Source: Streptomyces sp. V2I9
Lineage (GTDB): Bacteria; Actinomycetota; Actinomycetes; Streptomycetales; Streptomycetaceae
Length of the DNA: 64,000 bases
Direction of reading: 5' to 3'
Assembly (NCBI RefSeq): GCF_030817475.1
Contig: NZ_JAUSZJ010000002.1
Location: forward strand, 3,140,001 to 3,204,000
Shown: positions 1 to 64,000 of the stretch, in pieces
Position numbering within the stretch: position 1 is the stretch's first letter
Layout of the letters: every line of letters begins with the position of its first letter
Program-made: the position numbers and the translations under genes
Notes under the pieces: model-generated
Seen by the model: only the letters and a program-made list of their open reading frames with translations
Databases searched by the model: none
Told to the model about the DNA's origin: nothing

Positions 1-295
1 GGTCGTCCACGACCATGCCGACGAGGTCGTGGCCGATGGTGTCGTACACGCCCATCCGGCGCGCCAGATCCACCTTGGTGCCCACGCCGTCGGTGGCGGA
101 GGCCAGCAGGGGCCGCTCGTAGCGCTTCAGCGCCGAGGCGTCGAAGAGGCCGGCGAAGCCGCCCAGGCCGCCGAGGCCCGCGACCTCGGGGCGCTGCGTC
201 TTCCTCACCCACTCCTTCATCAGCTCGACGGCGCGGTCACCGGCTTCGATGTCGACGCCGGCCGCCGCGTAGGAGGCACCTGTTGTCTCAGACAT
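1..295 (-). CDS. purM: Phosphoribosylformylglycinamidine cyclo-ligase (AIR synthetase), 5' part only
   Basis: Only the first 98 residues are inside the window; the gene runs off the left edge. The product closes the imidazole ring of AIR from FGAM with ATP, the fifth step of purine synthesis, in the cytosol. The visible part starts [20 protein letters not shown] and contains the PurM signature DGVGTK near residue 70, followed by [11 protein letters not shown], as expected for this family. The ATG at 293-295 is the natural start. It lies 60 bp downstream of the purF stop on the same strand, so purF-purM is most likely one operon. Identification is firm despite truncation. Confidence 0.93.
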
Positions 296-355
296 GGCGT
301 GGGATCTTTCGTGTGGAGATACGGGGCTGGTGGGGGATGCGGCGGCGCGTCCGGG

Positions 356-1882
356 TCACGGACGGCGCAGCGCGTCGGCCGCGGCGGTCGCCGCCGGGCC
401 CGCCGCCAGCTCGGTCTCCAGCAGCTGCTTGCCGAGCAGCTCCGGGTCCGGGAGCTCCATCGGGTATTCACCGTCGAAGCAGGCGCGGCAGAGGTTCGGC
501 TTGTCGATCGTCGTCGCCTCGATCATCGAGTCGATCGAGATGTACGAGAGCGAGTCGGCTCCCATGGAGGTGCAGATCTCATCGACGGTCATGCCGTTGG
601 CGATCAGCTCGGCGCGGGTGGCGAAGTCGATCCCGAAGAAGCAGGGCCACTTCACCGGCGGCGAGGAGATCCGGATGTGGATCTCGGCGGCGCCCGCCTC
701 GCGGAGCATCCGGACCAGGGCGCGCTGGGTGTTGCCGCGGACGATCGAGTCGTCGACGACCACCAGGCGCTTGCCCTTGATGACTTCCTTCAGCGGGTTC
801 AGCTTGAGCCGGATGCCGAGCTGGCGGATGGTCTGCGAGGGCTGGATGAAGGTCCGGCCGACGTAGGCGTTCTTCACCAGTCCGGCGCCGAACGGGATGC
901 CGCTGGCCTCCGCGTACCCGATCGCGGCGGGGGTGCCGGATTCCGGGGTGGCTATGACGAGGTCCGCCTCGACGGGGGCCTCGGCGGCCAGCTTGCGGCC
1001 CATCTCCACGCGGGAGAGGTAGACGTTCCGCCCGGCGATGTCGGTGTCGGGGCGGGCCAGGTAGACGTATTCGAAGACGCAGCCCTTGGGCTTCGCTTCC
1101 GCGAATCGCGAGGTGCGCAGACCGTTCTCGTCGATGGCGACGAGCTCGCCCGGCTCGATCTCGCGTACGTAGCTGGCGCCGCAGATGTCGAGCGCGGCCG
1201 ACTCGGACGCGACCACCCAGCCGCGCTCCAGGCGGCCGAGGACCAGCGGGCGGATGCCCTGCGGGTCGCGGGCGGCGTAGAGGGTGTGCTCGTCCATGAA
1301 GACCAGGGAGAACGCGCCCTTCACCTCGGGGAGCACCTTGGCGGCGGCTTCCTCGATGGTGAGCGGCTTGTCGTCCTCGTCGCGCTGCCCGGCGAGCAGC
1401 GCGGTCACCAGGTCGGTGTCGTTGGTCGCGGCGACCTGGGTGGCACGGCCGTCCTTGCGCGGAAGGTCGGCGACCATCTCCGCGAGCTGGGCGGTGTTGA
1501 CCAGGTTCCCGTTGTGGCCGAGGGCGATCGAGCCGTGCGCGGTGGCACGGAACGTCGGCTGCGCGTTCTCCCACACCGAGGCGCCGGTGGTGGAGTAGCG
1601 GGCATGGCCGACCGCGATATGGCCCTGGAGGGAACCCAGAGACGTTTCGTCGAAGACCTGCGAGACCAGTCCCATGTCCTTGAAGACCAGGATCTGGGAC
1701 CCGTTGCTCACTGCGATGCCCGCGGATTCCTGTCCGCGGTGCTGCAGGGCATACAGTCCGAAATAGGTGAGCTTGGCGACCTCTTCACCCGGAGCCCAGA
1801 CACCGAAGACGCCACAAGCGTCCTGGGGGCCTTTCTCTCCGGGGAGCAGGTCGTGGTTGAGTCGTCCATCACCACGGGGCAC
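356..1882 (-). CDS. purF: Amidophosphoribosyltransferase (glutamine PRPP amidotransferase)
   Basis: Catalyses the committed step of purine synthesis: PRPP plus glutamine to phosphoribosylamine. The 508-residue protein begins with a short propeptide, after which Cys23 (QDACGVFGVW) would be the N-terminal nucleophile of the Ntn glutaminase domain. The PRPP-binding loop VVVDDSIVRGNT lies near residues 371-382. Cysteines near 267 and in NLCRACFDGEYP near 465 are the usual ligands of the Fe-S cluster in the Bacillus-type enzyme. The start is GTG at 1880-1882. It is the first gene of a purF-purM pair on the minus strand. Length and motifs are normal for an actinobacterial PurF. Confidence 0.97.
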   Translation of the reverse strand: MPRGDGRLNHDLLPGEKGPQDACGVFGVWAPGEEVAKLTYFGLYALQHRGQESAGIAVSNGSQILVFKDMGLVSQVFDETSLGSLQGHIAVGHARYSTTGASVWENAQPTFRATAHGSIALGHNGNLVNTAQLAEMVADLPRKDGRATQVAATNDTDLVTALLAGQRDEDDKPLTIEEAAAKVLPEVKGAFSLVFMDEHTLYAARDPQGIRPLVLGRLERGWVVASESAALDICGASYVREIEPGELVAIDENGLRTSRFAEAKPKGCVFEYVYLARPDTDIAGRNVYLSRVEMGRKLAAEAPVEADLVIATPESGTPAAIGYAEASGIPFGAGLVKNAYVGRTFIQPSQTIRQLGIRLKLNPLKEVIKGKRLVVVDDSIVRGNTQRALVRMLREAGAAEIHIRISSPPVKWPCFFGIDFATRAELIANGMTVDEICTSMGADSLSYISIDSMIEATTIDKPNLCRACFDGEYPMELPDPELLGKQLLETELAAGPAATAAADALRRP

Positions 1883-2601
1883 GGCACCGAGTGTAGGCGA
1901 GATCGACCACTGGTCCGAATTGGAGACCGGTGGGCAAACGCGGGGCGGGGCAGGGACAGCGGGCCCGGGGACCGCGCGGGACGGGTGGTTCGCGGGACTT
2001 CAGACGGTGACACTGCGTTACCGTCGCAGGAGCGGCGCGGGCTGCGCGAGGCGGCCGCGGGGCTCACTTCCGGGCCGGAGGGTCGGTTACCGATCGGTAG
2101 CGGATAGCTGGGGCGGAGGGGCGGTCGTGGCGCTCGGTGAGCCTGCCCGGACTCCGCCCCGGCTGCCGGCCGAACGCTCGTCGCGTGGTGAGCCTCACAC
2201 CTCCGGGCTCCGGGTGAGCGGCGCGGGCCGTGGAGGCGAGGGCCACCGTCCGCAGTCCGAGACCGCCATTGACAGGCCCATGCCCCGTTGGCAGGCTCCT
2301 CCCCCATGCAGCCCCTCGGTGATCTTTCGATCACGCTCGTGGTGCGCCGGCACGTCGATCTGGGACGTGTAGCGAGCGCCATCTGTCGCCGCGCCTGAGG
2401 CAGCCGCACCTCCCGGACCCCCGCAGGGCCTCCGCCCCGAGGCTTCGGCCTGCGCGCACGCGTGCCTCCCTCCGCCTCTCCCTCTTCCGTCCCCTGCGGA
2501 CGGGTGCGTCCGTCCGCGGGCCCCCGGCCCGCCGGGACGTCGCGCCCACCGCCTCGCGCCCCGCCCTCCGACCGGTGCCCGAGGCCCGCCCAGGAGCCCT
2601 C
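1883..2601. other. Intergenic region between purF and the sulfatase gene
   Basis: About 720 bp separate the divergent purF and sulfatase starts. I find no convincing gene: the open frames have arginine/proline-rich, low-complexity translations typical of antisense or non-coding GC-rich DNA. A TTGACA hexamer at 2269-2274 resembles a -35 box pointing toward the sulfatase, but the hexamer 17 bp downstream is a poor -10. Confidence 0.5.
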
Positions 2602-4050
2602 ATGACCTCTCACGATGCGTACGCACGATCCGGTACGCCGCTGACCCGGCGCGCCTTCACCACCGCCGTCGGTGCGAGCGCCGTCACCGCGGCCGGGATA
2701 CCGGGGGCCGCCCCGGCATCCGCCGCCGGAACGGCCGCCGCCGTGCCACGGGAACGCCCGTTCCGTGCCGCCCGCGGCAAGCACGCGCGCCGCCCCAACA
2801 TCCTCTTCATCCTCGGCGACGACCTCGGATGGGCGGACCTCTCGTCCTACGGGTCTCCGCACATCCGCACACCCCACCTGGACAGGCTGGCACGGCAGGG
2901 CGTGCGCTTCACCGACGCGTACTCCGGCTCGGCGACCTGCTCCCCGACCCGGTTCAGCCTCTACACGGGGCGCTATCCGGGGCGTACGAGGGGCGGGCTC
3001 GCCGAGCCCATCGCCGACCGTTCGGTGGGGCTGGAGCCCACCCATCCGACGCTGGCCTCGCTGCTGCGCGGCGTCGGCTACGCGACCGCGCTGATCGGCA
3101 AGTGGCACTGCGGCTACCTGCCGGACCACAGCCCGACGAAGTCGGGGTACGACGCGTTCTTCGGCAACTTCGGCGGGGCTCTGGAGTACTACTCCAAGCT
3201 CGGCCTGGCGGGCGAGTACGACCTGTACGAGGGCGACGCCGAGTACAAGGACCTGCGGTACTACACCCGGATCCTCACGGAGCGCGCGAGCGAGTACGTA
3301 CAGCGTGACCACGACGGCAGGCCGTGGCTGCTCAACCTGAACTTCACCACCCCGCACTGGCCCTGGATCGCCGACGGCGACACCGGGGCGAGCGCCGCGA
3401 TCGTCCGCCGGATCAAGGCCGGCGACCGGTCCGCCCTCCGGCACGCCGACGGCGGCTCGGTCGAGAAGTACACGGAGATGGTCGAGGACCTGGACCGCTC
3501 GGTCGGCGAGGTGCTGAAGGCGCTGAAGCGATCGGGGCAGGAGAAGGACACCCTGGTCTTCTTCGCCAGCGACAACGGCGGCGAGCGGTTCTCCTACACC
3601 TGGCCGCTCGCCGGCAGCAAGGGCTCGCTCCAGGAGGGCGGCATCCGCGTCCCCTCGATCCTGCGCTGGCCCGCGCGCATCGAGGGACACCAGGTCAGCG
3701 ACCTCCCGGTGTTCTCCCCCGACTGGACGGCCACCCTGCTGGAGCTGGGCGGGGCACGACCGGACCCCGCCCACCCTCTGGACGGCGTCAGCCTCGCGGG
3801 GTATCTGCTGCGGGGTGAGACGCCGAAGGAGCGCGACCTGTTCTGGCGGGTGCGCGGCGAGCGGGCACTGCGGCGCGGCGACTGGAAGTACTACCGGGGA
3901 AGGAGCGGGGCCGACCAGCTGTTCAACCTGGCCGAGGACCGGCGCGAGCAGGCCGACCGCGCGAAGGCCGACCCGGAGCGGCTGGCCGGGCTGCGGGCGT
4001 CCTGGGAGAGGACCGACTCCGGCCTGCTCCCCTATCCCCCGGCCTCCTGA
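2602..4050 (+). CDS. Tat-exported type I sulfatase (arylsulfatase family)
   Basis: A 482-residue hydrolase of sulfate esters. The N-terminus carries LTRRAFTTAVG followed by an alanine-rich hydrophobic stretch, a twin-arginine signal, so it should act outside the membrane. RPNILFILGDDLGWADLS supplies the metal-binding Asp pair (73-74). CSPTR starting at Cys113 is the C-x-P-x-R sulfatase signature in which Cys is converted to formylglycine; DNGG near residue 320 is a later metal/sulfate site. The ATG at 2602 is chosen because CAGGAG lies 6 bp upstream and it leaves a proper Tat signal. The natural substrate cannot be read from the sequence. It stands alone and points toward the convergent META lipoprotein gene. 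Confidence 0.92.
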   Translation: MTSHDAYARSGTPLTRRAFTTAVGASAVTAAGIPGAAPASAAGTAAAVPRERPFRAARGKHARRPNILFILGDDLGWADLSSYGSPHIRTPHLDRLARQGVRFTDAYSGSATCSPTRFSLYTGRYPGRTRGGLAEPIADRSVGLEPTHPTLASLLRGVGYATALIGKWHCGYLPDHSPTKSGYDAFFGNFGGALEYYSKLGLAGEYDLYEGDAEYKDLRYYTRILTERASEYVQRDHDGRPWLLNLNFTTPHWPWIADGDTGASAAIVRRIKAGDRSALRHADGGSVEKYTEMVEDLDRSVGEVLKALKRSGQEKDTLVFFASDNGGERFSYTWPLAGSKGSLQEGGIRVPSILRWPARIEGHQVSDLPVFSPDWTATLLELGGARPDPAHPLDGVSLAGYLLRGETPKERDLFWRVRGERALRRGDWKYYRGRSGADQLFNLAEDRREQADRAKADPERLAGLRASWERTDSGLLPYPPAS

Positions 4051-4194
4051 CCCGCCGTCAGCGGTGCCGGGCGGCCCGCCCCGGCCGGTCAGCCCCTGAC
4101 CGCCGGGGCTGCCGCGGGCGCGCACCGGCTCGGCAGGTCCTGCGGCACGCGCCCCGCATCCGCCGCGGGCCCCGCCCCGGCCGCGTCCTGCGGG

Positions 4195-5028
4195 TCATCC
4201 GTGCCGGGAGCCGGTCCCGGCGGGCGCGGCCGTGGCGCCGATGCCCCGGCCGCCCTTTCCGTGGAGGGTGAGCGTGCTGCCCTCGACCGTGTACGTCGCC
4301 GGGCCGCCGAGGGCCGTGAGCACGGCGTTCTCCACCTCCATCTCGGCCTCCGGGCACATCTTCCGGGTGCTCATGATCCGGCCGAAGGTGATCGTGGAGT
4401 CCTTCACCGTGGCCTTGCCGCTGAAGGAGTTGCAGCCGGCGTTGCCCCGTACGGTGCCATCCTCGCCGAAGGTCAGGTGGGGCGCCCGCTCCTCGGGGAG
4501 GTCCGCCGGCACCGTGGTGGCCGTCTCGCCGTCGAGCAGGGTGGTCACCGTCCACCGGGTGCCGACCGGATCGGCCGCCTTCTCCTCGCTGAGCTCCATG
4601 GTCGCGCCGCCCTGCCGCGCGAGGGTCAGCTTCTTGCCGGAGAGCTTCGCGGTGAGTTCGCCGCCCATCGCGTCGATGGCGGCCTTCTCGAACTTCTCGA
4701 TGTCCTCGCCGCACGCCATCTGCGTGGTGACGGGCTTGCCGAAGGTGATCCGGTCGCCCTCCACGCGGGCGTCCACACCGATCTCGTTGCAGCCGAAGTC
4801 GGCCGTGGCGCGGCCCTTCGGGTCGATCTCCATGCGGGCCCCCGCCGGGGCCTCGGTCGTCTTCCCGTCGACGGTCACCGAGTCGACGCTCCACGCGACG
4901 CCGGTGACGGGAACGTCGCTCTGCACGGTGTCGCCGCCGCCGGAGTCGGAATCCGACACCGTGCCGCAGGCGGCGAGCGTGAGGAGGGCCAGAACACTGA
5001 CGCTGAGGGTCATCCGTTGTGTGCGCAT
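4195..5028 (-). CDS. Lipoprotein with two META (HslJ-like) domains
   Basis: The 277-residue product starts with a lipoprotein signal peptide ending in the lipobox LAAC (Cys21), then a Ser/Asp/Gly-rich tether. Two META repeats follow, at about residues 40-150 and 160-265. Each has the W-x-V/T-x-x-L/V opening and a GCN motif (FGCNEIG and AGCNSFSG) with a second cysteine later (MACGED, KMCPEA), suggesting one disulfide per domain. META domains occur in HslJ-type envelope proteins of unclear biochemical role. The gene is monocistronic by spacing and convergent with the sulfatase. Confidence 0.88.
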   Translation of the reverse strand: MRTQRMTLSVSVLALLTLAACGTVSDSDSGGGDTVQSDVPVTGVAWSVDSVTVDGKTTEAPAGARMEIDPKGRATADFGCNEIGVDARVEGDRITFGKPVTTQMACGEDIEKFEKAAIDAMGGELTAKLSGKKLTLARQGGATMELSEEKAADPVGTRWTVTTLLDGETATTVPADLPEERAPHLTFGEDGTVRGNAGCNSFSGKATVKDSTITFGRIMSTRKMCPEAEMEVENAVLTALGGPATYTVEGSTLTLHGKGGRGIGATAAPAGTGSRHG

Positions 5029-5089
5029 GGCGATGGGACGGAGCGGGGTCCCGATCCGGTTCCGTACGCCCCGCCGCCGGGCGGGTGTC

Positions 5090-5893
5090 TCACCCCATCA
5101 GGGGCAGCAGGGCGGCCAGATCGGCGCGCTCCCCGCTGGCGCCGACCTCGGCGTCCGCGAGGGCCCGCGCCCATTCCGTACGCCCGGTGGCGAGCCGCAG
5201 CCAGGTCAGCGGGGCGGTCTCCACCACGTTGGGCGGGGTGCCGCGGGTGTGCTTGGGGCCGCCGATGCACTGGACCACCGCGAACGGCGGCACGCGCACC
5301 TCGACCGAGCCGCCGGGGGCCCGGTCCGCGAGGGCGTCCGCCAGCAGCCGGGTGCAGGCGGCCAGCGCCTGGCGGTCGTACGGCACCTCCAGCCCGAGGG
5401 CCGCGTTCAGGTCGTCCGTGTGGACGGTCAGCTCGACGGTCCGGGTGACCAGGTAGTCGACCAGCCGCATGGACCCGACCCGCGTGGCCAGCAGCCGCTC
5501 CCCCGTGCCGGTGGCGGGGACCGCCGCCGCGAAGCCCGCCTCCGCCTCCGCGTACAGGGCGACGAGATCGGGGCTGCCGGCCGCCAGCTCCACGACGTCC
5601 TCGGAGATCGGGGCGGCGTACGCGGCGGTGGCCGCCGGCCACTCCACCAGGACGAGGCCGGGCTTGGCGCCGGGCGGCTCCGGCAGCGCCAGGGAGCGGG
5701 CGACGCTGCTCATGCCCATGGCGACGTGGGCGGCCAGCTCGCGCACCGTCCAGTCGCCGAGCCGGGTCGGCGCGGCGAGCTGCTCCGGCGTCAACACGGC
5801 GACGGCGTCGCGCACATGGCCGAACTGGGCGAGGACCGCGGTGCGGGTCCTGAGGTAGTCGTAGGCGCGCGGGCGCTTCTTGGCCGGAGGCAT
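5090..5893 (-). CDS. Maleylpyruvate isomerase family protein (DinB-like fold with SCP2-like C-terminus)
   Basis: A 267-residue cytosolic protein of the actinobacterial family often called mycothiol-dependent maleylpyruvate isomerase-like. The N-terminal half has the family opening VLAQFGHVRDAVAVLTPEQL and then GDWTVRELAAHVAMGM, the helix that carries the putative metal/thiol-site His. The C-terminal part (about 175-267, ending WARALADAEVGASGERAD) resembles the SCP2-like domain seen in these proteins. Start ATG at 5891-5893, giving MPPAKKRPRAYDYLRTRT. No substrate can be inferred. It lies between the META lipoprotein gene and purL without clear operon linkage. Confidence 0.83.
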   Translation of the reverse strand: MPPAKKRPRAYDYLRTRTAVLAQFGHVRDAVAVLTPEQLAAPTRLGDWTVRELAAHVAMGMSSVARSLALPEPPGAKPGLVLVEWPAATAAYAAPISEDVVELAAGSPDLVALYAEAEAGFAAAVPATGTGERLLATRVGSMRLVDYLVTRTVELTVHTDDLNAALGLEVPYDRQALAACTRLLADALADRAPGGSVEVRVPPFAVVQCIGGPKHTRGTPPNVVETAPLTWLRLATGRTEWARALADAEVGASGERADLAALLPLMG

Positions 5894-6094
5894 GGGGCCG
5901 AGGGTAGCCCGCCCCACCGACAACGCATCCTCAGGCTCCTGCGGCCCGCTCCCCGGCGGTGAACGTCCCGCCGCTCGCGGGCACTCCGACGCCCCGCCAG
6001 ATGAACGGGACGCCCCGCGCGTCGTCGCGACCCGGGCCGTCCACCGTCCGGTGACCGGCGGGCCGGCCTCGACCGGGGCCACGGCGCGCAAAGG

Positions 6095-6131
6095 CGAAAC
6101 CCCCGCCCGGAGGCCCCGGACGGGGGTTTCG
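6095..6131 (-). terminator. Rho-independent-type hairpin after purL
   Basis: An 11-bp perfect inverted repeat, CGAAACCCCCG at 6095-6105 and CGGGGGTTTCG at 6121-6131, with further pairing possible inside the loop. It lies 36 bp past the purL stop codon and probably ends the purS-purQ-purL transcript. Confidence 0.75.
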
Positions 6132-6166
6132 AGAACGCCGATCGGTGACGCCGCCCGGCGCGCGGC

Positions 6167-8412
<2,246 letters not shown>

Positions 8413-8416
<4 letters not shown>

Positions 8417-9093
8417 GCGTTGACCAGCTTCTTGATGATCGAGGTGAAGAAACCGAGGCCGTCGGTGCGGCCGGTGCCGATGAGCGGCTCCACGGCGTGC
8501 TCCGGGTGCGGCATCAGGCCGACGATGTTGCCCGCGGCGTTGGTGATGCCCGCGATGTCGCGGAGCGAGCCGTTGGGGTTGCCGTCCAGGTAGCGGAAGG
8601 CGACGCGGCCCTCGGCCTCCAGCTCGTCGAGCGTGCGCTCGTCGGCGGTGTACCGGCCGTCCATGTTCTTGAGCGGGACCCTGATCTCCTGGCCGGCGCT
8701 GTAGTCCGAGGTCCAGGCGGTCTCCGCGTTCTCCACCCGCAGGCTCTGGTCGCGGCAGATGAAGTGGAGGTGGTTGTTGCGCAGCATGGCGCCGGGCAGC
8801 AGGTGCGCCTCGGTCAGGATCTGGAACCCGTTGCAGATGCCGAGGACCGGCATCCCGGCCTTCGCCTGCTCGATGAGGGTTTCCATGACCGGCGAGAAGC
8901 GGGAAATCGCTCCGGCGCGGAGGTAGTCGCCGTACGAGAAACCGCCGGCCAGCACGACCGCGTCGACCTGGTGGAGATCCTTGTCGCGGTGCCACAGGGA
9001 TACGGGCTCGGCGCCCGCGATCCGGACGGCGCGCAGGGCGTCCTGATCGTCGAGGGTGCCGGGAAAAGTGACGACGCCGATACGGGTGGTCAC
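8413..9093 (-). CDS. purQ: Phosphoribosylformylglycinamidine synthase subunit PurQ (glutaminase)
   Basis: A 226-residue class I glutamine amidotransferase that supplies ammonia to PurL. The nucleophile elbow [10 protein letters not shown] places the catalytic Cys at 87; [10 protein letters not shown] near residue 200 holds the His-Glu of the triad. The N-terminus [15 protein letters not shown] is typical of PurQ. The start is GTG at 9091-9093 and overlaps the purS stop by four bases; the gene's own stop overlaps the purL start. Tight spacing keeps the three subunits stoichiometric. Confidence 0.97.
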
Positions 9094-9341
9094 TTCTCCT
9101 CCTCCACCTTCACGACGAAGTCCTCGATGACGGTGTTGGCGAGGAACGTCTCGGCCAGCTCGTTAATGCGGGCGAGGGCGGCGTCGTCGACCGGCCCCTC
9201 GACCTCCAGCTCGAAACGCTTTCCCTGACGAACGTCCGCGATTCCCTCGAAGCCGAGACGGGGCAGTGCGCGCTGCACCGCCTGTCCCTGCGGGTCGAGG
9301 ATCTCGGGCTTGAGCATGACGTCGACTACGACGCGTGCCAC
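9090..9341 (-). CDS. purS: Phosphoribosylformylglycinamidine synthase subunit PurS
   Basis: An 83-residue subunit that bridges PurQ and PurL and forms the ammonia channel. The sequence [20 protein letters not shown] followed by [19 protein letters not shown] is the PurS signature. The GTG at 9339-9341 is preferred because it yields the standard PurS N-terminus and length; upstream in-frame codons give non-family sequence. First gene of the purS-purQ-purL operon, and divergent from lsrL. Confidence 0.95.
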
Positions 9342-9779
9342 TGGCACTCCCGGTGTGGTGGTGTGGTGCGGCTGTCTCTCCGGGGGGTTCCCCAGACCCC
9401 CGCGGGTCCACTCAGCGTACCTGCCCAAAATTTCTACGCGGGTAGATATCGGACAGGGGCGACCCGGCGGACACGTTCCGCGGATCACATCCGGATATCG
9501 GCCGCGACACCGCAGGGAAAAGGTCCGGAAAAAACTCGCGCCGTTTGTCCACGGATTGCACACGGACACGCGGAGGTAATTGACCGGGCTTCACCATGCG
9601 GTACCCACCGCTGTACAAATGATTACGGGGAAAGCATTATTGCCCCGTTACGACAACGGAACACCGGGAACAACGGACCAGTCGACACCGCGTCGATCCG
9701 CATCCGCCCGCCTGGCAGCCGGAAGGCCGGCATCCGCGCACGCGACACGCGCCGGTGCCGTAGGAAAGGACCGATATCC
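9342..9779. other. Divergent intergenic region purS / lsrL
   Basis: A 438-bp non-coding stretch between two divergent starts, less GC-rich than its surroundings in places (for example AAAATTTCTACG near 9426 and ATTACGGGGAAAGC near 9620). It must hold the promoters for purSQL and for lsrL. I see no PurR-type palindrome or riboswitch. AGGAAAGGA at 9762-9770 is the lsrL ribosome binding site. Confidence 0.5.
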
Positions 9780-10115
9780 GTGGCTCAGCGCGTAGTGGTG
9801 ACACTCTCCGACGACATCGACGGGGGAGAGGCGGCGGAAACGGTGCTCTTCGCCCTGGACGGGAAGACGTACGAGATCGACCTCAATCCCGCCAACGCCA
9901 GAAAACTCCGGAAGACCCTGGCGCCCTACGTGGCCGCCGCCCGGAAGCAGACACATGCCGGCAAGCACGGCCGGAAGCCCACGTCCTACCGGCACACCTC
10001 CCTCGCCCCGGACCCGGCGGCCGTCCGCGCCTGGGCCCGCTCGCACCGGATGGAGGTGCCGGCCCGCGGCCGCATCCCGAAGAAGGTCTACGAAGCGTTC
10101 GAGGCGGCCGGGTGA
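9780..10115 (+). CDS. lsrL: Lsr2-family nucleoid-associated protein (second paralogue type, LsrL)
   Basis: A 111-residue DNA-bridging protein of the Lsr2 family. Residues 1-55 form the beta-strand/helix dimerisation domain (QRVVVTLSDDIDGGEAAETV ... ALDGKTYEIDLN). The C-terminal DNA-binding part has RAWARSHRMEV, then the RGR minor-groove hook at 96-98 and IPKKVYEAFEAAG. Lsr2 proteins silence AT-rich, horizontally acquired DNA. Placement next to purSQL rather than in the usual lsr2 locus matches the paralogue known as LsrL in Streptomyces (from memory of gene order). GTG start at 9780 with a strong upstream AGGAAAGGA. Confidence 0.9.
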   Translation: MAQRVVVTLSDDIDGGEAAETVLFALDGKTYEIDLNPANARKLRKTLAPYVAAARKQTHAGKHGRKPTSYRHTSLAPDPAAVRAWARSHRMEVPARGRIPKKVYEAFEAAG

Positions 10116-10360
10116 CCCCGCGCCCGACGGGCCGGGGGCGACGGGCGGGTGCCGGGCACGGAGATCCCGCCGGATGCGGAGGGCGGGCGTCCGCCGGGCG
10201 GGGGGCGCGGGCCGGAGCGCGGAACGACCGGTCGGACGCACCGTCAGGCGGCCCCGGACGCCCGGCGGGCCGGGTGCCCGCCGCTCCGCCGGCCCGGCCC
10301 GGAGGCCCGCCGCGTGCGCCCCGCCGGGAGCCGACTTGCGCGACACCCCCGCAGGTCGGC

Positions 10361-10366
10361 TAGAGT
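10361..10366 (+). promoter_or_regulatory. Probable -10 box for the first tRNA-Gly
   Basis: TAGAGT at 10361-10366 fits the TAnnnT -10 of vegetative (HrdB-type) promoters. TTGCGC at 10336-10341 is a plausible -35, 19 bp away. The tRNA begins about 50 bp downstream, implying a processed leader. Confidence 0.55.
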
Positions 10367-10415
10367 CTGGAACACGCCGAGGGGCGAGGCCGCAAAGCCG
10401 AATCCCACGCAGCGT

Positions 10416-10487
10416 GCGGGTGTAGTTCAGTAGTAGAACATCCCCCTTCCAGGGGGAAGGCGCAGTGTGCAATTCCTGTCACCCGCT
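10416..10487 (+). tRNA. tRNA-Gly (anticodon TCC)
   Basis: A 72-nt cloverleaf without encoded CCA. Acceptor GCGGGTG pairs with CACCCGC; the D arm reads TAGTTCAGTAGTAGAACA. The anticodon stem TCCCC/GGGGA encloses loop CTTCCAG, giving anticodon TCC. A TTC-containing T loop follows. It is the first of two closely spaced tRNA-Gly genes. Confidence 0.95.
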
Positions 10488-10526
10488 CTGCACGACTCTT
10501 CGGACCGACCACCGCGTCGGATCAGG

Positions 10527-10532
10527 TAGAGT
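10527..10532 (+). promoter_or_regulatory. Possible -10 box for the second tRNA-Gly
   Basis: TAGAGT at 10527-10532, identical to the -10 candidate of the preceding tRNA gene, lies 38 bp before the second tRNA-Gly. No convincing -35 was seen, so co-transcription with the first tRNA remains possible. Confidence 0.45.
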
Positions 10533-10570
10533 AGTGCTCGCTCCACCGGTGAAAGCCGAGTGGTCGCACT

Positions 10571-10643
10571 GCGGACGTAGCTCAGTTGGTAGAGCGCAAC
10601 CTTGCCAAGGTTGAGGTCGCCAGTTCGAACCTGGTCGTCCGCT
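10571..10643 (+). tRNA. tRNA-Gly (anticodon GCC), copy 1
   Basis: A 73-nt cloverleaf. Acceptor GCGGACG/CGTCCGC, D arm AGCTCAGTTGGTAGAGC, anticodon stem CAACC/GGTTG with loop TTGCCAA (anticodon GCC), and T arm CCAGTTCGAACCTGG. It is nearly identical to the tRNA at 14629, differing by a compensated acceptor base pair. Confidence 0.96.
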
Positions 10644-10650
10644 CAGCATC

Positions 10651-10680
10651 AAAGGCCCTGATCTTCTGATCAGGGCCTTT
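10651..10680 (+). terminator. Terminator after the tRNA-Gly pair
   Basis: A perfect 13-bp inverted repeat, AAAGGCCCTGATC and its complement, separated by TTCT and ending in TTTGTC. It lies seven bases after the second tRNA-Gly. Confidence 0.85.
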
Positions 10681-10772
10681 GTCGTGTTCTCGGATGCCGC
10701 CATGACGTTTGTCATGAGCAGTGATGACAGCGCGCACTGCTCGCGGGCCGAGCCCGGCGGAAGCCTTGAGGC

Positions 10773-11816
10773 ATGACCAGCGACGACATGCTCAGCGACC
10801 GACCGGCCGCGACCGGGGGCACGACCGGCGCGGAGACGGTGATCGCGGCGGACGGGCTCCGCCGCAGCTACCAGGACGGCTTCGAGGCCGTGTCCGGGAT
10901 CTCCTTCTCCGTGGCCCGCGGTGAACTGTTCGCCCTGCTCGGGACGAACGGCGCGGGCAAGACCTCGACCGTGGAACTCCTGGAGGGACTGGCGCCCCCG
11001 ACCTCCGGGACGGTCCGGATCCTCGGCCACGACCCGTACCGCGAACGCGCCGCCGTCCGGCCCCGGACCGGGGTGATGCTCCAGGAGGGCGGCTTCCCCT
11101 CCGACCTCACCGTCCTGGAGACCGCGCGGATGTGGTCCGCGTGCACCACCGGCGCGCGCCCCGCCGCCGAGGCCCTGGAGATGGTCGGCCTCACGAGCCG
11201 TACCGGGGTGCGGGTCAAGCAGCTGTCCGGCGGGGAGAAGCGCCGTCTGGACCTGGCGCTCGCCCTGACCTCGCGTCCCGAGGTGCTCTTCCTGGACGAG
11301 CCGACGACGGGGCTCGACGCGGAGGGCCGGCGGGACACCTGGGACCTGATCCGGGCGCTCCGCGACGGCGGCACGACCGTCCTGCTGACCACCCACTACC
11401 TGGAGGAGGCCGAGGCGCTCGCGGACCGGCTGGCGATCATGCACCAGGGCCGGATCGTGGCGGCCGGGACGACCGCCGAGGTCACCGCCTCGCAGCCCGC
11501 GCGCATCCGGTTCACGCTGCCCGACGACGTACCGGCCGGGCGTCTTCCGCTCTCCCTGCGGGCGGGCGCGGAGGGGCAGCGGATCGAGATCCGTACCCCC
11601 GCGCTCCAGGAAGCGCTGTACGAACTGCTCGGCTGGGCACGGGAGTCGGGCGTGCGCCTGCTCGACCTCGACGCCCGCTCCGCCTCGCTGGAGGAGGCGT
11701 TCCTCCGGATCGCCCACACCCGACTGCGTTCCCGCGCCGACGACCCGCGCGGGGCCGGGGACGGCGGCGTCCGGAACGGGACGGCGAAGACGAAGCCGAA
11801 GAAGGTGACGGCATGA
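10773..11816 (+). CDS. ABC transporter ATP-binding protein (DrrA/ABC-2 exporter type)
   Basis: A 347-residue cytoplasmic ATPase that powers the permease encoded next. Walker A GTNGAGKTS is at 57-65, the ABC signature LSGGEKRR near 151, Walker B VLFLDEPTTGLD near 171-182, and the switch His in LLTTHYLEEAE near 207. The C-terminal extension of about 100 residues is typical of drug-export ATPases related to DrrA. The stop overlaps the permease start (ATGA). With the downstream kinase and regulator it forms a four-gene operon, a common actinobacterial layout in which the sensor controls the exporter. Substrate unknown. Confidence 0.93.
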   Translation: MTSDDMLSDRPAATGGTTGAETVIAADGLRRSYQDGFEAVSGISFSVARGELFALLGTNGAGKTSTVELLEGLAPPTSGTVRILGHDPYRERAAVRPRTGVMLQEGGFPSDLTVLETARMWSACTTGARPAAEALEMVGLTSRTGVRVKQLSGGEKRRLDLALALTSRPEVLFLDEPTTGLDAEGRRDTWDLIRALRDGGTTVLLTTHYLEEAEALADRLAIMHQGRIVAAGTTAEVTASQPARIRFTLPDDVPAGRLPLSLRAGAEGQRIEIRTPALQEALYELLGWARESGVRLLDLDARSASLEEAFLRIAHTRLRSRADDPRGAGDGGVRNGTAKTKPKKVTA

Positions 11817-12646
11817 CCACGCCCACCGTCCTCACGGACGACCGCACGGCCCCCGGCCGCTCCCCCGCACCGCCCTCGAAGGCCGCCGCGTCGGCACGGC
11901 GGCTGACCGCTCTCGCCCGCGCCGAGCTGGTGCTGCTCCTGCGCAACCGGTCGGCGATCTTCCTGGCCCTGGTGCTGCCCGTCGTCATGATCTTCTCGAT
12001 CCGGGCGTCGCTCCGGCAGATCGACCTGTCCGGTACCGGGCTCTCCATCGCGGGCGCGGCCCTCACCGGCGGCATCGGCGTCGTCCTCCTCCAGGTCGTC
12101 TACATGAACCTGGTCACCGGCTACGTCACCCGGCGCGAGGAACTCGTCCTCAAGCGGCTGCGTACCGGAGAGATCACCGACCGGGAGATCCTGACCGCCA
12201 CCGCCGTGCCCTCGATCGCCCTGGCGCTCGTGCAGTGCGTGCTGCTCGTCGTGGCCGGCGCGATCGCCTTCGACCTGTCGGCCCCGGAGCGGCCCGAGGT
12301 GTTCCTGGCGGGCCTGGTGGTGGGCCTCGTGATGATGTCGGCGCTGGCCGCGGCGACCTCGGCGCTGACGCGGACGGTCCAGACCTCGCAGCTCACCACG
12401 TTGCCGCTGTACTTCGTCTCGCTCTTCGGCTCCGGGATCTTCGTCCCGCTGGACGTCTTCCCGGACCGGCTCGCCTCGGTACTCGAACTGCTGCCGCTGA
12501 CCGGTGTGGTGACCCTCGTCCAGCACGGCTGGCTCGGCGGGGTGGAGGGCGGTGACCTGCTGACGGCCGCCGCGGTGGCGTTGGCCTGGACCGCGTTCGC
12601 GGTGTTTGCTGTGCAGCGGTGGTTCCGCTGGGACCCGCGCGGCTGA
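11813..12646 (+). CDS. ABC-2 type transporter permease
   Basis: A 277-residue integral membrane protein. After a Thr/Pro-rich cytoplasmic start there is a first helix around AIFLALVLPVVMIFSI, then about five more hydrophobic helices (GGIGVVLLQVVYMN; IALALVQCVLLVVAGAIAF; VFLAGLVVGLVMMSALAAAT; a helix near FVSLFGSGIFVPLDVF; and one at the C-terminus). LTGVVTLVQHGWLGG near the end is usual in ABC-2 permeases. It pairs with the preceding ATPase, whose stop codon it overlaps. Exported compound not inferable. Confidence 0.91.
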   Translation: MTTPTVLTDDRTAPGRSPAPPSKAAASARRLTALARAELVLLLRNRSAIFLALVLPVVMIFSIRASLRQIDLSGTGLSIAGAALTGGIGVVLLQVVYMNLVTGYVTRREELVLKRLRTGEITDREILTATAVPSIALALVQCVLLVVAGAIAFDLSAPERPEVFLAGLVVGLVMMSALAAATSALTRTVQTSQLTTLPLYFVSLFGSGIFVPLDVFPDRLASVLELLPLTGVVTLVQHGWLGGVEGGDLLTAAAVALAWTAFAVFAVQRWFRWDPRG

Positions 12647-12665
12647 CGTGAAGGGGCTGAAGGGT

Positions 12666-13988
12666 GTGATCACTCGGGTACGGGACTGGCGGCGCGGCTG
12701 GCACGAACGCAGCAAGCTCCAGCGCATCGACCTCTACACCCGGATCACGCTCTGCACACTCCCCTGGATCTTCCTCGTGACCTGGGGGCTGCTGCCCCTC
12801 GGCAAGGCCCTCGGCCGCGGCGCGCCGGCGGTGTCCCTGGGAGCGGCGTTCCTCGCGGTGAACGCCGCCCAGTGCGTGCTGAGCAACCGCAACGTGGCCC
12901 CCGCCTTCGCCCACTACCGGGGCACCGAGCCCTTCCCCCGGCAGCGGCTGCGGCTCCCCGCCGTGTCGCTGGTGGTGCTCACCGGCCTGGTGGTGGCCCT
13001 CGCGGCGGTGGGGGCCGTCGACGACGCGGGGATGAGCCTGCTCGTGCTCGACCTGCCCCTGGCGTTCACGACCCCGTACGCGCTCATCGTCCCCGTCCGC
13101 AGGTACCTGCTCCACTGCGCGCTCTACGCCGCGGTGGCCGTGGCACTGATGGCGGCGGTCGGGGCGCCGGGACGCATGCTGTTCGGGTCCGCCTTCTCCC
13201 TGCTCGTCGCCTCCCTGCTGGTGCTCGTCTCGGCGCGCCCGAGCGCCTGGAGCCTGACCGCGATGTGGCAGGCGGAGGAGGCGCGGGACATGCAGGCCCG
13301 GCTGGCGGTGGCGGAGGAGCGGCTGCGGTTCGGCCGGGACATGCACGACGTGCTCGGCCGGAACCTGTCGGTGATCGCGCTGAAGAGCGAGCTGGCCGTG
13401 GAACTGGCCCAGCGCGGGAACCCGGCGGCGGTGGACCAGATGGTCGAGGTGCAGCGGATCGCCCGCGCCTCCCAGCAGGAGGTCCGCGATGTCGTCCGGG
13501 GCTACCGGGAGGCCGACCTGCCCACCGAACTCATGGGCGCGCGCAGCGTGCTGGAGGCGGCCGGGATCTCCGTGGGCGTCGAGGGCGCGGACGGGCCGGC
13601 CGGGATCGGGGCCCCGGCGGCGGTGCAGGCCGCGCTCGGCTGGGTGGTGCGCGAGACGGCGACGAACGTCCTGCGCCACGGCGACCCGCGCCACTGCCGG
13701 ATCCGGCTCACGCGGACACGGGACGCGGTGGTCCTGGAGGTCGAGAACGACGGGGCCGGTGCCGCCGCCTCGTCCGGCGGCCCGGACGGCGGCGGTTCGG
13801 GCCTGGCCGGGCTGCGCGAACGGCTCGGAGCGCTCGGCGGGACGCTCGGCGCGGGACCGGCCGGGGACGATCTCTTCCGGGTGACGGCGACCGTGCCGCT
13901 GGCAGCCTCGTCCCGTGCGCGGCCGGACGGCCGCGCCGCCCCCTCCTCCGCCGTCGCTTCCGTACCCGCTTCTCCGGAGGAACGATGA
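12666..13988 (+). CDS. Sensor histidine kinase (HisKA_3 / DesK-like)
   Basis: A 440-residue membrane kinase. The N-terminal 190 residues contain about five hydrophobic helices and no large external domain, so it probably senses within or at the membrane. A short coiled-coil (DMQARLAVAEERLRFGRDM) leads to the phosphoacceptor His227 in RDMHDVLGRNLS. The HATPase_c part has ETATNVLRHG and a GLAGLRERLGALGG glycine-rich end. Start choice: GTG at 12666 has AAGGGG 9 bp upstream; GTG at 12648 is the alternative. It follows the permease by 19 bp and overlaps the response regulator by ATGA, so it likely controls the adjacent exporter. Confidence 0.92.
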   Translation: MITRVRDWRRGWHERSKLQRIDLYTRITLCTLPWIFLVTWGLLPLGKALGRGAPAVSLGAAFLAVNAAQCVLSNRNVAPAFAHYRGTEPFPRQRLRLPAVSLVVLTGLVVALAAVGAVDDAGMSLLVLDLPLAFTTPYALIVPVRRYLLHCALYAAVAVALMAAVGAPGRMLFGSAFSLLVASLLVLVSARPSAWSLTAMWQAEEARDMQARLAVAEERLRFGRDMHDVLGRNLSVIALKSELAVELAQRGNPAAVDQMVEVQRIARASQQEVRDVVRGYREADLPTELMGARSVLEAAGISVGVEGADGPAGIGAPAAVQAALGWVVRETATNVLRHGDPRHCRIRLTRTRDAVVLEVENDGAGAAASSGGPDGGGSGLAGLRERLGALGGTLGAGPAGDDLFRVTATVPLAASSRARPDGRAAPSSAVASVPASPEER

Positions 13989-14605
13989 CCGCCGACCGGC
14001 CCCTGCGGATCCTGCTGGCCGACGACGAACACCTCATCCGGGGCGCGTTGGCCGCACTGCTCGCCCTGGAGGAGGACCTCGTCGTGGTGGCGGAGGCCGC
14101 GAGCGGCCCCGAGGCGCTGGCGATGGCGCTCGCGCACCGCCCCGACGTCGCCGTCCTGGACCTCCAGATGCCGGGCGCGGACGGTGTGAAGGTCGCCACA
14201 TCGCTGCGGACCGGACTGCCCGACTGCCGCACCATGATCGTGACCAGCCACGGACGCCCCGGACATCTCAAGCGGGCCCTGGCCGCCGGCGTACGCGGGT
14301 TCGTCCCGAAGACCGTCAGCGCCCGCCGGCTCGCCGAGATCATCCGTACCATCCACGCGGGAAACCGTTACGTGGACCCGGAGTTGGCCGCCGACGCGAT
14401 CGCCGCCGGGGACTCGCCGCTGACCGCGCGGGAAGCCGAGGTGCTCGAACTGGCGGCGGACGGAGCGCCGGTCGCGGAGATCGCGGAGCGCGCCTCGCTC
14501 TCCCAGGGCACCGTGCGCAACTACCTCTCCTCGGCCGCCTCCAAGATCGGGGCGGAGAACCGGCACACGGCGGTGCGTCTCGCACGCGAGCGGGGTTGGG
14601 TATAG
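13985..14605 (+). CDS. Response regulator, NarL/DesR-like
   Basis: A 206-residue transcription factor and cognate partner of the upstream kinase. The receiver domain (1-120) has acidic residues D13-D14-E15, phosphoacceptor Asp59 in VAVLDLQMPG, the conserved Thr/Ser in MIVTSHG, and Lys in FVPKTVS. The LuxR-type HTH (about 143-206) reads LTAREAEVLELAADGAPVAE then LSQGTVRNYLSSAASKIG. GGAGGA lies just before the ATG. The last codons contain the promoter -10 of the following tRNA-Gly gene. Confidence 0.94.
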   Translation: MTADRPLRILLADDEHLIRGALAALLALEEDLVVVAEAASGPEALAMALAHRPDVAVLDLQMPGADGVKVATSLRTGLPDCRTMIVTSHGRPGHLKRALAAGVRGFVPKTVSARRLAEIIRTIHAGNRYVDPELAADAIAAGDSPLTAREAEVLELAADGAPVAEIAERASLSQGTVRNYLSSAASKIGAENRHTAVRLARERGWV

Positions 14606-14606
14606 T
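14601..14606 (+). promoter_or_regulatory. -10 box of the third tRNA-Gly, inside the response-regulator stop region
   Basis: TATAGT at 14601-14606 is a near-consensus -10 and overlaps the TAG stop (14603-14605) of the regulator gene. The tRNA starts 22 bp later. The -35 is not obvious and would lie in coding sequence. Confidence 0.6.
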
Positions 14607-14628
14607 GGGCAGCGCGCTGCGGCGCACT

Positions 14629-14701
14629 GCGGATGTAGCTCAGTTGGTAGAGCGCAACCTTGCCAAGGTTGAGGTCGCCAGTTCGAACCTGGTCATCCGC
14701 T
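14629..14701 (+). tRNA. tRNA-Gly (anticodon GCC), copy 2
   Basis: Same 73-nt cloverleaf as the gene at 10571, with anticodon loop TTGCCAA. The acceptor stem is GCGGATG/CATCCGC, so one C-G pair has become T-A through two compensating changes. Only 23 bp separate it from the response-regulator gene. Confidence 0.96.
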
Positions 14702-14709
14702 CCACGCAG

Positions 14710-14743
14710 AGAAGGCCCCGGACCTTTCGGTCCGGGGCCTTCT
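14710..14743 (+). terminator. Terminator after tRNA-Gly copy 2
   Basis: A 15-bp perfect stem, AGAAGGCCCCGGACC and its complement, with loop TTTC, starting nine bases after the tRNA. It may also act on the other strand at the purC end, as purC stops at 14811. Confidence 0.82.
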
Positions 14744-14810
14744 CCATGTCCGCTCCGCCCTGAGCGCGGTCCCGTCACCCCTGCGCCCGCCAGGGGCAAC
14801 GGGACCGTCC

Positions 14811-15725
14811 TTACGCCCAGTTGCTGCCGGTGAGCACCTCGAACGCCTCGATGTACTTGGCGCGGGTCGCCTCCACGATCTCCTGCGGCAGCGCCGGCGG
14901 CGGCGTCTCGCTCGCGCGGTCCCAGCCGGAGGCCGGCGAGGTCAGCCAGTCGCGGACGAACTGCTTGTCGTAGCTGGGCTGCGCGCGACCGGGCTCCCAG
15001 GTGGCGGCGGGCCAGAAGCGCGAGGAGTCCGGGGTCAGCACCTCGTCGGCGATGATCAGCCGCTCGGTCCCGTCCGCGGCGGTCTCGAAGCCGAACTCGA
15101 ACTTGGTGTCGGCCAGGATGATCCCGCGCTGGTGCGCGATGTCCCGTGCCCGGCGGTAGACGTCGAGCGTGGTCTGCCGCAGCTGGGCGGCCGTCTCCAC
15201 GCCGACCTCGCGGGCCACGTCCTCGTAGCTGACGTTCTCGTCGTGCTCGCCGACGGCCGCCTTGGTGGCCGGGGTGAAGATCGCGCCGGGCAGCTCGGAC
15301 CCGTTGACCAGGCCCTCGGGGAGGCCGATGCCGCAGACCGTACGGGTGGCGTCGTACTCGACGAGCCCGGAGCCGGTCAGATAGCCGCGGGCCACGCACT
15401 CGACCTCGATCATGCGCAGGCTCTTGCAGACGAGGGTGCGGCCCTCCCAGTCGGCCGGGGCGCCCGCGGGCAGCTCGGTCGACAGGACGTGGTTGGGCAC
15501 CAGGTCGGCGAGCTGGTCGAACCACCAGAGCGAGAGCCGGGTCAGGACGCGGCCCTTGTCGGGGATCTCGGTGGGCAGGACCCAGTCGTACGCGGAGATG
15601 CGGTCACTGGCCACCATCACGAGGTCGCCCGCCTCGTTCCGGTACAGGTCACGCACCTTGCCGGTGTGCAGGTGGGTGAGGCCCGGCACCTGTACGGGCT
15701 CGGGCTTTTCTACAAAACCGGACAC
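14811..15725 (-). CDS. purC: Phosphoribosylaminoimidazole-succinocarboxamide synthase (SAICAR synthetase)
   Basis: A 304-residue ATP-dependent ligase that joins aspartate to CAIR in purine synthesis. Recognisable segments are HTGKVRDLYRNEAGDLVMVA (substrate/ATP loop), SDRISAYDWVLPTEIPDKGR, VECVARGYLTGSG, and ILADTKFEFG followed by DEVLTPDSSRFWPA. The GTG start at 15723-15725 has GGAGGAAC just upstream; longer versions add unrelated sequence. It is separated from the other pur genes and appears monocistronic. Confidence 0.97.
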   Translation of the reverse strand: MSGFVEKPEPVQVPGLTHLHTGKVRDLYRNEAGDLVMVASDRISAYDWVLPTEIPDKGRVLTRLSLWWFDQLADLVPNHVLSTELPAGAPADWEGRTLVCKSLRMIEVECVARGYLTGSGLVEYDATRTVCGIGLPEGLVNGSELPGAIFTPATKAAVGEHDENVSYEDVAREVGVETAAQLRQTTLDVYRRARDIAHQRGIILADTKFEFGFETAADGTERLIIADEVLTPDSSRFWPAATWEPGRAQPSYDKQFVRDWLTSPASGWDRASETPPPALPQEIVEATRAKYIEAFEVLTGSNWA

Positions 15726-15866
15726 GGTTCCTCCGCGTAGCTTGATCCAGGAGCGGTTCCGATTGTCCCGCACGGGGGGCCCGTGGCGCGCGCCGGGCCC
15801 GCGGGGCGCCGGGCCGGGTGTGCGGAACACGGCGGTCGGGTCCCCGCTCCCGTGTGCGCGCCCCGG

Positions 15867-17321
15867 TCAGTCGCTCTTGCAGATCCGGTCCAGGAGGTTG
15901 GCCGTGGCCTGCTGGATGCGGCGGTCGGTGTGACCCGGACGGTCCAGGGCCGGGGACCAGGCGAAGGTGCCGGAGGCGAAGACGAGGGCGCCGGAGGGAG
16001 CCTGGTAGAGCGAGGTCTCCTGGTGGCGGAGGGCGCCCTCGGAGTCCTCGTACGGGGAGTGGGCGAGCAGGATGCGGCTGTCGTGCTCGGGCAGGCTGGT
16101 GCGCGGGAAGTAGCGGTCGGCCTCGCCGGCCACCAGTCCCGGAATCTCGTCGCCCTCGGCCGCGCCCGTCGCCTCCCAGAGCCAGTGCTCGGCGTTGCGC
16201 ACCACCAGCGGGCGGGGATCGGGCACCCGGCCCGCGTACTGGATGCCCAGGAGCTGCTGCTCGGGCCGGTCCACCTCGCGCCACAGCGCGGACTTCCCCG
16301 GCCCCCGGCGTTTGCGGCAGGTCAGCAGGCGGTCCGGCTCGCCGGAGGCGGAGGGGGCCAGACTCACCTGCCAGTACATGGTGTTGGCGGAGAGGAAGAC
16401 GAGCGAGGTGCCGGTGTCGCGGGCGCGCTCGGCGGCCCGGCGCATCGGCAGCGACCAGTACTCGTCGTGGCCGGGGAAGACCAGGCCCCGGTAGCGGCTG
16501 GGGTCGACGCGGCCCGCGTGCAGGTCGCGGGCGTCGGCGTAGGCCAGGTCGTAGCCGTACCGCTCGGCCCACCGGATGAAGTCGTACGCGTGGCCCACGT
16601 GCAGCGGCAGGCCGGCCCCGGCGTAGGGGCGGTCGAAGGAGATCGTGACGGCGGCGTCCTCCTCGCCGAGCAGCCTCCCCCGCTCGTCCCACGCGTGGTA
16701 GAGGCTGGCGCCCGTGCGGCCGTCCTCCGGGTAGAGGTTGTACGCCTGCCAGGTGATGTCGGGGAGCAGGAGCAGCAGATCGGCGGGGTGGTCGTCGCGC
16801 ACGGTGAAGGGGATGTGCGAGCGGTGGCCGTCGGCGGTGGTCAGCACGGCCACGTACGCGCCGACCGACCAGTAACTCGGGATCTGGAGCCGCCAGGACA
16901 TCCACCAGTGGTGGCAGGAGACGGTCCGGTCGGCGGCGAGCGGAGGGGGCTGGACGATGCCGGAGAGCCGCGGGCTCGTGGTGATCTTGGAGGCGCCGTC
17001 GCCGCCGTAGTGACCGATCCGGTAGACGTCCACGGAGAACTGCTGGGGCGGGTCCACCGTGATGTGGAAGTCGATGGCCTCGCCGGGGGCGGCGGCACCG
17101 GGTGAGACGAAGCCCTTGATCTGCCGGCGCACGTCGTCGGCGGTACGGGTGCCGCCACCGGTGGAGCGGGCGAGGTCGGCGTACCAGGGGACGACCTGGC
17201 CGGTGTCGTCGAAGTAGTTCTCGCTCCCGCGCAGCCACGGCAGCGGGCCCTGCCCGAAGGGATCGCTCACCGCGTGCGCGAGGGCACCCGACTCCCACCG
17301 GCGAATCTGCTCCGCCCCCAT
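15867..17321 (-). CDS. N,N-dimethylformamidase beta-subunit-like protein
   Basis: A 484-residue protein without an evident signal peptide or membrane helix. It resembles the C-terminal domain of the large subunit of N,N-dimethylformamidase, with the segments SCHHWWMSWRLQIPSYW, LLLLLPDITWQAYNLYPEDG, LVFPGHDEYWSLPMR and LSANTMYWQVSL. In actinomycetes such proteins are annotated by this similarity only; there is no matching small subunit nearby, so amidase activity on dimethylformamide is not implied. The ATG at 17319-17321 gives MGAEQIRRWESGALAHAVSD. It stands alone upstream of purC on the same strand. Confidence 0.78.
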   Translation of the reverse strand: MGAEQIRRWESGALAHAVSDPFGQGPLPWLRGSENYFDDTGQVVPWYADLARSTGGGTRTADDVRRQIKGFVSPGAAAPGEAIDFHITVDPPQQFSVDVYRIGHYGGDGASKITTSPRLSGIVQPPPLAADRTVSCHHWWMSWRLQIPSYWSVGAYVAVLTTADGHRSHIPFTVRDDHPADLLLLLPDITWQAYNLYPEDGRTGASLYHAWDERGRLLGEEDAAVTISFDRPYAGAGLPLHVGHAYDFIRWAERYGYDLAYADARDLHAGRVDPSRYRGLVFPGHDEYWSLPMRRAAERARDTGTSLVFLSANTMYWQVSLAPSASGEPDRLLTCRKRRGPGKSALWREVDRPEQQLLGIQYAGRVPDPRPLVVRNAEHWLWEATGAAEGDEIPGLVAGEADRYFPRTSLPEHDSRILLAHSPYEDSEGALRHQETSLYQAPSGALVFASGTFAWSPALDRPGHTDRRIQQATANLLDRICKSD

Positions 17322-17671
17322 GCCGCGCCCCTCCCTCGGACCCCCGGCGAGAACGGCTCAGGGGGGTCCCCCGGACAACTCTGGTGCGCCGAATGTCAGC
17401 GCCGGTCCCAGCACATCACATAACGCACGCGGTCCGTCACCCTTCGTCGTGAATTGGCGGGAACGGAACCGTTTCTTCCGGTCCGTTCCCGCATATCTGT
17501 CCGGCGTACGCGCTCACGCGGGCCCGATCGGCACCTGTTCGGCGTACACGTTCACGCCGGACGGACCGGCGCGCGGTGGGCCTCCGTGCCCGTCCGCCTC
17601 CGGTGTGCGCGTCCGCCGGCCCGGCCCTGGGATACGCCCGTCTGTTCGTACGGCTGGTCCGGCGTACGTGT
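17322..17671. other. Intergenic region with a repeated 18-bp motif
   Basis: About 350 bp without a believable gene. It contains three imperfect copies of CGGCGTACGCGCTCACGC-like sequence at 17500-17517, 17540-17557 and 17660-17677 (the last overlaps the end of the next gene). Confidence 0.5.
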
Positions 17672-17677
17672 TCACAC
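17500..17677. repeat. Three dispersed copies of an 18-bp motif
   Basis: CGGCGTACGCGCTCACGC (17500-17517), CGGCGTACACGTTCACGC (17540-17557) and CGGCGTACGTGTTCACAC (17660-17677) share the core CGGCGTACryGyTCAC. Spacing is 40 and 120 bp. Function unknown; they could be protein-binding sites or a decayed tandem repeat. Confidence 0.55.
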
Positions 17678-19435
17678 CAGCCGGACGGGCTTGTCGGCGC
17701 GCACGCCCACCTCGGCCAGCCAGGACAGCAGCGGGTCCGGGTCCCCGTCCTCGACCAGGCTGAGGACCGGGTCCGCGAAGTCCGCCCGGCGCTCCCCGCC
17801 GACGAGCAGCGCGGGACCGTCCAGCCAGTCCAGGCCGGGTGCCGCGCCCGCCGTGTCCACGGCCGCGCAGCAGACCATGGCCGTGACGTGGTCGGCGAGC
17901 AGCTCGGTGCCCGTACGCGGGGGCTGGAGCGGGAAGAGGGGGAGCGGGCCCGGCCCCCAGAGGTCGAGGGGGTCCTCGGCCGCACCGCCCCCGTGTCCCT
18001 GGCCGCCGGGGGCCCCGCTTCCCTGGCCCTGGCCGCCGGGGGCCGCGCTCCTCCCGCTCCGGCCGCCGTACCCCTCGCCGGAGGGTTCGCTTCCGCCGCT
18101 GCCGGGGCCGGTGCCACCGGTACCCGCGGGACCGGCCTCCTCGCGGGCGACCGCGGCGCCGATGCCCGCCGCCAGCTCTTCGCCCGGCCCGCCGGGACCG
18201 GACAGATGCTCCATCACCCGCGCCAGGGTCGGGACGGCCGGGTCCGCCTCGGAGGCCCGCGTGACGCCCAGGGTGTCCAGGACCCGGTGCAGCCGGGCCG
18301 CCTCGCTGCGCCACTTCCGGTCGACGACCTCGTCGGGATACTGCTGCCAGTCCACCGGCGCCCAGTCCGGGCCGCTCTCGGCGGGGCCTCCGTGGAAGAG
18401 GCGGGCGGCGAGCAGGGACGCGGCCTCGTCCGCCGGACCGGGCTCCTCCAGCAGGTCGCACGCGGGCCGCTCGCCGAGGCGCAGGGCGAAGCCGTCGGCC
18501 AGCCGGTCCCGGCGGGACAGCTCGGTGAGCGCCGAGACCACCCCCGCGTCCAGCCGGGAGGGCCAGCGGCCCATCCGCCAGGCGGGCAGCGCCACCCGCG
18601 TCAGCAACCGGTCCCAGCCGGCGTAGGCGAGGCCGACCTGTTCCTGAGCGGTGACGCGCAGCCCCTGGTCGACCGTCCGGGCCCGCGTGGACGCGGCGGC
18701 CGCCACACAGCGCTCCATCTCGGCGGCGTGCTCCCGGCAGGCCCGCAGCAGCAGCCGGGAGACCCAGCCGGCGAAGGCGAGCGGCGCCCCGCGCACCGCG
18801 CCCCGGCCGGGGGCTGCGGCGTCCGCGATCGCGGCGTCCAGACCGCGGACGAAGCGGCGGGCGGCGGCTATGTCGGGGTCGGCCGACGGGCCGGTGCCCG
18901 CCACCACCGGGGCGAGGACCGCGCGCAGCTCGGCGACCCGCATCCACCACAGGAACGGCGAACCGATGACGAGGACGGGGGCGGTGCCGGCGGCGGTGGC
19001 CCCCGTGCCCTTCCGGAGCGCGCGGTGGGTGCGGTCCTCCAGCCAGCTGTCGCAGTCGGGGGTGAGCGCTATGGCCGAGGGCGCGGGCACGTCGAGCCGG
19101 TCGGCCAGGTCCCGGACCAGTCGGTAGAGGTCGGGGGCCCCTTCCTCGGACACGGGGACGGTCGGGCTCATGGCGGGGCGCGCGCGGGCCACGGAGACCG
19201 CGACCAGGACGGTCACCAGCAGCACGACGACCGCGACGGCGAGGACCGCCCGGCGCGCGGTGTCCCAGGCCGGTCCGGCCAGGTGCCCCTGCGCGTCTGC
19301 GGCGAACAGGACGACGGCGACGGCCGCGGGCAGGATCGTCACGGCCAGTGCCCTGCCGCGGATCCGCAGCAGGGAGAGCGCTCGGGCCCGCGCGGCCCGC
19401 GCGCCCAGCTCCTCACCCACATCGATGTCGGACAC
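17672..19435 (-). CDS. Large membrane protein resembling a degenerate M48-type peptidase
   Basis: A 587-residue protein. Two N-terminal hydrophobic helices (about 30-48 and 62-82) precede a domain whose layout follows M48 proteases: LYRLVRDLADRLDVPAPSAI, then APVLVIGSPFLWWMRVAELR, then RAVLAPVVAG, where an active family member would read AVLAHELGH (about residue 170). The HExxH zinc motif is therefore absent. A later REHAAEMERCVAAAAS takes the place of the E-x-x-AD segment. The C-terminal half has a long Gly/Pro/Glu-rich region (about 395-460) before a globular end. Likely a pseudo-protease or an unrelated membrane scaffold. The similarity is my reading of the pattern and is not certain. Confidence 0.72.
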   Translation of the reverse strand: MSDIDVGEELGARAARARALSLLRIRGRALAVTILPAAVAVVLFAADAQGHLAGPAWDTARRAVLAVAVVVLLVTVLVAVSVARARPAMSPTVPVSEEGAPDLYRLVRDLADRLDVPAPSAIALTPDCDSWLEDRTHRALRKGTGATAAGTAPVLVIGSPFLWWMRVAELRAVLAPVVAGTGPSADPDIAAARRFVRGLDAAIADAAAPGRGAVRGAPLAFAGWVSRLLLRACREHAAEMERCVAAAASTRARTVDQGLRVTAQEQVGLAYAGWDRLLTRVALPAWRMGRWPSRLDAGVVSALTELSRRDRLADGFALRLGERPACDLLEEPGPADEAASLLAARLFHGGPAESGPDWAPVDWQQYPDEVVDRKWRSEAARLHRVLDTLGVTRASEADPAVPTLARVMEHLSGPGGPGEELAAGIGAAVAREEAGPAGTGGTGPGSGGSEPSGEGYGGRSGRSAAPGGQGQGSGAPGGQGHGGGAAEDPLDLWGPGPLPLFPLQPPRTGTELLADHVTAMVCCAAVDTAGAAPGLDWLDGPALLVGGERRADFADPVLSLVEDGDPDPLLSWLAEVGVRADKPVRLV

Positions 19436-19793
19436 GGCCGGACGTCACCCCCCTCTGCCCCGCGACGGTGTTGCTCACTCCCCCACTGTGGCACCCGTCA
19501 CCGACATCGCAATGCCGGTGGGCCAAGTGCCGGAACGCCTGCGCCGCACCCTAGTTGGGGCTCCGGCGACCGTCATCCGGATGGCCCAGTCGTCACCCGA
19601 TGGAATGGCTTTGGGCAAAGCTGCTGACGTGTCCGCGCCGATGGGCAAGCGGCGGCCGGTCCTCCGGGTCCCGAGGGGTTGTACGCGGCAGCCCCTCGCG
19701 CCCGCCGCGTACACCGGGGTGTACGGCGAGGGCGGGCGGAGGGGCCGGGGCGCCTGGATGCGGGGCGGCCGGGTGGGGCGTCGTACGGGCGCG
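19436..19793. other. Intergenic region upstream of the membrane protein and downstream of purD
   Basis: About 360 bp. I looked for a small gene on both strands and found none with a ribosome binding site and credible composition. It should contain the promoter of the 17672-19435 gene. Confidence 0.45.
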
Positions 19794-21044
19794 TCAGCTC
19801 CGGGACGCCTTGAGGGCGATGTCCGTACGGTGCTGGGAGCCGTCCAGGCGGATGCGGCCGAGCGCGGTGTAGGCGCGTTCGCGTGCGGCCGTGAGGTCCT
19901 TGCCGGTCGCGGTCACCGAGAGCACGCGGCCGCCCGCGCTGACCACCGCGCCGTCCTCGGCGCGGGTCCCGGCGTGCAGGACGTACGCGTCGGGCCCGTC
20001 CTGCGCCGCCACGTCGGCGAGCCCCTCGATCGGGTCGCCGGTGCGCGGGGTACCGGGGTAGTTGTGCGAGGCGATGACCACGGTGACGGCGGCGTCGTCG
20101 CGCCAGGCCAGCGGCGGGAAGGTGTCGAGGGTGCCGTTGGCGGAGGCGAGCAGGACGCCGGCCAGCGGGGTCTTCAGCCGGGCCAGCACGACCTGGGTCT
20201 CGGGGTCGCCGAAGCGGGCGTTGAACTCGATGACCCGCACCCCGCGCGAGGTGATCGCGAGGCCCGCGTAGAGCAGCCCGGAGAAGGGCGTGCCCCGGCG
20301 GCGCAGTTCGTCGACGGTGGGCTGGAGGACGGTTGCGAGGACCTCGTCCACCAGCTCGGGGTCGGCCCAGGGGAGCGGGGAGTAGGCGCCCATGCCCCCG
20401 GTGTTCGGGCCCTCGTCGCCGTCCAGGGCGCGCTTGAAGTCCTGGGCGGGCTGGAGCGGCACCACGGTGACGCCGTCGGTGATCGCGAAGAGGCTGACCT
20501 CGGGGCCGTCGAGGAACTCCTCGATGACCACGCGGTCGCAGGCCAGCGCGTGGGCGCGGGCCACATCCACGTCCTCGGTGACGACGACGCCCTTGCCGGC
20601 CGCGAGGCCGTCGTCCTTGACGACGTACGGGGCACCGAACGCGTCGAGGGCCTTGTCGATCTCGGCGGGGGTGGTGCAGACGTAGCTACGGGCGGTGGGG
20701 ACCCCGGCACCGGCCATGACGTCCTTGGCGAACGCCTTGGAGCCTTCCAGCCGCGCGGCTTCGCCGGAGGGGCCGAAGCAGGGGATGCCGGCCGCGCGCA
20801 CGGCGTCGGCGACCCCGGCGACGAGCGGCGCCTCCGGGCCGACGACCACCAGCCCGGCGCCCAGCTCGGCCGCGAGGCGCGCGACGGCGTCACCGTCGAG
20901 CGCGTCGACCGGGTGCAGTTCGGCCACCTCTGCGATACCGGCGTTGCCGGGGGCGCAGTACAGAGCGGTGACATCGGGGTCGAGGGACAGAGAGCGGCAC
21001 AGGGCGTGTTCGCGGGCGCCGCCGCCGATGACGAGGACCTTCAC
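19794..21044 (-). CDS. purD: Phosphoribosylamine-glycine ligase (GAR synthetase)
   Basis: A 416-residue ATP-grasp ligase that couples phosphoribosylamine and glycine, the second step of purine synthesis. The N-terminus [20 protein letters not shown] is diagnostic. ATP-grasp motifs follow: [55 protein letters not shown], and [14 protein letters not shown], which holds the metal-binding residues. The GTG at 21042-21044 matches the conserved family start; the upstream extension is repeat-derived and not PurD-like. The gene is separate from the other pur genes. Confidence 0.97.
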
Positions 21045-21115
21045 GGGGTGCAGCCTAGCCGCCGGGCGGAAGGAGCCCCGACGGCCGCCGGTCCGTGGAC
21101 GGCCCGACCGGCCCG

Positions 21116-21163
21116 TGACGCCGTCCGCGCATGACGCCGTCCGTGCATGACGCCGTCCGTGCA
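21116..21163. repeat. 16-bp tandem repeat, three copies
   Basis: TGACGCCGTCCGCGCA at 21116-21131, then TGACGCCGTCCGTGCA twice (21132-21147 and 21148-21163), followed by decayed relatives rich in GACGGCCG up to about 21290. It lies in the 294-bp gap between purD and dnaX, in which I see no gene. Confidence 0.85.
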
Positions 21164-21338
21164 TGACGGCTGCCGCCTCGGGGCAGCCGTCGGCACATGG
21201 ACGGCCGCCGAGCCTGGACGGCCGTGGGCACGCGGACAGCCGCCGGCCGGTGGACGGACGCCGGCCCTGGACAGCCGTCGGCGCTGAAACAACCGCCGGA
21301 GCGGGGGACGACCGTCCCCCGCTCCGGCGGCCGTCGCG

Positions 21339-23660
21339 TCACTGCTCGTTGGTGAACTCCTCGACGACCGTGGCGCCCAGCTCGCGGACGATCAGCTCGT
21401 GACCGGAGAGGGCGGAGTCGACGAGGTCCGGGTCGTCGGCCTCCGGGATGTCGTCCTCGATGGACACGGACCGCGGCGGCTCCGCCGCGTACGAACCGGA
21501 GGAGGATTCGGAGGCGGGCGGGGCCTCCCGGCCACCCGGCGACGGCGCGGAGGGGGGCGACGCGGGGCCCGAGGGCGCGTACTGCCCCTGCTGCGGAGCC
21601 GGGGACTGCTGCTGGGACGCGTGCTGGGGCCGGGGCTCGTACGCGACGGGGGCGGGGGCCGCCGGGGCGGGCTGGTACTGCGGGGCGGGCCGTCCACCGC
21701 CTCCGCCGGGACCGGGGGCGCCCCCGCCGCCGGAGGGGTCGATGACCGCCTCGATGCGCCACTGGGCGTTGAAGCGCTCGGCGAGGGCCTGCTTGAGGAC
21801 CTCCTCGCTGCCGCTGCTGGCGAAGTTGTCGCGGGCGCCCGCGTTGAGGAAGCCGAGCTGGAGGGTCGTCCCGTCGAACCCGGCGACCTGGGCGTTCTGG
21901 CTGAGCAGGATCCAGGTGAAGCGGCGGCGGTTCTTGACCGCTTCCAGGATGTCGGGCCACATGTTCCGCACCTGGGCCGCGCCCTGGGCCATGCTCTGGC
22001 CGCCGTCGGGTGCGGCCTGCCCGGCCTGCGGGGCGGCGGGGGCCTGCGGCGAGGCTGCCGGAGCCGTGGCCGGGGGCGGGGTGGCGGCGGGGGCCGGGCC
22101 GCTGCCGGGGGCGGAGGCGGTGGGCCAGCCACCCGGACGACGGGCCTGCTCCCCGGCCCCGGCGGGGGTGGGCCAGGACCCCGGCCGCTGGGCGGACACG
22201 GGGGCCGCGGGGGCCTGAGGCTGGGCCTGGGCCTGGGCCTGCGGGGCGTAGGCATCGGGGGCCGGGGCGGCGGGCGGTGGTGCGGCGGGGGCGGGGGCTG
22301 CGTAGGCGGCGGGGGCTTGCGTCCGGGCGGGCGCCGGGGGTGCCTCGCCCCGGACGGCGGCACGGGCGGCGTCCGGACCGGCGAGGCCCATGGGGGCGGC
22401 CGGGGGAGCCCCGGCCGGCGCATGGGCGTCGGGGCCCGGCACGTACCCCATCGGGGCAGCGGCGGCGGGCGGGGCGGCGAACGACCCGGCAGCGGCGGCC
22501 GAGGCCCCGCGCTCCAGCCGGTCGAGCCGGGCCTGGAGCGACCGCTCGTCGTCGTAGGCGGCGGGCAGCAGGACCCGCGCGCAGATCAGCTCCACCTGGA
22601 GGCGCGGCGAGGTGGCCCCGCGCATCTCGGTGAGCCCTTCGTTAACCAGGTCGGCGGCGCGGCTCAGCTCGGCGGCCCCGAAGACGGACGCCTGGGCCTG
22701 CATGCGCTCGACGACATCGGCGGGGGCGTCGATGAGCCCCTTCTCCCCCGCGTCCGGCACGGCGGCGAGGATCACCAGATCGCGCAGCCGCTCCAGGAGA
22801 TCCGCCACGAACCGACGGGGGTCGTTGCCGCCTTCGATGACCCGGTCCACGACCTCGAAGGCGGCGGCCCCGTCGCCGGCGGCGAAGGCGTCGACGACGG
22901 AGTCGAGGAGGGAACCATCGGTGTACCCGAGGAGCGAGGTGGCCATGGCGTACGTCACACCGTCGTCGCCCGCGCCGGCCAGCAACTGGTCCATGACGGA
23001 CATCGAGTCACGCACGGACCCGGCCCCGGCGCGCACGACGAGCGGGAGGACGCCGTCCTCGACGGGGCTGTTCTCCCGGTCGCACACATCGGCGAGGTAA
23101 CTGCGCAGGGTGCCCGGCGGGACGAGCCGGAACGGATAGTGGTGCGTACGCGACCGGATCGTCCCGATGACCTTCTCGGGTTCGGTCGTCGCGAAGATGA
23201 ACTTGAGGTGCTCCGGCGGCTCCTCGACCACCTTCAGCAGGGCGTTGAAGCCCGCCGGGGTGACCATGTGCGCCTCGTCGATGATGTAGATCTTGTAACG
23301 GCTGGAGGCGGGCCCGAAGAACGCCTTCTCGCGCAGATCACGGGCGTCGTCCACGCCACCGTGCGAGGCGGCGTCGATCTCGATCACGTCGATGGACCCC
23401 GGCCCGTTGCGCGCGAGGTCCTGGCAGGACTGGCACTCCCCGCACGGGGTGGGGGTGGGGCCCTGCTCACAGTTCAGGCAGCGGGCGAGGATGCGCGCGC
23501 TGGTCGTCTTTCCACAGCCACGCGGGCCGCTGAACAGGTACGCGTGATTGACCCGGTTGTTCCGCAGGGCCTGCTGGAGCGGGTCAGTGACATGCTCCTG
23601 ACCGATGACCTCGGCGAACGACTCGGGGCGGTAGCGGCGGTACAGCGCAAGGGACGACAC
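21339..23660 (-). CDS. dnaX: DNA polymerase III subunits gamma and tau
   Basis: A 773-residue clamp-loader ATPase. SSLALYRRYRPESFAEVIGQ is the standard DnaX start. Walker A SGPRGCGKTT is at 44-53, zinc-knuckle cysteines at 61, 64, 73, 76 and 79, and Walker B IYIIDEAHMV near 125. An arginine-finger region and domain III follow to about residue 370. The rest is a long Pro/Ala/Gln-rich linker with a conserved island (MWPDILEAVKNRRRFTWILL) that in tau contacts the polymerase, and an acidic end. The GTG at 23658-23660 is the only start giving the conserved N-terminus. I see no obvious A-rich slippery site for making gamma. Confidence 0.96.
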   Translation of the reverse strand: MSSLALYRRYRPESFAEVIGQEHVTDPLQQALRNNRVNHAYLFSGPRGCGKTTSARILARCLNCEQGPTPTPCGECQSCQDLARNGPGSIDVIEIDAASHGGVDDARDLREKAFFGPASSRYKIYIIDEAHMVTPAGFNALLKVVEEPPEHLKFIFATTEPEKVIGTIRSRTHHYPFRLVPPGTLRSYLADVCDRENSPVEDGVLPLVVRAGAGSVRDSMSVMDQLLAGAGDDGVTYAMATSLLGYTDGSLLDSVVDAFAAGDGAAAFEVVDRVIEGGNDPRRFVADLLERLRDLVILAAVPDAGEKGLIDAPADVVERMQAQASVFGAAELSRAADLVNEGLTEMRGATSPRLQVELICARVLLPAAYDDERSLQARLDRLERGASAAAAGSFAAPPAAAAPMGYVPGPDAHAPAGAPPAAPMGLAGPDAARAAVRGEAPPAPARTQAPAAYAAPAPAAPPPAAPAPDAYAPQAQAQAQPQAPAAPVSAQRPGSWPTPAGAGEQARRPGGWPTASAPGSGPAPAATPPPATAPAASPQAPAAPQAGQAAPDGGQSMAQGAAQVRNMWPDILEAVKNRRRFTWILLSQNAQVAGFDGTTLQLGFLNAGARDNFASSGSEEVLKQALAERFNAQWRIEAVIDPSGGGGAPGPGGGGGRPAPQYQPAPAAPAPVAYEPRPQHASQQQSPAPQQGQYAPSGPASPPSAPSPGGREAPPASESSSGSYAAEPPRSVSIEDDIPEADDPDLVDSALSGHELIVRELGATVVEEFTNEQ

Positions 23661-23833
23661 ACCTACGAGGTTATCGGGGCCGACCGACAACCGACCCCAC
23701 ACCGCTCACACGGGGCACCTGGTGCGACGCGAACCGCGGGAACACCGGGGCACGAGGGCTCCCGGCACAGCTCGGGCGGCGGCGGCCGGTCAGCCCGACG
23801 CACCCGCAGGAACGGCGCGCCCCGGAACGCAAG

Positions 23834-23922
23834 GGCCCCCCACGCACCCGCCAGAGCCGACCTACCCTTGCTGCCTTCCGGCCCTGGGGGAGTTCAGTCA
23901 GATAGCGCCACGTGAGGGGCTG
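23834..23922 (-). ncRNA. ffs: Small signal recognition particle RNA (4.5S / scRNA)
   Basis: Read on the minus strand, the region contains CCAGGGCCGGAAGGCAGCAA then GGGTAGGTCGG, the conserved apical domain with the GGAA tetraloop and asymmetric loop bound by Ffh. The ends GCCCCTCACGTGG and GCGTGGGGGGC pair into a long stem, giving about 89 nt, normal for the bacterial small SRP RNA. TAAGGT at 23929-23934 is a suitable -10 just before the 5' end. It lies upstream of dnaX on the same strand, the order also known from Bacillus. The ends are estimated. Confidence 0.88.
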
Positions 23923-24133
23923 ACGCCCACCTTAGCGGATCCCCACCCCCTCCGGTCCACCCACCCTCACCACCGGCCGACCGCCACCCCGCCCGGCGAG
24001 ACCACGACGCAACCCCTGCGGGATCTCGACGGGACCTCGGCAGGACCTCTCAGGACGAGCTCGCCGGGGGGTCTCCGGACGGCCTCCGGACGATCTCCGG
24101 GGATCGTGTTCGCTAGCACCCTCCAACGTCTTG

Positions 24134-24139
24134 TATTGT
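24134..24139 (+). promoter_or_regulatory. Probable -10 of tRNA-Ser
   Basis: TATTGT at 24134-24139 lies 7 bp before the first tRNA base, a spacing that would start transcription at the mature 5' end. No good -35 was found. Confidence 0.45.
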
Positions 24140-24146
24140 TTGCGGC

Positions 24147-24231
24147 GGAGGATTCGCCTAGTGGCCTAGGGCGCACGCTTGGAAAGCGTGTTGGGGGCAA
24201 CCCCTCACGAGTTCGAATCTCGTATCCTCCG
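24147..24231 (+). tRNA. tRNA-Ser (anticodon GGA), integration target of the element
   Basis: An 85-nt class II tRNA. Acceptor GGAGGAT/ATCCTCC, anticodon stem CACGC/GCGTG with loop TTGGAAA (anticodon GGA), long variable arm TTGGGGGCAACCCCTC, T arm ACGAGTTCGAATCTCGT. From the anticodon loop onward it is duplicated exactly at 38595, so the 3' half now present was supplied by the integrated element, which restores a functional gene. Confidence 0.96.
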
Positions 24232-24298
24232 CCATTGCTCTCACCGGGCAATACGTCGAAGGGCCCCACCGTTCGCGGTGGGGCCCTTCGACGTTGTC
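24179..24298. repeat. attL direct repeat of the integrated element
   Basis: Bases 24179-24271 (93 bp, from the tRNA-Ser anticodon loop into the terminator stem) are identical to 38595-38687. After two mismatches in the hairpin loop, identity continues to 24298/38714, giving 118 of 120 matches. This is the expected footprint of site-specific integration at a tRNA 3' end. Confidence 0.95.
24254..24293 (+). terminator. Terminator after tRNA-Ser (attL copy)
   Basis: A perfect 18-bp stem, CGTCGAAGGGCCCCACCG and its complement, with loop TTCG. It is part of the att duplication and also ends the convergent integrase gene, whose stop begins at 24299. Confidence 0.88.
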
Positions 24299-25580
24299 TC
24301 AGCCCTCGTTGTTCTGGTCTTTGTCCACAAGGGCGTTTGGTGCGGGCCCCCAGATGGCGTCCGCGAGCTTCTGCGCCACCTCCTTCAGCATGGCGTCGGG
24401 CACGTGCAGGTACCGGGCGCGCATCCGCGAAGAGGTGCCTGCCTCCCAGCCCATGATCTGGTCGATCACACGGTCCGGGATACCGAGCAGCATGAGGACG
24501 GTGGCAGCGGTGGTGACGGGCGTCATGCAGCCGCGCGTCACGTACCCCGGCGTCCTCCAGCAGCTTCTTCCAGTCGTGGTAGTCGGTGTTCGGGCTGAGC
24601 GGCCCACCGAGCGGCTTCGTGAACACGTAATCGGACTCGGTCCACAGGTCGCCGCCGGTCTTGCGCTCCCGAGCCTGAACCTCCTTGTGCTTGCGCAGCA
24701 TCACAACCAAGGGGCCCGGCAGGGGAACCGCTCGACGGCCGGCACGTGACTTGGTGTTCTTCGTCTCGCGCCGCACCTGCTTTCGGTCCGGGCAGTACCC
24801 TGCCTTCCTGCCGCAGGGATCTGCCTCCTTGCACCCGTACTCGTACTTGGGGCGCAGACGGTTCCGGCGCAGCTTCAGGTACTCGTGGTCCAGGTCCACG
24901 TCGACCCAGCGGAGCCCCAGCGTCTCCCCCTGTCGCAGACCGAGGGCTAGCGCCAGCATCCAACGGGCGCTGTTGCGGCGCTTGTTCACCTCGATCAGCA
25001 GGCTCTGAACCTCCTCTACCGAGTAGGGCTCGATCTCCTCCTCCGGCTCCTCCACCCGCGGCGGCTTGGCTAGAGCGGCGGCGTTCTTCGCGGCGTGGCC
25101 ACGGCGGACCGCCTCACCGAGGGCGGTGCGGGCAGTGCGGTGGACCTGGTGGGCGGTGCCGGCGGCGCTGCCGTTCTTCTGCATCCGGCGGTACAGGCTC
25201 TCCAGGTGTTCCGGCTCCAGGCGGTCGATGCGGTGCCTGCCGATGCCGGGTACGAGGTGCACGCGAACCGCGACCTCGTACCCGTCGTAGGTGTTCTCGC
25301 TGACGACGTCCTTAGCGATGTTCTCGACCCAGTGCCACATCCACTTCTCGACAGTCCACAGCTTGCCGGGCTGTTGCGCCTTTCCCTGGTCGCGCTGCTT
25401 CTCCAGTCGTTGCACTTCGTCCTTCAACGCGTCTTCGTCGGGGCGCGTGATGTGCCTGCGGTAGGGCTCACCGTTGTCCTTGTAACCCATCGGCACCCGG
25501 GCGTGCCAACGGCCGTCCTTGCCGAAGTAGATGGCCGTTTCGCCATTCGCCCGGCGCGCTCGCTTCTTCTCTTCCGCCAC
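24299..25580 (-). pseudogene. int: Tyrosine site-specific integrase, frameshifted
   Basis: The reading frame starts at the GTG at 25578-25580 with MAEEKKRARRANGETAIYFG. It has an Arm-type DNA-binding N-terminus, a SAM-like core-binding domain (about 75-170), and a catalytic domain with R216 (GLRQGE), Lys near 277, and H352-x-x-R355 (LHDARH). Directly after that box one extra base within 24511-24516 shifts the frame. The true continuation TAATVLMLLGIPDRV, then the Trp/His-position residue in MGWEAGTSS and the nucleophile Tyr in ARYLHV, is encoded in the neighbouring frame to the stop at 24299. The shifted frame would run on past attL into the tRNA-Ser gene. Either the gene is dead or the sequence has a one-base error. 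A Cys-rich insert (250-263) may bind zinc. Confidence 0.9.
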
Positions 25581-25657
25581 TGGCGGACTCCTTCGTGATC
25601 GGTGTGAGCACGGGCCGCCACCCGGTGGGGTGGCGGCCCGTGTGTATGCGGGGTGGG

Positions 25658-25879
25658 TCAGGCTGCGGACTGTTCGGCGCGGCGGCGTGCGAGGTAGGCA
25701 GCCGGGGCGTCGGCGGGTACGCGGCGCAGGCTGCCGATCGTCAGCGACTCCAGGGCTCCGGCGCGGATGAGGGCGAAGCAGGTGGTGCGGCCGACGCGGA
25801 GTCGGCGGGCTGCCTCTTCGACGGTGAGCAGGATCAGGGTGGGGTCGTCTGCCGTCGTGGGTGCGGGACTGTTCTGCAT
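25658..25879 (-). CDS. xis: Excisionase / small HTH DNA-binding protein (Xis)
   Basis: A 73-residue protein with a MerR/HTH_17-type winged helix: LTVEEAARRLRVGRTTCFAL, IRAGALESLTIGSLRRVP, then AAYLARRRAEQ. Such proteins sit beside AICE integrases and direct excision. The ATG at 25877-25879 has GGAGCGAG upstream. It lies 78 bp upstream of int on the same strand and directly beside the CCACAGAAA repeat cluster, which it or the Rep proteins could bind. Confidence 0.88.
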   Translation of the reverse strand: MQNSPAPTTADDPTLILLTVEEAARRLRVGRTTCFALIRAGALESLTIGSLRRVPADAPAAYLARRRAEQSAA

Positions 25880-25901
25880 GGGCTCGCTCCTTGGCGGGCC
25901 G

Positions 25902-26145
25902 CCACAGAAACCACGTAATACACAGAAACCCTGTTTGGGTGGTCTGACCTGGGGGTTTGGTGGTGGGGGTGGACTGCCACAGAAAGTGCGGGAAGTTCCA
26001 CAGAAATAAGGGGCCGGTGGGCGGCTGGTATTTGTGTGGTTCCTCTGCGGGTTTCCGTGGCAGCCGCCTCGGGACCGCTCGGGGCGGTGTTGTCGCAGGT
26101 CAGGGGTAGTGTCGGGTTATTTCTGTGATTCTGTGGTTTCTGTGG
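25902..26145. repeat. Iteron-like cluster of CCACAGAAA repeats
   Basis: Direct copies on the plus strand lie at 25902-25910, 25920-25928 (ACACAGAAA), 25977-25985 and 25998-26006. Inverted copies lie at 26120-26128, 26128-26136 and 26137-26145, the last ones almost head-to-tail at 8-9 bp steps, plus a degenerate one (TTTCCGTGG) at 26052-26060. The cluster occupies the only sizeable gap between xis and the replication genes, so it is a good candidate for the replication origin or for a Xis/Rep regulatory site. Confidence 0.75.
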
Positions 26146-26151
26146 CGGGGT

Positions 26152-27702
26152 TCAGGCGGTGGGTTCGCTGAGCTGGGGGTGGGTGAGGTAGCGCGGGGAG
26201 GGCGGTCGGCCGCGTCCTCCGGTCTTGGCGACGGGTTGGGCCCGGACGTAGCCGTGGTCTTCCAACAGGTCCAGGGCGGGGTCGAGGTCCACGACGGTGG
26301 GGAACTCGGCGCGGGAGAGCTTGGTCATGACCTCGCGTTTGCTGACCTCGGCCCACTGGTTGGCCCGGAGCAGGTCCAGGACGGTGCGGGCGCGGTTGGC
26401 GGTGTGGTCGGCTCCCATGAGGTCGAACACCGCGAGGGCGTGGCCGGTGAAGTAGTCGGCGAGCTTGATGGCGTCGCGCATGGTGTCGGCGGTGACGGGC
26501 TGGGTGTGCCCGTTCTCCGTGTGCGCGGCCAGGTGGAGCAGCCCGGCAAGTCGGGCGGTCGCGCCGCCCAGCTTCGCGGCCCAGTTCCGGATGTGCCCGA
26601 GGTCCCCGCCCCGCTTGCGCAGCCGGGGTTCCTGCCGACGCTCATAGGCGGCCAGGGTCTCGTTGGCCTCGGGGGCGAGCTGGAGTACGGCCGGGTCGGT
26701 CCAGCCCGCCAGAGACATCACCAGGGAGGTCACGCGCTCCTCGTACAGGTCAGCCACGTCCTCGGCCAGGGGCTCGGGGGTGACTTCCCGATAGCCCACC
26801 AGGTCCTCCGGCAGCGAATACAGGAACCTGCCCAACAGGCCCCTGTCCCCCGCCCCCTTGATACGGCTGATGTCCTCCAGCACGGAGGGCTGAACGGTCT
26901 GGCCCATGGTGAGGGCAGGGGAGTCGATGAACTCCTCACGCCCACGGCGGTCCACCCGCAAGCGGTCCCCGGCATGGCCCTTGAGGAAGGGCTCCATGTT
27001 GGGGGTGCCGGAGTAGCGTCCGGCGATGATGTCGAAGATCCCGCCCTCGGCCGACATCACCGACAACCGCCCGCCCTGCTCCGCGAGCAGTGAAGAGATG
27101 ACCTCCGGGGTGGCGTCGTCGGCCAACAGCCGGGGCTTGGTGGGCACAGTGACCGCCTCGGCGGCTTGCCCGAGGCTGATGGCCTCGGCCATGAGCTGAT
27201 CACGCTTGTCGGCATCCGCGCGGGCTGCCTTGGTCGCCGCGTTGTCCGCGACTTCCTTGGCGAGGCGTGCGGTGAGTTCGGCCTCGATGATGGCCCCGGC
27301 CGCCTTGGTCGCCATCAGCTTCTCGCACGTGTAGAGCGGGTCCGTCATCAAACCGAACACCGCGCTCTTGCGGCTGCCCGGGGGCAGCGCCATGACGACG
27401 AACAGGTTCAGCGGCTCCCGCCACCGGCCCCGGACATGGACGGTGGCGCGGCCTCCGGCAGCGGTCGCCAGGACCGCGAGAGCGAGCGACCCCGCAGCAT
27501 CCACCGCCGTTTGCGTCTCCTCCGCGACCCCGCGCACGAAGTCACCGAGCCAGGCCGGGAACACCTCCGTGGGGAACGCCGGCAGTTCGCGGCGGGCGGT
27601 CAGCGGGATCGGGTCGTCCCACGAAGCCGCGGCTTCCTGCTGTGCGTCCAGGGCGGCGAATCCGGCCCACAGATCCGCACTGTCCACAGGCTGTGTGCTC
27701 AT
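26152..27702 (-). CDS. DUF3987-domain protein, probable replication helicase/primase partner
   Basis: A 516-residue cytoplasmic protein. The N-terminal part AFPTEVFPAWLGDFVRGVAE, then LALAVLATAAGGRATVHVRG and LFVVMALPPGSRKSAVFGLM, is typical of DUF3987 (YfjI-like) proteins of phages and mobile elements. The PPGSRKS segment is a P-loop-like turn. A central coiled-coil region (about 145-200) and a C-terminal winged-helix-like part (KREVMTKLSRAEFPTVVDLD, LEDHGYVRAQP) follow. The ATG at 27700-27702 overlaps the stop of the Prim-Pol gene, so the two are coupled. Together they likely replace RepSA-type replication in this element. Confidence 0.82.
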   Translation of the reverse strand: MSTQPVDSADLWAGFAALDAQQEAAASWDDPIPLTARRELPAFPTEVFPAWLGDFVRGVAEETQTAVDAAGSLALAVLATAAGGRATVHVRGRWREPLNLFVVMALPPGSRKSAVFGLMTDPLYTCEKLMATKAAGAIIEAELTARLAKEVADNAATKAARADADKRDQLMAEAISLGQAAEAVTVPTKPRLLADDATPEVISSLLAEQGGRLSVMSAEGGIFDIIAGRYSGTPNMEPFLKGHAGDRLRVDRRGREEFIDSPALTMGQTVQPSVLEDISRIKGAGDRGLLGRFLYSLPEDLVGYREVTPEPLAEDVADLYEERVTSLVMSLAGWTDPAVLQLAPEANETLAAYERRQEPRLRKRGGDLGHIRNWAAKLGGATARLAGLLHLAAHTENGHTQPVTADTMRDAIKLADYFTGHALAVFDLMGADHTANRARTVLDLLRANQWAEVSKREVMTKLSRAEFPTVVDLDPALDLLEDHGYVRAQPVAKTGGRGRPPSPRYLTHPQLSEPTA

Positions 27703-28625
27703 GCCGCACTCGCCTCCCGTGCGCCGCCACGGACGAGACCGGAGCGGATCGCGGTACGGCACTCCGACGCGGACAGACCGGCCGACTGTCCCGCGCTCAT
27801 CAGCTCACTGGTGACGGTGACCTCGGTCAGGTCCTCGGTCCGGATGAGGCGGGCCAGGGCGTATGCGGCGAAGTACACCGACCGATTACGACCGCCCTCA
27901 CGGGCGGACAGCACCTTTTCCAGCTCCCCGCGCAGGGCGGTGGTGCTGTAGGCAGTGGCGTTGCGCATCCGGGACGACAGCTCCGACAGGGGCATCGGGG
28001 CCGGTGCGGGCCGGGTGGTGAGCAAGTCACTAAGCCACGCAGGGAGGGGGGCGGCAGGGGCCTCGTGAATGACCTCATACCCCCCGGTGCCCACCAGGCT
28101 TCCGGCGCCGACCACGTACCCGCCCCAAGCCCGGGTATCGACCTTCCACCCCAAGCTGCCGCCCGTGCTGCGTAGCGTCTTTCCCTCGGGGGCGGTGAAG
28201 TACAGGTGCTGTCCGCCACGGCGGGTACGCACGGTGTACGTCTCGGTCGGCAGCCTCACCCCCGCCCGCTCGCACAGGGCGGCGAACACGTCCAGCCCAT
28301 CGGCCATGCCCGCCCACTCGGACGGTGCGGTGTCCTCGGCGTCCTTGGGCAAGTCCAGGTCCACCACAACGAGACCAGCGGGACCGGTGGCGATCCCGAC
28401 GTTGTACGGGGCCGACTCCCAGCACGCGCGGATGCTGTCCGCGTCCAGGGTGGCCCGCTGCTCCGGGGTGCGGTGACCGTCCGCGCACCGACCGGTGCCG
28501 GGGCAGGACCGCTCCGGGTGCCCGGCAGGCCGCTTGTCGCCAGGGCGGATGGGGAAGACGGGCCAGCCGCGCTCAGCAGCGGCCAGGGCCGCGCCCAGCA
28601 GCGCGGGGTTGTGGGGTGCTGCCAT
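27699..28625 (-). CDS. Bifunctional DNA primase/polymerase (Prim-Pol)
   Basis: A 308-residue AEP-family enzyme that can start and extend DNA chains. Motifs are LAAAERGWPVFPIRPGDKRP at the start, NVGIATGPAGLVVVDLD with the metal-binding DxD at 89-91, and RRGGQHLYFTAPEG with the motif-II His near residue 140. The C-terminal region (RSVYFAAYALARLI) is the helical part usual in AICE versions. The start is ATG at 28623-28625 with AGGAG 9 bp upstream; it is preceded by copy 1 of the conserved leader hairpin. Forms a coupled pair with the DUF3987 gene. Confidence 0.88.
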   Translation of the reverse strand: MAAPHNPALLGAALAAAERGWPVFPIRPGDKRPAGHPERSCPGTGRCADGHRTPEQRATLDADSIRACWESAPYNVGIATGPAGLVVVDLDLPKDAEDTAPSEWAGMADGLDVFAALCERAGVRLPTETYTVRTRRGGQHLYFTAPEGKTLRSTGGSLGWKVDTRAWGGYVVGAGSLVGTGGYEVIHEAPAAPLPAWLSDLLTTRPAPAPMPLSELSSRMRNATAYSTTALRGELEKVLSAREGGRNRSVYFAAYALARLIRTEDLTEVTVTSELMSAGQSAGLSASECRTAIRSGLVRGGAREASAA

Positions 28626-28646
28626 GATGGGGGTTCTCCTGTTTCT

Positions 28647-28703
28647 GCGAAGGGACAAGGGAGCCGGGGCGGTCGCGGTCTTGTGGTGAGAGGCGACCGC
28701 CCC
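28647..28703 (-). promoter_or_regulatory. Leader hairpin element, copy 1 (upstream of Prim-Pol)
   Basis: On the plus strand: GCGAAGGGAC (28647-28656), a 9-bp spacer, left arm GGGGCGGTCGC (28666-28676), 16-nt loop GGTCTTGTGGTGAGAG, right arm GCGACCGCCCC (28693-28703). In the transcript (minus) the hairpin comes first, then GTCCCTTCGC, then the AGGAG and start codon. Related copies are at 34496 and 35059. Confidence 0.75.
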
Positions 28704-28711
28704 AGGCATAG

Positions 28712-29317
28712 CTACTGATGCTTGGTGGGTGCGGGCAGCTCCGGCAGCCCGGCGCGGGTGAGTGCGGCGGGGTCGTAGCCGGGCAGGGTGGCGCGGGTGA
28801 TGAGCGCGGTGGCGAGCTGTTCGGCATACGCGGCCCCGGCGCGTGCGGCTTCGATCTGTGCTCCGGCACGGAGGGCTTCGACGCGTTCGACGTGGGCGTG
28901 TTCCTCACGCCGCACGGTGGTGTGCCGTTCGTGGGTGGTGCGGTCGCGGCGGTCGGTGCGCCAGTACCGGGTGGCGATCCCGTACGCCACGGCGGTGGCC
29001 ACGGCCCAGAGCAGGATCGGCAGCGACCACCCGTCGGCGTATCCGGAGACCCCGGCGAGGGCGAGGGCTCCGGAGGTGGCGAACGCGGTCCCCGCGAGGG
29101 CCCCGTCACCGCCCCCGCGACCCGTGGCGGCAAAAGCGCCGGCCGTTGCCGCTCCGGCCGTCAGAACGACCATCAACGCGGCGTTGCCGAAGCTGTGTTC
29201 GGCTCCGTTGGCGTTCCAGATGCGCCCGAAGATCAGCACGGTTGAGGTGGCCACGGCCGGGGCGACCTTGGGGGCGGCGTGGGTGAGCCAGTGGTGCTGG
29301 GTGAGGGGTTCGTTCAT
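28712..29317 (-). CDS. Spd-like membrane protein of the element (unrecognised family)
   Basis: A 201-residue protein. After a hydrophilic start there are four hydrophobic segments (VAPAVATSTVLIFGRIW; AALMVVLTAGAATAGAFAA; ALAGTAFATSGALALAGV; LPILLWAVATAVAYGIA). A charged coiled-coil follows (RRDRTTHERHTTVRREEH and onward) and then a short Pro-rich tail. Size, topology and position next to small membrane genes and tra suggest a plasmid-spread (Spd) role in intramycelial transfer, but I do not recognise the family. The ATG at 29315-29317 has AGGAGG upstream. It starts 11 bp after the stop of the next small gene. Confidence 0.75.
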   Translation of the reverse strand: MNEPLTQHHWLTHAAPKVAPAVATSTVLIFGRIWNANGAEHSFGNAALMVVLTAGAATAGAFAATGRGGGDGALAGTAFATSGALALAGVSGYADGWSLPILLWAVATAVAYGIATRYWRTDRRDRTTHERHTTVRREEHAHVERVEALRAGAQIEAARAGAAYAEQLATALITRATLPGYDPAALTRAGLPELPAPTKHQ

Positions 29318-29328
29318 GACGTTGCCTC

Positions 29329-29517
29329 CTACAGGTCCGGGATGGCGGCGACGACTGCGGCGGTGAGTTCGTTGATGGGGCCGGAGGCTCCGGTGGAGGC
29401 GAGGAAGAACCCGAACATGGCGGCGATGAAGGCGGAGCCCCATCCGAGGGTCTTGGAGCGCAGGAGGAAGAGCAGGACGAGGCCGAACAGGGCGACGAGG
29501 GAGACGGTGAGGGTCAT
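29329..29517 (-). CDS. Small two-helix membrane protein (Spd-like)
   Basis: A 62-residue hydrophobic protein: one helix at LTVSLVALFGLVLLFLLR, a second around WGSAFIAAMFGFFLAST, and a C-terminal segment PINELTAAVVAAIPDL. The ATG at 29515-29517 overlaps the stop of the upstream zinc-ribbon gene (ATGA). Small proteins of this shape cluster near tra in Streptomyces elements and are linked to spread within the mycelium; the assignment is by context. Confidence 0.75.
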   Translation of the reverse strand: MTLTVSLVALFGLVLLFLLRSKTLGWGSAFIAAMFGFFLASTGASGPINELTAAVVAAIPDL

Positions 29518-29813
29518 CGGGACTGTCCCTTCTGGGTGATCTTGAAGGCGGGCTTGTTGGGGGTGTCGGTGCCGTCGCGGTAGAGGCGCAACCACGCGTT
29601 GTAGAGGTGGCGGCCGAAGCGGATGCGCTTGCGCTTGCCCCGGCAGCGGCGGCAGGTCTTGCCGGGCCGGAGGTTGCCGCGCCGGTCGGTCTTGAGGGCG
29701 TAGCCGAAGCCCTTGCACTTGCGGCAGTCCCCGAACGGGCTGGCCGCGCACAGACTGGCGTAACTGAGGGTGACTATGATCAGGCAGGCGCTAGCAAGGA
29801 GGACGGGGGTCAT
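29514..29813 (-). CDS. Small membrane-anchored protein with a four-cysteine zinc ribbon
   Basis: A 99-residue protein with one N-terminal helix (TPVLLASACLIIVTLSYASL), then CRKCKGFGYAL ... GKTCRRCRGKRKR, two CxxC pairs 17-20 residues apart that resemble a DnaJ-type zinc ribbon, and a basic tail ending NKPAFKITQKG. Likely membrane-tethered and nucleic-acid or protein binding, with a role in transfer inferred from context. First gene of the 29813-28712 cluster; the stop overlaps the next start. Confidence 0.74.
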   Translation of the reverse strand: MTPVLLASACLIIVTLSYASLCAASPFGDCRKCKGFGYALKTDRRGNLRPGKTCRRCRGKRKRIRFGRHLYNAWLRLYRDGTDTPNKPAFKITQKGQSR

Positions 29814-29857
29814 GGGGTGCCTTCCAGCCGGGGTTCCGGGTGTTTGCACAGGTGGGG

Positions 29858-29945
29858 TGCTAGGTGCGAGATCGCTGATGGGGGCGGGTGCGGGGTGCTA
29901 GCTGGGGTGCTAGACCTAGCAGCGGTGGCTGCTAGGCCTAGCAGC
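29858..29945. promoter_or_regulatory. CTAG-rich operator-like cluster between tra and the spd-like genes
   Basis: GTGCTAG occurs at 29858-29864, 29895-29901 and 29907-29913. GCTAGACCTAGC is at 29909-29920, and a perfect 18-bp palindrome GCTGCTAGGCCTAGCAGC at 29928-29945. CTAG is normally scarce in Streptomyces DNA, so six in under 100 bp is striking. The GCTAG core recurs in the promoter of the element's GntR gene. Probable binding region for that repressor, upstream of the 29813-28712 operon. Confidence 0.6.
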
Positions 29946-29953
29946 GCCCCAGG

Positions 29954-32125
29954 TCAGCTCCCGGACCGACTTCCGTCACGCACCGTGATTGCTTTGGTGA
30001 TGTCGGCGCGGACGATGCCTCGGCGGGTGGTGCCCTTGCCCTTGTCGCTGGTGCCCCAGACGTCCTGTGCGGTGACGCCGTGGGGCTTGAGGTTCGAGGT
30101 GACCGTCTCGGCCTTCCACCCGGTGTAGACCTCGGGGCGCAGGGCGGTGAGGCGGGCGGCGATCTTCTCGTTCCACACCTTGTCCTCGTCGGCCGGCACA
30201 ACCTTGAGGATGTCGGCGAGGAGGTCGAAGGAGGCTTCCCCGTTCTCCGGCTGCTGGCCGATGGCGTGGCCGGTGAGGTTGCCGTACTCCTCGCGCATCT
30301 TCCGGGCCCTGGCCACGACCTTCTCCGCGCCGACCGCGTCCACGAACGCGGACGCGACGATGCGGGGGTCGTCGCCCTCACCGGCCATCCAGCAGATGCC
30401 ACGGTCGGTGCGGGAGAACATCGTGGCCCGGTATCCGGCCTTGTACATCGAGGTTCCCAGCACCATGTCGTTGGCGGGCTGACCCATGACCTTGAGGCAG
30501 AACCGCAGCACGGCGTTCGCTGAGATGCCGGTGGGCAGCGACTTCGCGTCGGGGCGCTGGGTGCCGAACAGCATCGTCATCCCCAGCGCCGGGCCGCGCT
30601 TGCCCAGGTCGGTGCAGATCTCCTCGATCTCCGGCCCGTACTTGTCGTGCTCGAAGGGGACTTGGCACTCGTCGAACCCGGCCACGATCGGGTGCAGCCC
30701 CAACGTCTTGTCGTTCGCCAGGGCCGGGGTGACCTTGGACTCCGGGCAGCGCGAGCGCGGCAGGGACTTGATGACCTTCGCCCTGCGCCGGAGTTCCGCC
30801 CGCAGCTCCCGTAGGGACTCCAGGACGTAGAGGATGTCCTCGTCCTCGTCACCGGCCCGGTAGCGGTGGCAGACCGGTTCCAGGGCCCCGAAGTCGCCGG
30901 TGCCCTTGAAGTCGAACGCGTACAGCTCCGCACGCGGGTCCAGAGCGGCGATGAGCAGGAACAGCCGCATCAGGAACGTCTTGCCCATGCGCGGGATGGA
31001 CCCGACGATGACCGAGGCGAACATCAGGGTCACCGCCACGTCGCCCATGCGCTGGTCGTTGCCGAACACGACCGGCTTGAACAGGTCCACGCTGCCGGAC
31101 TTCAGCAGTGGCCAGGCCGGTTTGGTGGTCTCGTTCATGGGCTTGTCGCCCACCCACAGGATCAGCCTGCCCTCGTGCTCCGTGGGGTCGGAGGAGGGCC
31201 ACACACAGCCGACCTTGCGGCGCAGACCGGAGGCGAGCGGCTTGCGAGCTTCCATGATGTCCTCCGGGGTGACACCCCACGGAAGGTCCAGGTCAGCGCG
31301 GTATCCGGGACCGTCACGGGTGATCTCGGAGGTGAAGCGCATCCCGTTCATGTCGCCGCCCTTCTTGATGGCGGCCGACAGCTTCACGTTGCCGATGTTG
31401 TCCAGGGCGCGCAGCACGATCGGCCCGGTGAGCTTCTGCAACTCGGTCTTCAGCACGGCCGGGCCGATGACCGGCTGATCCTGCGGTGAGCCCCAGTACC
31501 CGGCGACCAGCACCGCAGCCGACCCCAGCACCACCAGCAGCGCCGGGGCCATGACATACAGGGTCAAGGCCAGGCCGGTACCGAAGACGATGGAGACCAG
31601 CGTCACGAACGACCGAAGCCTCACCCGCCGGTCCCGCTGCCGCGACAGCTTCAGGTACTCGGCGGTGTTCTCCTTGTAGACCTCGTACGCCCGCAGGGGC
31701 GCGGCCTCGGCGTCCCACATCCACCGGTTGGTCTCCTTCAGCAGCCGGGCCGCACCCTGCGGGGCACGCAGACCGAGCTGGAGTGCGTACCAGGGGGTGC
31801 GGATGCCGTGGAAGGCGGTGGCGTAGAACGCGTTCGACGCGGCGCGCTGGGTGGTCGAGACGAACCCCGGCTTCGAGGTCAGCCAACTCGGCAGGATCGG
31901 CAGCCGCTTGAAGGTGGTGATACCCGGGTCGGGCAGGGTGGGCGAGTCGACCGGTCGAAGCCGCGGGGACTCCTCGTCGTCGTCCGCCTCGGCCGGCGGG
32001 GCGGGAACGGCTGCTTCGGCCGGTTCCGGGGCGGGGGTGGTGGGGCGTTTGGTGGTGATGTCGAAGACTTCGGCGTCGGGACGCTCGGGCGCTTCGGCCT
32101 GTCCGGTGACATGCGTGTCAGACAC
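29954..32125 (-). CDS. FtsK/SpoIIIE-like conjugative DNA translocase (Tra)
   Basis: A 723-residue protein that, by analogy with TraSA/TraB, moves double-stranded element DNA between mycelia on its own. It has an acidic Pro/Glu-rich N-terminus (1-75), a membrane segment near 170-210 (SFVTLVSIVFGTGLALTLYV onward), and a motor domain with Walker A SIPRMGKTFLM near 378. Walker B HPIVAGFDECQ lies near 478, with the FtsK-type FGTQRPDAKSLPTGI sensor segment after it. The C-terminal 100 residues (ADEDKVWNEKIAARLTAL onward) look like a winged-helix DNA-recognition end. GTG start at 32123-32125 with GGAG 12 bp upstream. Confidence 0.92.
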   Translation of the reverse strand: MSDTHVTGQAEAPERPDAEVFDITTKRPTTPAPEPAEAAVPAPPAEADDDEESPRLRPVDSPTLPDPGITTFKRLPILPSWLTSKPGFVSTTQRAASNAFYATAFHGIRTPWYALQLGLRAPQGAARLLKETNRWMWDAEAAPLRAYEVYKENTAEYLKLSRQRDRRVRLRSFVTLVSIVFGTGLALTLYVMAPALLVVLGSAAVLVAGYWGSPQDQPVIGPAVLKTELQKLTGPIVLRALDNIGNVKLSAAIKKGGDMNGMRFTSEITRDGPGYRADLDLPWGVTPEDIMEARKPLASGLRRKVGCVWPSSDPTEHEGRLILWVGDKPMNETTKPAWPLLKSGSVDLFKPVVFGNDQRMGDVAVTLMFASVIVGSIPRMGKTFLMRLFLLIAALDPRAELYAFDFKGTGDFGALEPVCHRYRAGDEDEDILYVLESLRELRAELRRRAKVIKSLPRSRCPESKVTPALANDKTLGLHPIVAGFDECQVPFEHDKYGPEIEEICTDLGKRGPALGMTMLFGTQRPDAKSLPTGISANAVLRFCLKVMGQPANDMVLGTSMYKAGYRATMFSRTDRGICWMAGEGDDPRIVASAFVDAVGAEKVVARARKMREEYGNLTGHAIGQQPENGEASFDLLADILKVVPADEDKVWNEKIAARLTALRPEVYTGWKAETVTSNLKPHGVTAQDVWGTSDKGKGTTRRGIVRADITKAITVRDGSRSGS

Positions 32126-32152
32126 GGTGAGTCCGTTCTCCAGGGTGGGGGT

Positions 32153-32188
32153 GGGCCCGGACGACGGGGCGGGGAGCCGTCCGGGCCC
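32153..32188 (-). other. Hairpin in the tra leader
   Basis: A perfect 11-bp stem, GGGCCCGGACG (32153-32163) and CGTCCGGGCCC (32178-32188), between the zinc-binding RRQRL-type gene and tra. Its position mirrors the other leader hairpins of the element, but the loop is different. No U tract, so attenuation or mRNA stability is as likely as termination. Confidence 0.55.
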
Positions 32189-32210
32189 GAGGGGCGGGGA
32201 TCGCGTCGGG

Positions 32211-32600
32211 TCAGGCGGCGAGCTGCGGGGAATCCGCGCAGGTCACGCACATGCCGAGCGAGGTGGGGATGCGGTATCCGGCATCGGTGCGGCACTCAGG
32301 GCAGACCTGCCGTGCGGTGTTCGCCTTGGCGAGGGCCGCCCATTTGGCCGGCGTCATCGGCCGGACCGTCTTGGCCAGGTCGATCCGGTAGAGGTAGGCG
32401 ACGCGGACGGGGCTGGTGCCCTTGCGCCAGTAGCGGCGCGAGTACCACAGGACCTGTGCGGCGATGTCCTGCCCACCGGGCCGGAGCCCCACGGCCCTGA
32501 GCTGGCGGCGCGTGGCATAGCCATCCGGGGCCATGCGCCACGGGAACGTGGGCAGCCCGTAGCGGGAACCGGCCGGGTCGTAGAAGCGGTGGCCGCCCAT
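32211..32600 (-). CDS. RRQRL-motif zinc-binding protein (AICE accessory)
   Basis: A 129-residue protein typical of Streptomyces elements: FYDPAGSRYGLPTFPWRMAP, then ATRRQLRAVGLRPGGQDIAA (the RRQ-L motif), a basic central part, LYRIDLAKTVRPMTPAKWAA, and a zinc site CPEC ... CVTC at the C-terminus. Its precise function is unknown; it always travels with tra and DUF2637 genes in my recollection. The ATG at 32598-32600 touches the stop of the upstream DUF2637 gene. Confidence 0.8.
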   Translation of the reverse strand: MGGHRFYDPAGSRYGLPTFPWRMAPDGYATRRQLRAVGLRPGGQDIAAQVLWYSRRYWRKGTSPVRVAYLYRIDLAKTVRPMTPAKWAALAKANTARQVCPECRTDAGYRIPTSLGMCVTCADSPQLAA

Positions 32601-33496
32601 CAGGCGGCCTCCGCCTCAACCACCACCCGTGCGGCCCGCTCCGACTTCAGCGCGTCCCGCAGGAGGCGGCCGTTGGCCGACGAGGTACGGACCGCCTTGC
32701 GGATCGCCTCGGCCGTCAGCTTCTCGTCGGGCCAGTCGGCCGTTGCCGACCGCGCCTCGGCCAGCAGCTCATCCGGGGTGCGGGTCGGCCGGGGCGTACG
32801 GGCCGCCTGCGGTACCCGACCGGTCGCCCGGCGCGGACCCGACTCGGCAGAGGCCACCGGCCGCAGCACGGGCGGCTCAGCCGACTTCACCGGCTCGACT
32901 TCCGCGACCGGTCCGCCCACCGGCTCCGGGGCGACCACCGGGGCCGGGTCGGTCGACTGGGGGGCCGGGGACTCGGCCACGGCGGGAGGGGCCTCGGGGG
33001 CCGACTCTTGCAGGTCAGAACCCAACCGATTTGTTAGTGATTGCTGGGTTTCGTCCCGATCTGCACTGCGGGTGGTCCGGTGGTGCAGGACCTTGGCGAC
33101 GAGGTCGGAGCCGAAGAAGATGGCCCCGACCGGAAGAGAGGTTGCCAGGAGGACGAGGGCCCAGTTGGCGGGAGCCCAGTCGGCCAACTGCATCCGGGCC
33201 TCGCCGCCGCGCAGTGCGGGCACCAGGCCGTGCACGTAGTTGAGAACGAGGGACGCGGCGGTGTATCCCGCCAGGACCCGCAGGGCGAAGGTGCGGTCCT
33301 TGCCGGTGAGGACGAGGGTGGCGACGAGGGCCAGGGCCATCAGGCCGTCCACCACGAACGGGTAGAGGAAGGCTGCGGTGTCGTCGGCTCCGACCGTGCG
33401 GGCCACGTCGTGCTGTGCGTTCCACGAGACGCGGAAGGCCATACCGACCACGGCGACCAGAGCGGCGACCAGCAGGGACTTGGCGAAGCGGTTCAT
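32600..33496 (-). CDS. DUF2637-domain membrane protein
   Basis: A 298-residue protein. Four helices in the first 135 residues (SLLVAALVAVVGMAFRV; AAFLYPFVVDGLMALALVATLVL; LRVLAGYTAASLVLNYVHG; NWALVLLATSLPVGAIFFGSD) make the DUF2637 domain common in actinobacterial mobile elements. The cytosolic half is Pro/Ala-rich and ends in a helical segment (DELLAEARSATADWPDEKL, then AIRKAVRTSSANGRLLRDAL) that looks like a helix-turn-helix. Role in transfer or DNA sensing is not established. The ATG at 33494-33496 overlaps the GGDEF gene stop. Confidence 0.83.
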   Translation of the reverse strand: MNRFAKSLLVAALVAVVGMAFRVSWNAQHDVARTVGADDTAAFLYPFVVDGLMALALVATLVLTGKDRTFALRVLAGYTAASLVLNYVHGLVPALRGGEARMQLADWAPANWALVLLATSLPVGAIFFGSDLVAKVLHHRTTRSADRDETQQSLTNRLGSDLQESAPEAPPAVAESPAPQSTDPAPVVAPEPVGGPVAEVEPVKSAEPPVLRPVASAESGPRRATGRVPQAARTPRPTRTPDELLAEARSATADWPDEKLTAEAIRKAVRTSSANGRLLRDALKSERAARVVVEAEAA

Positions 33497-34164
33497 GCTG
33501 CCGCCCCCGTCCCGCTCGTGGTGCCGGGGCGGCCCTCGCGGCGACCGTTGACCGTCCGCAGCCCGGGGGCCGAACCGGGCGCCGGAGCGATGCTCCAACC
33601 CCCGCCATTCTGCTTGGTCCGGTACATCCGCTCATCCGCCCGGCGCAGCAGCACCGACAGCTCCTGGGCAGGACCCTCGGGGGCGTCGCTGGAAAGCGCG
33701 GCACCGATCGAGGCACCGACCATGAGGTCGTGTCCGTCGTGGCGCAGGGGGGCAGTGATCTCGCCGTGGAGACCTCCCAGCAGCCACGGCAGGGCGGCCG
33801 GGTCGGGCAGGGCGACAGCGGCGGCGAACTCATCGCCCCCGATCCGCCCCGCAACCGAGCGACGGTGGCCGCTGAGCGCGTCAGCGAAGCTCGCTCCGGT
33901 GGCCCGGATCACGGCGTCTCCCGCCGCGTGGCCGTGGGTGTCGTTGGCCGCCTTGAAGCCGTCCAGGTCCACCAGGACCACGGCGACGTGCGGGTGTCGG
34001 GCGAGGAGGCGCGTTGCCTGCTCCTCGAACGCGTCCCGCGTCCACAGGTTCGACAGCGGGTCGCGGCGGGCGATTTCGAACCGGCGGTGCATCCGAAGGC
34101 CGTGCACGGCCCACCCGGAGGCGAGCGGCAGAGCGGCGGACAGCGCGGTCAGGGCGTGGCTCAT
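33493..34164 (-). CDS. GGDEF protein, probable diguanylate cyclase
   Basis: A 223-residue protein with one N-terminal hydrophobic segment (about 4-22) and a GGDEF domain. LVDLDGFKAANDTHGHAAGD (64-83) holds the metal-binding Asp and the base-binding residues, and RIGGDEF places the catalytic GGDEF at 109-113, both intact. The RxxD product-inhibition site expected nine residues before GGDEF is missing (HRRS). It should make cyclic di-GMP, which in Streptomyces controls development through BldD, so the element may influence host differentiation or coordinate transfer. Overlaps both neighbours by four bases. Confidence 0.9.
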   Translation of the reverse strand: MSHALTALSAALPLASGWAVHGLRMHRRFEIARRDPLSNLWTRDAFEEQATRLLARHPHVAVVLVDLDGFKAANDTHGHAAGDAVIRATGASFADALSGHRRSVAGRIGGDEFAAAVALPDPAALPWLLGGLHGEITAPLRHDGHDLMVGASIGAALSSDAPEGPAQELSVLLRRADERMYRTKQNGGGWSIAPAPGSAPGLRTVNGRREGRPGTTSGTGAAA

Positions 34165-34478
34165 GCCGCTTCCCCCGCCCCGGTGAAACGGCCGGCGGAC
34201 TGGGCGGCGCGCAGGAAGGGGACGGTGCGGGTCAGCGCGTCGGCGTAGAGCGCGTCCCACGCGGCGATCTCGTCGCCGCCCTCCCCCTCGGCGGCCAGCT
34301 CCTTGATGACCTCGCGGGCCACGTCCAGACGGGCGGCGCGCTCCTCGGGGGACTCGTGGGTGAGCGGGCCCCGGAACAGGTCACGGTCCAGACCGAGAGG
34401 CAACTCATCGAATCCGAGGGCCATTTCCTCGAACTCGGCGGGGCTGAGCACCTGGTGGGTGCCGATGTACGTACGCAT
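34161..34478 (-). CDS. Small acidic protein of the element, function unknown
   Basis: A 105-residue soluble protein, MRTYIGTHQVLSPAEFEEMA followed by acidic helices (SPEERAARLDVAREVIKELA, EGEGGDEIAAWDALYADALT). No family recognised; it has no cysteines or obvious catalytic motif. The ATG at 34476-34478 has CAGGAG upstream and is preceded by copy 2 of the conserved leader hairpin. It overlaps the GGDEF gene start (ATGA), so the two are made together and may interact. Confidence 0.75.
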   Translation of the reverse strand: MRTYIGTHQVLSPAEFEEMALGFDELPLGLDRDLFRGPLTHESPEERAARLDVAREVIKELAAEGEGGDEIAAWDALYADALTRTVPFLRAAQSAGRFTGAGEAA

Positions 34479-34495
34479 GGTGGATCTCCTGAGAG

Positions 34496-34551
34496 GCGAA
34501 GGGACGGGGAGCCGGGGCGGTTGCGGTCTTGTGGTGAGAGGCGACCGCCCC
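34496..34551 (-). promoter_or_regulatory. Leader hairpin element, copy 2
   Basis: GCGAAGGGAC (34496-34505), left arm GGGGCGGTTGC (34514-34524), 16-nt loop identical to copy 1, right arm GCGACCGCCCC (34541-34551). It sits in the 89-bp gap between the 35038-34568 gene and the 34478-34161 gene, just before the latter's ribosome binding site. Confidence 0.75.
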
Positions 34552-34567
34552 GGGCGAGAGAGATGGT

Positions 34568-35038
34568 TCAGACGGTGGCGATGATCAGCGAGGCGACCAG
34601 AAGCCACAGGTGGTGGAAGGACTGATCCAGGGCGTAGGCCCCGGTGCCCAAGTGCGCGGCGGGCTTGCCCTCGGCGGTGACCGGTGCGAGGGAGTGGGCG
34701 GGTGTACCCAGTCCGTAGAACTCGGACTGCCCCAGGGCCTTGGCCAGGCGGGCAAGGGTGGTGCGGCGGTCCGCCCACCAGTGCGTGACCGCGTCCAGCC
34801 CCAAACCCAGCACGAGGCCGAGGAGAGACAGGTCCAGCCCCAGCAGCCAGGCCACGGGCAGCAGAACGGCGAGCTTGGTGGCGGTCAGCGAGGCGACGTG
34901 CCGGGCGTCGGCCAGGCGGCCGACCCATCCGGGCTTGCCCTTGGTGGCCGACTGGTGCGAGGTCTGCACCCAGTGATCACCCACACTGTGGGCGACGTAC
35001 AGGGCGACGAAAACAGCGGCGAACGTAGCAGCATCCAT
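34568..35038 (-). CDS. DUF3307-like membrane protein of the element
   Basis: A 156-residue protein with about four helices: ATFAAVFVALYVAHSVGDHW, VASLTATKLAVLLPVAWLL, LSLLGLVLGLGLDAVTHWWA, and DQSFHHLWLLVASLIIATV. The paired His/Asp motifs (AHSVGDHWVQTSHQ, LDAVTHWWADRR, ALDQSFHHLWL) match the pattern of the DUF3307 family. A metal-dependent role is possible but unproven. The ATG at 35036-35038 is preceded by copy 3 of the leader hairpin. First gene of the long minus-strand transfer/replication block. Confidence 0.72.
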   Translation of the reverse strand: MDAATFAAVFVALYVAHSVGDHWVQTSHQSATKGKPGWVGRLADARHVASLTATKLAVLLPVAWLLGLDLSLLGLVLGLGLDAVTHWWADRRTTLARLAKALGQSEFYGLGTPAHSLAPVTAEGKPAAHLGTGAYALDQSFHHLWLLVASLIIATV

Positions 35039-35058
35039 GCGGGACTCCCTGATGCGAG

Positions 35059-35115
35059 GCGAAGGGACAGAAGCCGGGGCGGGTCGTGGTCCTGTGGTGA
35101 GAGACGACCCGCCCC
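35059..35115 (-). promoter_or_regulatory. Leader hairpin element, copy 3
   Basis: GCGAAGGGAC (35059-35068), left arm GGGGCGGGTCGT (35076-35087), loop GGTCCTGTGGTGAGAG, right arm ACGACCCGCCCC (35104-35115). Compared with copy 1 the stem gains one pair and the closing C-G pair is T-A, while the loop changes at one base only. It precedes the 35038 start. Confidence 0.75.
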
Positions 35116-35536
35116 GGGGTGGAACCCGTAACTTCCGGCTCCCCTCAGCCCCGCCCGTACAGCCGAAGCGGCCGGACGGACAGGGGAGGCAACCGGCGCA
35201 GCAGAGGCGCTGCGAACAGGAAGGGGTTGCGCTGCACATCACGCGGAGACCCGCGTGGCCGCCTACTTGGCCGAGGAGAGGCGGCGTGATCCCCATTCAG
35301 TTGTCAAAGATCAGCAGCTCCGAGATGAGTGCGGTAACCCTCGATCGAGGGCTCCCGTTCACACGGGACTCACCAAGCGCTGATGGGCGCAGAACTGAGT
35401 AGAACCGTCCGACTCGGCCTGACCAACCTGGCTAGCCCGGTTCAGATGAGAACAACGTAGCCATCCTGGCTAGTCACGTCAACACCTGGCTAGGTTGGCT
35501 GTCCTAATCGGCTCAGGAGGTCGTAGCATCGAGGGC
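35116..35536. other. Divergent promoter region of the element's regulator and transfer block
   Basis: About 420 bp without a convincing gene between the minus-strand block (first start 35038) and the plus-strand GntR gene. The right part holds three CCTGGCTAG repeats; the left part is GC-rich and merges with leader hairpin copy 3. The promoters of both transcripts must be here. Confidence 0.55.
35427..35493 (+). promoter_or_regulatory. Three CCTGGCTAG repeats in the gntR promoter (putative operator)
   Basis: Exact 9-bp direct repeats at 35427-35435, 35465-35473 and 35485-35493, the last 44 bp before the GntR start. Repeat spacing is 38 and 20 bp. By analogy with KorSA of pSAM2, a GntR-family repressor that acts on its own promoter, these are likely autoregulatory sites. 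Confidence 0.65.
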
Positions 35537-36403
35537 ATGACCTTCACTCCCGAAGCACTGGACCCGGACGACGCCCGGCCGCCGTACGAGCAGGTGGCGA
35601 GCAGTCTGAGCGCCGCCATCAGGACTCGGAAGCTGGGCCCCGGAGAGAAGATTCCGTCTCAGAAGGAACTGACGGAGGCATATGGATTCGCCCGCGCCAC
35701 GATCCAACGGGCTCTCCGAGAGCTGGAAGACGAGGGGCTGATCGTCTCTCGTAAGGGCAGCGGCGTGTTCGTGCGGAACCGCACCGAACGGCCGGCGGGT
35801 CTTCGGCCGTACGTCGAGCAAGCTTTCGCCAGCCAGAACGTGTCGATTGACTTCGCAGGCTTCTCTAGCGAGACGCTCCACGGGGCACTTCAGGAGCCGA
35901 TCGACAAGATCCGCGTGGGGCGTCTGACTCCGTCAACCATCAACATCCGCATCCTGGTGCCAGACATGTCGGTGCCCCAGGCCGCGCCTGTTCGGCGAGA
36001 GGACGGTAGCGATGACCCCCGGCTCCGGGCCCGGATGCACGACATGATGGTGAGCTTCACTCGGAGCATCGCCAACACGATGCATGAACTCAGCGTGCTC
36101 GGGCTGGTCAGCGAAGCGAAGGTCAGCGTGCGCGTCCACAGCGGCACGCAGTTCTTCAAGCTCTACCTGATCAACCAGGACGACGCCTTTTTCGGGTACT
36201 ACCCGATCCGCCCGAACAAGGTCGTCACGCAAGGGGAGGCCATAGAGATCTATGACCTCGTCGGGGCGGATGCCACGCTGTTCCACTACTCGATGAACGA
36301 GGGGGAGTCGTCCAGTGGTGCTCAGCAGGTGAGCCAGGCCCGTATGTGGTTTGACAGCGTGTGGGAGACCATCGGGAGGGACTTTGACCCGGATGGAAAG
36401 TAA
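35537..36403 (+). CDS. GntR-family transcriptional regulator (KorSA-like)
   Basis: A 288-residue regulator. The winged helix is at about 10-80: PPYEQVASSLSAAIRTRKLG, GEKIPSQKELTEAYGFARAT, IQRALRELEDEGLIVSRKGSGVFV. The C-terminal 190 residues are not a standard UTRA domain; they include VSVRVHSGTQFFKLYLINQD, FFGYYPIRPNKVV and WFDSVWETIGRDFD, a pattern seen in GntR regulators of actinomycete elements. The start ATG at 35537 is preferred on family grounds, although GGAGG lies a rather distant 16 bp upstream. It overlaps the HAD gene. Probably represses transfer and replication genes and itself. Confidence 0.85.
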   Translation: MTFTPEALDPDDARPPYEQVASSLSAAIRTRKLGPGEKIPSQKELTEAYGFARATIQRALRELEDEGLIVSRKGSGVFVRNRTERPAGLRPYVEQAFASQNVSIDFAGFSSETLHGALQEPIDKIRVGRLTPSTINIRILVPDMSVPQAAPVRREDGSDDPRLRARMHDMMVSFTRSIANTMHELSVLGLVSEAKVSVRVHSGTQFFKLYLINQDDAFFGYYPIRPNKVVTQGEAIEIYDLVGADATLFHYSMNEGESSSGAQQVSQARMWFDSVWETIGRDFDPDGK

Positions 36404-37094
36404 TGACCTCAGGGGCGTGTTCGGGGCCACCAGGGCAGTCCTGTTTGACTTCGACGGACCCATCTGCGACGTGTTCGCGGGGCAGCCAGCCCCCGACATC
36501 GCGCGTCACCTGGCTGCGACTCTGGCGAACTTCGATCGCTCTCTGGAGGACAAGGCCCACGGCACAGACGATCCGATGGAGGTTCTTCGTCTGGCTCCGC
36601 AGGCTGGGGAGGCAGCCTTGCGGGCGATCGAGGATGAGCTGACCGAAGCGGAGGTGAGCGCGGTGCGCGTGGCCGGTCTGCCCGTGTCAGGTGCTGTGGC
36701 CGCGCTCGAAGCCGCCCGAACGCCAGGCCGGAAGGTCGCCATTGTCAGCAACAATTCGGCTGCTTGTGTAAATGCGTTCCTGCTGCTCCATGGTCTTCTG
36801 CCGTTGGTAGACACAGTGGTGGGCCGGGCCCCGTATCAGCCGGAAGCGATGAAACCCGCCCCCGACTCATTGGTACGCGCTGCCAGGGAGCTGGCTACTC
36901 CTCTGCGGGACTGCACGCTCATCGGGGATTCGGTGACCGACATCGAGGCCGCGAGGGGGACCGGCGGGCGCTCTGTTGGTTTCGCCAACAAGGCAGGTAA
37001 GGAACGTGCTCTAGCCGTCGCGGGGGCGGACGTGGTCGTAACCACGATGCTGGCTGTAGCTGATGCGTTGGCCCCCTCCCGGAGGCAGACTTGA
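36393..37094 (+). CDS. HAD-superfamily hydrolase
   Basis: A 233-residue phosphatase-like enzyme. Motif I DFDGPICDVF has the nucleophile Asp and the second Asp replaced in the common DxDG order; motif II is IVSNNS, motif III Lys is in MKPAPDSL, motif IV GDSVTDIEAA. The helical cap lies at about 40-110. The ATG at 36393 is embedded in the last codons of the GntR gene (11-bp overlap), so the two are co-translated. A sugar- or nucleotide-phosphate substrate is likely but not identifiable. It occupies the place where related elements carry a Nudix gene. Confidence 0.85.
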   Translation: MESNDLRGVFGATRAVLFDFDGPICDVFAGQPAPDIARHLAATLANFDRSLEDKAHGTDDPMEVLRLAPQAGEAALRAIEDELTEAEVSAVRVAGLPVSGAVAALEAARTPGRKVAIVSNNSAACVNAFLLLHGLLPLVDTVVGRAPYQPEAMKPAPDSLVRAARELATPLRDCTLIGDSVTDIEAARGTGGRSVGFANKAGKERALAVAGADVVVTTMLAVADALAPSRRQT

Positions 37095-37315
37095 GCTAGC
37101 GAATGTGAGGCGTGCCGTAAAGCGGCTGGCCCCTCGTGGCATCCACCGCTGACGTCAACATCGACTTACAGCGGCTGTTTCAGGCTTCCGAGACAGGATT
37201 GGAACGGCTGGACGGGGCGGTTTAGACGACAGTTCACAAGCACGGCTTTAGCGGTCGGACCGACCCAGGGAAGAACAAGTCAGGTTTCCTCCCTTCTTGA
37301 GCGACAGAATGAAAA

Positions 37316-37346
37316 CGGGCGCGGCCTCATTGCGAGGCCGCGCCCG
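37316..37346 (-). terminator. Terminator of the DUF4365 gene
   Basis: A perfect 13-bp stem, CGGGCGCGGCCTC and GAGGCCGCGCCCG, with loop ATTGC. On the minus strand it is followed by TTTTCATTC, so it is a proper intrinsic terminator for the gene ending at 37374. The rest of the 280-bp gap 37095-37373 contains no gene that I can support. Confidence 0.82.
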
Positions 37347-37373
37347 CCTGGGATTTCGAGATACAAGGCACTT

Positions 37374-38372
37374 CTATCCCATTTCCATTTCACGCCTCTT
37401 CCTTACGCGATCCATCGCAAAGCGAATAAACGTAAGAATCAATACCTTATGACCAAAGGAAGGAACAAGCGCCCCGGCCGTAATCCAGAATGTCCCCCAC
37501 CACCCACTATCCCCGTCGGCATCGATTACGGGCAGCCAGAAAAAGTTGGCTGCAATCATCCACAACCACTTGCCAGTCTCAATGGGGAATCTCCCTACCC
37601 TAAGCTCGAAAAAGATGACTATCGACATGGTGAACATGAAAAGATAGAGGTTGGATACCCACAACCATGCAGGCATGTCCGATGAGCCTTCGACGAAGCG
37701 AATTTGATAGGGCCATACCCACATCATGAGCATGATTAGAAGCATCATCGGCAGAGCCGCAGCAAGGTTTCTACTTATAGCCTTAAGTCGATCCTCATAC
37801 TTGAGTGCAATGTTCGCCAACTCCTCAAATAGGGGATTCGGGGCGGTTGCTGGGTCCAGCCCACGTCTCGCACGAATCGCCTCATTGAGGGCTTCTTCGT
37901 CAGTCGCCGCCCGAATGCGCATTCTTTCTTCGCCAGCATAGTTTGCGACTTCCGTATAGAATTGCTCGATTGTTTCCGGGTTAAGAGGAGAGGAGTTCGC
38001 CACTTGCACCCATCCTGGGCTTTCCTCTACAGACTTTAACCGATCAGTGAGGTTAACCCAAAATAACTCCCGCTTTTTCATATCGTACACGACACCAAGA
38101 ATGGGAATACGGCTTTGCCGCCACTCGTCGAAGTGGTCGTCAACGGGAACGGCGTACCCATTCACTCGCTTGTATTTCTTGCCACTCTTCACCTGAATGG
38201 CGATCCAATAAGGCGTTCTCTTGCCACCGCGCGTGAAGTTTACGATCATGTCCTCGCCGTGATCGTTCCCACCGTCGATCTCCTGGACGATTTGCTCATG
38301 ATCTTCAAGCAGCGCGCGGAGAGCGTTGACGCCCGCCCTCTCGATCTTGCGGCTCGCACGAACAGTCGACAC
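37374..38372 (-). CDS. DUF4365 (PD-(D/E)XK-like) protein with C-terminal membrane helices
   Basis: A 332-residue protein unlike its neighbours in base composition: AT-rich third positions, ATA and AGA codons. Residues 1-130 match the DUF4365 layout: RKIERAGVNALRALLEDHEQ, then GGNDHGEDMIVNF (acidic metal site) and WIAIQVKSGKKYKR (Q-x-K of a nuclease-type core), as in Mrr-like restriction folds. A charged helix (150-200) leads to four hydrophobic segments (LAAALPMMLLIMLMMWVW; LWVSNLYLFMFTMSIVIFFE; WLWMIAANFFWLPVI; FWITAGALVPSFGHKVLILTF). GTG start with GAGGGGGG upstream. Located beside attR, the usual cargo position; an anti-phage or competition function is plausible. Confidence 0.82.
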   Translation of the reverse strand: MSTVRASRKIERAGVNALRALLEDHEQIVQEIDGGNDHGEDMIVNFTRGGKRTPYWIAIQVKSGKKYKRVNGYAVPVDDHFDEWRQSRIPILGVVYDMKKRELFWVNLTDRLKSVEESPGWVQVANSSPLNPETIEQFYTEVANYAGEERMRIRAATDEEALNEAIRARRGLDPATAPNPLFEELANIALKYEDRLKAISRNLAAALPMMLLIMLMMWVWPYQIRFVEGSSDMPAWLWVSNLYLFMFTMSIVIFFELRVGRFPIETGKWLWMIAANFFWLPVIDADGDSGWWGTFWITAGALVPSFGHKVLILTFIRFAMDRVRKRREMEMG

Positions 38373-38594
38373 TGGCCCCCCTCAAGTTGAGTCAGCGTCA
38401 GGGTAGTGGTAGGCACAGACACTTAGGGATGGATGCGCTGCCCAGCCACGCTATGACCTGGTGCATTGGGGGCGCTCGTTGTCCTGGTCTTTGTTCAGTA
38501 CGCCACTGGCCGCCATCGTTCACTCCCGTACGCGCACCACCTCTGACCTGGCGCTTGAATCCTTGCGGACACCTCTGAACGGCCACTCGCACAG

Positions 38595-38714
38595 TTGGAA
38601 AGCGTGTTGGGGGCAACCCCTCACGAGTTCGAATCTCGTATCCTCCGCCATTGCTCTCACCGGGCAATACGTCGAAGGGCCCCACCGCTTGCGGTGGGGC
38701 CCTTCGACGTTGTC
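38595..38714. repeat. attR direct repeat of the integrated element
   Basis: Right-hand copy of the 93-bp exact repeat (38595-38687) with continued identity after two loop mismatches. It contains the displaced original 3' half of tRNA-Ser(GGA) without a 5' half, so it is not a functional tRNA gene. Confidence 0.94.
38670..38709 (+). terminator. Displaced tRNA-Ser terminator (attR copy)
   Basis: The same 18-bp stem as at 24254, with loop CTTG instead of TTCG. It is the chromosome's original tRNA terminator, now separated from the gene. Confidence 0.8.
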
Positions 38715-38773
38715 CCGGCCCTCATAGCCCGTACCTCTCTGCATATGAGGACGTTCGGGACATGGCGCCGCCG

Positions 38774-39460
38774 TCAGATCCTGCGGGCAACGATCATGAG
38801 CGCAGTGGGGTGAGACCGTCCGGGATGCTCCAGTTCCGTGACGGATGTGACGCGCAGACCCGCCTGGGCAAGGACTCGGCGCCAGCCAGGGATGTCCAAC
38901 TCCCACCGGGGCACTGAACGGCACCTGCCGTCAGGCAGACGGAACATACTGTGCCGCGGCTGGGGGCCGTCGCTCGCCGCGACACCGGTGCGGCGCGGGT
39001 GCGGCACCGAGAAGGCCACGATCCCGTGGGGTCGGAGGCGGCGGGCAACGCAGGCGAGGAGTTGTCCGGGTTCGGCTAAGCCAACGACGCCGAAGACCGA
39101 GTAGACGATGTCGAACGTCGTCGACGTCTGGCGCAGGTATCGCAACGCGTCGCACGCCAGGAGCGTCAGACCGGGAACATCTCCGTATCGGTCGCGGGCG
39201 TACTGGATCTGCAGGTCGATCAGGTCGATGGCCGTCACCAGGGCTCGGTGGGAACCGGCGAGATATGCCGCATTCTGCCCCTGTCCGCAGCCGAGTTCCA
39301 GGATTCTGCGGCCACGCAGTGCGCGGCCCAGCACTTCCGCTCCTGGTCCGATGCCTGGATACGTTCCCCACTCGAGCCGAGCGGTCAGCGTCGACGGTTC
39401 GCCCGAGACCGGTCGGGTCTGCAGGGCGTAGGCATACCACGGGGAACACTTGTTGATCAC
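38774..39460 (-). CDS. Class I SAM-dependent methyltransferase
   Basis: A 228-residue enzyme. SAM-binding motif I is ILELGCGQGQNAAYLAGSH (about 54-72), motif II acidic residue in VTAIDLIDLQIQYARDRY, and a later FDIVYSVFGVVGL and LLACVARRLRPHGIVAFSVP are the usual motifs IV-V of Methyltransferase_11 proteins. The GTG at 39458-39460 with GGAGATAT before it is a good start. Substrate unknown; the short length argues for a small molecule or peptide rather than DNA. It lies just outside attR and a hairpin separates it from the next gene, so it may be transcribed alone. Confidence 0.85.
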   Translation of the reverse strand: MINKCSPWYAYALQTRPVSGEPSTLTARLEWGTYPGIGPGAEVLGRALRGRRILELGCGQGQNAAYLAGSHRALVTAIDLIDLQIQYARDRYGDVPGLTLLACDALRYLRQTSTTFDIVYSVFGVVGLAEPGQLLACVARRLRPHGIVAFSVPHPRRTGVAASDGPQPRHSMFRLPDGRCRSVPRWELDIPGWRRVLAQAGLRVTSVTELEHPGRSHPTALMIVARRI

Positions 39461-39517
39461 ACATATCTCCGATGCACAGAGAGTCGGGAGCAGTCGACCG
39501 GACCGAGGTAGGTGCTG

Positions 39518-39549
39518 CCGCTCGGGGCGCGCCGGCACGCCCCGAGCGG
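39518..39549 (-). terminator. Terminator of the 39558-40313 gene
   Basis: A 12-bp perfect stem, CCGCTCGGGGCG (39518-39529) and CGCCCCGAGCGG (39538-39549), eight bases past the stop codon. It lies between the unknown gene and the methyltransferase gene. Confidence 0.65.
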
Positions 39550-39557
39550 GCCGGAGA

Positions 39558-40313
39558 TCAGTCCACGAACTCGACTCGATGCGCGTAGACCTGGGCGATC
39601 CATCCCTTCTTGAACGCCTCCAGGTCCTGCCGGAAGGTCGTCATGGTCGCTCCGTACGGCGCCACTACGCCGCCGGTCTGGTCGGCTGCCGCCTGGCAAC
39701 CGTGGACCAGCCGGCCGCCCAGAGCGGCATGGGCCTTGATGGACTCGATGCGACGGTGCTCGTTGAACCAGGCTCCGTGGTAGAGCTCGTCGAGCATGCG
39801 TCCTTCCTCGTCATCCAGCCCGAAGACCACCGATGTGGCTGCGGGAAAGAACCAGCACGGGCCGATGTTGGAGATGTGACCGTCCAGCTCCACCTTGTTC
39901 AGCGCCATGAGCGTGGCCGCCTCGTGCAGCATCCGGAGGTGGTCCGTCGTGACATGCGGGAGGCCGGCGGAATCAAGGCGATCGCTCCGGAAGAGGTAGC
40001 CGTAGACGTCGTAGGCGGTACGGAGTACCAACGCGGGATCGCTGGTGGGCTTCGCATGTGCCCTGATGAAGTTCAGGGCCAACTGCTCCACAGCACTGTC
40101 GGTCGTCTCATCGACCGGAATGAGCTCCGTCAGCACCTTCTCCCAGTCCGCCACCAGCCACGAGTGGGACTCCAGCCGGAAGAAGTACTCAGCCGAATCG
40201 ATGGTGAGGTTTCGCCCCTCGACCCGCACTCCGGGAAGCCGGTTCCAGCCGGGGTGAAACTCGGACGGGAGGGTGACTTCGATACTGCCTGCGACAGCGA
40301 CACCGTTCATCAT
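39558..40313 (-). CDS. Unrecognised soluble protein in the accessory block
   Basis: A 251-residue protein with no family I can name. It starts MMNGVAVAGSIEVTLPSEFH and is rich in aromatic residues and His (YFFRLESHSWLVADWEKVL; VYGYLFRSDRLDSAG; LDGHISNIGPCWFFPAATS; YHGAWFNEHRRIESIKAH). There is no signal peptide, membrane helix or P-loop. The two ATG codons at 40308-40313 are equally possible starts, with AAGGGA a few bases upstream in an AT-rich leader. Base composition is slightly lower in GC than the core genes. It diverges from the three-gene module. Confidence 0.78.
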   Translation of the reverse strand: MMNGVAVAGSIEVTLPSEFHPGWNRLPGVRVEGRNLTIDSAEYFFRLESHSWLVADWEKVLTELIPVDETTDSAVEQLALNFIRAHAKPTSDPALVLRTAYDVYGYLFRSDRLDSAGLPHVTTDHLRMLHEAATLMALNKVELDGHISNIGPCWFFPAATSVVFGLDDEEGRMLDELYHGAWFNEHRRIESIKAHAALGGRLVHGCQAAADQTGGVVAPYGATMTTFRQDLEAFKKGWIAQVYAHRVEFVD

Positions 40314-40661
40314 TTTTTATCCCTTTCTTGCATACAGGCATAGGGATGCCCCGGGCGCAGCGAGGCACCTTCGCCTCGAACGCCTGATCGTGAAGAATCG
40401 ATCACCTATTCACTCGGGAGCCCCGGTGGTGATCGGGATGAACTGTAGGCCAACCAGGAATCCCGCACCCCGCGACCAAAGGGCTCCGGCTGAATAATTT
40501 TCAGGCAGCGCACCTCATGCCCCATGAGACCTGGGTAGAAATATTTTTCCCGCCTCCCTGGGAGGCCCCGGCAGCCGCCCCCGTCACCGAGCCGCCTCGG
40601 GCGCACCGCATACTGGCCTCATGGCCAATGAGTCCGGCAAGGCGCCCAGATAAGGGAATAC
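40314..40661. other. Divergent, partly AT-rich promoter region
   Basis: About 350 bp between the unknown minus-strand gene and the plus-strand module. Two AT-rich patches (AATAATTTTCAG near 40491 and AGAAATATTTTTCCC near 40536) stand out in this GC-rich chromosome and are candidates for Lsr2 binding. No gene is evident. Confidence 0.5.
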
Positions 40662-40721
40662 ATGACATCGTACGAAGAAGCTATTAATACTTCTGATGCG
40701 CTGAGTGGGGATGCCGCCTGA
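40662..40721 (+). CDS. Possible 19-residue leader peptide
   Basis: ATG at 40662 encodes MTSYEEAINTSDALSGDAA, ending at a TGA whose last base is the first base of the next gene's ATG (TGATG). TAAGGGA lies five bases upstream. The stop-start coupling and acidic, low-complexity product suggest either a translational-coupling leader or a real micro-protein. It could equally be chance. Confidence 0.4.
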   Translation: MTSYEEAINTSDALSGDAA

Positions 40722-42019
40722 TGAGCGTGGGAGGAGCAGGCATCCCGCGCCTGCAAGAACTGACATACGTCGAATCCGCCGCGCTCGCCGTGGCGCGGGG
40801 GGAACCGTTCGAGAAGATCCGCCTGGCGATTCTTGATCGCGCGGAAAAGTCGGCGCGTGGAACCGACCATGACGGTTCCTTCGATCCGGAGAAATGGCGC
40901 CGCCGGCGCGTCGACACCATGAGCTACGTACACAACACCGTGGACGTGCTGAAGGAGTTGATGCGGCTCGGCTGGGTTGAACGGCACGTACTGCCCTCGA
41001 CACCGCGTTCCGCATACGCGCACGCGGATGTGACCTACGAGGCAACGCCCGCGGGTCTCGCCTGGACCGAACTGGTCCAGCAGGACCGGCTCAGCGGTTA
41101 CAACGCGCTGGTGGGTGCGCTGATCGACGCGCATCCCCAGTTCGAGGGCTACCTGCGCGTGGTGGGGGCTCGGCCGCACAGCACGACCGACCACCTCACT
41201 GTCCCGTTGCTACGCGCCGACGCTCCGGCGGACGGTGGGCGCGAACGCTACCTGACGGCATTCATCAACCATGTCACCGACGCATCACGCGCCGGAGACC
41301 TCGGCTGGTCCGCCTCCCCCGAAGCCATCGAGAAGGACCTGCGTGCCTACGTCACTCGGGCCGTGCACCGATCCGAGGCGCGGGCGAAACAGCGCGAATC
41401 CAAGCAGCGCCCGGTGGACGGCGCGGCTTCGGCCGCGCCGTTGATCACCCGCAAGCGGTTCAGCCTGCTGTGCGAGGAGGCGACCGTGCGCCTCGCGTTC
41501 AGTTCCGCCGGCTGTCCGATGGACTACATCAGCCATGAGCTGCTCCGACGCTGGACCCGGTTCCTCGGGCTGGCCAATTTCAGCTACTACGCTCCCGGGC
41601 CGCCCGCCCTGCGCCTGTGGGCCACGGGCCGTGTCATGGGAGCAGGAAGGCAACCGGACTTCCAGCGCTTCGTCGGGCGGGAGGTCCGGGCGGCCGCTCT
41701 CACGGCACTGCCCCAGATCTGGAGCACTCCGGACGGACATCTGGACGACGCCTCCTACCACCCGGTATGGCGCGTCCGCGCGGCTGTCTGCTGGAAGCTC
41801 AGAATCAGCGACGACGAATTCGATGCGGCTATCGGTGCTGCCTATCGCGGCGATTTTCCCGGCCTCGGGTTCAGAGTTCATCTGGACGAAGCGATCCAGC
41901 TCAGAGCACCAGGGTCGGTCCGCCCTCTCGTACTGTCCCAAGGCGACGGCCAGCGCCGGGTTTTCCACGTGATGAGTCTTCTCGGCGCCCGCGCCGACGA
42001 GGAGGCTCTGACACGATGA
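40721..42019 (+). CDS. Winged-helix-like protein of a three-gene module
   Basis: A 432-residue soluble protein. The region TMSYVHNTVDVLKELMRLGW, VERHVLPSTPRSAYAHADVT and YEATPAGLAWTELVQQD (about 66-127) looks like a winged helix reading a partner or DNA. The middle is basic (VHRSEARAKQRESKQRP), and the C-terminal half (ITRKRFSLLCEEATVRLAFS; YISHELLRRWTRFLGLANFS) is not recognised. Start ATG at 40721, GGGG 10 bp upstream, touching the stop of a 19-codon frame. The stop overlaps the ATPase start (ATGA). Tight coupling to an ATPase suggests an adaptor or target-recognition subunit of a defence or transposition-like complex. Confidence 0.8.
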   Translation: MSVGGAGIPRLQELTYVESAALAVARGEPFEKIRLAILDRAEKSARGTDHDGSFDPEKWRRRRVDTMSYVHNTVDVLKELMRLGWVERHVLPSTPRSAYAHADVTYEATPAGLAWTELVQQDRLSGYNALVGALIDAHPQFEGYLRVVGARPHSTTDHLTVPLLRADAPADGGRERYLTAFINHVTDASRAGDLGWSASPEAIEKDLRAYVTRAVHRSEARAKQRESKQRPVDGAASAAPLITRKRFSLLCEEATVRLAFSSAGCPMDYISHELLRRWTRFLGLANFSYYAPGPPALRLWATGRVMGAGRQPDFQRFVGREVRAAALTALPQIWSTPDGHLDDASYHPVWRVRAAVCWKLRISDDEFDAAIGAAYRGDFPGLGFRVHLDEAIQLRAPGSVRPLVLSQGDGQRRVFHVMSLLGARADEEALTR

Positions 42020-43326
42020 ACTCCGAAAATCTCCTCCCCGGAATCGTCTGGATCAAGCGCGAGTGGAAATTCCACAACAACCCCTTCCCCGCAACCGGGA
42101 TGGCCCGGATGGGAGGGGTGGACGATCGTGAGAACGGACTCCTGTACGAACCCGGCGTACACGCCGACCAACTGCGCGAAACCATTGAGAAGTTTGTCCT
42201 GGGAATGTCTTTCTCTGGACTGAAATTTGGGTATCTCTGGTCGGCAGGTGTGATTCCCAATGATTCCGACGCCCGAGGTTTCGGCAAGTCGGTCCTGATG
42301 CAGCACTTGTCGAGGAGGATCAACGAGGACTTCGGCCGTTCCGTCTACCAAGAGGCCGGCCTCGACGGATCCGACGCGGATGAAGTGCCCATCTGCTCCC
42401 TCTTCACCAGCTTCGACACCGTTCACGTCCGCTCGCTGGGCGCGGCGCTGTTCGCTGCCGTCGAGTACGCGGTGAAATTCCGTGCGGACCATGCGCCGCC
42501 CTTGGCCGGACAATTGCGGCTGCGCATCGCCGAGCGCATCGGCGACCATGACGTGAAGGCGCTCACGAAAGAGGTCGCAGACAGCCACCGTGCTCTACGA
42601 GGCAGGACTCTGGGCCCCCCGGACGACAAATTGATCGTCGCCCTGTGCGACGAGGACCCCAATGCCGCAGCGGATTACCTGGCGAAGATCACTCCGATTT
42701 CGCGCTCGCGCAATGGGGCTGTGCACATGGCCACCTTCCTCGTCTTCGCCGCAGCGGCCGGCATCAAACACGTACTGCTCTGCTGCGACCAGCTGGAGGA
42801 CCTGGCCAGCACAACCACGGCGAAGTCCAAACGAGACCTCGAAGTCGAGCGGTTCCGTGATGTCATCGTGGAGACGCTTCCCATGGCGGACATGGTGACG
42901 CTCGTGGCCACCATGCATCCGCGTGCGTCCCTGACCATGAAGCAGGCGTGGGCCCTCGCCGATCTGCCCAGCTTCGACCTCACCCCCGGCAACCGCTTCA
43001 GCACAGTGGAACTACCGCCTCTCCACGACGCTGCCCAGGCCGCACAACTGCTCAAACGCTATCTCGCCGCGGCCGTGAAGGAGGGAGTGCAACGCGACGA
43101 GCTCTATCCCTTCACCAGCGACGCCATCGTCAGTCTCTTCGAACGCTCGGCCCGCAAACCACGGGACGTCCTGCGCAAGGCGCACACCGTGTTGGTGGCG
43201 GCATCAGGTCAGAACCTGACCACCATTACCGGGTCCGACGTCGAAACCATCCTCGGGCTGCCGGGCCGGAATGAGTCGACGGCACAGAGCGAGATCCCCG
43301 GAACGCTCGACTGGAGCCTCGGCTGA
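42016..43326 (+). CDS. P-loop ATPase of the three-gene module
   Basis: A 436-residue ATPase. Walker A SDARGFGKSVLMQHLSRR has GFGKS at 88-92; Walker B HVLLCCDQLEDLA has Asp258 followed by Gln rather than Glu, a variant seen in STAND/KAP and phage-defence ATPases. An opening segment IVWIKREWKFHNNPFPATGM and a C-terminal helical/winged end (YPFTSDAIVSLFERSARKPR, DVLRKAHTVLVAASGQ) resemble AAA+ ATPases of the MoxR/Orc type with a lid. It starts within the last codons of the upstream gene. No helicase or nuclease motif is visible. Likely motor or switch of the module. Confidence 0.82.
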   Translation: MNSENLLPGIVWIKREWKFHNNPFPATGMARMGGVDDRENGLLYEPGVHADQLRETIEKFVLGMSFSGLKFGYLWSAGVIPNDSDARGFGKSVLMQHLSRRINEDFGRSVYQEAGLDGSDADEVPICSLFTSFDTVHVRSLGAALFAAVEYAVKFRADHAPPLAGQLRLRIAERIGDHDVKALTKEVADSHRALRGRTLGPPDDKLIVALCDEDPNAAADYLAKITPISRSRNGAVHMATFLVFAAAAGIKHVLLCCDQLEDLASTTTAKSKRDLEVERFRDVIVETLPMADMVTLVATMHPRASLTMKQAWALADLPSFDLTPGNRFSTVELPPLHDAAQAAQLLKRYLAAAVKEGVQRDELYPFTSDAIVSLFERSARKPRDVLRKAHTVLVAASGQNLTTITGSDVETILGLPGRNESTAQSEIPGTLDWSLG

Positions 43327-43337
43327 CCCGACACCGC

Positions 43338-44456
43338 TCAGATCCTTTCCGTCAGTGCTTTCCACAACCACAGCTCAGGAGCGGTTCTCCAGTAGGTGGC
43401 CCCTCCCTTCTTGGGCGGGACGAGCTGCTCGTAGCGCCGGACCAGCTCCGCCACGGCGGTCTCGGTGTGCTTGCGCATATCTCGTCGAAGTGCCCCATGC
43501 CAATCGAAGTCGAACGACTCATCGTGCAACCGCGACAGAGGCAGGAACCGACAGCTCGCCCAATGGATCAGCTCCGGGGCATAGCGGATGAGCTTGCCGT
43601 GCCCCTGCTGACGGCTCTTCGGGATCGCATCCAGCGCCTCCTGCGCCGCGCGCAGCGTCTCGACGGCACGCATGACGCCCAGCGGAGTCATGTGAGGGTG
43701 GAAGAGGGCCAGATAGGACGGCGACCGGATGTCTTCCCAGAGCGCCAGCAGTCCCTCGGCCCCCACAACCTGGTGGGCGATCTCGGGCCCCGGACCCGAA
43801 AGGCAGGCAAGAGCCCTGGTCACCTCCGGCAGTGAGTAGGTTCTGCCGCCTGGTCCCTGAGCCATGCCCCGTCGTACGGAGAAGGTCCACCGTTCCCAGT
43901 CCGCGTTCATCAGCCGGCGGATGTGGGGACACAAGTGGAGGCGGTCCTGAGCGTCCCGAACGTTCCGCAACTGGTCCGCACACCCATGCAGCCGACGGGC
44001 CCGCTCCCGCTCAGCACCACAGAAGACCTCGACCTTCAACAACGTACGCGCCAGGTGGGTGGGCCCGAGTTCGTCCCACACCAGGGCCACCGTCCTGAGC
44101 CTCTGGAGGCCGTCGAAGAGTTCGACGCCGTGGAGCCAGAGGTGGTCCGAGAAGCCTCCTCCGGACCGGGCGGGAACAACCACGTCCGCACCGAGGACGA
44201 TCGAGCCGACCAGACCGAATTCCTCAGGGCTCTCACGGAGCAGCCGTTCCAGCGCGAGCGTCTGCGGGGTGTCGTGCAAGTACCCGCGGCCGGTACGCAG
44301 ACGGTCGGCGGCATCCGGTCCGGTCACGAGCTGAACCAGATCGGTCGCCAGAACCTCGAGTTGGAATGACCGCGAGTACCGCGACACGCTCAGAGGGCGC
44401 ACCAGGATGCTCGGGCCGCCGCTCAACGCAGGTGCGTCAGAAAATCTTTCGTTCAC
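43338..44456 (-). CDS. Protein with a DGxQR-like (DGQHR/DUF262-type) motif
   Basis: A 372-residue soluble protein. HGVELFDGLQRLRTVALVWD (residues 110-129) resembles the D-G-Q-(H/Q)-R box of DndB/DGQHR or DUF262 proteins, which occur in DNA-modification and defence loci. LLKVEVFCGAERERARRLHG, then ADQLRNVRDAQDRLH, would be the following F/N-rich segment. The C-terminal part is helical with many Arg and Trp (WASCRFLPLSRLHDESFDFD; PELWLWKALTERI). GTG start at 44454-44456 without a clear ribosome site; a GTG at 44399-44401 is an alternative. Its stop faces the ATPase stop 11 bp away. The similarity is weak and by eye. Confidence 0.72.
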   Translation of the reverse strand: MNERFSDAPALSGGPSILVRPLSVSRYSRSFQLEVLATDLVQLVTGPDAADRLRTGRGYLHDTPQTLALERLLRESPEEFGLVGSIVLGADVVVPARSGGGFSDHLWLHGVELFDGLQRLRTVALVWDELGPTHLARTLLKVEVFCGAERERARRLHGCADQLRNVRDAQDRLHLCPHIRRLMNADWERWTFSVRRGMAQGPGGRTYSLPEVTRALACLSGPGPEIAHQVVGAEGLLALWEDIRSPSYLALFHPHMTPLGVMRAVETLRAAQEALDAIPKSRQQGHGKLIRYAPELIHWASCRFLPLSRLHDESFDFDWHGALRRDMRKHTETAVAELVRRYEQLVPPKKGGATYWRTAPELWLWKALTERI

Positions 44457-44842
44457 GCTTTACCAACGCTGTCAACGACGAAGCGTGGCGTCGTCCGGCC
44501 AAACTCACGGGCTTCCTCTCAGGTGGCGAGCGGCGGAACGTCGGTCGTGCCTGCGGGCGTCACCGGTGCCGAACGCCGCGACCGCGACGAATCAGCCACT
44601 CCCTTCCCAGCCGGTCTCCCGGCCCCGGTGCAGGACGGGAGCGCAGACGATCCGGTGTCGGTGATGGACACACACGGTCGGGTGATTTTCGGACAACCCT
44701 GGGCCATTCGAGGGATGGGAGACAACCCGGAGCCCCAACCCCTCCTCTCACAGGCCGGACACAGCGTCGTCACAAGCGAGTTGGGGCCGTGCTGGCGTCC
44801 ACGTTCCGTCACGCACTCGGAAAGCCGGAAGTACGAGGAATG
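44457..44842. other. Intergenic region between the accessory block and the lysyl-oxidase-like gene
   Basis: About 385 bp. A plus-strand open frame starting near 44523 lacks a ribosome site and has a composition unlike real genes, so I do not call it. This is the right edge of the lower-GC accessory block; I see no third att copy or transposase. Confidence 0.5.
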
Positions 44843-46633
44843 ATGACCAGATCCCCGCAGGGACGTACCAACCGCTTCATCCGCCCCTCGATCGCCGTCG
44901 CCGCGGCCGTCGCCGTGACCGCGGGTGTCGTCGCCGCCGCGCCCGGCGCCAGGACGGCGCAGCCGAAGCCGAAGCTCAGCCTGATCGCGGCCTCCACCTC
45001 GGTGACGCTCGACTCGTGGAAGGAGGACCCCGGCGTCTACCTGGATCTCGGAACCTACCTGACCTCGGAGAACGGCGCCTTCGAGCTCAAGGTGACCCGG
45101 AAGTCGTACAAGGACCCGGTCACCGTCTCGCAGGTCTTCCGGAACGGGAAGAAGACCACGACCAAGGCGCTCCCCGCCGGGCTTGTGAAGGACTTCTCCG
45201 GGCTGCCGGACTTCGCGCAGGTCCAGCTCACCGACGCGGCCGGCAAGACCGTGCTCAAGCAGACCGAGGCGTTCTGCCCCAACAACGCGTCCGGGCGGGT
45301 CCGGCCGGACGCCCCCGCCAACTCGAAGTATCCGCAGAGCTGCCCGGTGAACCCGTTCACCCTCGGTTCGGTGTGGGGCGTGGAGAACGGCTGGGCGTCC
45401 AACACCTACGCCGGGTACTACTCCAAGCCGGTCCAGCTCGCCGCCGGGACGTATACCGCCAAGATCGACGTCACCAAGAAGTACCGCGACCTCTTCGGCA
45501 TCGCGAGCAAGCCGCAGACGGTCAAGGTCGTGGTGCGCGAGCGCAGTTGGGAGGAGCCGGCCCCGGCCGCCGCCGAGCGCGGCGCACATCAGGGGCACGC
45601 AGGCCACCAGGGGCACACGGCGAGCCAAGGGCACGAAGGGCACGGCGGACCGGCCGCGGCCTCCGGGCACGGCGCCCACGCGGCGCACGGCGCTCCCGCG
45701 CGCACCGAGGCGCCCGCCGGCCGGACGACCGGCGCGGGCGCCACGTTCAACGTCGGTCACGGGCCCTACCCGCCCGCACCGCCCGCCCTGCCGTGGGCGC
45801 TGAAGAAGGAGTCGCTCCAGCGGCAGTCCTTCGCCGCCGCCACCGTCGGCGACCGGGCCGGGCAGACCGACGGCTCGCGCCGGGCTCCGGGCGTCGCGCC
45901 CAACGCGAAGCGGCCCACCGGCAAGGCGTCCGTGCCCGCCGTGCCCAAGCCGGACCTGCGCTCGCTGCCGGCGTACGGCATCACCGTCAGCGACGGTTAC
46001 GAGGAGGTTCCCGGCAAGGACTACCTCGCCTTCAGCGCCAACGTGTGGAACGCGGGTCCGGCCAAGCTCGTCGTGGACGGCTTCCGCTCCCCGGGCAAGA
46101 AGCTGATGGACGCGTACCAGTACTTCTACGACGCCAAGGGCAAGCAGGTCGGCTACACCCCGACCGGCACCATGGAGTGGGACCCGCGCCCCGGCCACGA
46201 GCACTGGCACTTCACGGACTTCGCCAGCTACCGGCTGCTGAAGGCCGACAAGAAGGAGACGGTCCGCAGCGGCAAGGAGGCGTTCTGCCTGGCCAACACC
46301 GACGCGGTCGACTACACGGTGAAGAACGCCAACTGGCACCCCGGCAACACCGACCTCTCCACCGCGTGCGGCCAGGAGAACTCGATCTCCGTCCGCGAGG
46401 TGCTCGACGTGGGCTCCGGCGACACCTACACCCAGGACCTGCCCGGCCAGTCCTTCGACATCACGAACCTGCCGAACGGCACGTACTACATCCAGGTGCT
46501 CGCCAACCCGGAGAACCGGCTCAAGGAGACCAACCACAAGAACAACAGCGCGCTGCGCAAGGTCGTCCTCGGCGGGAAGAAGGGTGCCCGCACCGTGAAG
46601 GTGCCCGCTCATGACCTGGTGAAGAGCAACTGA
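44843..46633 (+). CDS. Secreted lysyl oxidase-like protein with a His-rich linker
   Basis: A 596-residue exported protein. A Sec-type signal (RFIRPSIAVAAAVAVTAGVV) is followed by a domain with a Cys pair (TEAFCPNN ... PQSCPVNP). Residues about 235-290 are a linker with repeated GH pairs (HQGHAGHQGH, GHEGHGG, GHGAHAAHGA). The C-terminal domain (about 370-590) is LOX-like: GKDYLAFSANVWNAGPAKLV, WDPRPGHEHWHFTDFASYRL with the copper-binding His cluster near 451, EAFCLANTDAV and NGTYYIQVLANPENRL. Likely a copper enzyme or copper carrier at the cell surface. Start: ATG 44843 has GAGG at proper distance; ATG 44840 is adjacent. Confidence 0.9.
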   Translation: MTRSPQGRTNRFIRPSIAVAAAVAVTAGVVAAAPGARTAQPKPKLSLIAASTSVTLDSWKEDPGVYLDLGTYLTSENGAFELKVTRKSYKDPVTVSQVFRNGKKTTTKALPAGLVKDFSGLPDFAQVQLTDAAGKTVLKQTEAFCPNNASGRVRPDAPANSKYPQSCPVNPFTLGSVWGVENGWASNTYAGYYSKPVQLAAGTYTAKIDVTKKYRDLFGIASKPQTVKVVVRERSWEEPAPAAAERGAHQGHAGHQGHTASQGHEGHGGPAAASGHGAHAAHGAPARTEAPAGRTTGAGATFNVGHGPYPPAPPALPWALKKESLQRQSFAAATVGDRAGQTDGSRRAPGVAPNAKRPTGKASVPAVPKPDLRSLPAYGITVSDGYEEVPGKDYLAFSANVWNAGPAKLVVDGFRSPGKKLMDAYQYFYDAKGKQVGYTPTGTMEWDPRPGHEHWHFTDFASYRLLKADKKETVRSGKEAFCLANTDAVDYTVKNANWHPGNTDLSTACGQENSISVREVLDVGSGDTYTQDLPGQSFDITNLPNGTYYIQVLANPENRLKETNHKNNSALRKVVLGGKKGARTVKVPAHDLVKSN

Positions 46634-46673
46634 GCGCGCACCGCGCAGTGTTGACGTGATTCCGCGTATGTCT

Positions 46674-46711
46674 GCCGTCGCCCCCGGGTGTTCGTCCCCG
46701 GGGGCGACGGC
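46674..46711 (+). terminator. Hairpin between the LOX-like gene and the lipoprotein gene
   Basis: A 15-bp perfect stem, GCCGTCGCCCCCGGG and its complement, with an 8-base loop, located between two convergent stops. Probably a shared bidirectional terminator. Confidence 0.75.
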
Positions 46712-46735
46712 ATGCCGCAGGCGCGGGCGGCTGCC

Positions 46736-47341
46736 TCAGAACTTCTCCACCTTCGCCCCCTCGGGCACTTCATAGCACCCGGATGTCGCCGTGATGCCCA
46801 GGCTGGGCTTCGCCCGGTCGCGGTACTGAACGATCCAGACGCTGACCTTCTTGGCGTCGTTGTCCGCGACCAGGTTGAGATTCTCGTTCCGGCTGTTGTC
46901 CCGGTACTCCTTCTTGAGCACCCAGTCACCGGAGTTCAGCTTCTTCTTGAGGTTCTCCATCGCCAGGTCGGAGTCGGCGGCGGAGCCCGGCTGGAAGTTC
47001 CAGGGATGGAAGACCCGGAAGAACCGATCCGGGTCCTTGCCCTCGCACTCCTTGACGCCGGGGCCGGGCTCGGACGCCTTGCCAGGCACCCCTGCGTACT
47101 CATAGATCTGGCTGGAGATCGCTTCGAGAGCGTCGGCGGCCTCGTCGGTCGTGGCCACACCGGCGTACGGCACACCCGAGGTCGCGTCACCGGAATCCGT
47201 GGATCCGTCGCTGGACGAACGGGAGTTTTCGGTGTCGTTCATGCCACATCCACTGAGAAGAAGAGCTGTCAGGGCGAGAGTGGTGGGAATCCGGCCGCCG
47301 CGGGAAGAGCGGCGCCCGGTGGTACTCGGATAGTGGAACAA
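46736..47341 (-). CDS. Lipoprotein, last gene of a WXG100/hydrolase set
   Basis: About 201 residues from the TTG at 47339-47341, which has AGAGGA at good distance; a GTG at 47369-47371 is the alternative. The signal RIPTTLALTALLLSGC ends in a lipobox Cys. The mature part has a Ser/Asp-rich tether, TTDEAADALEAISSQIYEYA, two further cysteines (VKECEGKD, TSGCYEVP) and a YRDNSRNENLNLVADNDAKK segment. No enzyme family is recognised. It follows the hydrolase gene on the same strand, an arrangement that would suit an immunity or accessory lipoprotein; this is inference. Confidence 0.78.
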   Translation of the reverse strand: MFHYPSTTGRRSSRGGRIPTTLALTALLLSGCGMNDTENSRSSSDGSTDSGDATSGVPYAGVATTDEAADALEAISSQIYEYAGVPGKASEPGPGVKECEGKDPDRFFRVFHPWNFQPGSAADSDLAMENLKKKLNSGDWVLKKEYRDNSRNENLNLVADNDAKKVSVWIVQYRDRAKPSLGITATSGCYEVPEGAKVEKF

Positions 47342-47407
47342 CGGAGATCCTCTGTCGGGTGCGGTCGGCACGCGATACGCGGTGGTTGTCGCGGGTGCGG
47401 AGGGCTG

Positions 47408-49231
47408 TCACTCAGGTCTCGTGACGTCGCCGTACTCACCGACCACGACGAGTGCCTGGTTCTTCAGGGCCGTCGACGACTCGTCCCAGTAGCCGCTGTG
47501 CCCTTCCACCCCCTTGGTGGCGCCGGGGCCGGAACCCTCGGCGCCGGTGTTCATCTGATTGGCGCCGAACACCTCGTCGCTGGGGATGAGGGCCACTCCC
47601 CCGCCCAGTCTCCACTGGCTCCCGCCATGGCCCCAGCGGCCGATGTCCGGAACCGCGTCGCCGTCCGCCTCCTGGTTCCACACATGGCCCTTCGGTACGT
47701 CCATCTCCTCTGCGGACCCGACCTTGACGCCGGGGCTTCCCGCGAAGATCACGTCGTCCGCGTTGAGGTCACCCTTCTCCGCGGCCGCGCCGATCAGAGT
47801 GGTGCCGTACGAATGTCCGACGGCCGTGCGGTGCGGTTCGCCGGGGCCGTTGTGGGAAGCTTCCAGGCCGTCCATGAACTGGCGGTACGCGGGGGCCCCG
47901 TCGTACGCGTAGTGCTCGAACGGCGCGTCCTTCACGACGTCCTGCGGCGCGTCGTAACCGAGCCAGGTGATCGTGGAGACGTTTGCGCCCGGCGTCGCTT
48001 CCTGGGTCTGGCGCCATAGCTGGGTCATCCTGTTGATGTCCCCCTCCACCTTCCCCAGGTTCGCCGTTGTCCCCGGGACGTACACCGCCTGATGCTCGGC
48101 GGTGTCCGGGTTGCCGGTGGCCACAATGGCCCGGCCGTTGCCCTCAGCACTGAACCCCAGCAGATACGCCTCCGGCAACCCACGCTCCCCGGTCTGGTCG
48201 AACCGGCTCCGGATGGCGCTCATCCCCTTCAGGGAAGCGTCCAGATGCCGGTACTGGTCGCCGTGCTTCCTGTTCCAGTCCATCCACTCGTCGGTGTGAA
48301 CCTTGGACGGGTACCCGCCTGCGGTGATCCAGGTCCACTCGTTGGCAGGCGGCTTGGGGATGCTGTTCAGCTTCAGCTGGTACTCGGCCTGCTTCTCATC
48401 GAGGACGACCCGGTTCGCCTCGTCCCTGATGTCGGAGGGAAGGCCGTCGAGCCGCCCCACCAGAGCGGGGTCGAGAGCGACGAAGGCCTCGCGCTCCTCG
48501 GGGGTGAGGCCCGCCCACCAGTCGGCGTTCGTCTTCGCGGTGCCGTCCTTGGGCGGTCCGCCGATCGAGTCCAGGTACGCCTTGCCCGCGTCCCGAACGC
48601 CCTGCATGTCCGACTGGGCGTCCTTCCAGTCCTCGTCCGAGACCGTGAGGTCGTCGTCCGCCGTCAGCGCCCGGACCTTCGGCGCCCACTTCTCGTCGGC
48701 TTCCGTGGCGGCCGTGACCGCCCCGGCGATCCGATCGGCGATCTCCTGTGCCGCCACGGCGTGCGGGTTGGGGTTGAGGTTCGCCGCCTGACGGCCGACC
48801 GCCCGGGCGGTGGGGTCGGACAGTCCGGTCACGGAACCGGCCTCGGGGGGCAGTTCGACGCCGTTCTTCGGCTGGGCCGCCGGGTAGCTGACACTGCCGT
48901 CCGGGCCGACCGTGAACTTCTTGGCCTCCGCGTCGTCGAGCGCCGCCAGCAACTTCCTGCGGGCCGCTTCCATGTCGTGCGCGAAGCCGTTCAGGGCGGT
49001 GCTCACCAGGCCGCACTGGACCTGCGTGTAGTGGAAGTTTGCCGCGAGCCGCTTCAGCTCCGCGAGCGCAGCGTCGGCGGCAGCACCCCGCAGGGACTTG
49101 CGCATCCCGGCGGCGACGGCGTTCTCCACCTGGTCCTTGGCCTTTGCCGCCATGTCACCGGTGTGCCGGTAACCGTCAGCCGCCTCCTCCCACTCGGACG
49201 GCTTGAACTGCTTGAGCGTCGTGAGGTTCAC
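47408..49231 (-). CDS. Alpha/beta hydrolase (DUF1023 type) with a WXG100-like N-terminus
   Basis: A 607-residue protein. The N-terminal 110 residues are helical and WXG100/ESX-like (LKQFKPSEWEEAADGYRHTG, then AKAKDQVENAVAAGMRKSL). A spacer to about 300 leads to the DUF1023 hydrolase: YLLGFSAEGNGRAIVATGNP, QAVYVPGTTANLGKVEGDIN, and the nucleophile elbow TAVGHSYGTTLIG with Ser near 472; the His is probably in the GVEGHSGYWDE segment near the C-terminus. No Sec signal, so export through a type VII-like route or a cytosolic role are both possible. GTG start at 49229-49231, six bases after the stop of the upstream gene. Confidence 0.87.
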   Translation of the reverse strand: MNLTTLKQFKPSEWEEAADGYRHTGDMAAKAKDQVENAVAAGMRKSLRGAAADAALAELKRLAANFHYTQVQCGLVSTALNGFAHDMEAARRKLLAALDDAEAKKFTVGPDGSVSYPAAQPKNGVELPPEAGSVTGLSDPTARAVGRQAANLNPNPHAVAAQEIADRIAGAVTAATEADEKWAPKVRALTADDDLTVSDEDWKDAQSDMQGVRDAGKAYLDSIGGPPKDGTAKTNADWWAGLTPEEREAFVALDPALVGRLDGLPSDIRDEANRVVLDEKQAEYQLKLNSIPKPPANEWTWITAGGYPSKVHTDEWMDWNRKHGDQYRHLDASLKGMSAIRSRFDQTGERGLPEAYLLGFSAEGNGRAIVATGNPDTAEHQAVYVPGTTANLGKVEGDINRMTQLWRQTQEATPGANVSTITWLGYDAPQDVVKDAPFEHYAYDGAPAYRQFMDGLEASHNGPGEPHRTAVGHSYGTTLIGAAAEKGDLNADDVIFAGSPGVKVGSAEEMDVPKGHVWNQEADGDAVPDIGRWGHGGSQWRLGGGVALIPSDEVFGANQMNTGAEGSGPGATKGVEGHSGYWDESSTALKNQALVVVGEYGDVTRPE

Positions 49232-49237
49232 GATCCG

Positions 49238-49699
49238 TCACCGCCCCGTGCCCTGGCCGCCGACGGCGGGCGTGTCGGCGTACTCCACCTTGATCCTGTT
49301 CAACTCCGCCGTCACAGCCTCGTCGGTCACGAGCAGGTCGTGCCCGGTCTTCTCCAGGATCTCCTTGAGGCTTCCACACCGTTTACCGACGGCTTTGACG
49401 TAGCGATCCCAGGACGTGTGCACGGCCTTCTGCGCTCCCGCAGTCAGACAGTCGTCCGCCGCGCCCAGGCCTGTCTGCCCTTCTTGCAGCCGGCCTACCG
49501 CCTTGTCGATGGCTTCCCGAAGGGCTCCGACGCCTGCTCCGGCGTCGTTCCATGCCTTCTTGGTGGACTTCACCCCACCGGTGACGCTGCTGGTACCCGG
49601 GCCGGGGCCGTCACCCGCCTCGTACTGGTTGAGCTGCATGCGCGTGCCCTGATGCTCGGAAGCGTCCTGCTTCAGCCGCTCCCATTCCTCCCATGCCAC
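49238..49699 (-). CDS. WXG100-like helical protein
   Basis: A 153-residue, mostly helical protein beginning MAWEEWERLKQDASEHQGTR, with a Gly/Pro hinge (AGDGPGPGTSSVTGG) and two long helices (KSTKKAWNDAGAGVGALREA; DKAVGRLQEGQTGLGAADDC, then SWDRYVKAVGKRCGSLKEIL). The helix-hinge-helix plan with a Trp before the hinge is that of ESAT-6/WXG100-superfamily partners. The GTG at 49697-49699 has GGAG 8 bp upstream. First gene of a three-gene operon with the hydrolase and the lipoprotein, probably a binding partner of the hydrolase's N-terminus. Confidence 0.8.
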   Translation of the reverse strand: MAWEEWERLKQDASEHQGTRMQLNQYEAGDGPGPGTSSVTGGVKSTKKAWNDAGAGVGALREAIDKAVGRLQEGQTGLGAADDCLTAGAQKAVHTSWDRYVKAVGKRCGSLKEILEKTGHDLLVTDEAVTAELNRIKVEYADTPAVGGQGTGR

Positions 49700-49820
49700 A
49701 AGCGTCTCCCCCTCGTCCCGTGACCACGCGACGCAACGTACCAAACGACGGTGATCAGGACAGGCGCAGGCGTCTGTCCCCGCGCCGCCCTCTCCCCACC
49801 GGCCGCCGGCCCGCCTCCCC

Positions 49821-51017
49821 CTATCTCTTCTCCACCGGCCGCCGGTCCACGATCCGGGCCGTGGCGTCCGCGTCCAGGTGGGCGGTGCCCTCCTCGCCGG
49901 TCACCGTGACACGGATACGGGGGCCCGTGCCCGGGCCCGTGCCGGGGTCCGGGGTCACGTCGATGCGCCAGCCCTTCGGGGTGCGGACGCCGAGCGTCGT
50001 GCGGGCCTCGCGGACCAGGGCGGGGAACAGTTCGTACGGGAGCATCTGGACGTGGAACGTCTCGCCGGGCGGGCGGGCGGAGTCGCCGCGGATCTCCATG
50101 CGGCGCTCCTGGACGGTGATCGCGGTGACGTCCGAGGTGCCCGCCCGCTCCGCCAGCTCCGTGACCGTCTCCCGCATCCGGCCCAGGACCAGCAGCGAGG
50201 AGGAGTGGCCGGAAATCGTGGTGGACGTGGTGAACGTCCGGGAGACGGAGACGGACGCGGAGGCCGACGACGTGACGGAGGGCTGCTTCGGGGAGGGTGC
50301 CGCATCGTCCTCCCGCGTGAACAGTTCGCCCCGGAAGAGCAGCACCACCAGCGCCGCGCCCGCCAGGAACGTGACGAGCACCAGCACGCACCAGGTGCCC
50401 TCGCTCGGCCCCGGATTCTCCACCAGCGTGGACTCGGGCGCGGAGTCGATCTCCGCCTCCTCCGCCCGGCGGCTCCACTCCGGCGTCGGGCGGGTGACGA
50501 TCCGCACCTCCCAGGGCTCGTCCGGGCGGTACTCCACCACCGCGATGCCACGCGGCCGGTAGGCGGGGATGTCGACCAGGTTGATGTGCTCGTCGATCTT
50601 CACGCGGTACGCCGGCCGGCCGTCCTCCGGTTCCGGTGCGACCGTCAGCCGGAACGTCACCGGTACGTCGGCCGATTCGCCGCTCGTCGCCCGCAGGTCC
50701 TCGATCCGGGCGAGGGCGGTCCGGGTGACCGGCGCCTCGGCCGGTCCGGAGGGCCGGCGCCCGGCGACGAAGCCGATCAGGACCAGGAGGATCAGGACCC
50801 CGCCCCCGGAGAGGAAGACCGGGACCCGCTCCAGGATCACGCCGACCACGAGGGCCGCGACCGCCGCCCCGGCCGCTCCCGACGTGAAGGTCAGACGTAA
50901 CCCCGCGAACGCCCGGCGTACGAACGAACGCCCGTGCACAGACGGCCCGTTGGCCTCGGACGAGTCCTGTGCGGCCTCTCCCTGCCCCTGCCCCTGCGCC
51001 CGCCCCGTTGTCCCCAT
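49821..51017 (-). CDS. Membrane protein of unknown function, about three helices
   Basis: A 398-residue protein. Two close helices at the start (SGAAGAAVAALVVGVILERV; GGGVLILLVLIGFVAGRRP) flank a short loop. A soluble domain (about 90-200) follows, then a third helix (TWCVLVLVTFLAGAALVVLLF), a Ser/Thr-rich linker (about 245-270), and a second soluble domain ending with RIDVTPDPGTGPGTGPRIRV. I do not recognise either domain. The ATG at 51015-51017 is the only reasonable start. It stands alone between the WXG100 operon and cobN, with no functional hint from context. Confidence 0.78.
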   Translation of the reverse strand: MGTTGRAQGQGQGEAAQDSSEANGPSVHGRSFVRRAFAGLRLTFTSGAAGAAVAALVVGVILERVPVFLSGGGVLILLVLIGFVAGRRPSGPAEAPVTRTALARIEDLRATSGESADVPVTFRLTVAPEPEDGRPAYRVKIDEHINLVDIPAYRPRGIAVVEYRPDEPWEVRIVTRPTPEWSRRAEEAEIDSAPESTLVENPGPSEGTWCVLVLVTFLAGAALVVLLFRGELFTREDDAAPSPKQPSVTSSASASVSVSRTFTTSTTISGHSSSLLVLGRMRETVTELAERAGTSDVTAITVQERRMEIRGDSARPPGETFHVQMLPYELFPALVREARTTLGVRTPKGWRIDVTPDPGTGPGTGPRIRVTVTGEEGTAHLDADATARIVDRRPVEKR

Positions 51018-51108
51018 GTCCGTGATTGTGCCGGGCGGGGGCGATCCGGGGCAGGGGCCGGAGGAAGAAATGCGGTGCGGGCGGAACGGGCTTCCCCGCG
51101 CCGCCCGC

Positions 51109-51178
51109 CGGGATCAGCGTCGCGGGATCAGCACCGCGGGATCAGCGCGGTGGGATCAGCACCGCAGGGTCAGCGCGG
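51109..51178. repeat. 14-bp tandem repeat, five copies, at the cobN 3' end
   Basis: Five head-to-tail units of CGGGATCAGCaCCG type: 51109-51122, 51123-51136, 51137-51150, 51151-51164 and 51165-51178. They alternate between endings GTCG/ACCG and GCGG. They lie between the cobN stop (51192) and the start of the convergent-side membrane gene. Confidence 0.88.
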
Positions 51179-51191
51179 TGGGCCGGGCGCG

Positions 51192-54100
51192 TCAGTCCTC
51201 GCCCTCCAGGTTGCCTTCCGTCTCCAGGTAGACCTGGCGCAGCGCCTCCAGCACCGCCGGGTCCGGCTTGGCCCACATGCCGCGCGACTCGGCCTCCAGC
51301 AGGCGTTCCGCGATGCCGTGCAGGGCCCAGGGGTTGGCCTCCTGGAGGAACTGCTTGTTCTCCGGGTCGAGCACGTACGTCTCGGTGAGCTTGTCGTACA
51401 TCCAGTCGGCGACGACTCCGGTCGTGGCGTCGTACCCGAACAGGTAGTCCACCGTGGCCGCCAGCTCGAACGCGCCCTTGTAGCCGTGGCGGCGCATGGC
51501 CGCGATCCACTTGGGGTTGACGACGCGGGCGCGGAAGACGCGGGACGTCTCCTCGACCAGGGTGCGGGTGCGCACGGTCTCGGGGCGGGTGGAGTCCCCG
51601 ATGTACGCCTCCGGAGCCGTGCCCTTGAGCGCGCGCACCGTGGCCACCATGCCGCCGTGGTACTGGAAGTAGTCGTCGGAGTCCGCGATGTCGTGCTCGC
51701 GGGTGTCGGTGTTCTTGGCGGCGACCTCGATGCGCTTGTAGGCGCTCTCCATCTCCTCGCGGGCCGGGCGGCCGTCGAGCTCGCGGCCGTAGGCGTAGCC
51801 GCCCCAGACCGTGTAGACCTCCGCGAGGTCGGCGTCGGTGCGCCAGTCGCGGGAGTCGATGAGCTGGAGGAGGCCCGCGCCGTACGTGCCGGGGCGGGAG
51901 CCGAAGATGCGGGTGGTCGCCCGCCGTTCGTCGCCGTGCTCGGCCAGGTCGGCCTGGGTGTGCGCCCGTACGTAGTTCCGCTCGGCCGGCTCGTCCAGCG
52001 AGGCGGCCAGGCGTACGGCGTCGTCGAGCAGCCCCACCGTGTGCGGGAACGCGTCCCGGAAGAAGCCCGAGATGCGCAGCGTCACGTCGATGCGGGGGCG
52101 GCCCAACTCCTCGTACGGAATGGGCTCCAGGCCCGTCACCCGGCGCGAGGCGTCGTCCCAGACGGGGCGGATGCCGAGCAGCGCGAACGCCTCCGCGATG
52201 TCGTCGCCCGCCGTGCGCATCGCGCTGGTGCCCCAGAGGGACAGGCCGACCGAGGTGGGCCAGTCGCCGTTGTCGGTGTGGTAGCGGGTCAACAAGGATT
52301 CCGCCAGCGCCTGGCCCGTTTCCCAGGCCAGCTTGGAGGGGACCGCCTTCGGGTCCACCGAGTAGAAGTTGCGGCCGGTGGGGAGCACGTTGACCAGGCC
52401 GCGGAGCGGGGAGCCGGACGGGCCCGCCGGCACGAAGCCGCCGTTCAACGCGTGGACGGCGTGCGTGAGTTCGTCGGTCGTGGCCGCCATGCGCGGGACG
52501 ACCTCGGTGGCCGCGAAGGTCAGGATGTCCGCCACGGCGTCGGGGAGGCCCGCGGCGACCCCCGCCACGGCCGCCGGGTCCCAGTCCGCGTCGTCCATCG
52601 CCTGGACCAGCGCGCGGGCCTGCTCCTCGACCGCGTCGGCGTCCGTGCGGACGGCCGCCGACTCGTCGAGGCCGAGCGCCTCGCGCAGGCCGGGGAGGGA
52701 GGCCGTACCGCCCCAGATCTGGCGGGCGCGGAGCACGGCCAGGACCAGGTTGACGCGGTCGTTCCCGGCGGGCGGGTTGCCCAGGACGTGCAGGCCGTCG
52801 CGGATCTGGACGTCCTTGATCTCGCAGAGCCAGCCGTCGAGATGCATGATGAAGTCGTCGAAGCCCTCGTCCTCCGGGCGGTCCTCCACCCCGAGGTCGT
52901 GGTCGAGCTTCGCGGCCTGGATCAGCGTCCAGATCTGGGCGCGGATCGCGGGCAGCTTCGCCGGGTCCATGGCGGCGATCTGCGCGTGCTCGTCGAGCAG
53001 TTGCTCCAGGCGCGCGATGTCGCCGTAGCTGTCGGCGCGGGCCATCGGCGGCACCAGGTGGTCGACCAGCGTGGCGTGGACGCGGCGCTTGGCCTGCGTG
53101 CCCTCGCCCGGGTCGTTCACCAGGAACGGGTAGACGAGAGGCAGGTCCCCGAGGGCGGCGTCGGGGCCGCAGGCGGCGGAGAGGCCCGCGTTCTTGCCGG
53201 GCAGCCACTCCAGGTTGCCGTGCTTGCCCAGGTGGATCATGGCGTCCGCGCCGAAGCCGTTGTCCTCGGCGGAGGCGGCGATCCAGCGGTAGGCGGCCAG
53301 GTAGTGGTGGGAGGGCGGCAGATCGGGGTCGTGGTAGATCGCGATCGGGTTCTGGCCGAAGCCGCGCGGCGGCTGGATGAGGATGAGGAGGTTGCCGCGC
53401 CGCAGGGCCGCGAGGACGATGTCACCCTCCGGGTTGGCGGAGCGGTCCACGAACATCTCGCCGGGGGCGGGGCCCCAGTGCTCCTCCACGGCGGTGCGCA
53501 GCTCCTCGGGGAGCTGGGCGAACCAGCGGCGGTAGTCGGCGGCCGGGATGCGGACCGGGTTCTTCGCCAACTGCTCCTCGGTCAGCCACTCCTGGTCGTG
53601 GCCGCCCGCCTCGATGAGGGCGTAGATCAGCTCGTCGCCGTCGCCGGAGACCAGGCCCGGGATGTCCTCCTCGGGCCCGAAGTCGTACCCCTCGGCGCGC
53701 AGCCGGCGCAGCAGGGCGACGGCGCTGGCGGGGGTGTCGAGGCCGACCGCGTTGCCGATGCGGGAGTGCTTGGTCGGGTACGCCGACAGCACGAGCGCGA
53801 TCTTCTTCTCGGCGTTGGGGAGGTGGCGGAGCTTCGCGTGGCGTACGGCGATCCCGGCGACGCGGGCGGCCCGCTCGGTGTCGGGGACGTACGCGGGGAG
53901 ACCGTCCTCGTCGATCTCCTTGAAGGAGAACGGGACGGTGATCAGCCGGCCGTCGAACTCCGGCACCGCGATCTGGGTGGCCGCGTCGAGCGGGGAGACG
54001 CCCTCGTCGTTCTCCTCCCAGGCGCTGCGCGGGCCGGTCAGGCAGAGCGCCTGGAGGATCGGCACGTCGAGCCGGGTCAGCGCGCCCGCGTCCCACGACT

Positions 54101-54797
54101 CGTCGTCGCCGCCCGCCGACGCCTCGGCGGGCTTGGTGCCGCCCGCCGCGAGGACGGTGGTGACGATGGCGTCGGCGGCGCGCAGCGTCTCGATCAGCTC
54201 GTCCTCCGGCGTGCGGAGGGAGGCGACGTACAGCGGGAGCGGGCGGCCCCCGGCCTCCTCGACCGCCGTGCACAGGGCGTCCACGAACGCGGTGTTCCCG
54301 CTCATGTGGTGGGCGCGGTAGTAGAGGACGGCCACGGTCGGCGCCCCCTCGGGCACCGGGCGGGCCTCCCGCTCCAGCGGGCCCCACGCGGGGGCCGGGG
54401 CGGGCGGCTCGAAGCCGTGGCCGGTCAGCAGCACGGTGTCGGAGAGGAACCGGGCCAGCTGCTCCAGGTTGGCGGGCCCGCCGTGCGCGAGGTAGGCGTG
54501 CGCCTCGGCGGCGATCCCGATCGGCACGGTGGAGGCGGCCATCAGCTGGGCGTCGGGGGCCTGTTCACCGGTCAGCACGACGACGGGGCGGCCGGTGGCC
54601 AGCACCGCGTCCAGGCCCTCCTGCCAGGCGCGTACGCCCCCGAGGAGGCGGACGACGACGAGTTCGACGCCGTCCAGCAGTTCCGGCAGGCCGTCGAGGT
54701 CGAGACGGGAGGGGTTGGCGTACCGGTAGCTGACGGGCCCCTCGGATGCGCGGGCGCTCAGGAGGTCGGTGTCGGACGTCGACAGGAGCAGGATCAT
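51192..54797 (-). CDS. cobN: Cobaltochelatase subunit CobN
   Basis: A 1201-residue large subunit of the aerobic-pathway, ATP-dependent cobaltochelatase that inserts cobalt into hydrogenobyrinic acid diamide. The family pattern is clear: VAVLYYRAHHMSGNTAFVDA, ALCLTGPRSAWEENDEGVSP, PEDIPGLVSGDGDELIYALI-like core, IAIYHDPDLPPSHHYLAAYR, DAMIHLGKHGNLEWLPGKNA, and RDAFPHTVGLLDDAVRLAAS. The last part includes AMRRHGYKGAFELAATVDYL and NPWALHGIAERLLEAESRGM, as in other CobN/BchH/ChlH proteins. It is preceded by a cobalamin riboswitch, so expression should fall when B12 is plentiful. CobS and CobT partners are not in the window. Confidence 0.96.
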   Translation of the reverse strand: MILLLSTSDTDLLSARASEGPVSYRYANPSRLDLDGLPELLDGVELVVVRLLGGVRAWQEGLDAVLATGRPVVVLTGEQAPDAQLMAASTVPIGIAAEAHAYLAHGGPANLEQLARFLSDTVLLTGHGFEPPAPAPAWGPLEREARPVPEGAPTVAVLYYRAHHMSGNTAFVDALCTAVEEAGGRPLPLYVASLRTPEDELIETLRAADAIVTTVLAAGGTKPAEASAGGDDESWDAGALTRLDVPILQALCLTGPRSAWEENDEGVSPLDAATQIAVPEFDGRLITVPFSFKEIDEDGLPAYVPDTERAARVAGIAVRHAKLRHLPNAEKKIALVLSAYPTKHSRIGNAVGLDTPASAVALLRRLRAEGYDFGPEEDIPGLVSGDGDELIYALIEAGGHDQEWLTEEQLAKNPVRIPAADYRRWFAQLPEELRTAVEEHWGPAPGEMFVDRSANPEGDIVLAALRRGNLLILIQPPRGFGQNPIAIYHDPDLPPSHHYLAAYRWIAASAEDNGFGADAMIHLGKHGNLEWLPGKNAGLSAACGPDAALGDLPLVYPFLVNDPGEGTQAKRRVHATLVDHLVPPMARADSYGDIARLEQLLDEHAQIAAMDPAKLPAIRAQIWTLIQAAKLDHDLGVEDRPEDEGFDDFIMHLDGWLCEIKDVQIRDGLHVLGNPPAGNDRVNLVLAVLRARQIWGGTASLPGLREALGLDESAAVRTDADAVEEQARALVQAMDDADWDPAAVAGVAAGLPDAVADILTFAATEVVPRMAATTDELTHAVHALNGGFVPAGPSGSPLRGLVNVLPTGRNFYSVDPKAVPSKLAWETGQALAESLLTRYHTDNGDWPTSVGLSLWGTSAMRTAGDDIAEAFALLGIRPVWDDASRRVTGLEPIPYEELGRPRIDVTLRISGFFRDAFPHTVGLLDDAVRLAASLDEPAERNYVRAHTQADLAEHGDERRATTRIFGSRPGTYGAGLLQLIDSRDWRTDADLAEVYTVWGGYAYGRELDGRPAREEMESAYKRIEVAAKNTDTREHDIADSDDYFQYHGGMVATVRALKGTAPEAYIGDSTRPETVRTRTLVEETSRVFRARVVNPKWIAAMRRHGYKGAFELAATVDYLFGYDATTGVVADWMYDKLTETYVLDPENKQFLQEANPWALHGIAERLLEAESRGMWAKPDPAVLEALRQVYLETEGNLEGED

Positions 54798-54883
54798 GCT
54801 GCGTCAGGCCTTCCTCGGGGTGTCCACGCCCCGGGCGGTGTCGGAGGGTCTCCCCGTCGGCACGGCGGCTGCCGCGCACTCGG

Positions 54884-55026
54884 GGAAGGGAGTTCCTGAC
54901 TCGTCCGGCTGCCGGTGGTGGCGGCGGCCGGACTCACAGTGGCGGGACCGCGCCGGAATCGCACCGGGCTTCCTCCCCTGTCGCCGTCTGGCGATGGCGG
55001 CCTGAACGGACCACCGCCTGCATCCT
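54884..55026 (-). promoter_or_regulatory. Cobalamin riboswitch upstream of cobN
   Basis: On the minus strand the region reads GGGGAGGAAGCCCGGTGCGA, then TTCCGGCGCGGTCCCGCCAC followed by TGTGAGTCCGG. The B12 box core CGCCACTGTG is at 54935-54944. A 3' segment GAGTCAGGAACTCCC closes the element. These are the conserved core blocks of the class I cobalamin riboswitch. About 90 bp separate it from the cobN start, enough for an expression platform that hides the ribosome site. Ends are estimated. Confidence 0.9.
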
Positions 55027-55130
55027 AAGCGGCGGGGTGCGGGCGGGGCAGGGGGCGGGGGTGGTGACCCGCGCGGAGGCGGCCTGGTTCTGACCGGCCG
55101 GACCGGGGCCCGGCCGGTGGGGCCTGGCTG

Positions 55131-55276
55131 GTGAAGCCCGGCCGGACCGGGGCGGACCCGAGCAGAGGCCGCCCGGTGAAGCCCGGCCGGACCGGGGCGG
55201 ACCCGAGCAGAGGCCGCCCGGTGGAGCCCGCCCGGTGGAGCCCGTCCGGTGGAGCCCGTCCGGTGGGGCCCGTCCG
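55131..55276. repeat. Nested tandem repeats between cobN and cobG
   Basis: Two identical 45-bp units (55131-55175 and 55176-55220) beginning GTGAAGCCCGGCCGGACCGG are followed by four 14-bp units of GTGGAGCCCGTCCG type (55221-55234, 55235-55248, 55249-55262, 55263-55276). The array fills the divergent intergenic region on the cobG side. The perfect identity of the 45-bp copies points to recent duplication. Confidence 0.9.
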
Positions 55277-55343
55277 GTCCGGGGTCGGGCCACTGTCCCC
55301 CAGGTCACAGGAGTGAGCCCGCCGATCGGATCGGCACGGTCGG

Positions 55344-55349
55344 TATGCT
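55344..55349 (+). promoter_or_regulatory. Possible -10 for leaderless cobG
   Basis: TATGCT at 55344-55349 fits a TAnnnT box and lies 7 bp before the ATG at 55357, which lacks a ribosome binding site. A leaderless transcript starting at that ATG is therefore possible. Confidence 0.4.
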
Positions 55350-55356
55350 CGCCGCC

Positions 55357-56748
55357 ATGCCCGATTCCGCCCCCTCGCCCCTTTCCGCGGGCGGCCCAGC
55401 CCTCCGCGACGGCGGCGACGCCTGCCCGGGGACGCTGCGGCTGCACCGCGCCGACGACGGTGCGCTGGCCCGGGTGCGGGTGCCCGGCGGGGTGCTGAGC
55501 GCGGACGGGGCGGACGCGCTGCTCACGGCCGCCGGCCGGTTCGGGGACGGTGAGCTGCATCTCACCTCCCGCGGCAACGTCCAACTGCGCGGCCTCGACA
55601 CGGGATGCGGCGGCGCGCTCGCCGAACTGCTGGCCGCCGCCGGGCTGCTGCCGTCCGCCGCGCACGAACGGGCCCGCAACATCGTGGCCTCCCCGCTCGC
55701 CGGGCTCGACGGTTCGCCCGCGCTCGGGGAGCGCCTGGCCGAGCTGGACCGGCTGGTGTGCGCGAGTCCGGACGCGGCGCGGCTCTCCGGCCGCTTCCTC
55801 TTCGCCCTGGACGCGGGACACGGCGACGTGGACGCGCTCGGGGCGGACGTGACCCTGATCGCGGACGGCGACGACGTCCTGCTGCGGGTCGGGCCCGGCG
55901 ACGAGGCGTTCCGGGTCCCGGCCGACGCGGGCCCGCGCGCCGCCCTGCTGGCGGCCGAGGCGTTCCTCCGCGCCGCCCACGGCTCCGGCGCCTGGCGGGT
56001 CTCGGATCTGCCCGACGCCGTACGGGCGGAGCTGGTCCGGAGCGTCGCCGCGACGGCGGGCCCGGCCGTGCACCGGCCCCGCCCGCGCACGGCGACACCC
56101 CCTGCCGCGGGTCCGTACGGTCCCGGAGGCCAATCCCCGTACAGCCTCCCGGTCGAGGGCGCGGCCGCGGAGGATCCCGTCACCGCGACCCCGGCAGCCC
56201 CGAACAGCCCCCCGGCCCCGGTCTCGGCAACGCCCCCCGTACCGGGAGGCGACGTCACCGCGATCAGCGTCCACGTACCCCTGGGGCGGCTCACCCCCGC
56301 GCAGTGGCGGCTGCTCACCTCGACCGCCCGGCGGTACGGCGGCGAGCTGCGGCTCACCCCCTGGCGCGGGATCGTCGTCCCCGGCGCGTTTCCCCGTGCC
56401 GAGGCGGCCGACGCGCTCCGCGGCCTGGCGGCGGCCGGGCTGATCACCTCACCCGGCTCCCCGTGGACCGGTGTCGGCGCCTGCATCGGCAGCCCCGGCT
56501 GCGCGAAGTCCCTGGCCGACGTGCGCGCCCAGGCGGGGGCCGCCGTCGGACCGGTCGGGCGGCTCCCTGTGTACTGGTCCGGCTGCGAACGCCGCTGCGG
56601 CCACCCCCACGGGGAGTGGATCGACGTGGTCGTCACACCGGACGGGCACCGGATCTCCCACGTACGGGGAGAGCGGCGGGACCCGCCGCACACGGTGCGC
56701 GACGATCCGGAAGCACGCGCGGCAGCGGTGGCCGCGGCCCGCGCCTGA
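55357..56748 (+). CDS. cobG: Precorrin-3B synthase (CobG, sulfite/nitrite-reductase-like)
   Basis: About 463 residues; an oxygen-dependent enzyme that converts precorrin-3A to precorrin-3B in the aerobic B12 pathway. It has two ferredoxin-like repeats with the family segments LHLTSRGNVQLRGLD and LRLTPWRGIVVPG. The 4Fe-4S site is formed by VGACIGSPGCAKSLAD (Cys-x5-Cys) and YWSGCERRCGHPHG (Cys-x3-Cys) near residues 370-410. The start is uncertain: ATG 55345 or 55357, neither with a Shine-Dalgarno; I prefer 55357 behind a -10-like box. An Ala/Pro-rich linker (about 245-300) joins the halves. First of cobG-cobH-cobIJ. Confidence 0.92.
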   Translation: MPDSAPSPLSAGGPALRDGGDACPGTLRLHRADDGALARVRVPGGVLSADGADALLTAAGRFGDGELHLTSRGNVQLRGLDTGCGGALAELLAAAGLLPSAAHERARNIVASPLAGLDGSPALGERLAELDRLVCASPDAARLSGRFLFALDAGHGDVDALGADVTLIADGDDVLLRVGPGDEAFRVPADAGPRAALLAAEAFLRAAHGSGAWRVSDLPDAVRAELVRSVAATAGPAVHRPRPRTATPPAAGPYGPGGQSPYSLPVEGAAAEDPVTATPAAPNSPPAPVSATPPVPGGDVTAISVHVPLGRLTPAQWRLLTSTARRYGGELRLTPWRGIVVPGAFPRAEAADALRGLAAAGLITSPGSPWTGVGACIGSPGCAKSLADVRAQAGAAVGPVGRLPVYWSGCERRCGHPHGEWIDVVVTPDGHRISHVRGERRDPPHTVRDDPEARAAAVAAARA

Positions 56749-56834
56749 GCAGAAGCGGAAGCGGAAGCAGACGCAGACGCGACCACCCGTAGACCATTCC
56801 CCCGTCCCCATCGGCAGAAGAAAGCGACAGCACT

Positions 56835-57461
56835 GTGCACCAGTACGAGAAGGACGGACCGGCGATCTACCGCCAGTCCTTCGCCACCATCCGCGCGGAG
56901 GCGGATCTGGCCGGGCTGCCCGCCGACGTCAGCCAGGTCGCCGTCCGGATGATCCACGCCTGCGGCATGGTCGATCTCGTACGCGACCTGGCGTTCTCGC
57001 CGAACGCCGTGGCCGACGCGCGCGCCGCCCTGCGTGCGGGCGCACCGATCCTCTGCGACGTGGCGATGGTGGCCAGCGGGGTCACCCGCAAGCGGCTGCC
57101 CGCGGACAACGACGTGGTGTGCACCCTCTCCGACCCGTCCGTGCCGGAGCTGGCCGCGAAGATGGGCACGACCCGCAGCGCGGCGGCCCTGGAGCTGTGG
57201 CGCGACCGCATGGAAGGTGCGGTCGTGGCGGTGGGCAACGCGCCGACCGCCCTGTTCCGGCTGCTGGAGATGATCGAGGAGGGCGCCCCCCGCCCGGCCG
57301 CCGTCATCGGCGTCCCGGTCGGCTTCGTCGGCGCGATGGAGTCCAAGGAGGCCCTGGCCGAGCACGCCTCGGGCCTGGAGCACCTGATCGTGCGCGGCCG
57401 CCGCGGCGGCAGCGCGATAGCGGCGGCGGCGCTCAACGCCATCGCCAGCGAGGAGGAGTAG
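56835..57461 (+). CDS. cobH: Precorrin-8X methylmutase
   Basis: A 208-residue enzyme that moves the C11 methyl group to C12, giving hydrogenobyrinic acid. [20 protein letters not shown] contains the conserved active-site His; [40 protein letters not shown] and [18 protein letters not shown] are all CobH/CbiC hallmarks. GTG start at 56835. The stop overlaps the cobIJ start by one base (TAGTG), so they are co-translated. Confidence 0.96.
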
Positions 57462-58978
57462 TGACTTCTCCGGTGAACGACACCGGCACCGGCCGGCTCT
57501 ACGGGGTCGGACTCGGCCCCGGCGACCCGAACCTGATGACGCTGCGGGCCGTCCAGGCCATCGGCGAGGCGGACGTCGTCGCGTACCACAGCGCCCGGCA
57601 CGGCCGCTCCATCGCCCGGTCCATCGCGGCGGCGCACCTGCGGCCCGACCACATCGAGGAGGCCCTGGTCTACCCCGTCACGACGGAGACCACGGACCAT
57701 CCGGGCGGCTACCGGGGCGCGTTGGAGGAGTTCTACGAGAAGGCCGCGGCCCGGCTCGCGGCGCACCTGGACGCCGGGCGGACCGTCGCGGTCCTCGCCG
57801 AGGGCGACCCGATGTTCTACGGCTCGTACATGCACATGCACAAGCGGCTGGCCGACCGGTACGCCACCGAGGTCATTCCGGGCGTGACGTCCGTCAGCGC
57901 GGCGGCGGCCCGGCTCGGGACGCCGCTCGTGGAGGGCGAGGAGATCCTCACGATCCTGCCCGGCACGCTGCCCGAGGAGGAGCTGACGGCCCGTCTCGCC
58001 GCCACGGACACGGCGGTGGTGATGAAGCTGGGGCGGACGTTCCCGGCGGTGCGCGGGGCGTTCGAGGCGTCGGGGCGGCTGGCCGAGGCCCGGTACGTGG
58101 AGCGGGCGACGATGGCCGGGGAGCGCACGGGCGAACTGGCGGACATCGACCCGGCGTCGGTCCCGTACTTCTCGGTGGCGGTCCTGCCCAGCCGGGTGGA
58201 CGCGCCGCGCCCGTCGCCCTCCTCGGGCGGTGAGGTGGTGGTCGTCGGCACCGGTCCGGCGGGCCCGCTGTGGCTGACGCCCGAGACGCGCGGGGCACTC
58301 GCCGCCGCCGACGACGTGGTCGGCTACACCACCTATCTGGACCGGGTGCCGGTCCGGCCGGGCCAGGCACGGCACGGTTCGGACAACAAGGTGGAGTCGG
58401 AGCGCGCCGAGTTCGCCCTGGACCTGGCCCGGCGCGGCCACCGGGTCGCGGTGGTCTCGGGCGGCGACCCCGGAGTCTTCGCCATGGCGACGGCGGTCCT
58501 GGAGGTGGCCTCGCAGGAGGCGTACGCGGATGTCCCCGTGCGCGTCCTGCCCGGCGTCACCGCGGCCAACGCGGCGGCGGCCCGCGCGGGCGCGCCGCTG
58601 GGCCACGACTACGCCACGATCTCGCTCTCGGACCGGCTCAAGCCGTGGGAGGTCATCGCCGAGCGGCTGCGCGCGGCGGCCTCGGCGGACCTGGTGCTGG
58701 CGCTGTACAACCCGGGCTCCAAGTCCCGTACGCGGCAGGTCGGCCAGGCCCGCGACCTGCTCCTGGAGCACCGCTCGCCGGACACCCCGGTGGTGCTGGC
58801 GCGCGATGTGGGCGGCCCGACGGAGTCCGTGCGGACGGTGCGGCTGGCCGGTCTGGACCCGGCGGAGGTGGACATGCGGACGCTGCTGATCGTGGGGTCG
58901 TCGCAGACCCGGTGGGTGCGGCGGGGCGAGGACGGCGAGACCGTCGTGTGGACGCCGCGCCGTTACCCGGAGGCGTAG
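57461..58978 (+). CDS. cobIJ: Fused precorrin-2 C20- and precorrin-3B C17-methyltransferase
   Basis: A 505-residue bifunctional protein. Residues 1-245 are CobI: LYGVGLGPGDPNLMTLRAVQ, AVLAEGDPMFYGSYMHMHKR, TEVIPGVTSVSAAAARLGTP. Residues 255-505 are CobJ: VVVVGTGPAGPLWLTPETRG, VAVVSGGDPGVFAMATAVLE, VRVLPGVTAANAAAARAGAP, LALYNPGSKSRTRQVGQARD. Both halves have the SAM-dependent tetrapyrrole methylase fold and complete GxGxG and GDP motifs. This fusion is normal in actinobacteria. GTG start with GGAGGA upstream. Its 3' end overlaps the convergent cobK by 16 bp. Confidence 0.96.
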   Translation: MTSPVNDTGTGRLYGVGLGPGDPNLMTLRAVQAIGEADVVAYHSARHGRSIARSIAAAHLRPDHIEEALVYPVTTETTDHPGGYRGALEEFYEKAAARLAAHLDAGRTVAVLAEGDPMFYGSYMHMHKRLADRYATEVIPGVTSVSAAAARLGTPLVEGEEILTILPGTLPEEELTARLAATDTAVVMKLGRTFPAVRGAFEASGRLAEARYVERATMAGERTGELADIDPASVPYFSVAVLPSRVDAPRPSPSSGGEVVVVGTGPAGPLWLTPETRGALAAADDVVGYTTYLDRVPVRPGQARHGSDNKVESERAEFALDLARRGHRVAVVSGGDPGVFAMATAVLEVASQEAYADVPVRVLPGVTAANAAAARAGAPLGHDYATISLSDRLKPWEVIAERLRAAASADLVLALYNPGSKSRTRQVGQARDLLLEHRSPDTPVVLARDVGGPTESVRTVRLAGLDPAEVDMRTLLIVGSSQTRWVRRGEDGETVVWTPRRYPEA

Positions 58979-59730
58979 CGCCGGCGCACCCATCGGGCGG
59001 CCTCGTCGGGCGTACGGGCCACCGGCACCCCTTCCGGTACCGGTGGCCGCCGGACCACGACGACGGGAATCCCGGCTTCGCGGGCGGCGGTGAGCTTGGG
59101 GGCGGTGGCGTCCCCGCCGCTGTCCTTGGTGACGAGGACGTCGATCCGATGACGGCGGAGGATGTCCCGCTCGCCGTCCAGGGTGAACGGCCCCCGGTCG
59201 AGCAGGACCTCCGTCCGGGCCGGGCACGGCGGTTCGGGGGCGTCGACGGACCGCACGAGGAACCACAGGGGGTCCAGGTCCGCCCCCGCGAACGCGGCGA
59301 GCCCCATCCGTCCGGTGGTGAGGAAGACCCGCTCGCCGAGCGCGGGCAGCAGCCCGGCGGCCTCGGCGAGCGATCCGGCGGAGTGCCAGCGGTCGCCGTC
59401 CCGGGCTGCCCAGCCGGGCCGGCGGAGGGCGAGGAGGGGAACATGGGTGTGCGCGGCGGCCTCGGCCGCGTTCCGGCTCATGGTCGCGGCGAAGGGGTGG
59501 GTGGCATCGATGAGCACGTCCACGTCATGCTCACGCATCCAGGCGGCGAGCCCCTCGGGCCCCCCGAACCCTCCGACCCGTACGTCGCCGGGCGCCAGGC
59601 GGGGGGCGGCGACGCGACCGGCGAGCGAGGTGGTGACCCGTACGCTCCGGTCACCGGCAAGGATCTCGGCGAGCCGACGCGCCTCGGTCGTACCCCCCAG
59701 GACCAGCACATGCACGGGCAGCACAGGCAT
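58963..59730 (-). CDS. cobK: Precorrin-6A reductase
   Basis: A 255-residue NADPH-dependent reductase. HVLVLGGTTEARRLAEILAG is the conserved N-terminal nucleotide-binding turn; VDVLIDATHPFAATMSRNAA holds the DATHPFA signature; GERVFLTTGRMGLAAFAG and DVLVTKDSGGDATAPKLTAA are also diagnostic. The ATG at 59728-59730 with GGAG 8 bp upstream is preferred over the GTG at 59745. It is divergent from cbiD with 17 bp between the starts, and convergent with cobIJ. Confidence 0.95.
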   Translation of the reverse strand: MPVLPVHVLVLGGTTEARRLAEILAGDRSVRVTTSLAGRVAAPRLAPGDVRVGGFGGPEGLAAWMREHDVDVLIDATHPFAATMSRNAAEAAAHTHVPLLALRRPGWAARDGDRWHSAGSLAEAAGLLPALGERVFLTTGRMGLAAFAGADLDPLWFLVRSVDAPEPPCPARTEVLLDRGPFTLDGERDILRRHRIDVLVTKDSGGDATAPKLTAAREAGIPVVVVRRPPVPEGVPVARTPDEAARWVRRRYASG

Positions 59731-59747
59731 CGGAACGGACTCCACTC

Positions 59748-60905
59748 ATGAACGCTGAGGCACGGGGCGCGGGCGGCGGGGCGGCCGCGTCGGACGGCGG
59801 GGCCCGCGGCGGTCGCGCCGCCCAACTCAAGCACACCGGCCTGCGCCCCGGCTGGACGACCGGGGCCTGTGCGACGGCGGCGACGACGGCCGCGTACACG
59901 GCGCTGCTGACCGGCGACTTCCCGGACCCGGTGACCATCACGCTGCCGAAGGGCCAGACCCCGGCGTTCGCGTTGGCGGTGGAGGAGCTGGCGGCCGGGC
60001 GGGAGAGCGCGACCGCCGGGGTGGTGAAGGACGCGGGCGACGACCCGGACGTGACGCACGGGGCGCTGGTGCGCGCGACGGTACGGAGGCTGCCGCCCGG
60101 CTCCGGCGTGGTCTTCCGGGCGGGCCCCGGCGTGGGCACGGTCACCCTGCCCGGCCTGCCGCTGGACGTCGGGGAGCCCGCGGTCAACCCGGTGCCGCGC
60201 CGGCTGATGCGGGAGCACGTGGGGCGGGTCGCGGCGGAGCACGGTGCGCCGGGCGACGTGGAGATCACGGTCTCGGTGGACCACGGCGAGGAGATCGCCC
60301 GCTCCACGTGGAACGGCCGCCTCGGCATCCTGGGCGGCCTGTCGATCCTCGGCACGACGGGGGTGGTCGTCCCCTACTCCTGCTCGGCGTGGATCGACTC
60401 GATCCGGCGGGGCGTGGACGTGGCGAGGGCGGCGGGCCTGACCCATGTGGCGGGCTGCACGGGCTCCACGTCGGAGCGGACGGTGGTCGCGGAGTACGGC
60501 CTGCCGGACATCGCGCTGCTGGACATGGGCGACTTCGCGGGGGCGGTCCTGAAGTACGTGCGCCGCCACCCGGTCGACCGCCTGACGATCTGCGGCGGCT
60601 TCGCCAAGCTCTCCAAGCTGGCGGCGGGCCACCTGGACCTCCACTCGGCCCGCTCCCAGGTGGACAAGCCCTTCCTCGCCGGCCTGGCCCGCCGGGGCGG
60701 CGCGGACGACGGCCTGGCCTCCCGCATCGCCACCGCCAACACGGGCCTGGAGGCCCTGCGCCTGTGCGAGGCGGCGGGCGTCCCCCTGGGCGATCTGGTG
60801 GCCTCCCGCGCCCGCGAGGAGGCCCTGGCCGTCCTGCGGGGTGCCCCGGTCGCGGTGGACGTGATCTGCATCGACCGGGCGGGGGCGGTGGTGGGGCGGG
60901 GGTAG
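59748..60905 (+). CDS. cbiD: Cobalt-precorrin-5B (C1)-methyltransferase, CbiD family
   Basis: A 385-residue enzyme. After a Gly/Ala-rich start the conserved TGLRPGWTTGACATAATTAA appears, then GVVKDAGDDPDVTHGALV, the segments LDVGEPAVNPVPRRLMREHV and GRLGILGGLSILGTTGVVVP, and AGCTGSTSE near residue 240. CbiD is known from the anaerobic pathway, yet here it sits among aerobic-pathway genes (cobG, cobN, fused cobIJ). Actinobacteria commonly show this mixture, with CbiD apparently standing in for CobF. ATG start at 59748. Confidence 0.95.
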   Translation: MNAEARGAGGGAAASDGGARGGRAAQLKHTGLRPGWTTGACATAATTAAYTALLTGDFPDPVTITLPKGQTPAFALAVEELAAGRESATAGVVKDAGDDPDVTHGALVRATVRRLPPGSGVVFRAGPGVGTVTLPGLPLDVGEPAVNPVPRRLMREHVGRVAAEHGAPGDVEITVSVDHGEEIARSTWNGRLGILGGLSILGTTGVVVPYSCSAWIDSIRRGVDVARAAGLTHVAGCTGSTSERTVVAEYGLPDIALLDMGDFAGAVLKYVRRHPVDRLTICGGFAKLSKLAAGHLDLHSARSQVDKPFLAGLARRGGADDGLASRIATANTGLEALRLCEAAGVPLGDLVASRAREEALAVLRGAPVAVDVICIDRAGAVVGRG

Positions 60906-60989
60906 CGGACCCGGCGGGCGGTCAGCGGACGTCACGGCCCTGGCCGGCGCGGCGGGCGACCGTCGGCTCGTCCTCGGCGTCCGTGCCGG

Positions 60990-61478
60990 TCAGGGCCGGG
61001 GCGCTCCGCCTCGGAGGGAGTCCTCGTACTGCCGCCGCGAGAAGACGAAGCTCCCCAGAGCGCTCAGATCCCAGTCGCAGCAGTTGTTCCGGAACGCCGA
61101 CCAGGTCACCGTCCGGGGTGTCACCGTGATCCTGGCCATCAGCGCCCAGCACTCGTCGATGCCGCAGGGGCACCCCAGCACCATGGTCTCGCCCTCCTCG
61201 CCGCCCCAGGGCAGATTCCTCGGCTCACCGAGGAAATGCCGACTGGGCCAGTCGTAGGCCGGTCCCAACGTCGTGTAGTCGCCGGCGAGCAGCGGTGCGG
61301 TCCCGGGAAGGCCCTCGTCAGCCCTTCTCCGTTGCTCCGCCTGCGCATACGGCAGTTCGACCGCCCGCACCAGTTCCACCAGAGGGACGCCGTCCACGAG
61401 GATGCCCACCACCGGTGCGGCGCCGCCCTCCGGCCGGACAGCCGGGTGGGAAGTCCGCCGGAATTCGATCGCATGCAT
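60990..61478 (-). CDS. Conserved-type hypothetical protein with a GCPCGxxxCW motif
   Basis: A 162-residue soluble protein that breaks up the cobalamin cluster. Features: MHAIEFRRTSHPAV start, VVGILVDGVPLVELVRAVEL, and MVLGCPCGIDECWALMARIT (about 115-135), a Cys-rich motif that recurs in many actinobacterial hypothetical proteins of this size, then FRNNCCDWDLSALGSFVFSR. It may bind a metal through these cysteines. No link to B12 synthesis is evident. ATG at 61476-61478. Confidence 0.8.
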   Translation of the reverse strand: MHAIEFRRTSHPAVRPEGGAAPVVGILVDGVPLVELVRAVELPYAQAEQRRRADEGLPGTAPLLAGDYTTLGPAYDWPSRHFLGEPRNLPWGGEEGETMVLGCPCGIDECWALMARITVTPRTVTWSAFRNNCCDWDLSALGSFVFSRRQYEDSLRGGAPRP

Positions 61479-61680
61479 CCGCGCAGGGTAGCCAGGATGT
61501 GGGGGTGCCGCCCCCGGTTCCGCGCGTCGCGGGCGGCCGGACACCACGGTGGCGGTACGTGAGGCACGCACGGGCTCGCGGTACGCACGAACGCGCGGTG
61601 GGGCGGACTCGCTGACACGGGGACTCGCGGCACGCTCCGTCGGGGCTCGTGCCGAGCCCGTTGCCGCCCCGGCCGGGCGG

Positions 61681-62430
61681 TCAGCAGACGTCCCGGTCCC
61701 GCCCCACCGCGTACAGGTGGCTGTCGCGGAACTGCTCGGCTCCCAGCGTCCGGCCGACCATGATGACCGCCGTCCGGGTCACCCCGGCCTCCTTCACCCG
61801 GGCGGCGATCGAGTTCAGGGGGCCCCGCAGAATGATCTCGTCGGGGCGGGACGCCATCGCCACCACCGCGGTCGGGCAGTCCGCCCCGTAGTGCGGGAGC
61901 AGTTCCGCCACCACCCGGTCCACGTACCGCGCCGCCAGGTGCAGCACGATCAGCGCGCCGCTGCGGCCCAGCGTCGCCAGGTCCTCGCCCTCGGGCATCG
62001 CCGTGGCACGCTGGGCGATCCGGGTCAGGATCACCGTCTGGCCGACCGTCGGAACGGTCAGCTCGCGCTTCAGCGCCGCCGCCGCCGCCGCGAACGCGGG
62101 GACGCCGGGCACCACTTCGTACGGGATCTCCGCCTCGTCCAGGCGCTTCATCTGCTCGTTCACCGCGCTGAACACCGACGGGTCGCCCGAGTGCAGCCGC
62201 GCCACGTCGTAGCCTTCCGCGTGGGCCCGGACCAGCTCGGCGGTGATCTGCTCGATGTCCAGGTTCGCCGTGTCGATCAGGCGGGCGTCCTGCGGGCACT
62301 CGGCCAGCAGCTCCACCGGGACCAGGCTGCCCGCGTACAGGCAGACCGGGCTGGCGGCGAGGATCCGCGCACCGCGCACCGTGATCAGGTCGGCCGCGCC
62401 GGGGCCCGCGCCGATGAAGTACACCGTCAT
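61681..62430 (-). CDS. cobM: Precorrin-4 C11-methyltransferase
   Basis: A 249-residue tetrapyrrole methylase. TVYFIGAGPGAADLITVRGA is the SAM-binding start; ARLHSGDPSVFSAVNEQMKR has the GDP motif; YEVVPGVPAFAAAAAALKRE and LTVPTVGQTVILTRIAQRAT (with the catalytic-region RIAQR) identify CobM/CbiF. The ATG at 62428-62430 overlaps the cobL stop (ATGA). Confidence 0.96.
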   Translation of the reverse strand: MTVYFIGAGPGAADLITVRGARILAASPVCLYAGSLVPVELLAECPQDARLIDTANLDIEQITAELVRAHAEGYDVARLHSGDPSVFSAVNEQMKRLDEAEIPYEVVPGVPAFAAAAAALKRELTVPTVGQTVILTRIAQRATAMPEGEDLATLGRSGALIVLHLAARYVDRVVAELLPHYGADCPTAVVAMASRPDEIILRGPLNSIAARVKEAGVTRTAVIMVGRTLGAEQFRDSHLYAVGRDRDVC

Positions 62431-63707
62431 GATCGATCTCCCTTGTCCGAATGCGCCCCGGAATCCGGGGACTTGGTCACCGACCACTGCGTCACCGGCA
62501 TCGCCTGCCGCCAGCCGGTGAAGCCGCCGACCGGGACCGCGTGGGCGACCGCGATCCGCACCAGGTCGCCGCCGTACGCCTTGTGCCGTTCGGCCAGCAG
62601 CGCCTCCGACTCCAGCGTCACCGTGTTCACGACCAGCCGGCCCCCCGGCCGCAGCGCCTCCCAACACGCGTCGAGCAGGCCCGGCGCGGTCAGGCCGCCG
62701 CCGATGAACACCGCGTCGGGCACGGGCAGCCCGGCCAGGGACGCGGGGGCGGGACCGGTGACGACCGTCAGGCCGGGGACGCCCAGGCGTTCCGCGTTAC
62801 GGGCGATCCGCTCGGCCCGCACCGGGTCCCGCTCCACGCTCACCGCACGGCAGGACGGATGGGCCCGCAGCCACTCGATCGCCACGGAGCCCGAGCCGCC
62901 GCCCACGTCCCACAGCAGCTCCCCCGGCGCGGGCGCCAGGGTGCCCAGCGTGGCCGCCCGGATGTGGCGCTTGGTGAGCTGGCCGTCGTGCTCGTACGCC
63001 TCGTCCGGCAGACCCGGCACCGTGCCGAGCCGCAGCGCGCCGGCGGACGGCCGGCACTCGATGGCGATGACGTTCAGGCGGTCGCCCGGCGGGTGCGCCC
63101 ACTCCGCCGCGATCCCCTCGGCGTACCCCTCGTCCTCGCCGCCCAGCTGTTCCAGGACCCGCAGCCGGCTCGGCCCGAAGCCGTGGGCCGTGAGCAGGGC
63201 GGCGACCGTGGCGGGGGTGGACGCGTCCGCGCTCAGCACCAGCAGCCGGCGGCCCGCGTGCAGGGACGCGGCGAGCCGGGCCGCCGGACGGCCCACCAGC
63301 GTCACGACCTCCGTGTCCTCCAGCGGCCAGCCCAGGCGCGCGCAGGCGTACGAGACGGAGGACGGGTGCGGGAAGACGCGCAGCCTCTCGGGCCCCAGCT
63401 CCTCGGCGAGCGCGCGACCTATCCCGTAGAACATCGGGTCCCCGCTGGCCAGCACCGCGATCCGGCGCTCCGCGTGTTCGGCCAGCAACCGGGGCACCGC
63501 CGGCCGCAGCGGCGACGGCCAGGCCACCCGCGCTCCGGCGCACTCCGGGGGGAGCAGGTCCAGCTGGCGCGCCCCGCCGATCAGCACCTCCGCCGCGCCC
63601 AGCGCCCCACGGGCCGCGCCCGACAGGCCGGACCAGCCGTCCGCGCCGATCCCCACGACGGAGACCGGGTGCGGGAAGGCGGCGGCCTGGGGCGGAACGG
63701 GCGACAC
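62427..63707 (-). CDS. cobL: Precorrin-6Y C5,15-methyltransferase (decarboxylating), CbiE-CbiT fusion
   Basis: A 426-residue bifunctional enzyme. The N-terminal CbiE-like half has VSVVGIGADGWSGLSGAARG, IAVLASGDPMFYGIGRALAE and VFPHPSSVSYACARLGWPLE. The C-terminal CbiT-like half (about 230-420) has ELLWDVGGGSGSVAIEWLRA (SAM motif I), AVSVERDPVRAERIARNAER and PDAVFIGGGLTAPGLLDACW. It methylates C5 and C15 and removes the acetate carboxyl. The GTG at 63705-63707 has GAGG upstream. Upstream gene of the cobL-cobM pair; no riboswitch is visible in front of it. Confidence 0.95.
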   Translation of the reverse strand: MSPVPPQAAAFPHPVSVVGIGADGWSGLSGAARGALGAAEVLIGGARQLDLLPPECAGARVAWPSPLRPAVPRLLAEHAERRIAVLASGDPMFYGIGRALAEELGPERLRVFPHPSSVSYACARLGWPLEDTEVVTLVGRPAARLAASLHAGRRLLVLSADASTPATVAALLTAHGFGPSRLRVLEQLGGEDEGYAEGIAAEWAHPPGDRLNVIAIECRPSAGALRLGTVPGLPDEAYEHDGQLTKRHIRAATLGTLAPAPGELLWDVGGGSGSVAIEWLRAHPSCRAVSVERDPVRAERIARNAERLGVPGLTVVTGPAPASLAGLPVPDAVFIGGGLTAPGLLDACWEALRPGGRLVVNTVTLESEALLAERHKAYGGDLVRIAVAHAVPVGGFTGWRQAMPVTQWSVTKSPDSGAHSDKGDRS

Positions 63708-63942
63708 GTCGGGACCTCGATCGGCGGAGCGGCGTAGGAGCGGTGCGGCGGATGGACGGAAGGGGCGCGCCACGCGAGCGCGACGCTGCCGAACTTTACT
63801 GAACGCCCTGTTCCACGCCCTCCGCCGGGTGAATCCGAAAGGACCCCGCGCGTGGTGTCGAGAACTCCGCATCGGCTCCGACGTCCCCTGTGTAGGAAGA
63901 AGAAGACCGAAGAACGAGCGAGCGACCACGGAGGCGACAGTC

Positions 63943-64000
63943 ATGAGGTATCTGGTGATGGTCCAGGGCAGCCAGGCGGACTACGACGCGCAGGCCGGCA
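63943..64000 (+). CDS. YCII-related protein, 5' end only
   Basis: The ATG at 63943, with GGAGGCGAC upstream, opens MRYLVMVQGSQADYDAQAG before the window ends. MKYLxMVxGxxADYDAM-type starts are typical of the small YCII/DGPF family (about 100-150 residues) found beside ECF sigma factors. Only 19 residues are visible, so this rests on the N-terminal pattern alone. Confidence 0.6.
   Translation, partial: MRYLVMVQGSQADYDAQAG

What the first reader, a model, noticed from the sequence alone, without database searches (positions are those of the whole stretch)
40662..44456. Unassigned three-gene module: winged-helix protein, coupled P-loop ATPase, and convergent DGxQR-motif protein
The first two genes overlap by ATGA and the third ends 11 bp from the ATPase. 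The ATPase has GFGKS and an hhhhDQ Walker B; the third protein has FDGLQR, reminiscent of DndB/DGQHR or DUF262 proteins of DNA-modification loci. The block lies next to an AICE at a tRNA gene, has AT-rich promoter patches and matches no defence system whose gene set I can name (not BREX, DISARM, Dnd, Zorya, Wadjet or Gabija by the motifs seen). It is the best candidate here for an undescribed system.
Basis: partly seen in the sequence, partly recalled or inferred. Interest (0 to 1): 0.75.

Follow-up and report, generated by a model that had tools for sequence, protein, structure and literature searches.

The report
Mobile winged-helix/AAA+ ATPase gene pair
A rare pair of bacterial genes, a DNA-binding protein and a partner ATPase that always travel together with their own DNA control site and exchangeable helper genes, looks like an undescribed defence module carried on mobile DNA, but its function is untested.

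Summary
The conserved core is a gene PAIR: P0001 (predicted three winged helices) and P0002 (AAA+-like ATPase). They are adjacent in 16 of 16 loci, including an Actinocrispum, a Chloroflexi MAG, another actinobacterial class and an Azospirillum plasmid. In Streptomyces they occur in the same 6 genomes (of 295 and 291 searched). No Pfam cut-off, NCBIfam, PADLOC or PHROGs match names them. The third gene, P0003, is AIPR-like (not DndB/DUF262), present in 5 of 16 loci and also found alone. Other loci carry a PD-(D/E)XK-like nuclease (4 of 16) and/or a zinc-ribbon/HARE-HTH-like protein (12 of 16). New here: a palindrome CTCATGnnnCATGAG upstream of the pair in 14 of 15 loci; its only exact copy in the 7.2-Mb host genome is at this module. 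Several copies are tRNA-linked mobile cargo, and some sit near Shedu, Hma or HNH genes. Best reading: a self-regulated, mobile DNA-scanning defence core with exchangeable effectors. It resembles SspB-SspC or Orc/Cdc6-triple-wHTH-REase systems in plan, without detectable homology to SspB/SspC. Function is inferred, not shown.

The parts
40721..42019 (+). P0001, predicted three-winged-helix protein (432 aa); core component 1
   Evidence: AF2 model pLDDT 78.7, pTM 0.72; VIA-align rows for three separate WH segments; adjacent to the ATPase in 16 of 16 loci
42016..43326 (+). P0002, P-loop ATPase with AAA+-type C-terminal lid (436 aa); core component 2, ATGA overlap with P0001
   Evidence: Invariant Walker A/B; weak AAA_16, E 0.095; lid 363-416 matches RuvB (low-confidence model)
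43338..44456 (-). P0003, compact AIPR-like protein with DGxQR motif (372 aa), convergent; accessory
   Evidence: hhalign to AIPR proteins prob 98.2, E 3e-14; 5 of 16 loci
40514..40528 (.). Palindromic site CTCATGCCCCATGAG, 207 bp upstream of P0001 (putative operator)
40618..40632 (.). Second copy of the site with one mismatch (CTCATGGCCAATGAG)
39558..40313 (-). c7, unknown protein (251 aa), divergent; accessory, part of an independent Streptomyces cassette
   Evidence: 5 of 16 module loci; 29 of 164 Streptomyces genomes match, 27 near full length, own included
38774..39538 (-). c6, class I SAM methyltransferase (254 aa); accessory
   Evidence: Methyltransf_11 1.4e-13; 6 of 16 module loci; deletion remnant in a relative
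38588..38712 (+). Copy of the tRNA-Ser 3' end = attR side of the neighbouring AICE; the methyltransferase gene ends about 60 bp beyond it (context, not part of the module)

Best explanation
A mobile, self-regulated DNA-targeting defence module. Its invariant core is a multi-winged-helix DNA reader (P0001) and an AAA+ ATPase (P0002). The core is kept in check by a protein, most simply P0001, bound to the palindrome CTCATGnnnCATGAG upstream of the operon. Shown: pairing, conservation and near-uniqueness of the palindrome, variable accessories, mobile contexts, defence-type neighbours in some loci. Predicted: winged-helix architecture, AAA+ lid. Inferred: DNA scanning, effector recruitment, autoregulation, anti-invader function.
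For: Adjacent pair in 16 of 16 loci (L013 and L018 look like the same species) and the same 6 genomes in Streptomyces. Correlated distances of the two proteins: r=0.971 over 12 loci, 0 of 2000 permutations reach it. WH model. AAA+-like lid. PD-(D/E)XK-like gene next to the pair in 4 of 16 loci with invariant H67, D70, E83, K85. P0003 AIPR-like. Palindrome exact in 11 and within 1 mismatch in 14 of 15 loci; the best of 179 other permuted half-sites reaches 1 locus; one exact copy in the own genome, at the module. Of 15 hand-picked neighbour proteins from 8 loci, 8 match PADLOC at E<=0.001: HmaB and HmaC in L012, Shedu in L015, HNH in L014 and L016, a DruM-like methylase and a PDC-M33A-like protein in L025, and weakly a helicase in L019. 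Mobile cargo: tRNA-Thr end repeats flank the pair plus zinc-ribbon gene in 4 of the 6 element loci.
Against: No phage or plasmid challenge exists. The window copy and its two nearest relatives (L007, L014) lack both the nuclease and the zinc-ribbon protein, so the effector must be P0003, an unrecognised gene, or nothing. P0001 is frame-broken in L014. The ATPase model is poor (pLDDT 51.7). P0003 and the methyltransferase show more non-synonymous than synonymous changed codons against L007. 7 of the 15 picked neighbours, including all picks of L009 and L017, match no defence model; in L010 the Pfam-tested neighbours are mobility and housekeeping genes. Neighbour hits could reflect shared mobile hotspots rather than shared function, and generic methylases and HNH genes are weak markers. 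No relative in the phage collection.
Confidence: 0.52

Rival explanations
1. An element-maintenance or mobility module: the WH/AAA+ pair helps integrative elements replicate, segregate, choose target sites or stay silent, and is not a defence system.
For: In L008, L013, L018 and L024 the pair and the zinc-ribbon gene lie between tRNA-Thr end repeats. In L010 the next genes are a tyrosine integrase, an HTH protein, DUF3631, MobC and relaxase, with clustered homologues in L008, L011, L013 and L018. The lid resembles RuvB, and TnsC structures are among the rows (Z 5.0, 156 residues, rmsd 4.8).
Against: Clustering showed no homologue of the IME integrase in L014-L017 (other integrases were not searched there). 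Four loci carry a nuclease-like gene, and others lie near Shedu or Hma genes. In the window the module is outside the AICE ends.
Confidence: 0.2
2. A signal-responsive transcription switch: P0001 and P0002 regulate the divergent c7/methyltransferase cassette, a small metabolite-modifying unit.
For: Shared intergenic region with the palindromes; elsewhere c7 and the methyltransferase belong to a cassette with NsdA-family regulator, NUDIX, a gene annotated as aminoglycoside phosphotransferase family, and a HAD gene.
Against: The palindrome accompanies the pair also where c7 is absent (9 of those 10 loci have it within 1 mismatch) and is missing from 10 stand-alone c7 loci. The pair occurs with nuclease-like genes in other phyla.
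Confidence: 0.13
3. The window copy is a decaying remnant of a once complete system and does nothing now.
For: Nuclease and zinc-ribbon genes absent; a relative (G005) keeps only a methyltransferase fragment at the same site; L014 has a broken P0001.
Against: Open frames with mostly synonymous change in P0001/P0002 versus L007, and intact palindromes.
Confidence: 0.1

Closest known systems
Orc/Cdc6 ATPase - DndG-like triple-wHTH protein - REase(-ASCH) neighbourhoods predicted in PMC10853773
   Same: AAA+-like ATPase, predicted multi-winged-helix partner, in some loci a restriction-nuclease-like gene, mobile context
   Different: Separate small genes; no ASCH domain in the proteins scanned with Pfam; zinc-ribbon/HARE-HTH-like and AIPR-like accessories; own conserved palindrome. 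That paper's supplementary tables could not be read, so overlap with its gene lists is not excluded
SspB-SspC of the SspABCD phosphorothioate system
   Same: Plan: multi-winged-helix DNA reader plus AAA+ ATPase in one operon (as described in PMC10853773, passages)
   Different: No detectable homology to DUF4007/SspB (hhalign prob 0.2), only a P-loop-level match to SspC (prob 6.9, E 0.005). The host carries a separate Ssp-like operon about 0.5 Mb away (SspA, C, D named by order and sequence, only DUF4007 by a family search)
AIPR proteins (PF10592)
   Same: P0003 aligns over 306 columns with Streptomyces AIPR proteins
   Different: 372 aa instead of about 710; no direct Pfam match; DGxQR where those have NGAQT
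Shedu, Hma and Druantia-type defence genes
   Same: Some homologous loci lie near genes of these systems
   Different: Not part of those systems; the pair has no PADLOC match

Membership tests
Ssp (SspABCD/E) | SspB (DUF4007) homologue | tested here: not met
   No PF13182 match to P0001 at E<=1; hhalign A3 vs seven DUF4007 proteins, five of them from Ssp-like operons, probability 0.2
Ssp (SspABCD/E) | SspC-type ATPase | tested here: not met
   hhalign A8 vs five SspC probability 6.9, E 0.005, P-loop region only; SspC about 1200 aa vs 436
Ssp (SspABCD/E) | SspA desulfurase and SspD beside them | tested here: not met
   None among the window genes scanned with Pfam around the module (ORF 46736-47371 was not scanned); the host's Ssp-like operon is elsewhere
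Orc/Cdc6 - triple-wHTH - REase systems | Orc/Cdc6-clade AAA+ ATPase | tested here: inconclusive
   AAA+ lid match to RuvB/clamp loaders/TnsC, Z 4.6-7.0 in a low-confidence model; AAA_16 E 0.095
Orc/Cdc6 - triple-wHTH - REase systems | Partner with several wHTH domains of the DndG/SspB/FokI kind | tested here: inconclusive
   Three WH-like segments in the model (Z 8.2, 6.4, 6.3) and a FokI row (Z 6.7, rmsd 5.9, 181 residues); Foldseek nothing at E<=0.001
Orc/Cdc6 - triple-wHTH - REase systems | Active REase in the operon | tested here: inconclusive
   PD-(D/E)XK-like motif gene in 4 of 16 related loci, none in the window; no Pfam or PDB sequence match supports the fold
AIPR | Direct match to PF10592 | tested here: not met
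   P0003 has no Pfam match at E<=1
AIPR | Profile similarity to AIPR proteins including the motif region | tested here: met
   hhalign prob 98.2, 306 columns, against three proteins of which two were Pfam-tested as AIPR and the third is 93% identical to one of them
   No Pfam or NCBIfam match for P0003 at E<=1
Known defence systems in PADLOC 2.0.0 | Match of P0001-P0003, c7, nuclease-like or zinc-ribbon protein | tested here: not met
   library dates from 2023
MADS | MADS genes beside each other | tested here: not met
   The window methyltransferase matches mad2 (E 2.7e-15, profile 266-442 of 492), probably as a generic SAM methyltransferase; P0001-P0003 and c7 match no mad model
Anti-phage defence in general | Protection against phage or plasmid | not testable with these tools
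   needs an experiment

The most novel reading that the evidence does not exclude
A defence class built on one portable sensor core, a three-winged-helix reader plus AAA+ ATPase with its own operator, into which evolution plugs different effectors (PD-(D/E)XK nuclease, zinc-ribbon/HARE-HTH reader, AIPR-like protein), some copies of which move as integrase-less, att-flanked cassettes at tRNA genes.
Probability: 0.4. Interest if true: 0.72.

Novelty: new variant of a known kind. Interest (0 to 1): 0.55.

Why it matters
If true, it adds a DNA-scanning defence core that the 2023 defence catalogue searched here does not hold, with a ready handle: a dedicated palindromic site that predicts which protein binds where. 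It would also give a function hypothesis for compact AIPR-like proteins, and show how integrase-less cassettes at tRNA genes can spread defence genes among Streptomyces.

Tried and rejected
Rejected: a DndB/DUF262 reading of P0003 (no match; AIPR instead); Ssp membership; MADS on the strength of the methyltransferase's mad2 match; a conserved leader peptide upstream of P0001 (the shared stop at +1 only reflects ATGAGN-type starts); the promoter and terminator scans (1 promoter-like site against 0.6 expected, 1 terminator-like site against 2.8); the palindrome as an RNA hairpin: it folds strongly in L009, L012 and L013 (z -7.1, -8.2, -4.3) but not in the window (z 0.09, four loci tested), and the CCC/GGG spacer occurs in either orientation, so a DNA site is favoured, not proven. 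Led nowhere: PDB sequence searches for the ATPase, zinc-ribbon and nuclease profiles and for the WH and P0003 profiles (best E 0.019 and 0.044, unrelated proteins); Foldseek of P0001 (no E<=0.001); PHROGs; phage tblastn for P0002 and P0003 and plasmid tblastn for P0003, the nuclease-like and the zinc-ribbon protein. Literature: five listings looked for a description of such a module and I saw none in the titles and abstracts listed; two searches sought Ssp and Streptomyces-island papers. Of PMC10853773 I read section 22 and passages; of PMC12839542 passages only; the other papers I saw only as listings. Dropped before counts: partial or doubtful ATPase hits in G604, G619 and G721 were not counted as members; L013, L014 (broken P0001) and L024 were left out of the distance test, L019 also of its permutation part; L019 was left out of the palindrome survey. 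The count of 16 loci takes each genome or contig once, the window's included. Not searched: whether the host encodes the nuclease-like or zinc-ribbon protein elsewhere; integrases in L014-L017 and L025; gene families of L024.
Full report
WHAT IS THERE. The window is from a Streptomyces-like genome (G000, 7.16 Mb; the genus is inferred from the named relatives). P0001, P0002 and P0003 have no Pfam match above cut-off (best for P0002: AAA_16, E 0.095), and none in PADLOC, NCBIfam or PHROGs.

THE CORE IS A PAIR. P0002 relatives were found in 6 of 295 Streptomyces genomes (own included), P0001 in 6 of 291, the same genomes. Seven further loci came from named genomes (five Streptomyces, Actinocrispum wychmicini, a Chloroflexi MAG), one from a viral-contig collection (L024; its ORF sizes and order resemble the integrative-element loci, but its other genes were not searched by family), one from another class of the phylum (G338) and one from an Azospirillum plasmid. 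Of 396 genomes across the phylum 4 matched (own, G338, one fragment, one doubtful); of 296 in the class only the own genome; of 138 in G338's order 2 (G338 and a doubtful one). So it is rare. In all 16 loci the WH gene and the ATPase gene are adjacent; in Azospirillum the order is reversed. The loci were found through the ATPase; the reverse search with P0001 is. L013 and L018 are nearly identical and count as one species in effect. In L014 the WH frame is broken. Distances of the two proteins across loci correlate at r=0.982 (13 loci) and 0.971 (12, without Azospirillum; 0 of 2000 permutations); shared species history contributes to this.

WHAT THE PROTEINS ARE. The P0001 model (pLDDT 78.7, pTM 0.72) contains three winged-helix-like segments: residues 12-124 (MarR 2qww_A, Z 8.2, rmsd 2.7, 76 aligned), 126-302 (2oqg_C, Z 6.4, rmsd 2.1, 66) and 320-422 (Cul1 WH, 7b5l_C, Z 6.3, rmsd 2.5, 68). 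The longest row is FokI (2fok_A, Z 6.7, rmsd 5.9, 181 aligned; all). Foldseek gave nothing at E<=0.001, and Z below 8 alone is not decisive. The P0002 model is poor (pLDDT 51.7); its C-terminal lid matches RuvB (8efy_D, Z 7.0, rmsd 1.8, 54 aligned), and TnsC is among the rows (9g0f_A, Z 5.0, rmsd 4.8, 156). The Walker motifs are invariant in 13 sequences. P0003: a weak similarity (about 27% identity) led to Streptomyces proteins of about 710 aa, two of which were scanned and match AIPR (E 4e-31 and 7e-34); hhalign of the two alignments gives probability 98.2 over 306 columns. AIPR stands for abortive infection phage resistance protein (recalled); that is a label, not a tested function of these proteins.

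VARIABLE PARTS. Next to the pair, 4 of 16 loci (L009, L012, L019, L025) have a gene with invariant H67, D70, E83, K85, the spacing of a PD-(D/E)XK site; the fold is inferred from the motif, since Pfam and PDB sequence searches gave nothing relevant. Twelve of 16 have a protein with a Cys4 zinc-ribbon pattern and a HARE-HTH-like region (Pfam E 0.0035 in one of two members scanned, below cut-off). P0003 and c7 are in 5 of 16, the methyltransferase in 6 of 16, all in one Streptomyces group; L010 and L024 have a more distant methyltransferase (38% and 41%, partial) at the locus edge. The window, L007 and L014 lack both the zinc-ribbon and the nuclease-like gene. P0003 relatives of 37-46% identity occur without the pair in G262, G162, G185 and G284. 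c7 matches in 29 of 164 Streptomyces genomes, 27 of them near full length, own included. In the 10 loci read away from the pair (8 genomes, 2 plasmids) a methyltransferase similar to c6 follows in all 10 (one partial); a regulator of one cluster is in 8 of 10 (one member scanned: NsdA family), and a relaxase-like gene of one cluster in 7 of the 8 genome loci (one member scanned). So c7 plus methyltransferase is an independent cassette, often near mobility genes, that became linked to the pair in one group.

A DEDICATED DNA SITE. Reading the upstream regions showed a palindrome CTCATGnnnCATGAG, in 9 of 15 loci 203-208 bp before the WH start, in the others between 67 and 435. Within 450 bp, 11 of 15 loci have it exactly and 14 of 15 with at most one mismatch; of 179 other palindromes made by permuting the half-site the best reaches 1 locus. 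The Chloroflexi locus has a longer, different perfect palindrome. In the own genome the only exact copy is at the module (40514-40528), with a one-mismatch copy at 40618-40632 and three further one-mismatch sites elsewhere; the control, the pattern read backwards, has 17, so the site is not enriched genome-wide. The five other Streptomyces genomes searched each have a site at the module among 4 to 15 genome-wide; exact sites elsewhere exist in G141 and G176. It is absent (at most one mismatch) from the 10 stand-alone c7 loci and the 4 stand-alone P0003 loci. Since only P0001 and P0002 are common to the loci that carry it, P0001 is the most likely binder. This is inference.

CONTEXT. The window module begins about 60 bp outside the attR copy of an AICE at tRNA-Ser. 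L007 (other genes between tRNA and module) and L016 also have a tRNA-Ser(GGA) gene about 2-6 kb from the module. G005 keeps only a methyltransferase fragment between the tRNA-end sequence and the same downstream gene, most simply a deletion scar. In five loci a tRNA-Thr gene lies within about 0.7 kb before the WH gene; in L008, L013 and L018 a 20-nt copy of its end with one mismatch, and in L024 two copies (0 and 2 mismatches), bracket the pair plus zinc-ribbon gene, before the integrase; L008 has a further copy (2 mismatches) just after the tRNA; L010 has 4 mismatches, L011 none. Known defence-type genes lie within the fetched flanks: HmaB/HmaC in L012, Shedu SduA in L015 (E 7e-150), HNH nucleases in L014 and L016, a DruM-type methylase and a PDC-M33A-like protein in L025, a weak helicase match in L019: 8 of 15 neighbour proteins that I picked from 8 loci. 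The survey was selective; picks of L009 and L017 gave none. The window methyltransferase itself matches mad2 of MADS (E 2.7e-15), probably as a generic SAM methyltransferase.

HOW IT MAY WORK. Most likely an ATP-driven DNA-bound sensor core with exchangeable effectors against invading DNA, repressed through its own palindrome (confidence 0.52). The published proposal for SspC, an Orc/Cdc6-type ring translocating with the triple-wHTH SspB (PMC10853773, passages), is the nearest analogy, but homology was not found. [quoted passage not shown] this is the closest described kind, so I call the present system a new variant of it rather than a new category.

Noticed in passing
window 24147-38712: AICE at tRNA-Ser(GGA): tRNA end repeated at 38588-38712; integrase 23970-25580(-), DUF3987, Prim-Pol and a weak FtsK match; carries a GGDEF (diguanylate cyclase) gene at 33493-34260, which seems unusual cargo.
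   Followed up: partly
window 37374-38372: DUF4365 protein with C-terminal hydrophobic segments just inside attR; PADLOC match to Aga_REase-PNTD (E 2e-7), possibly a second defence gene.
   Followed up: no
L079 6908-13753 (own genome, C2 about 2.671-2.678 Mb): SspA-SspB(DUF4007)-SspC-SspD-like operon: the host probably has a phosphorothioate system; only DUF4007 was found by a family search, the others named by order and sequence.
   Followed up: partly
L094-L103: Widespread Streptomyces cassette: NsdA-family regulator, NUDIX, c7, a gene annotated in one record as aminoglycoside phosphotransferase family, SAM methyltransferase, HAD; in 7 of 8 genome loci near a MobA-type relaxase-like gene. 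Function unknown; c7 is strongly conserved.
   Followed up: partly
L008, L013, L018, L024: Pair plus zinc-ribbon gene between tRNA-Thr end repeats next to an integrase element (CIME-like arrangement).
   Followed up: partly
L025 11971-19264: Possible defence island: PDC-M33A-like protein, C5 methylase (DruM-like), REase-ARP nuclease directly downstream of the module.
   Followed up: no
L047-L050: Stand-alone compact AIPR-like genes (P0003 relatives); in L050 the neighbour looks by eye like an integrase, not scanned.
   Followed up: partly
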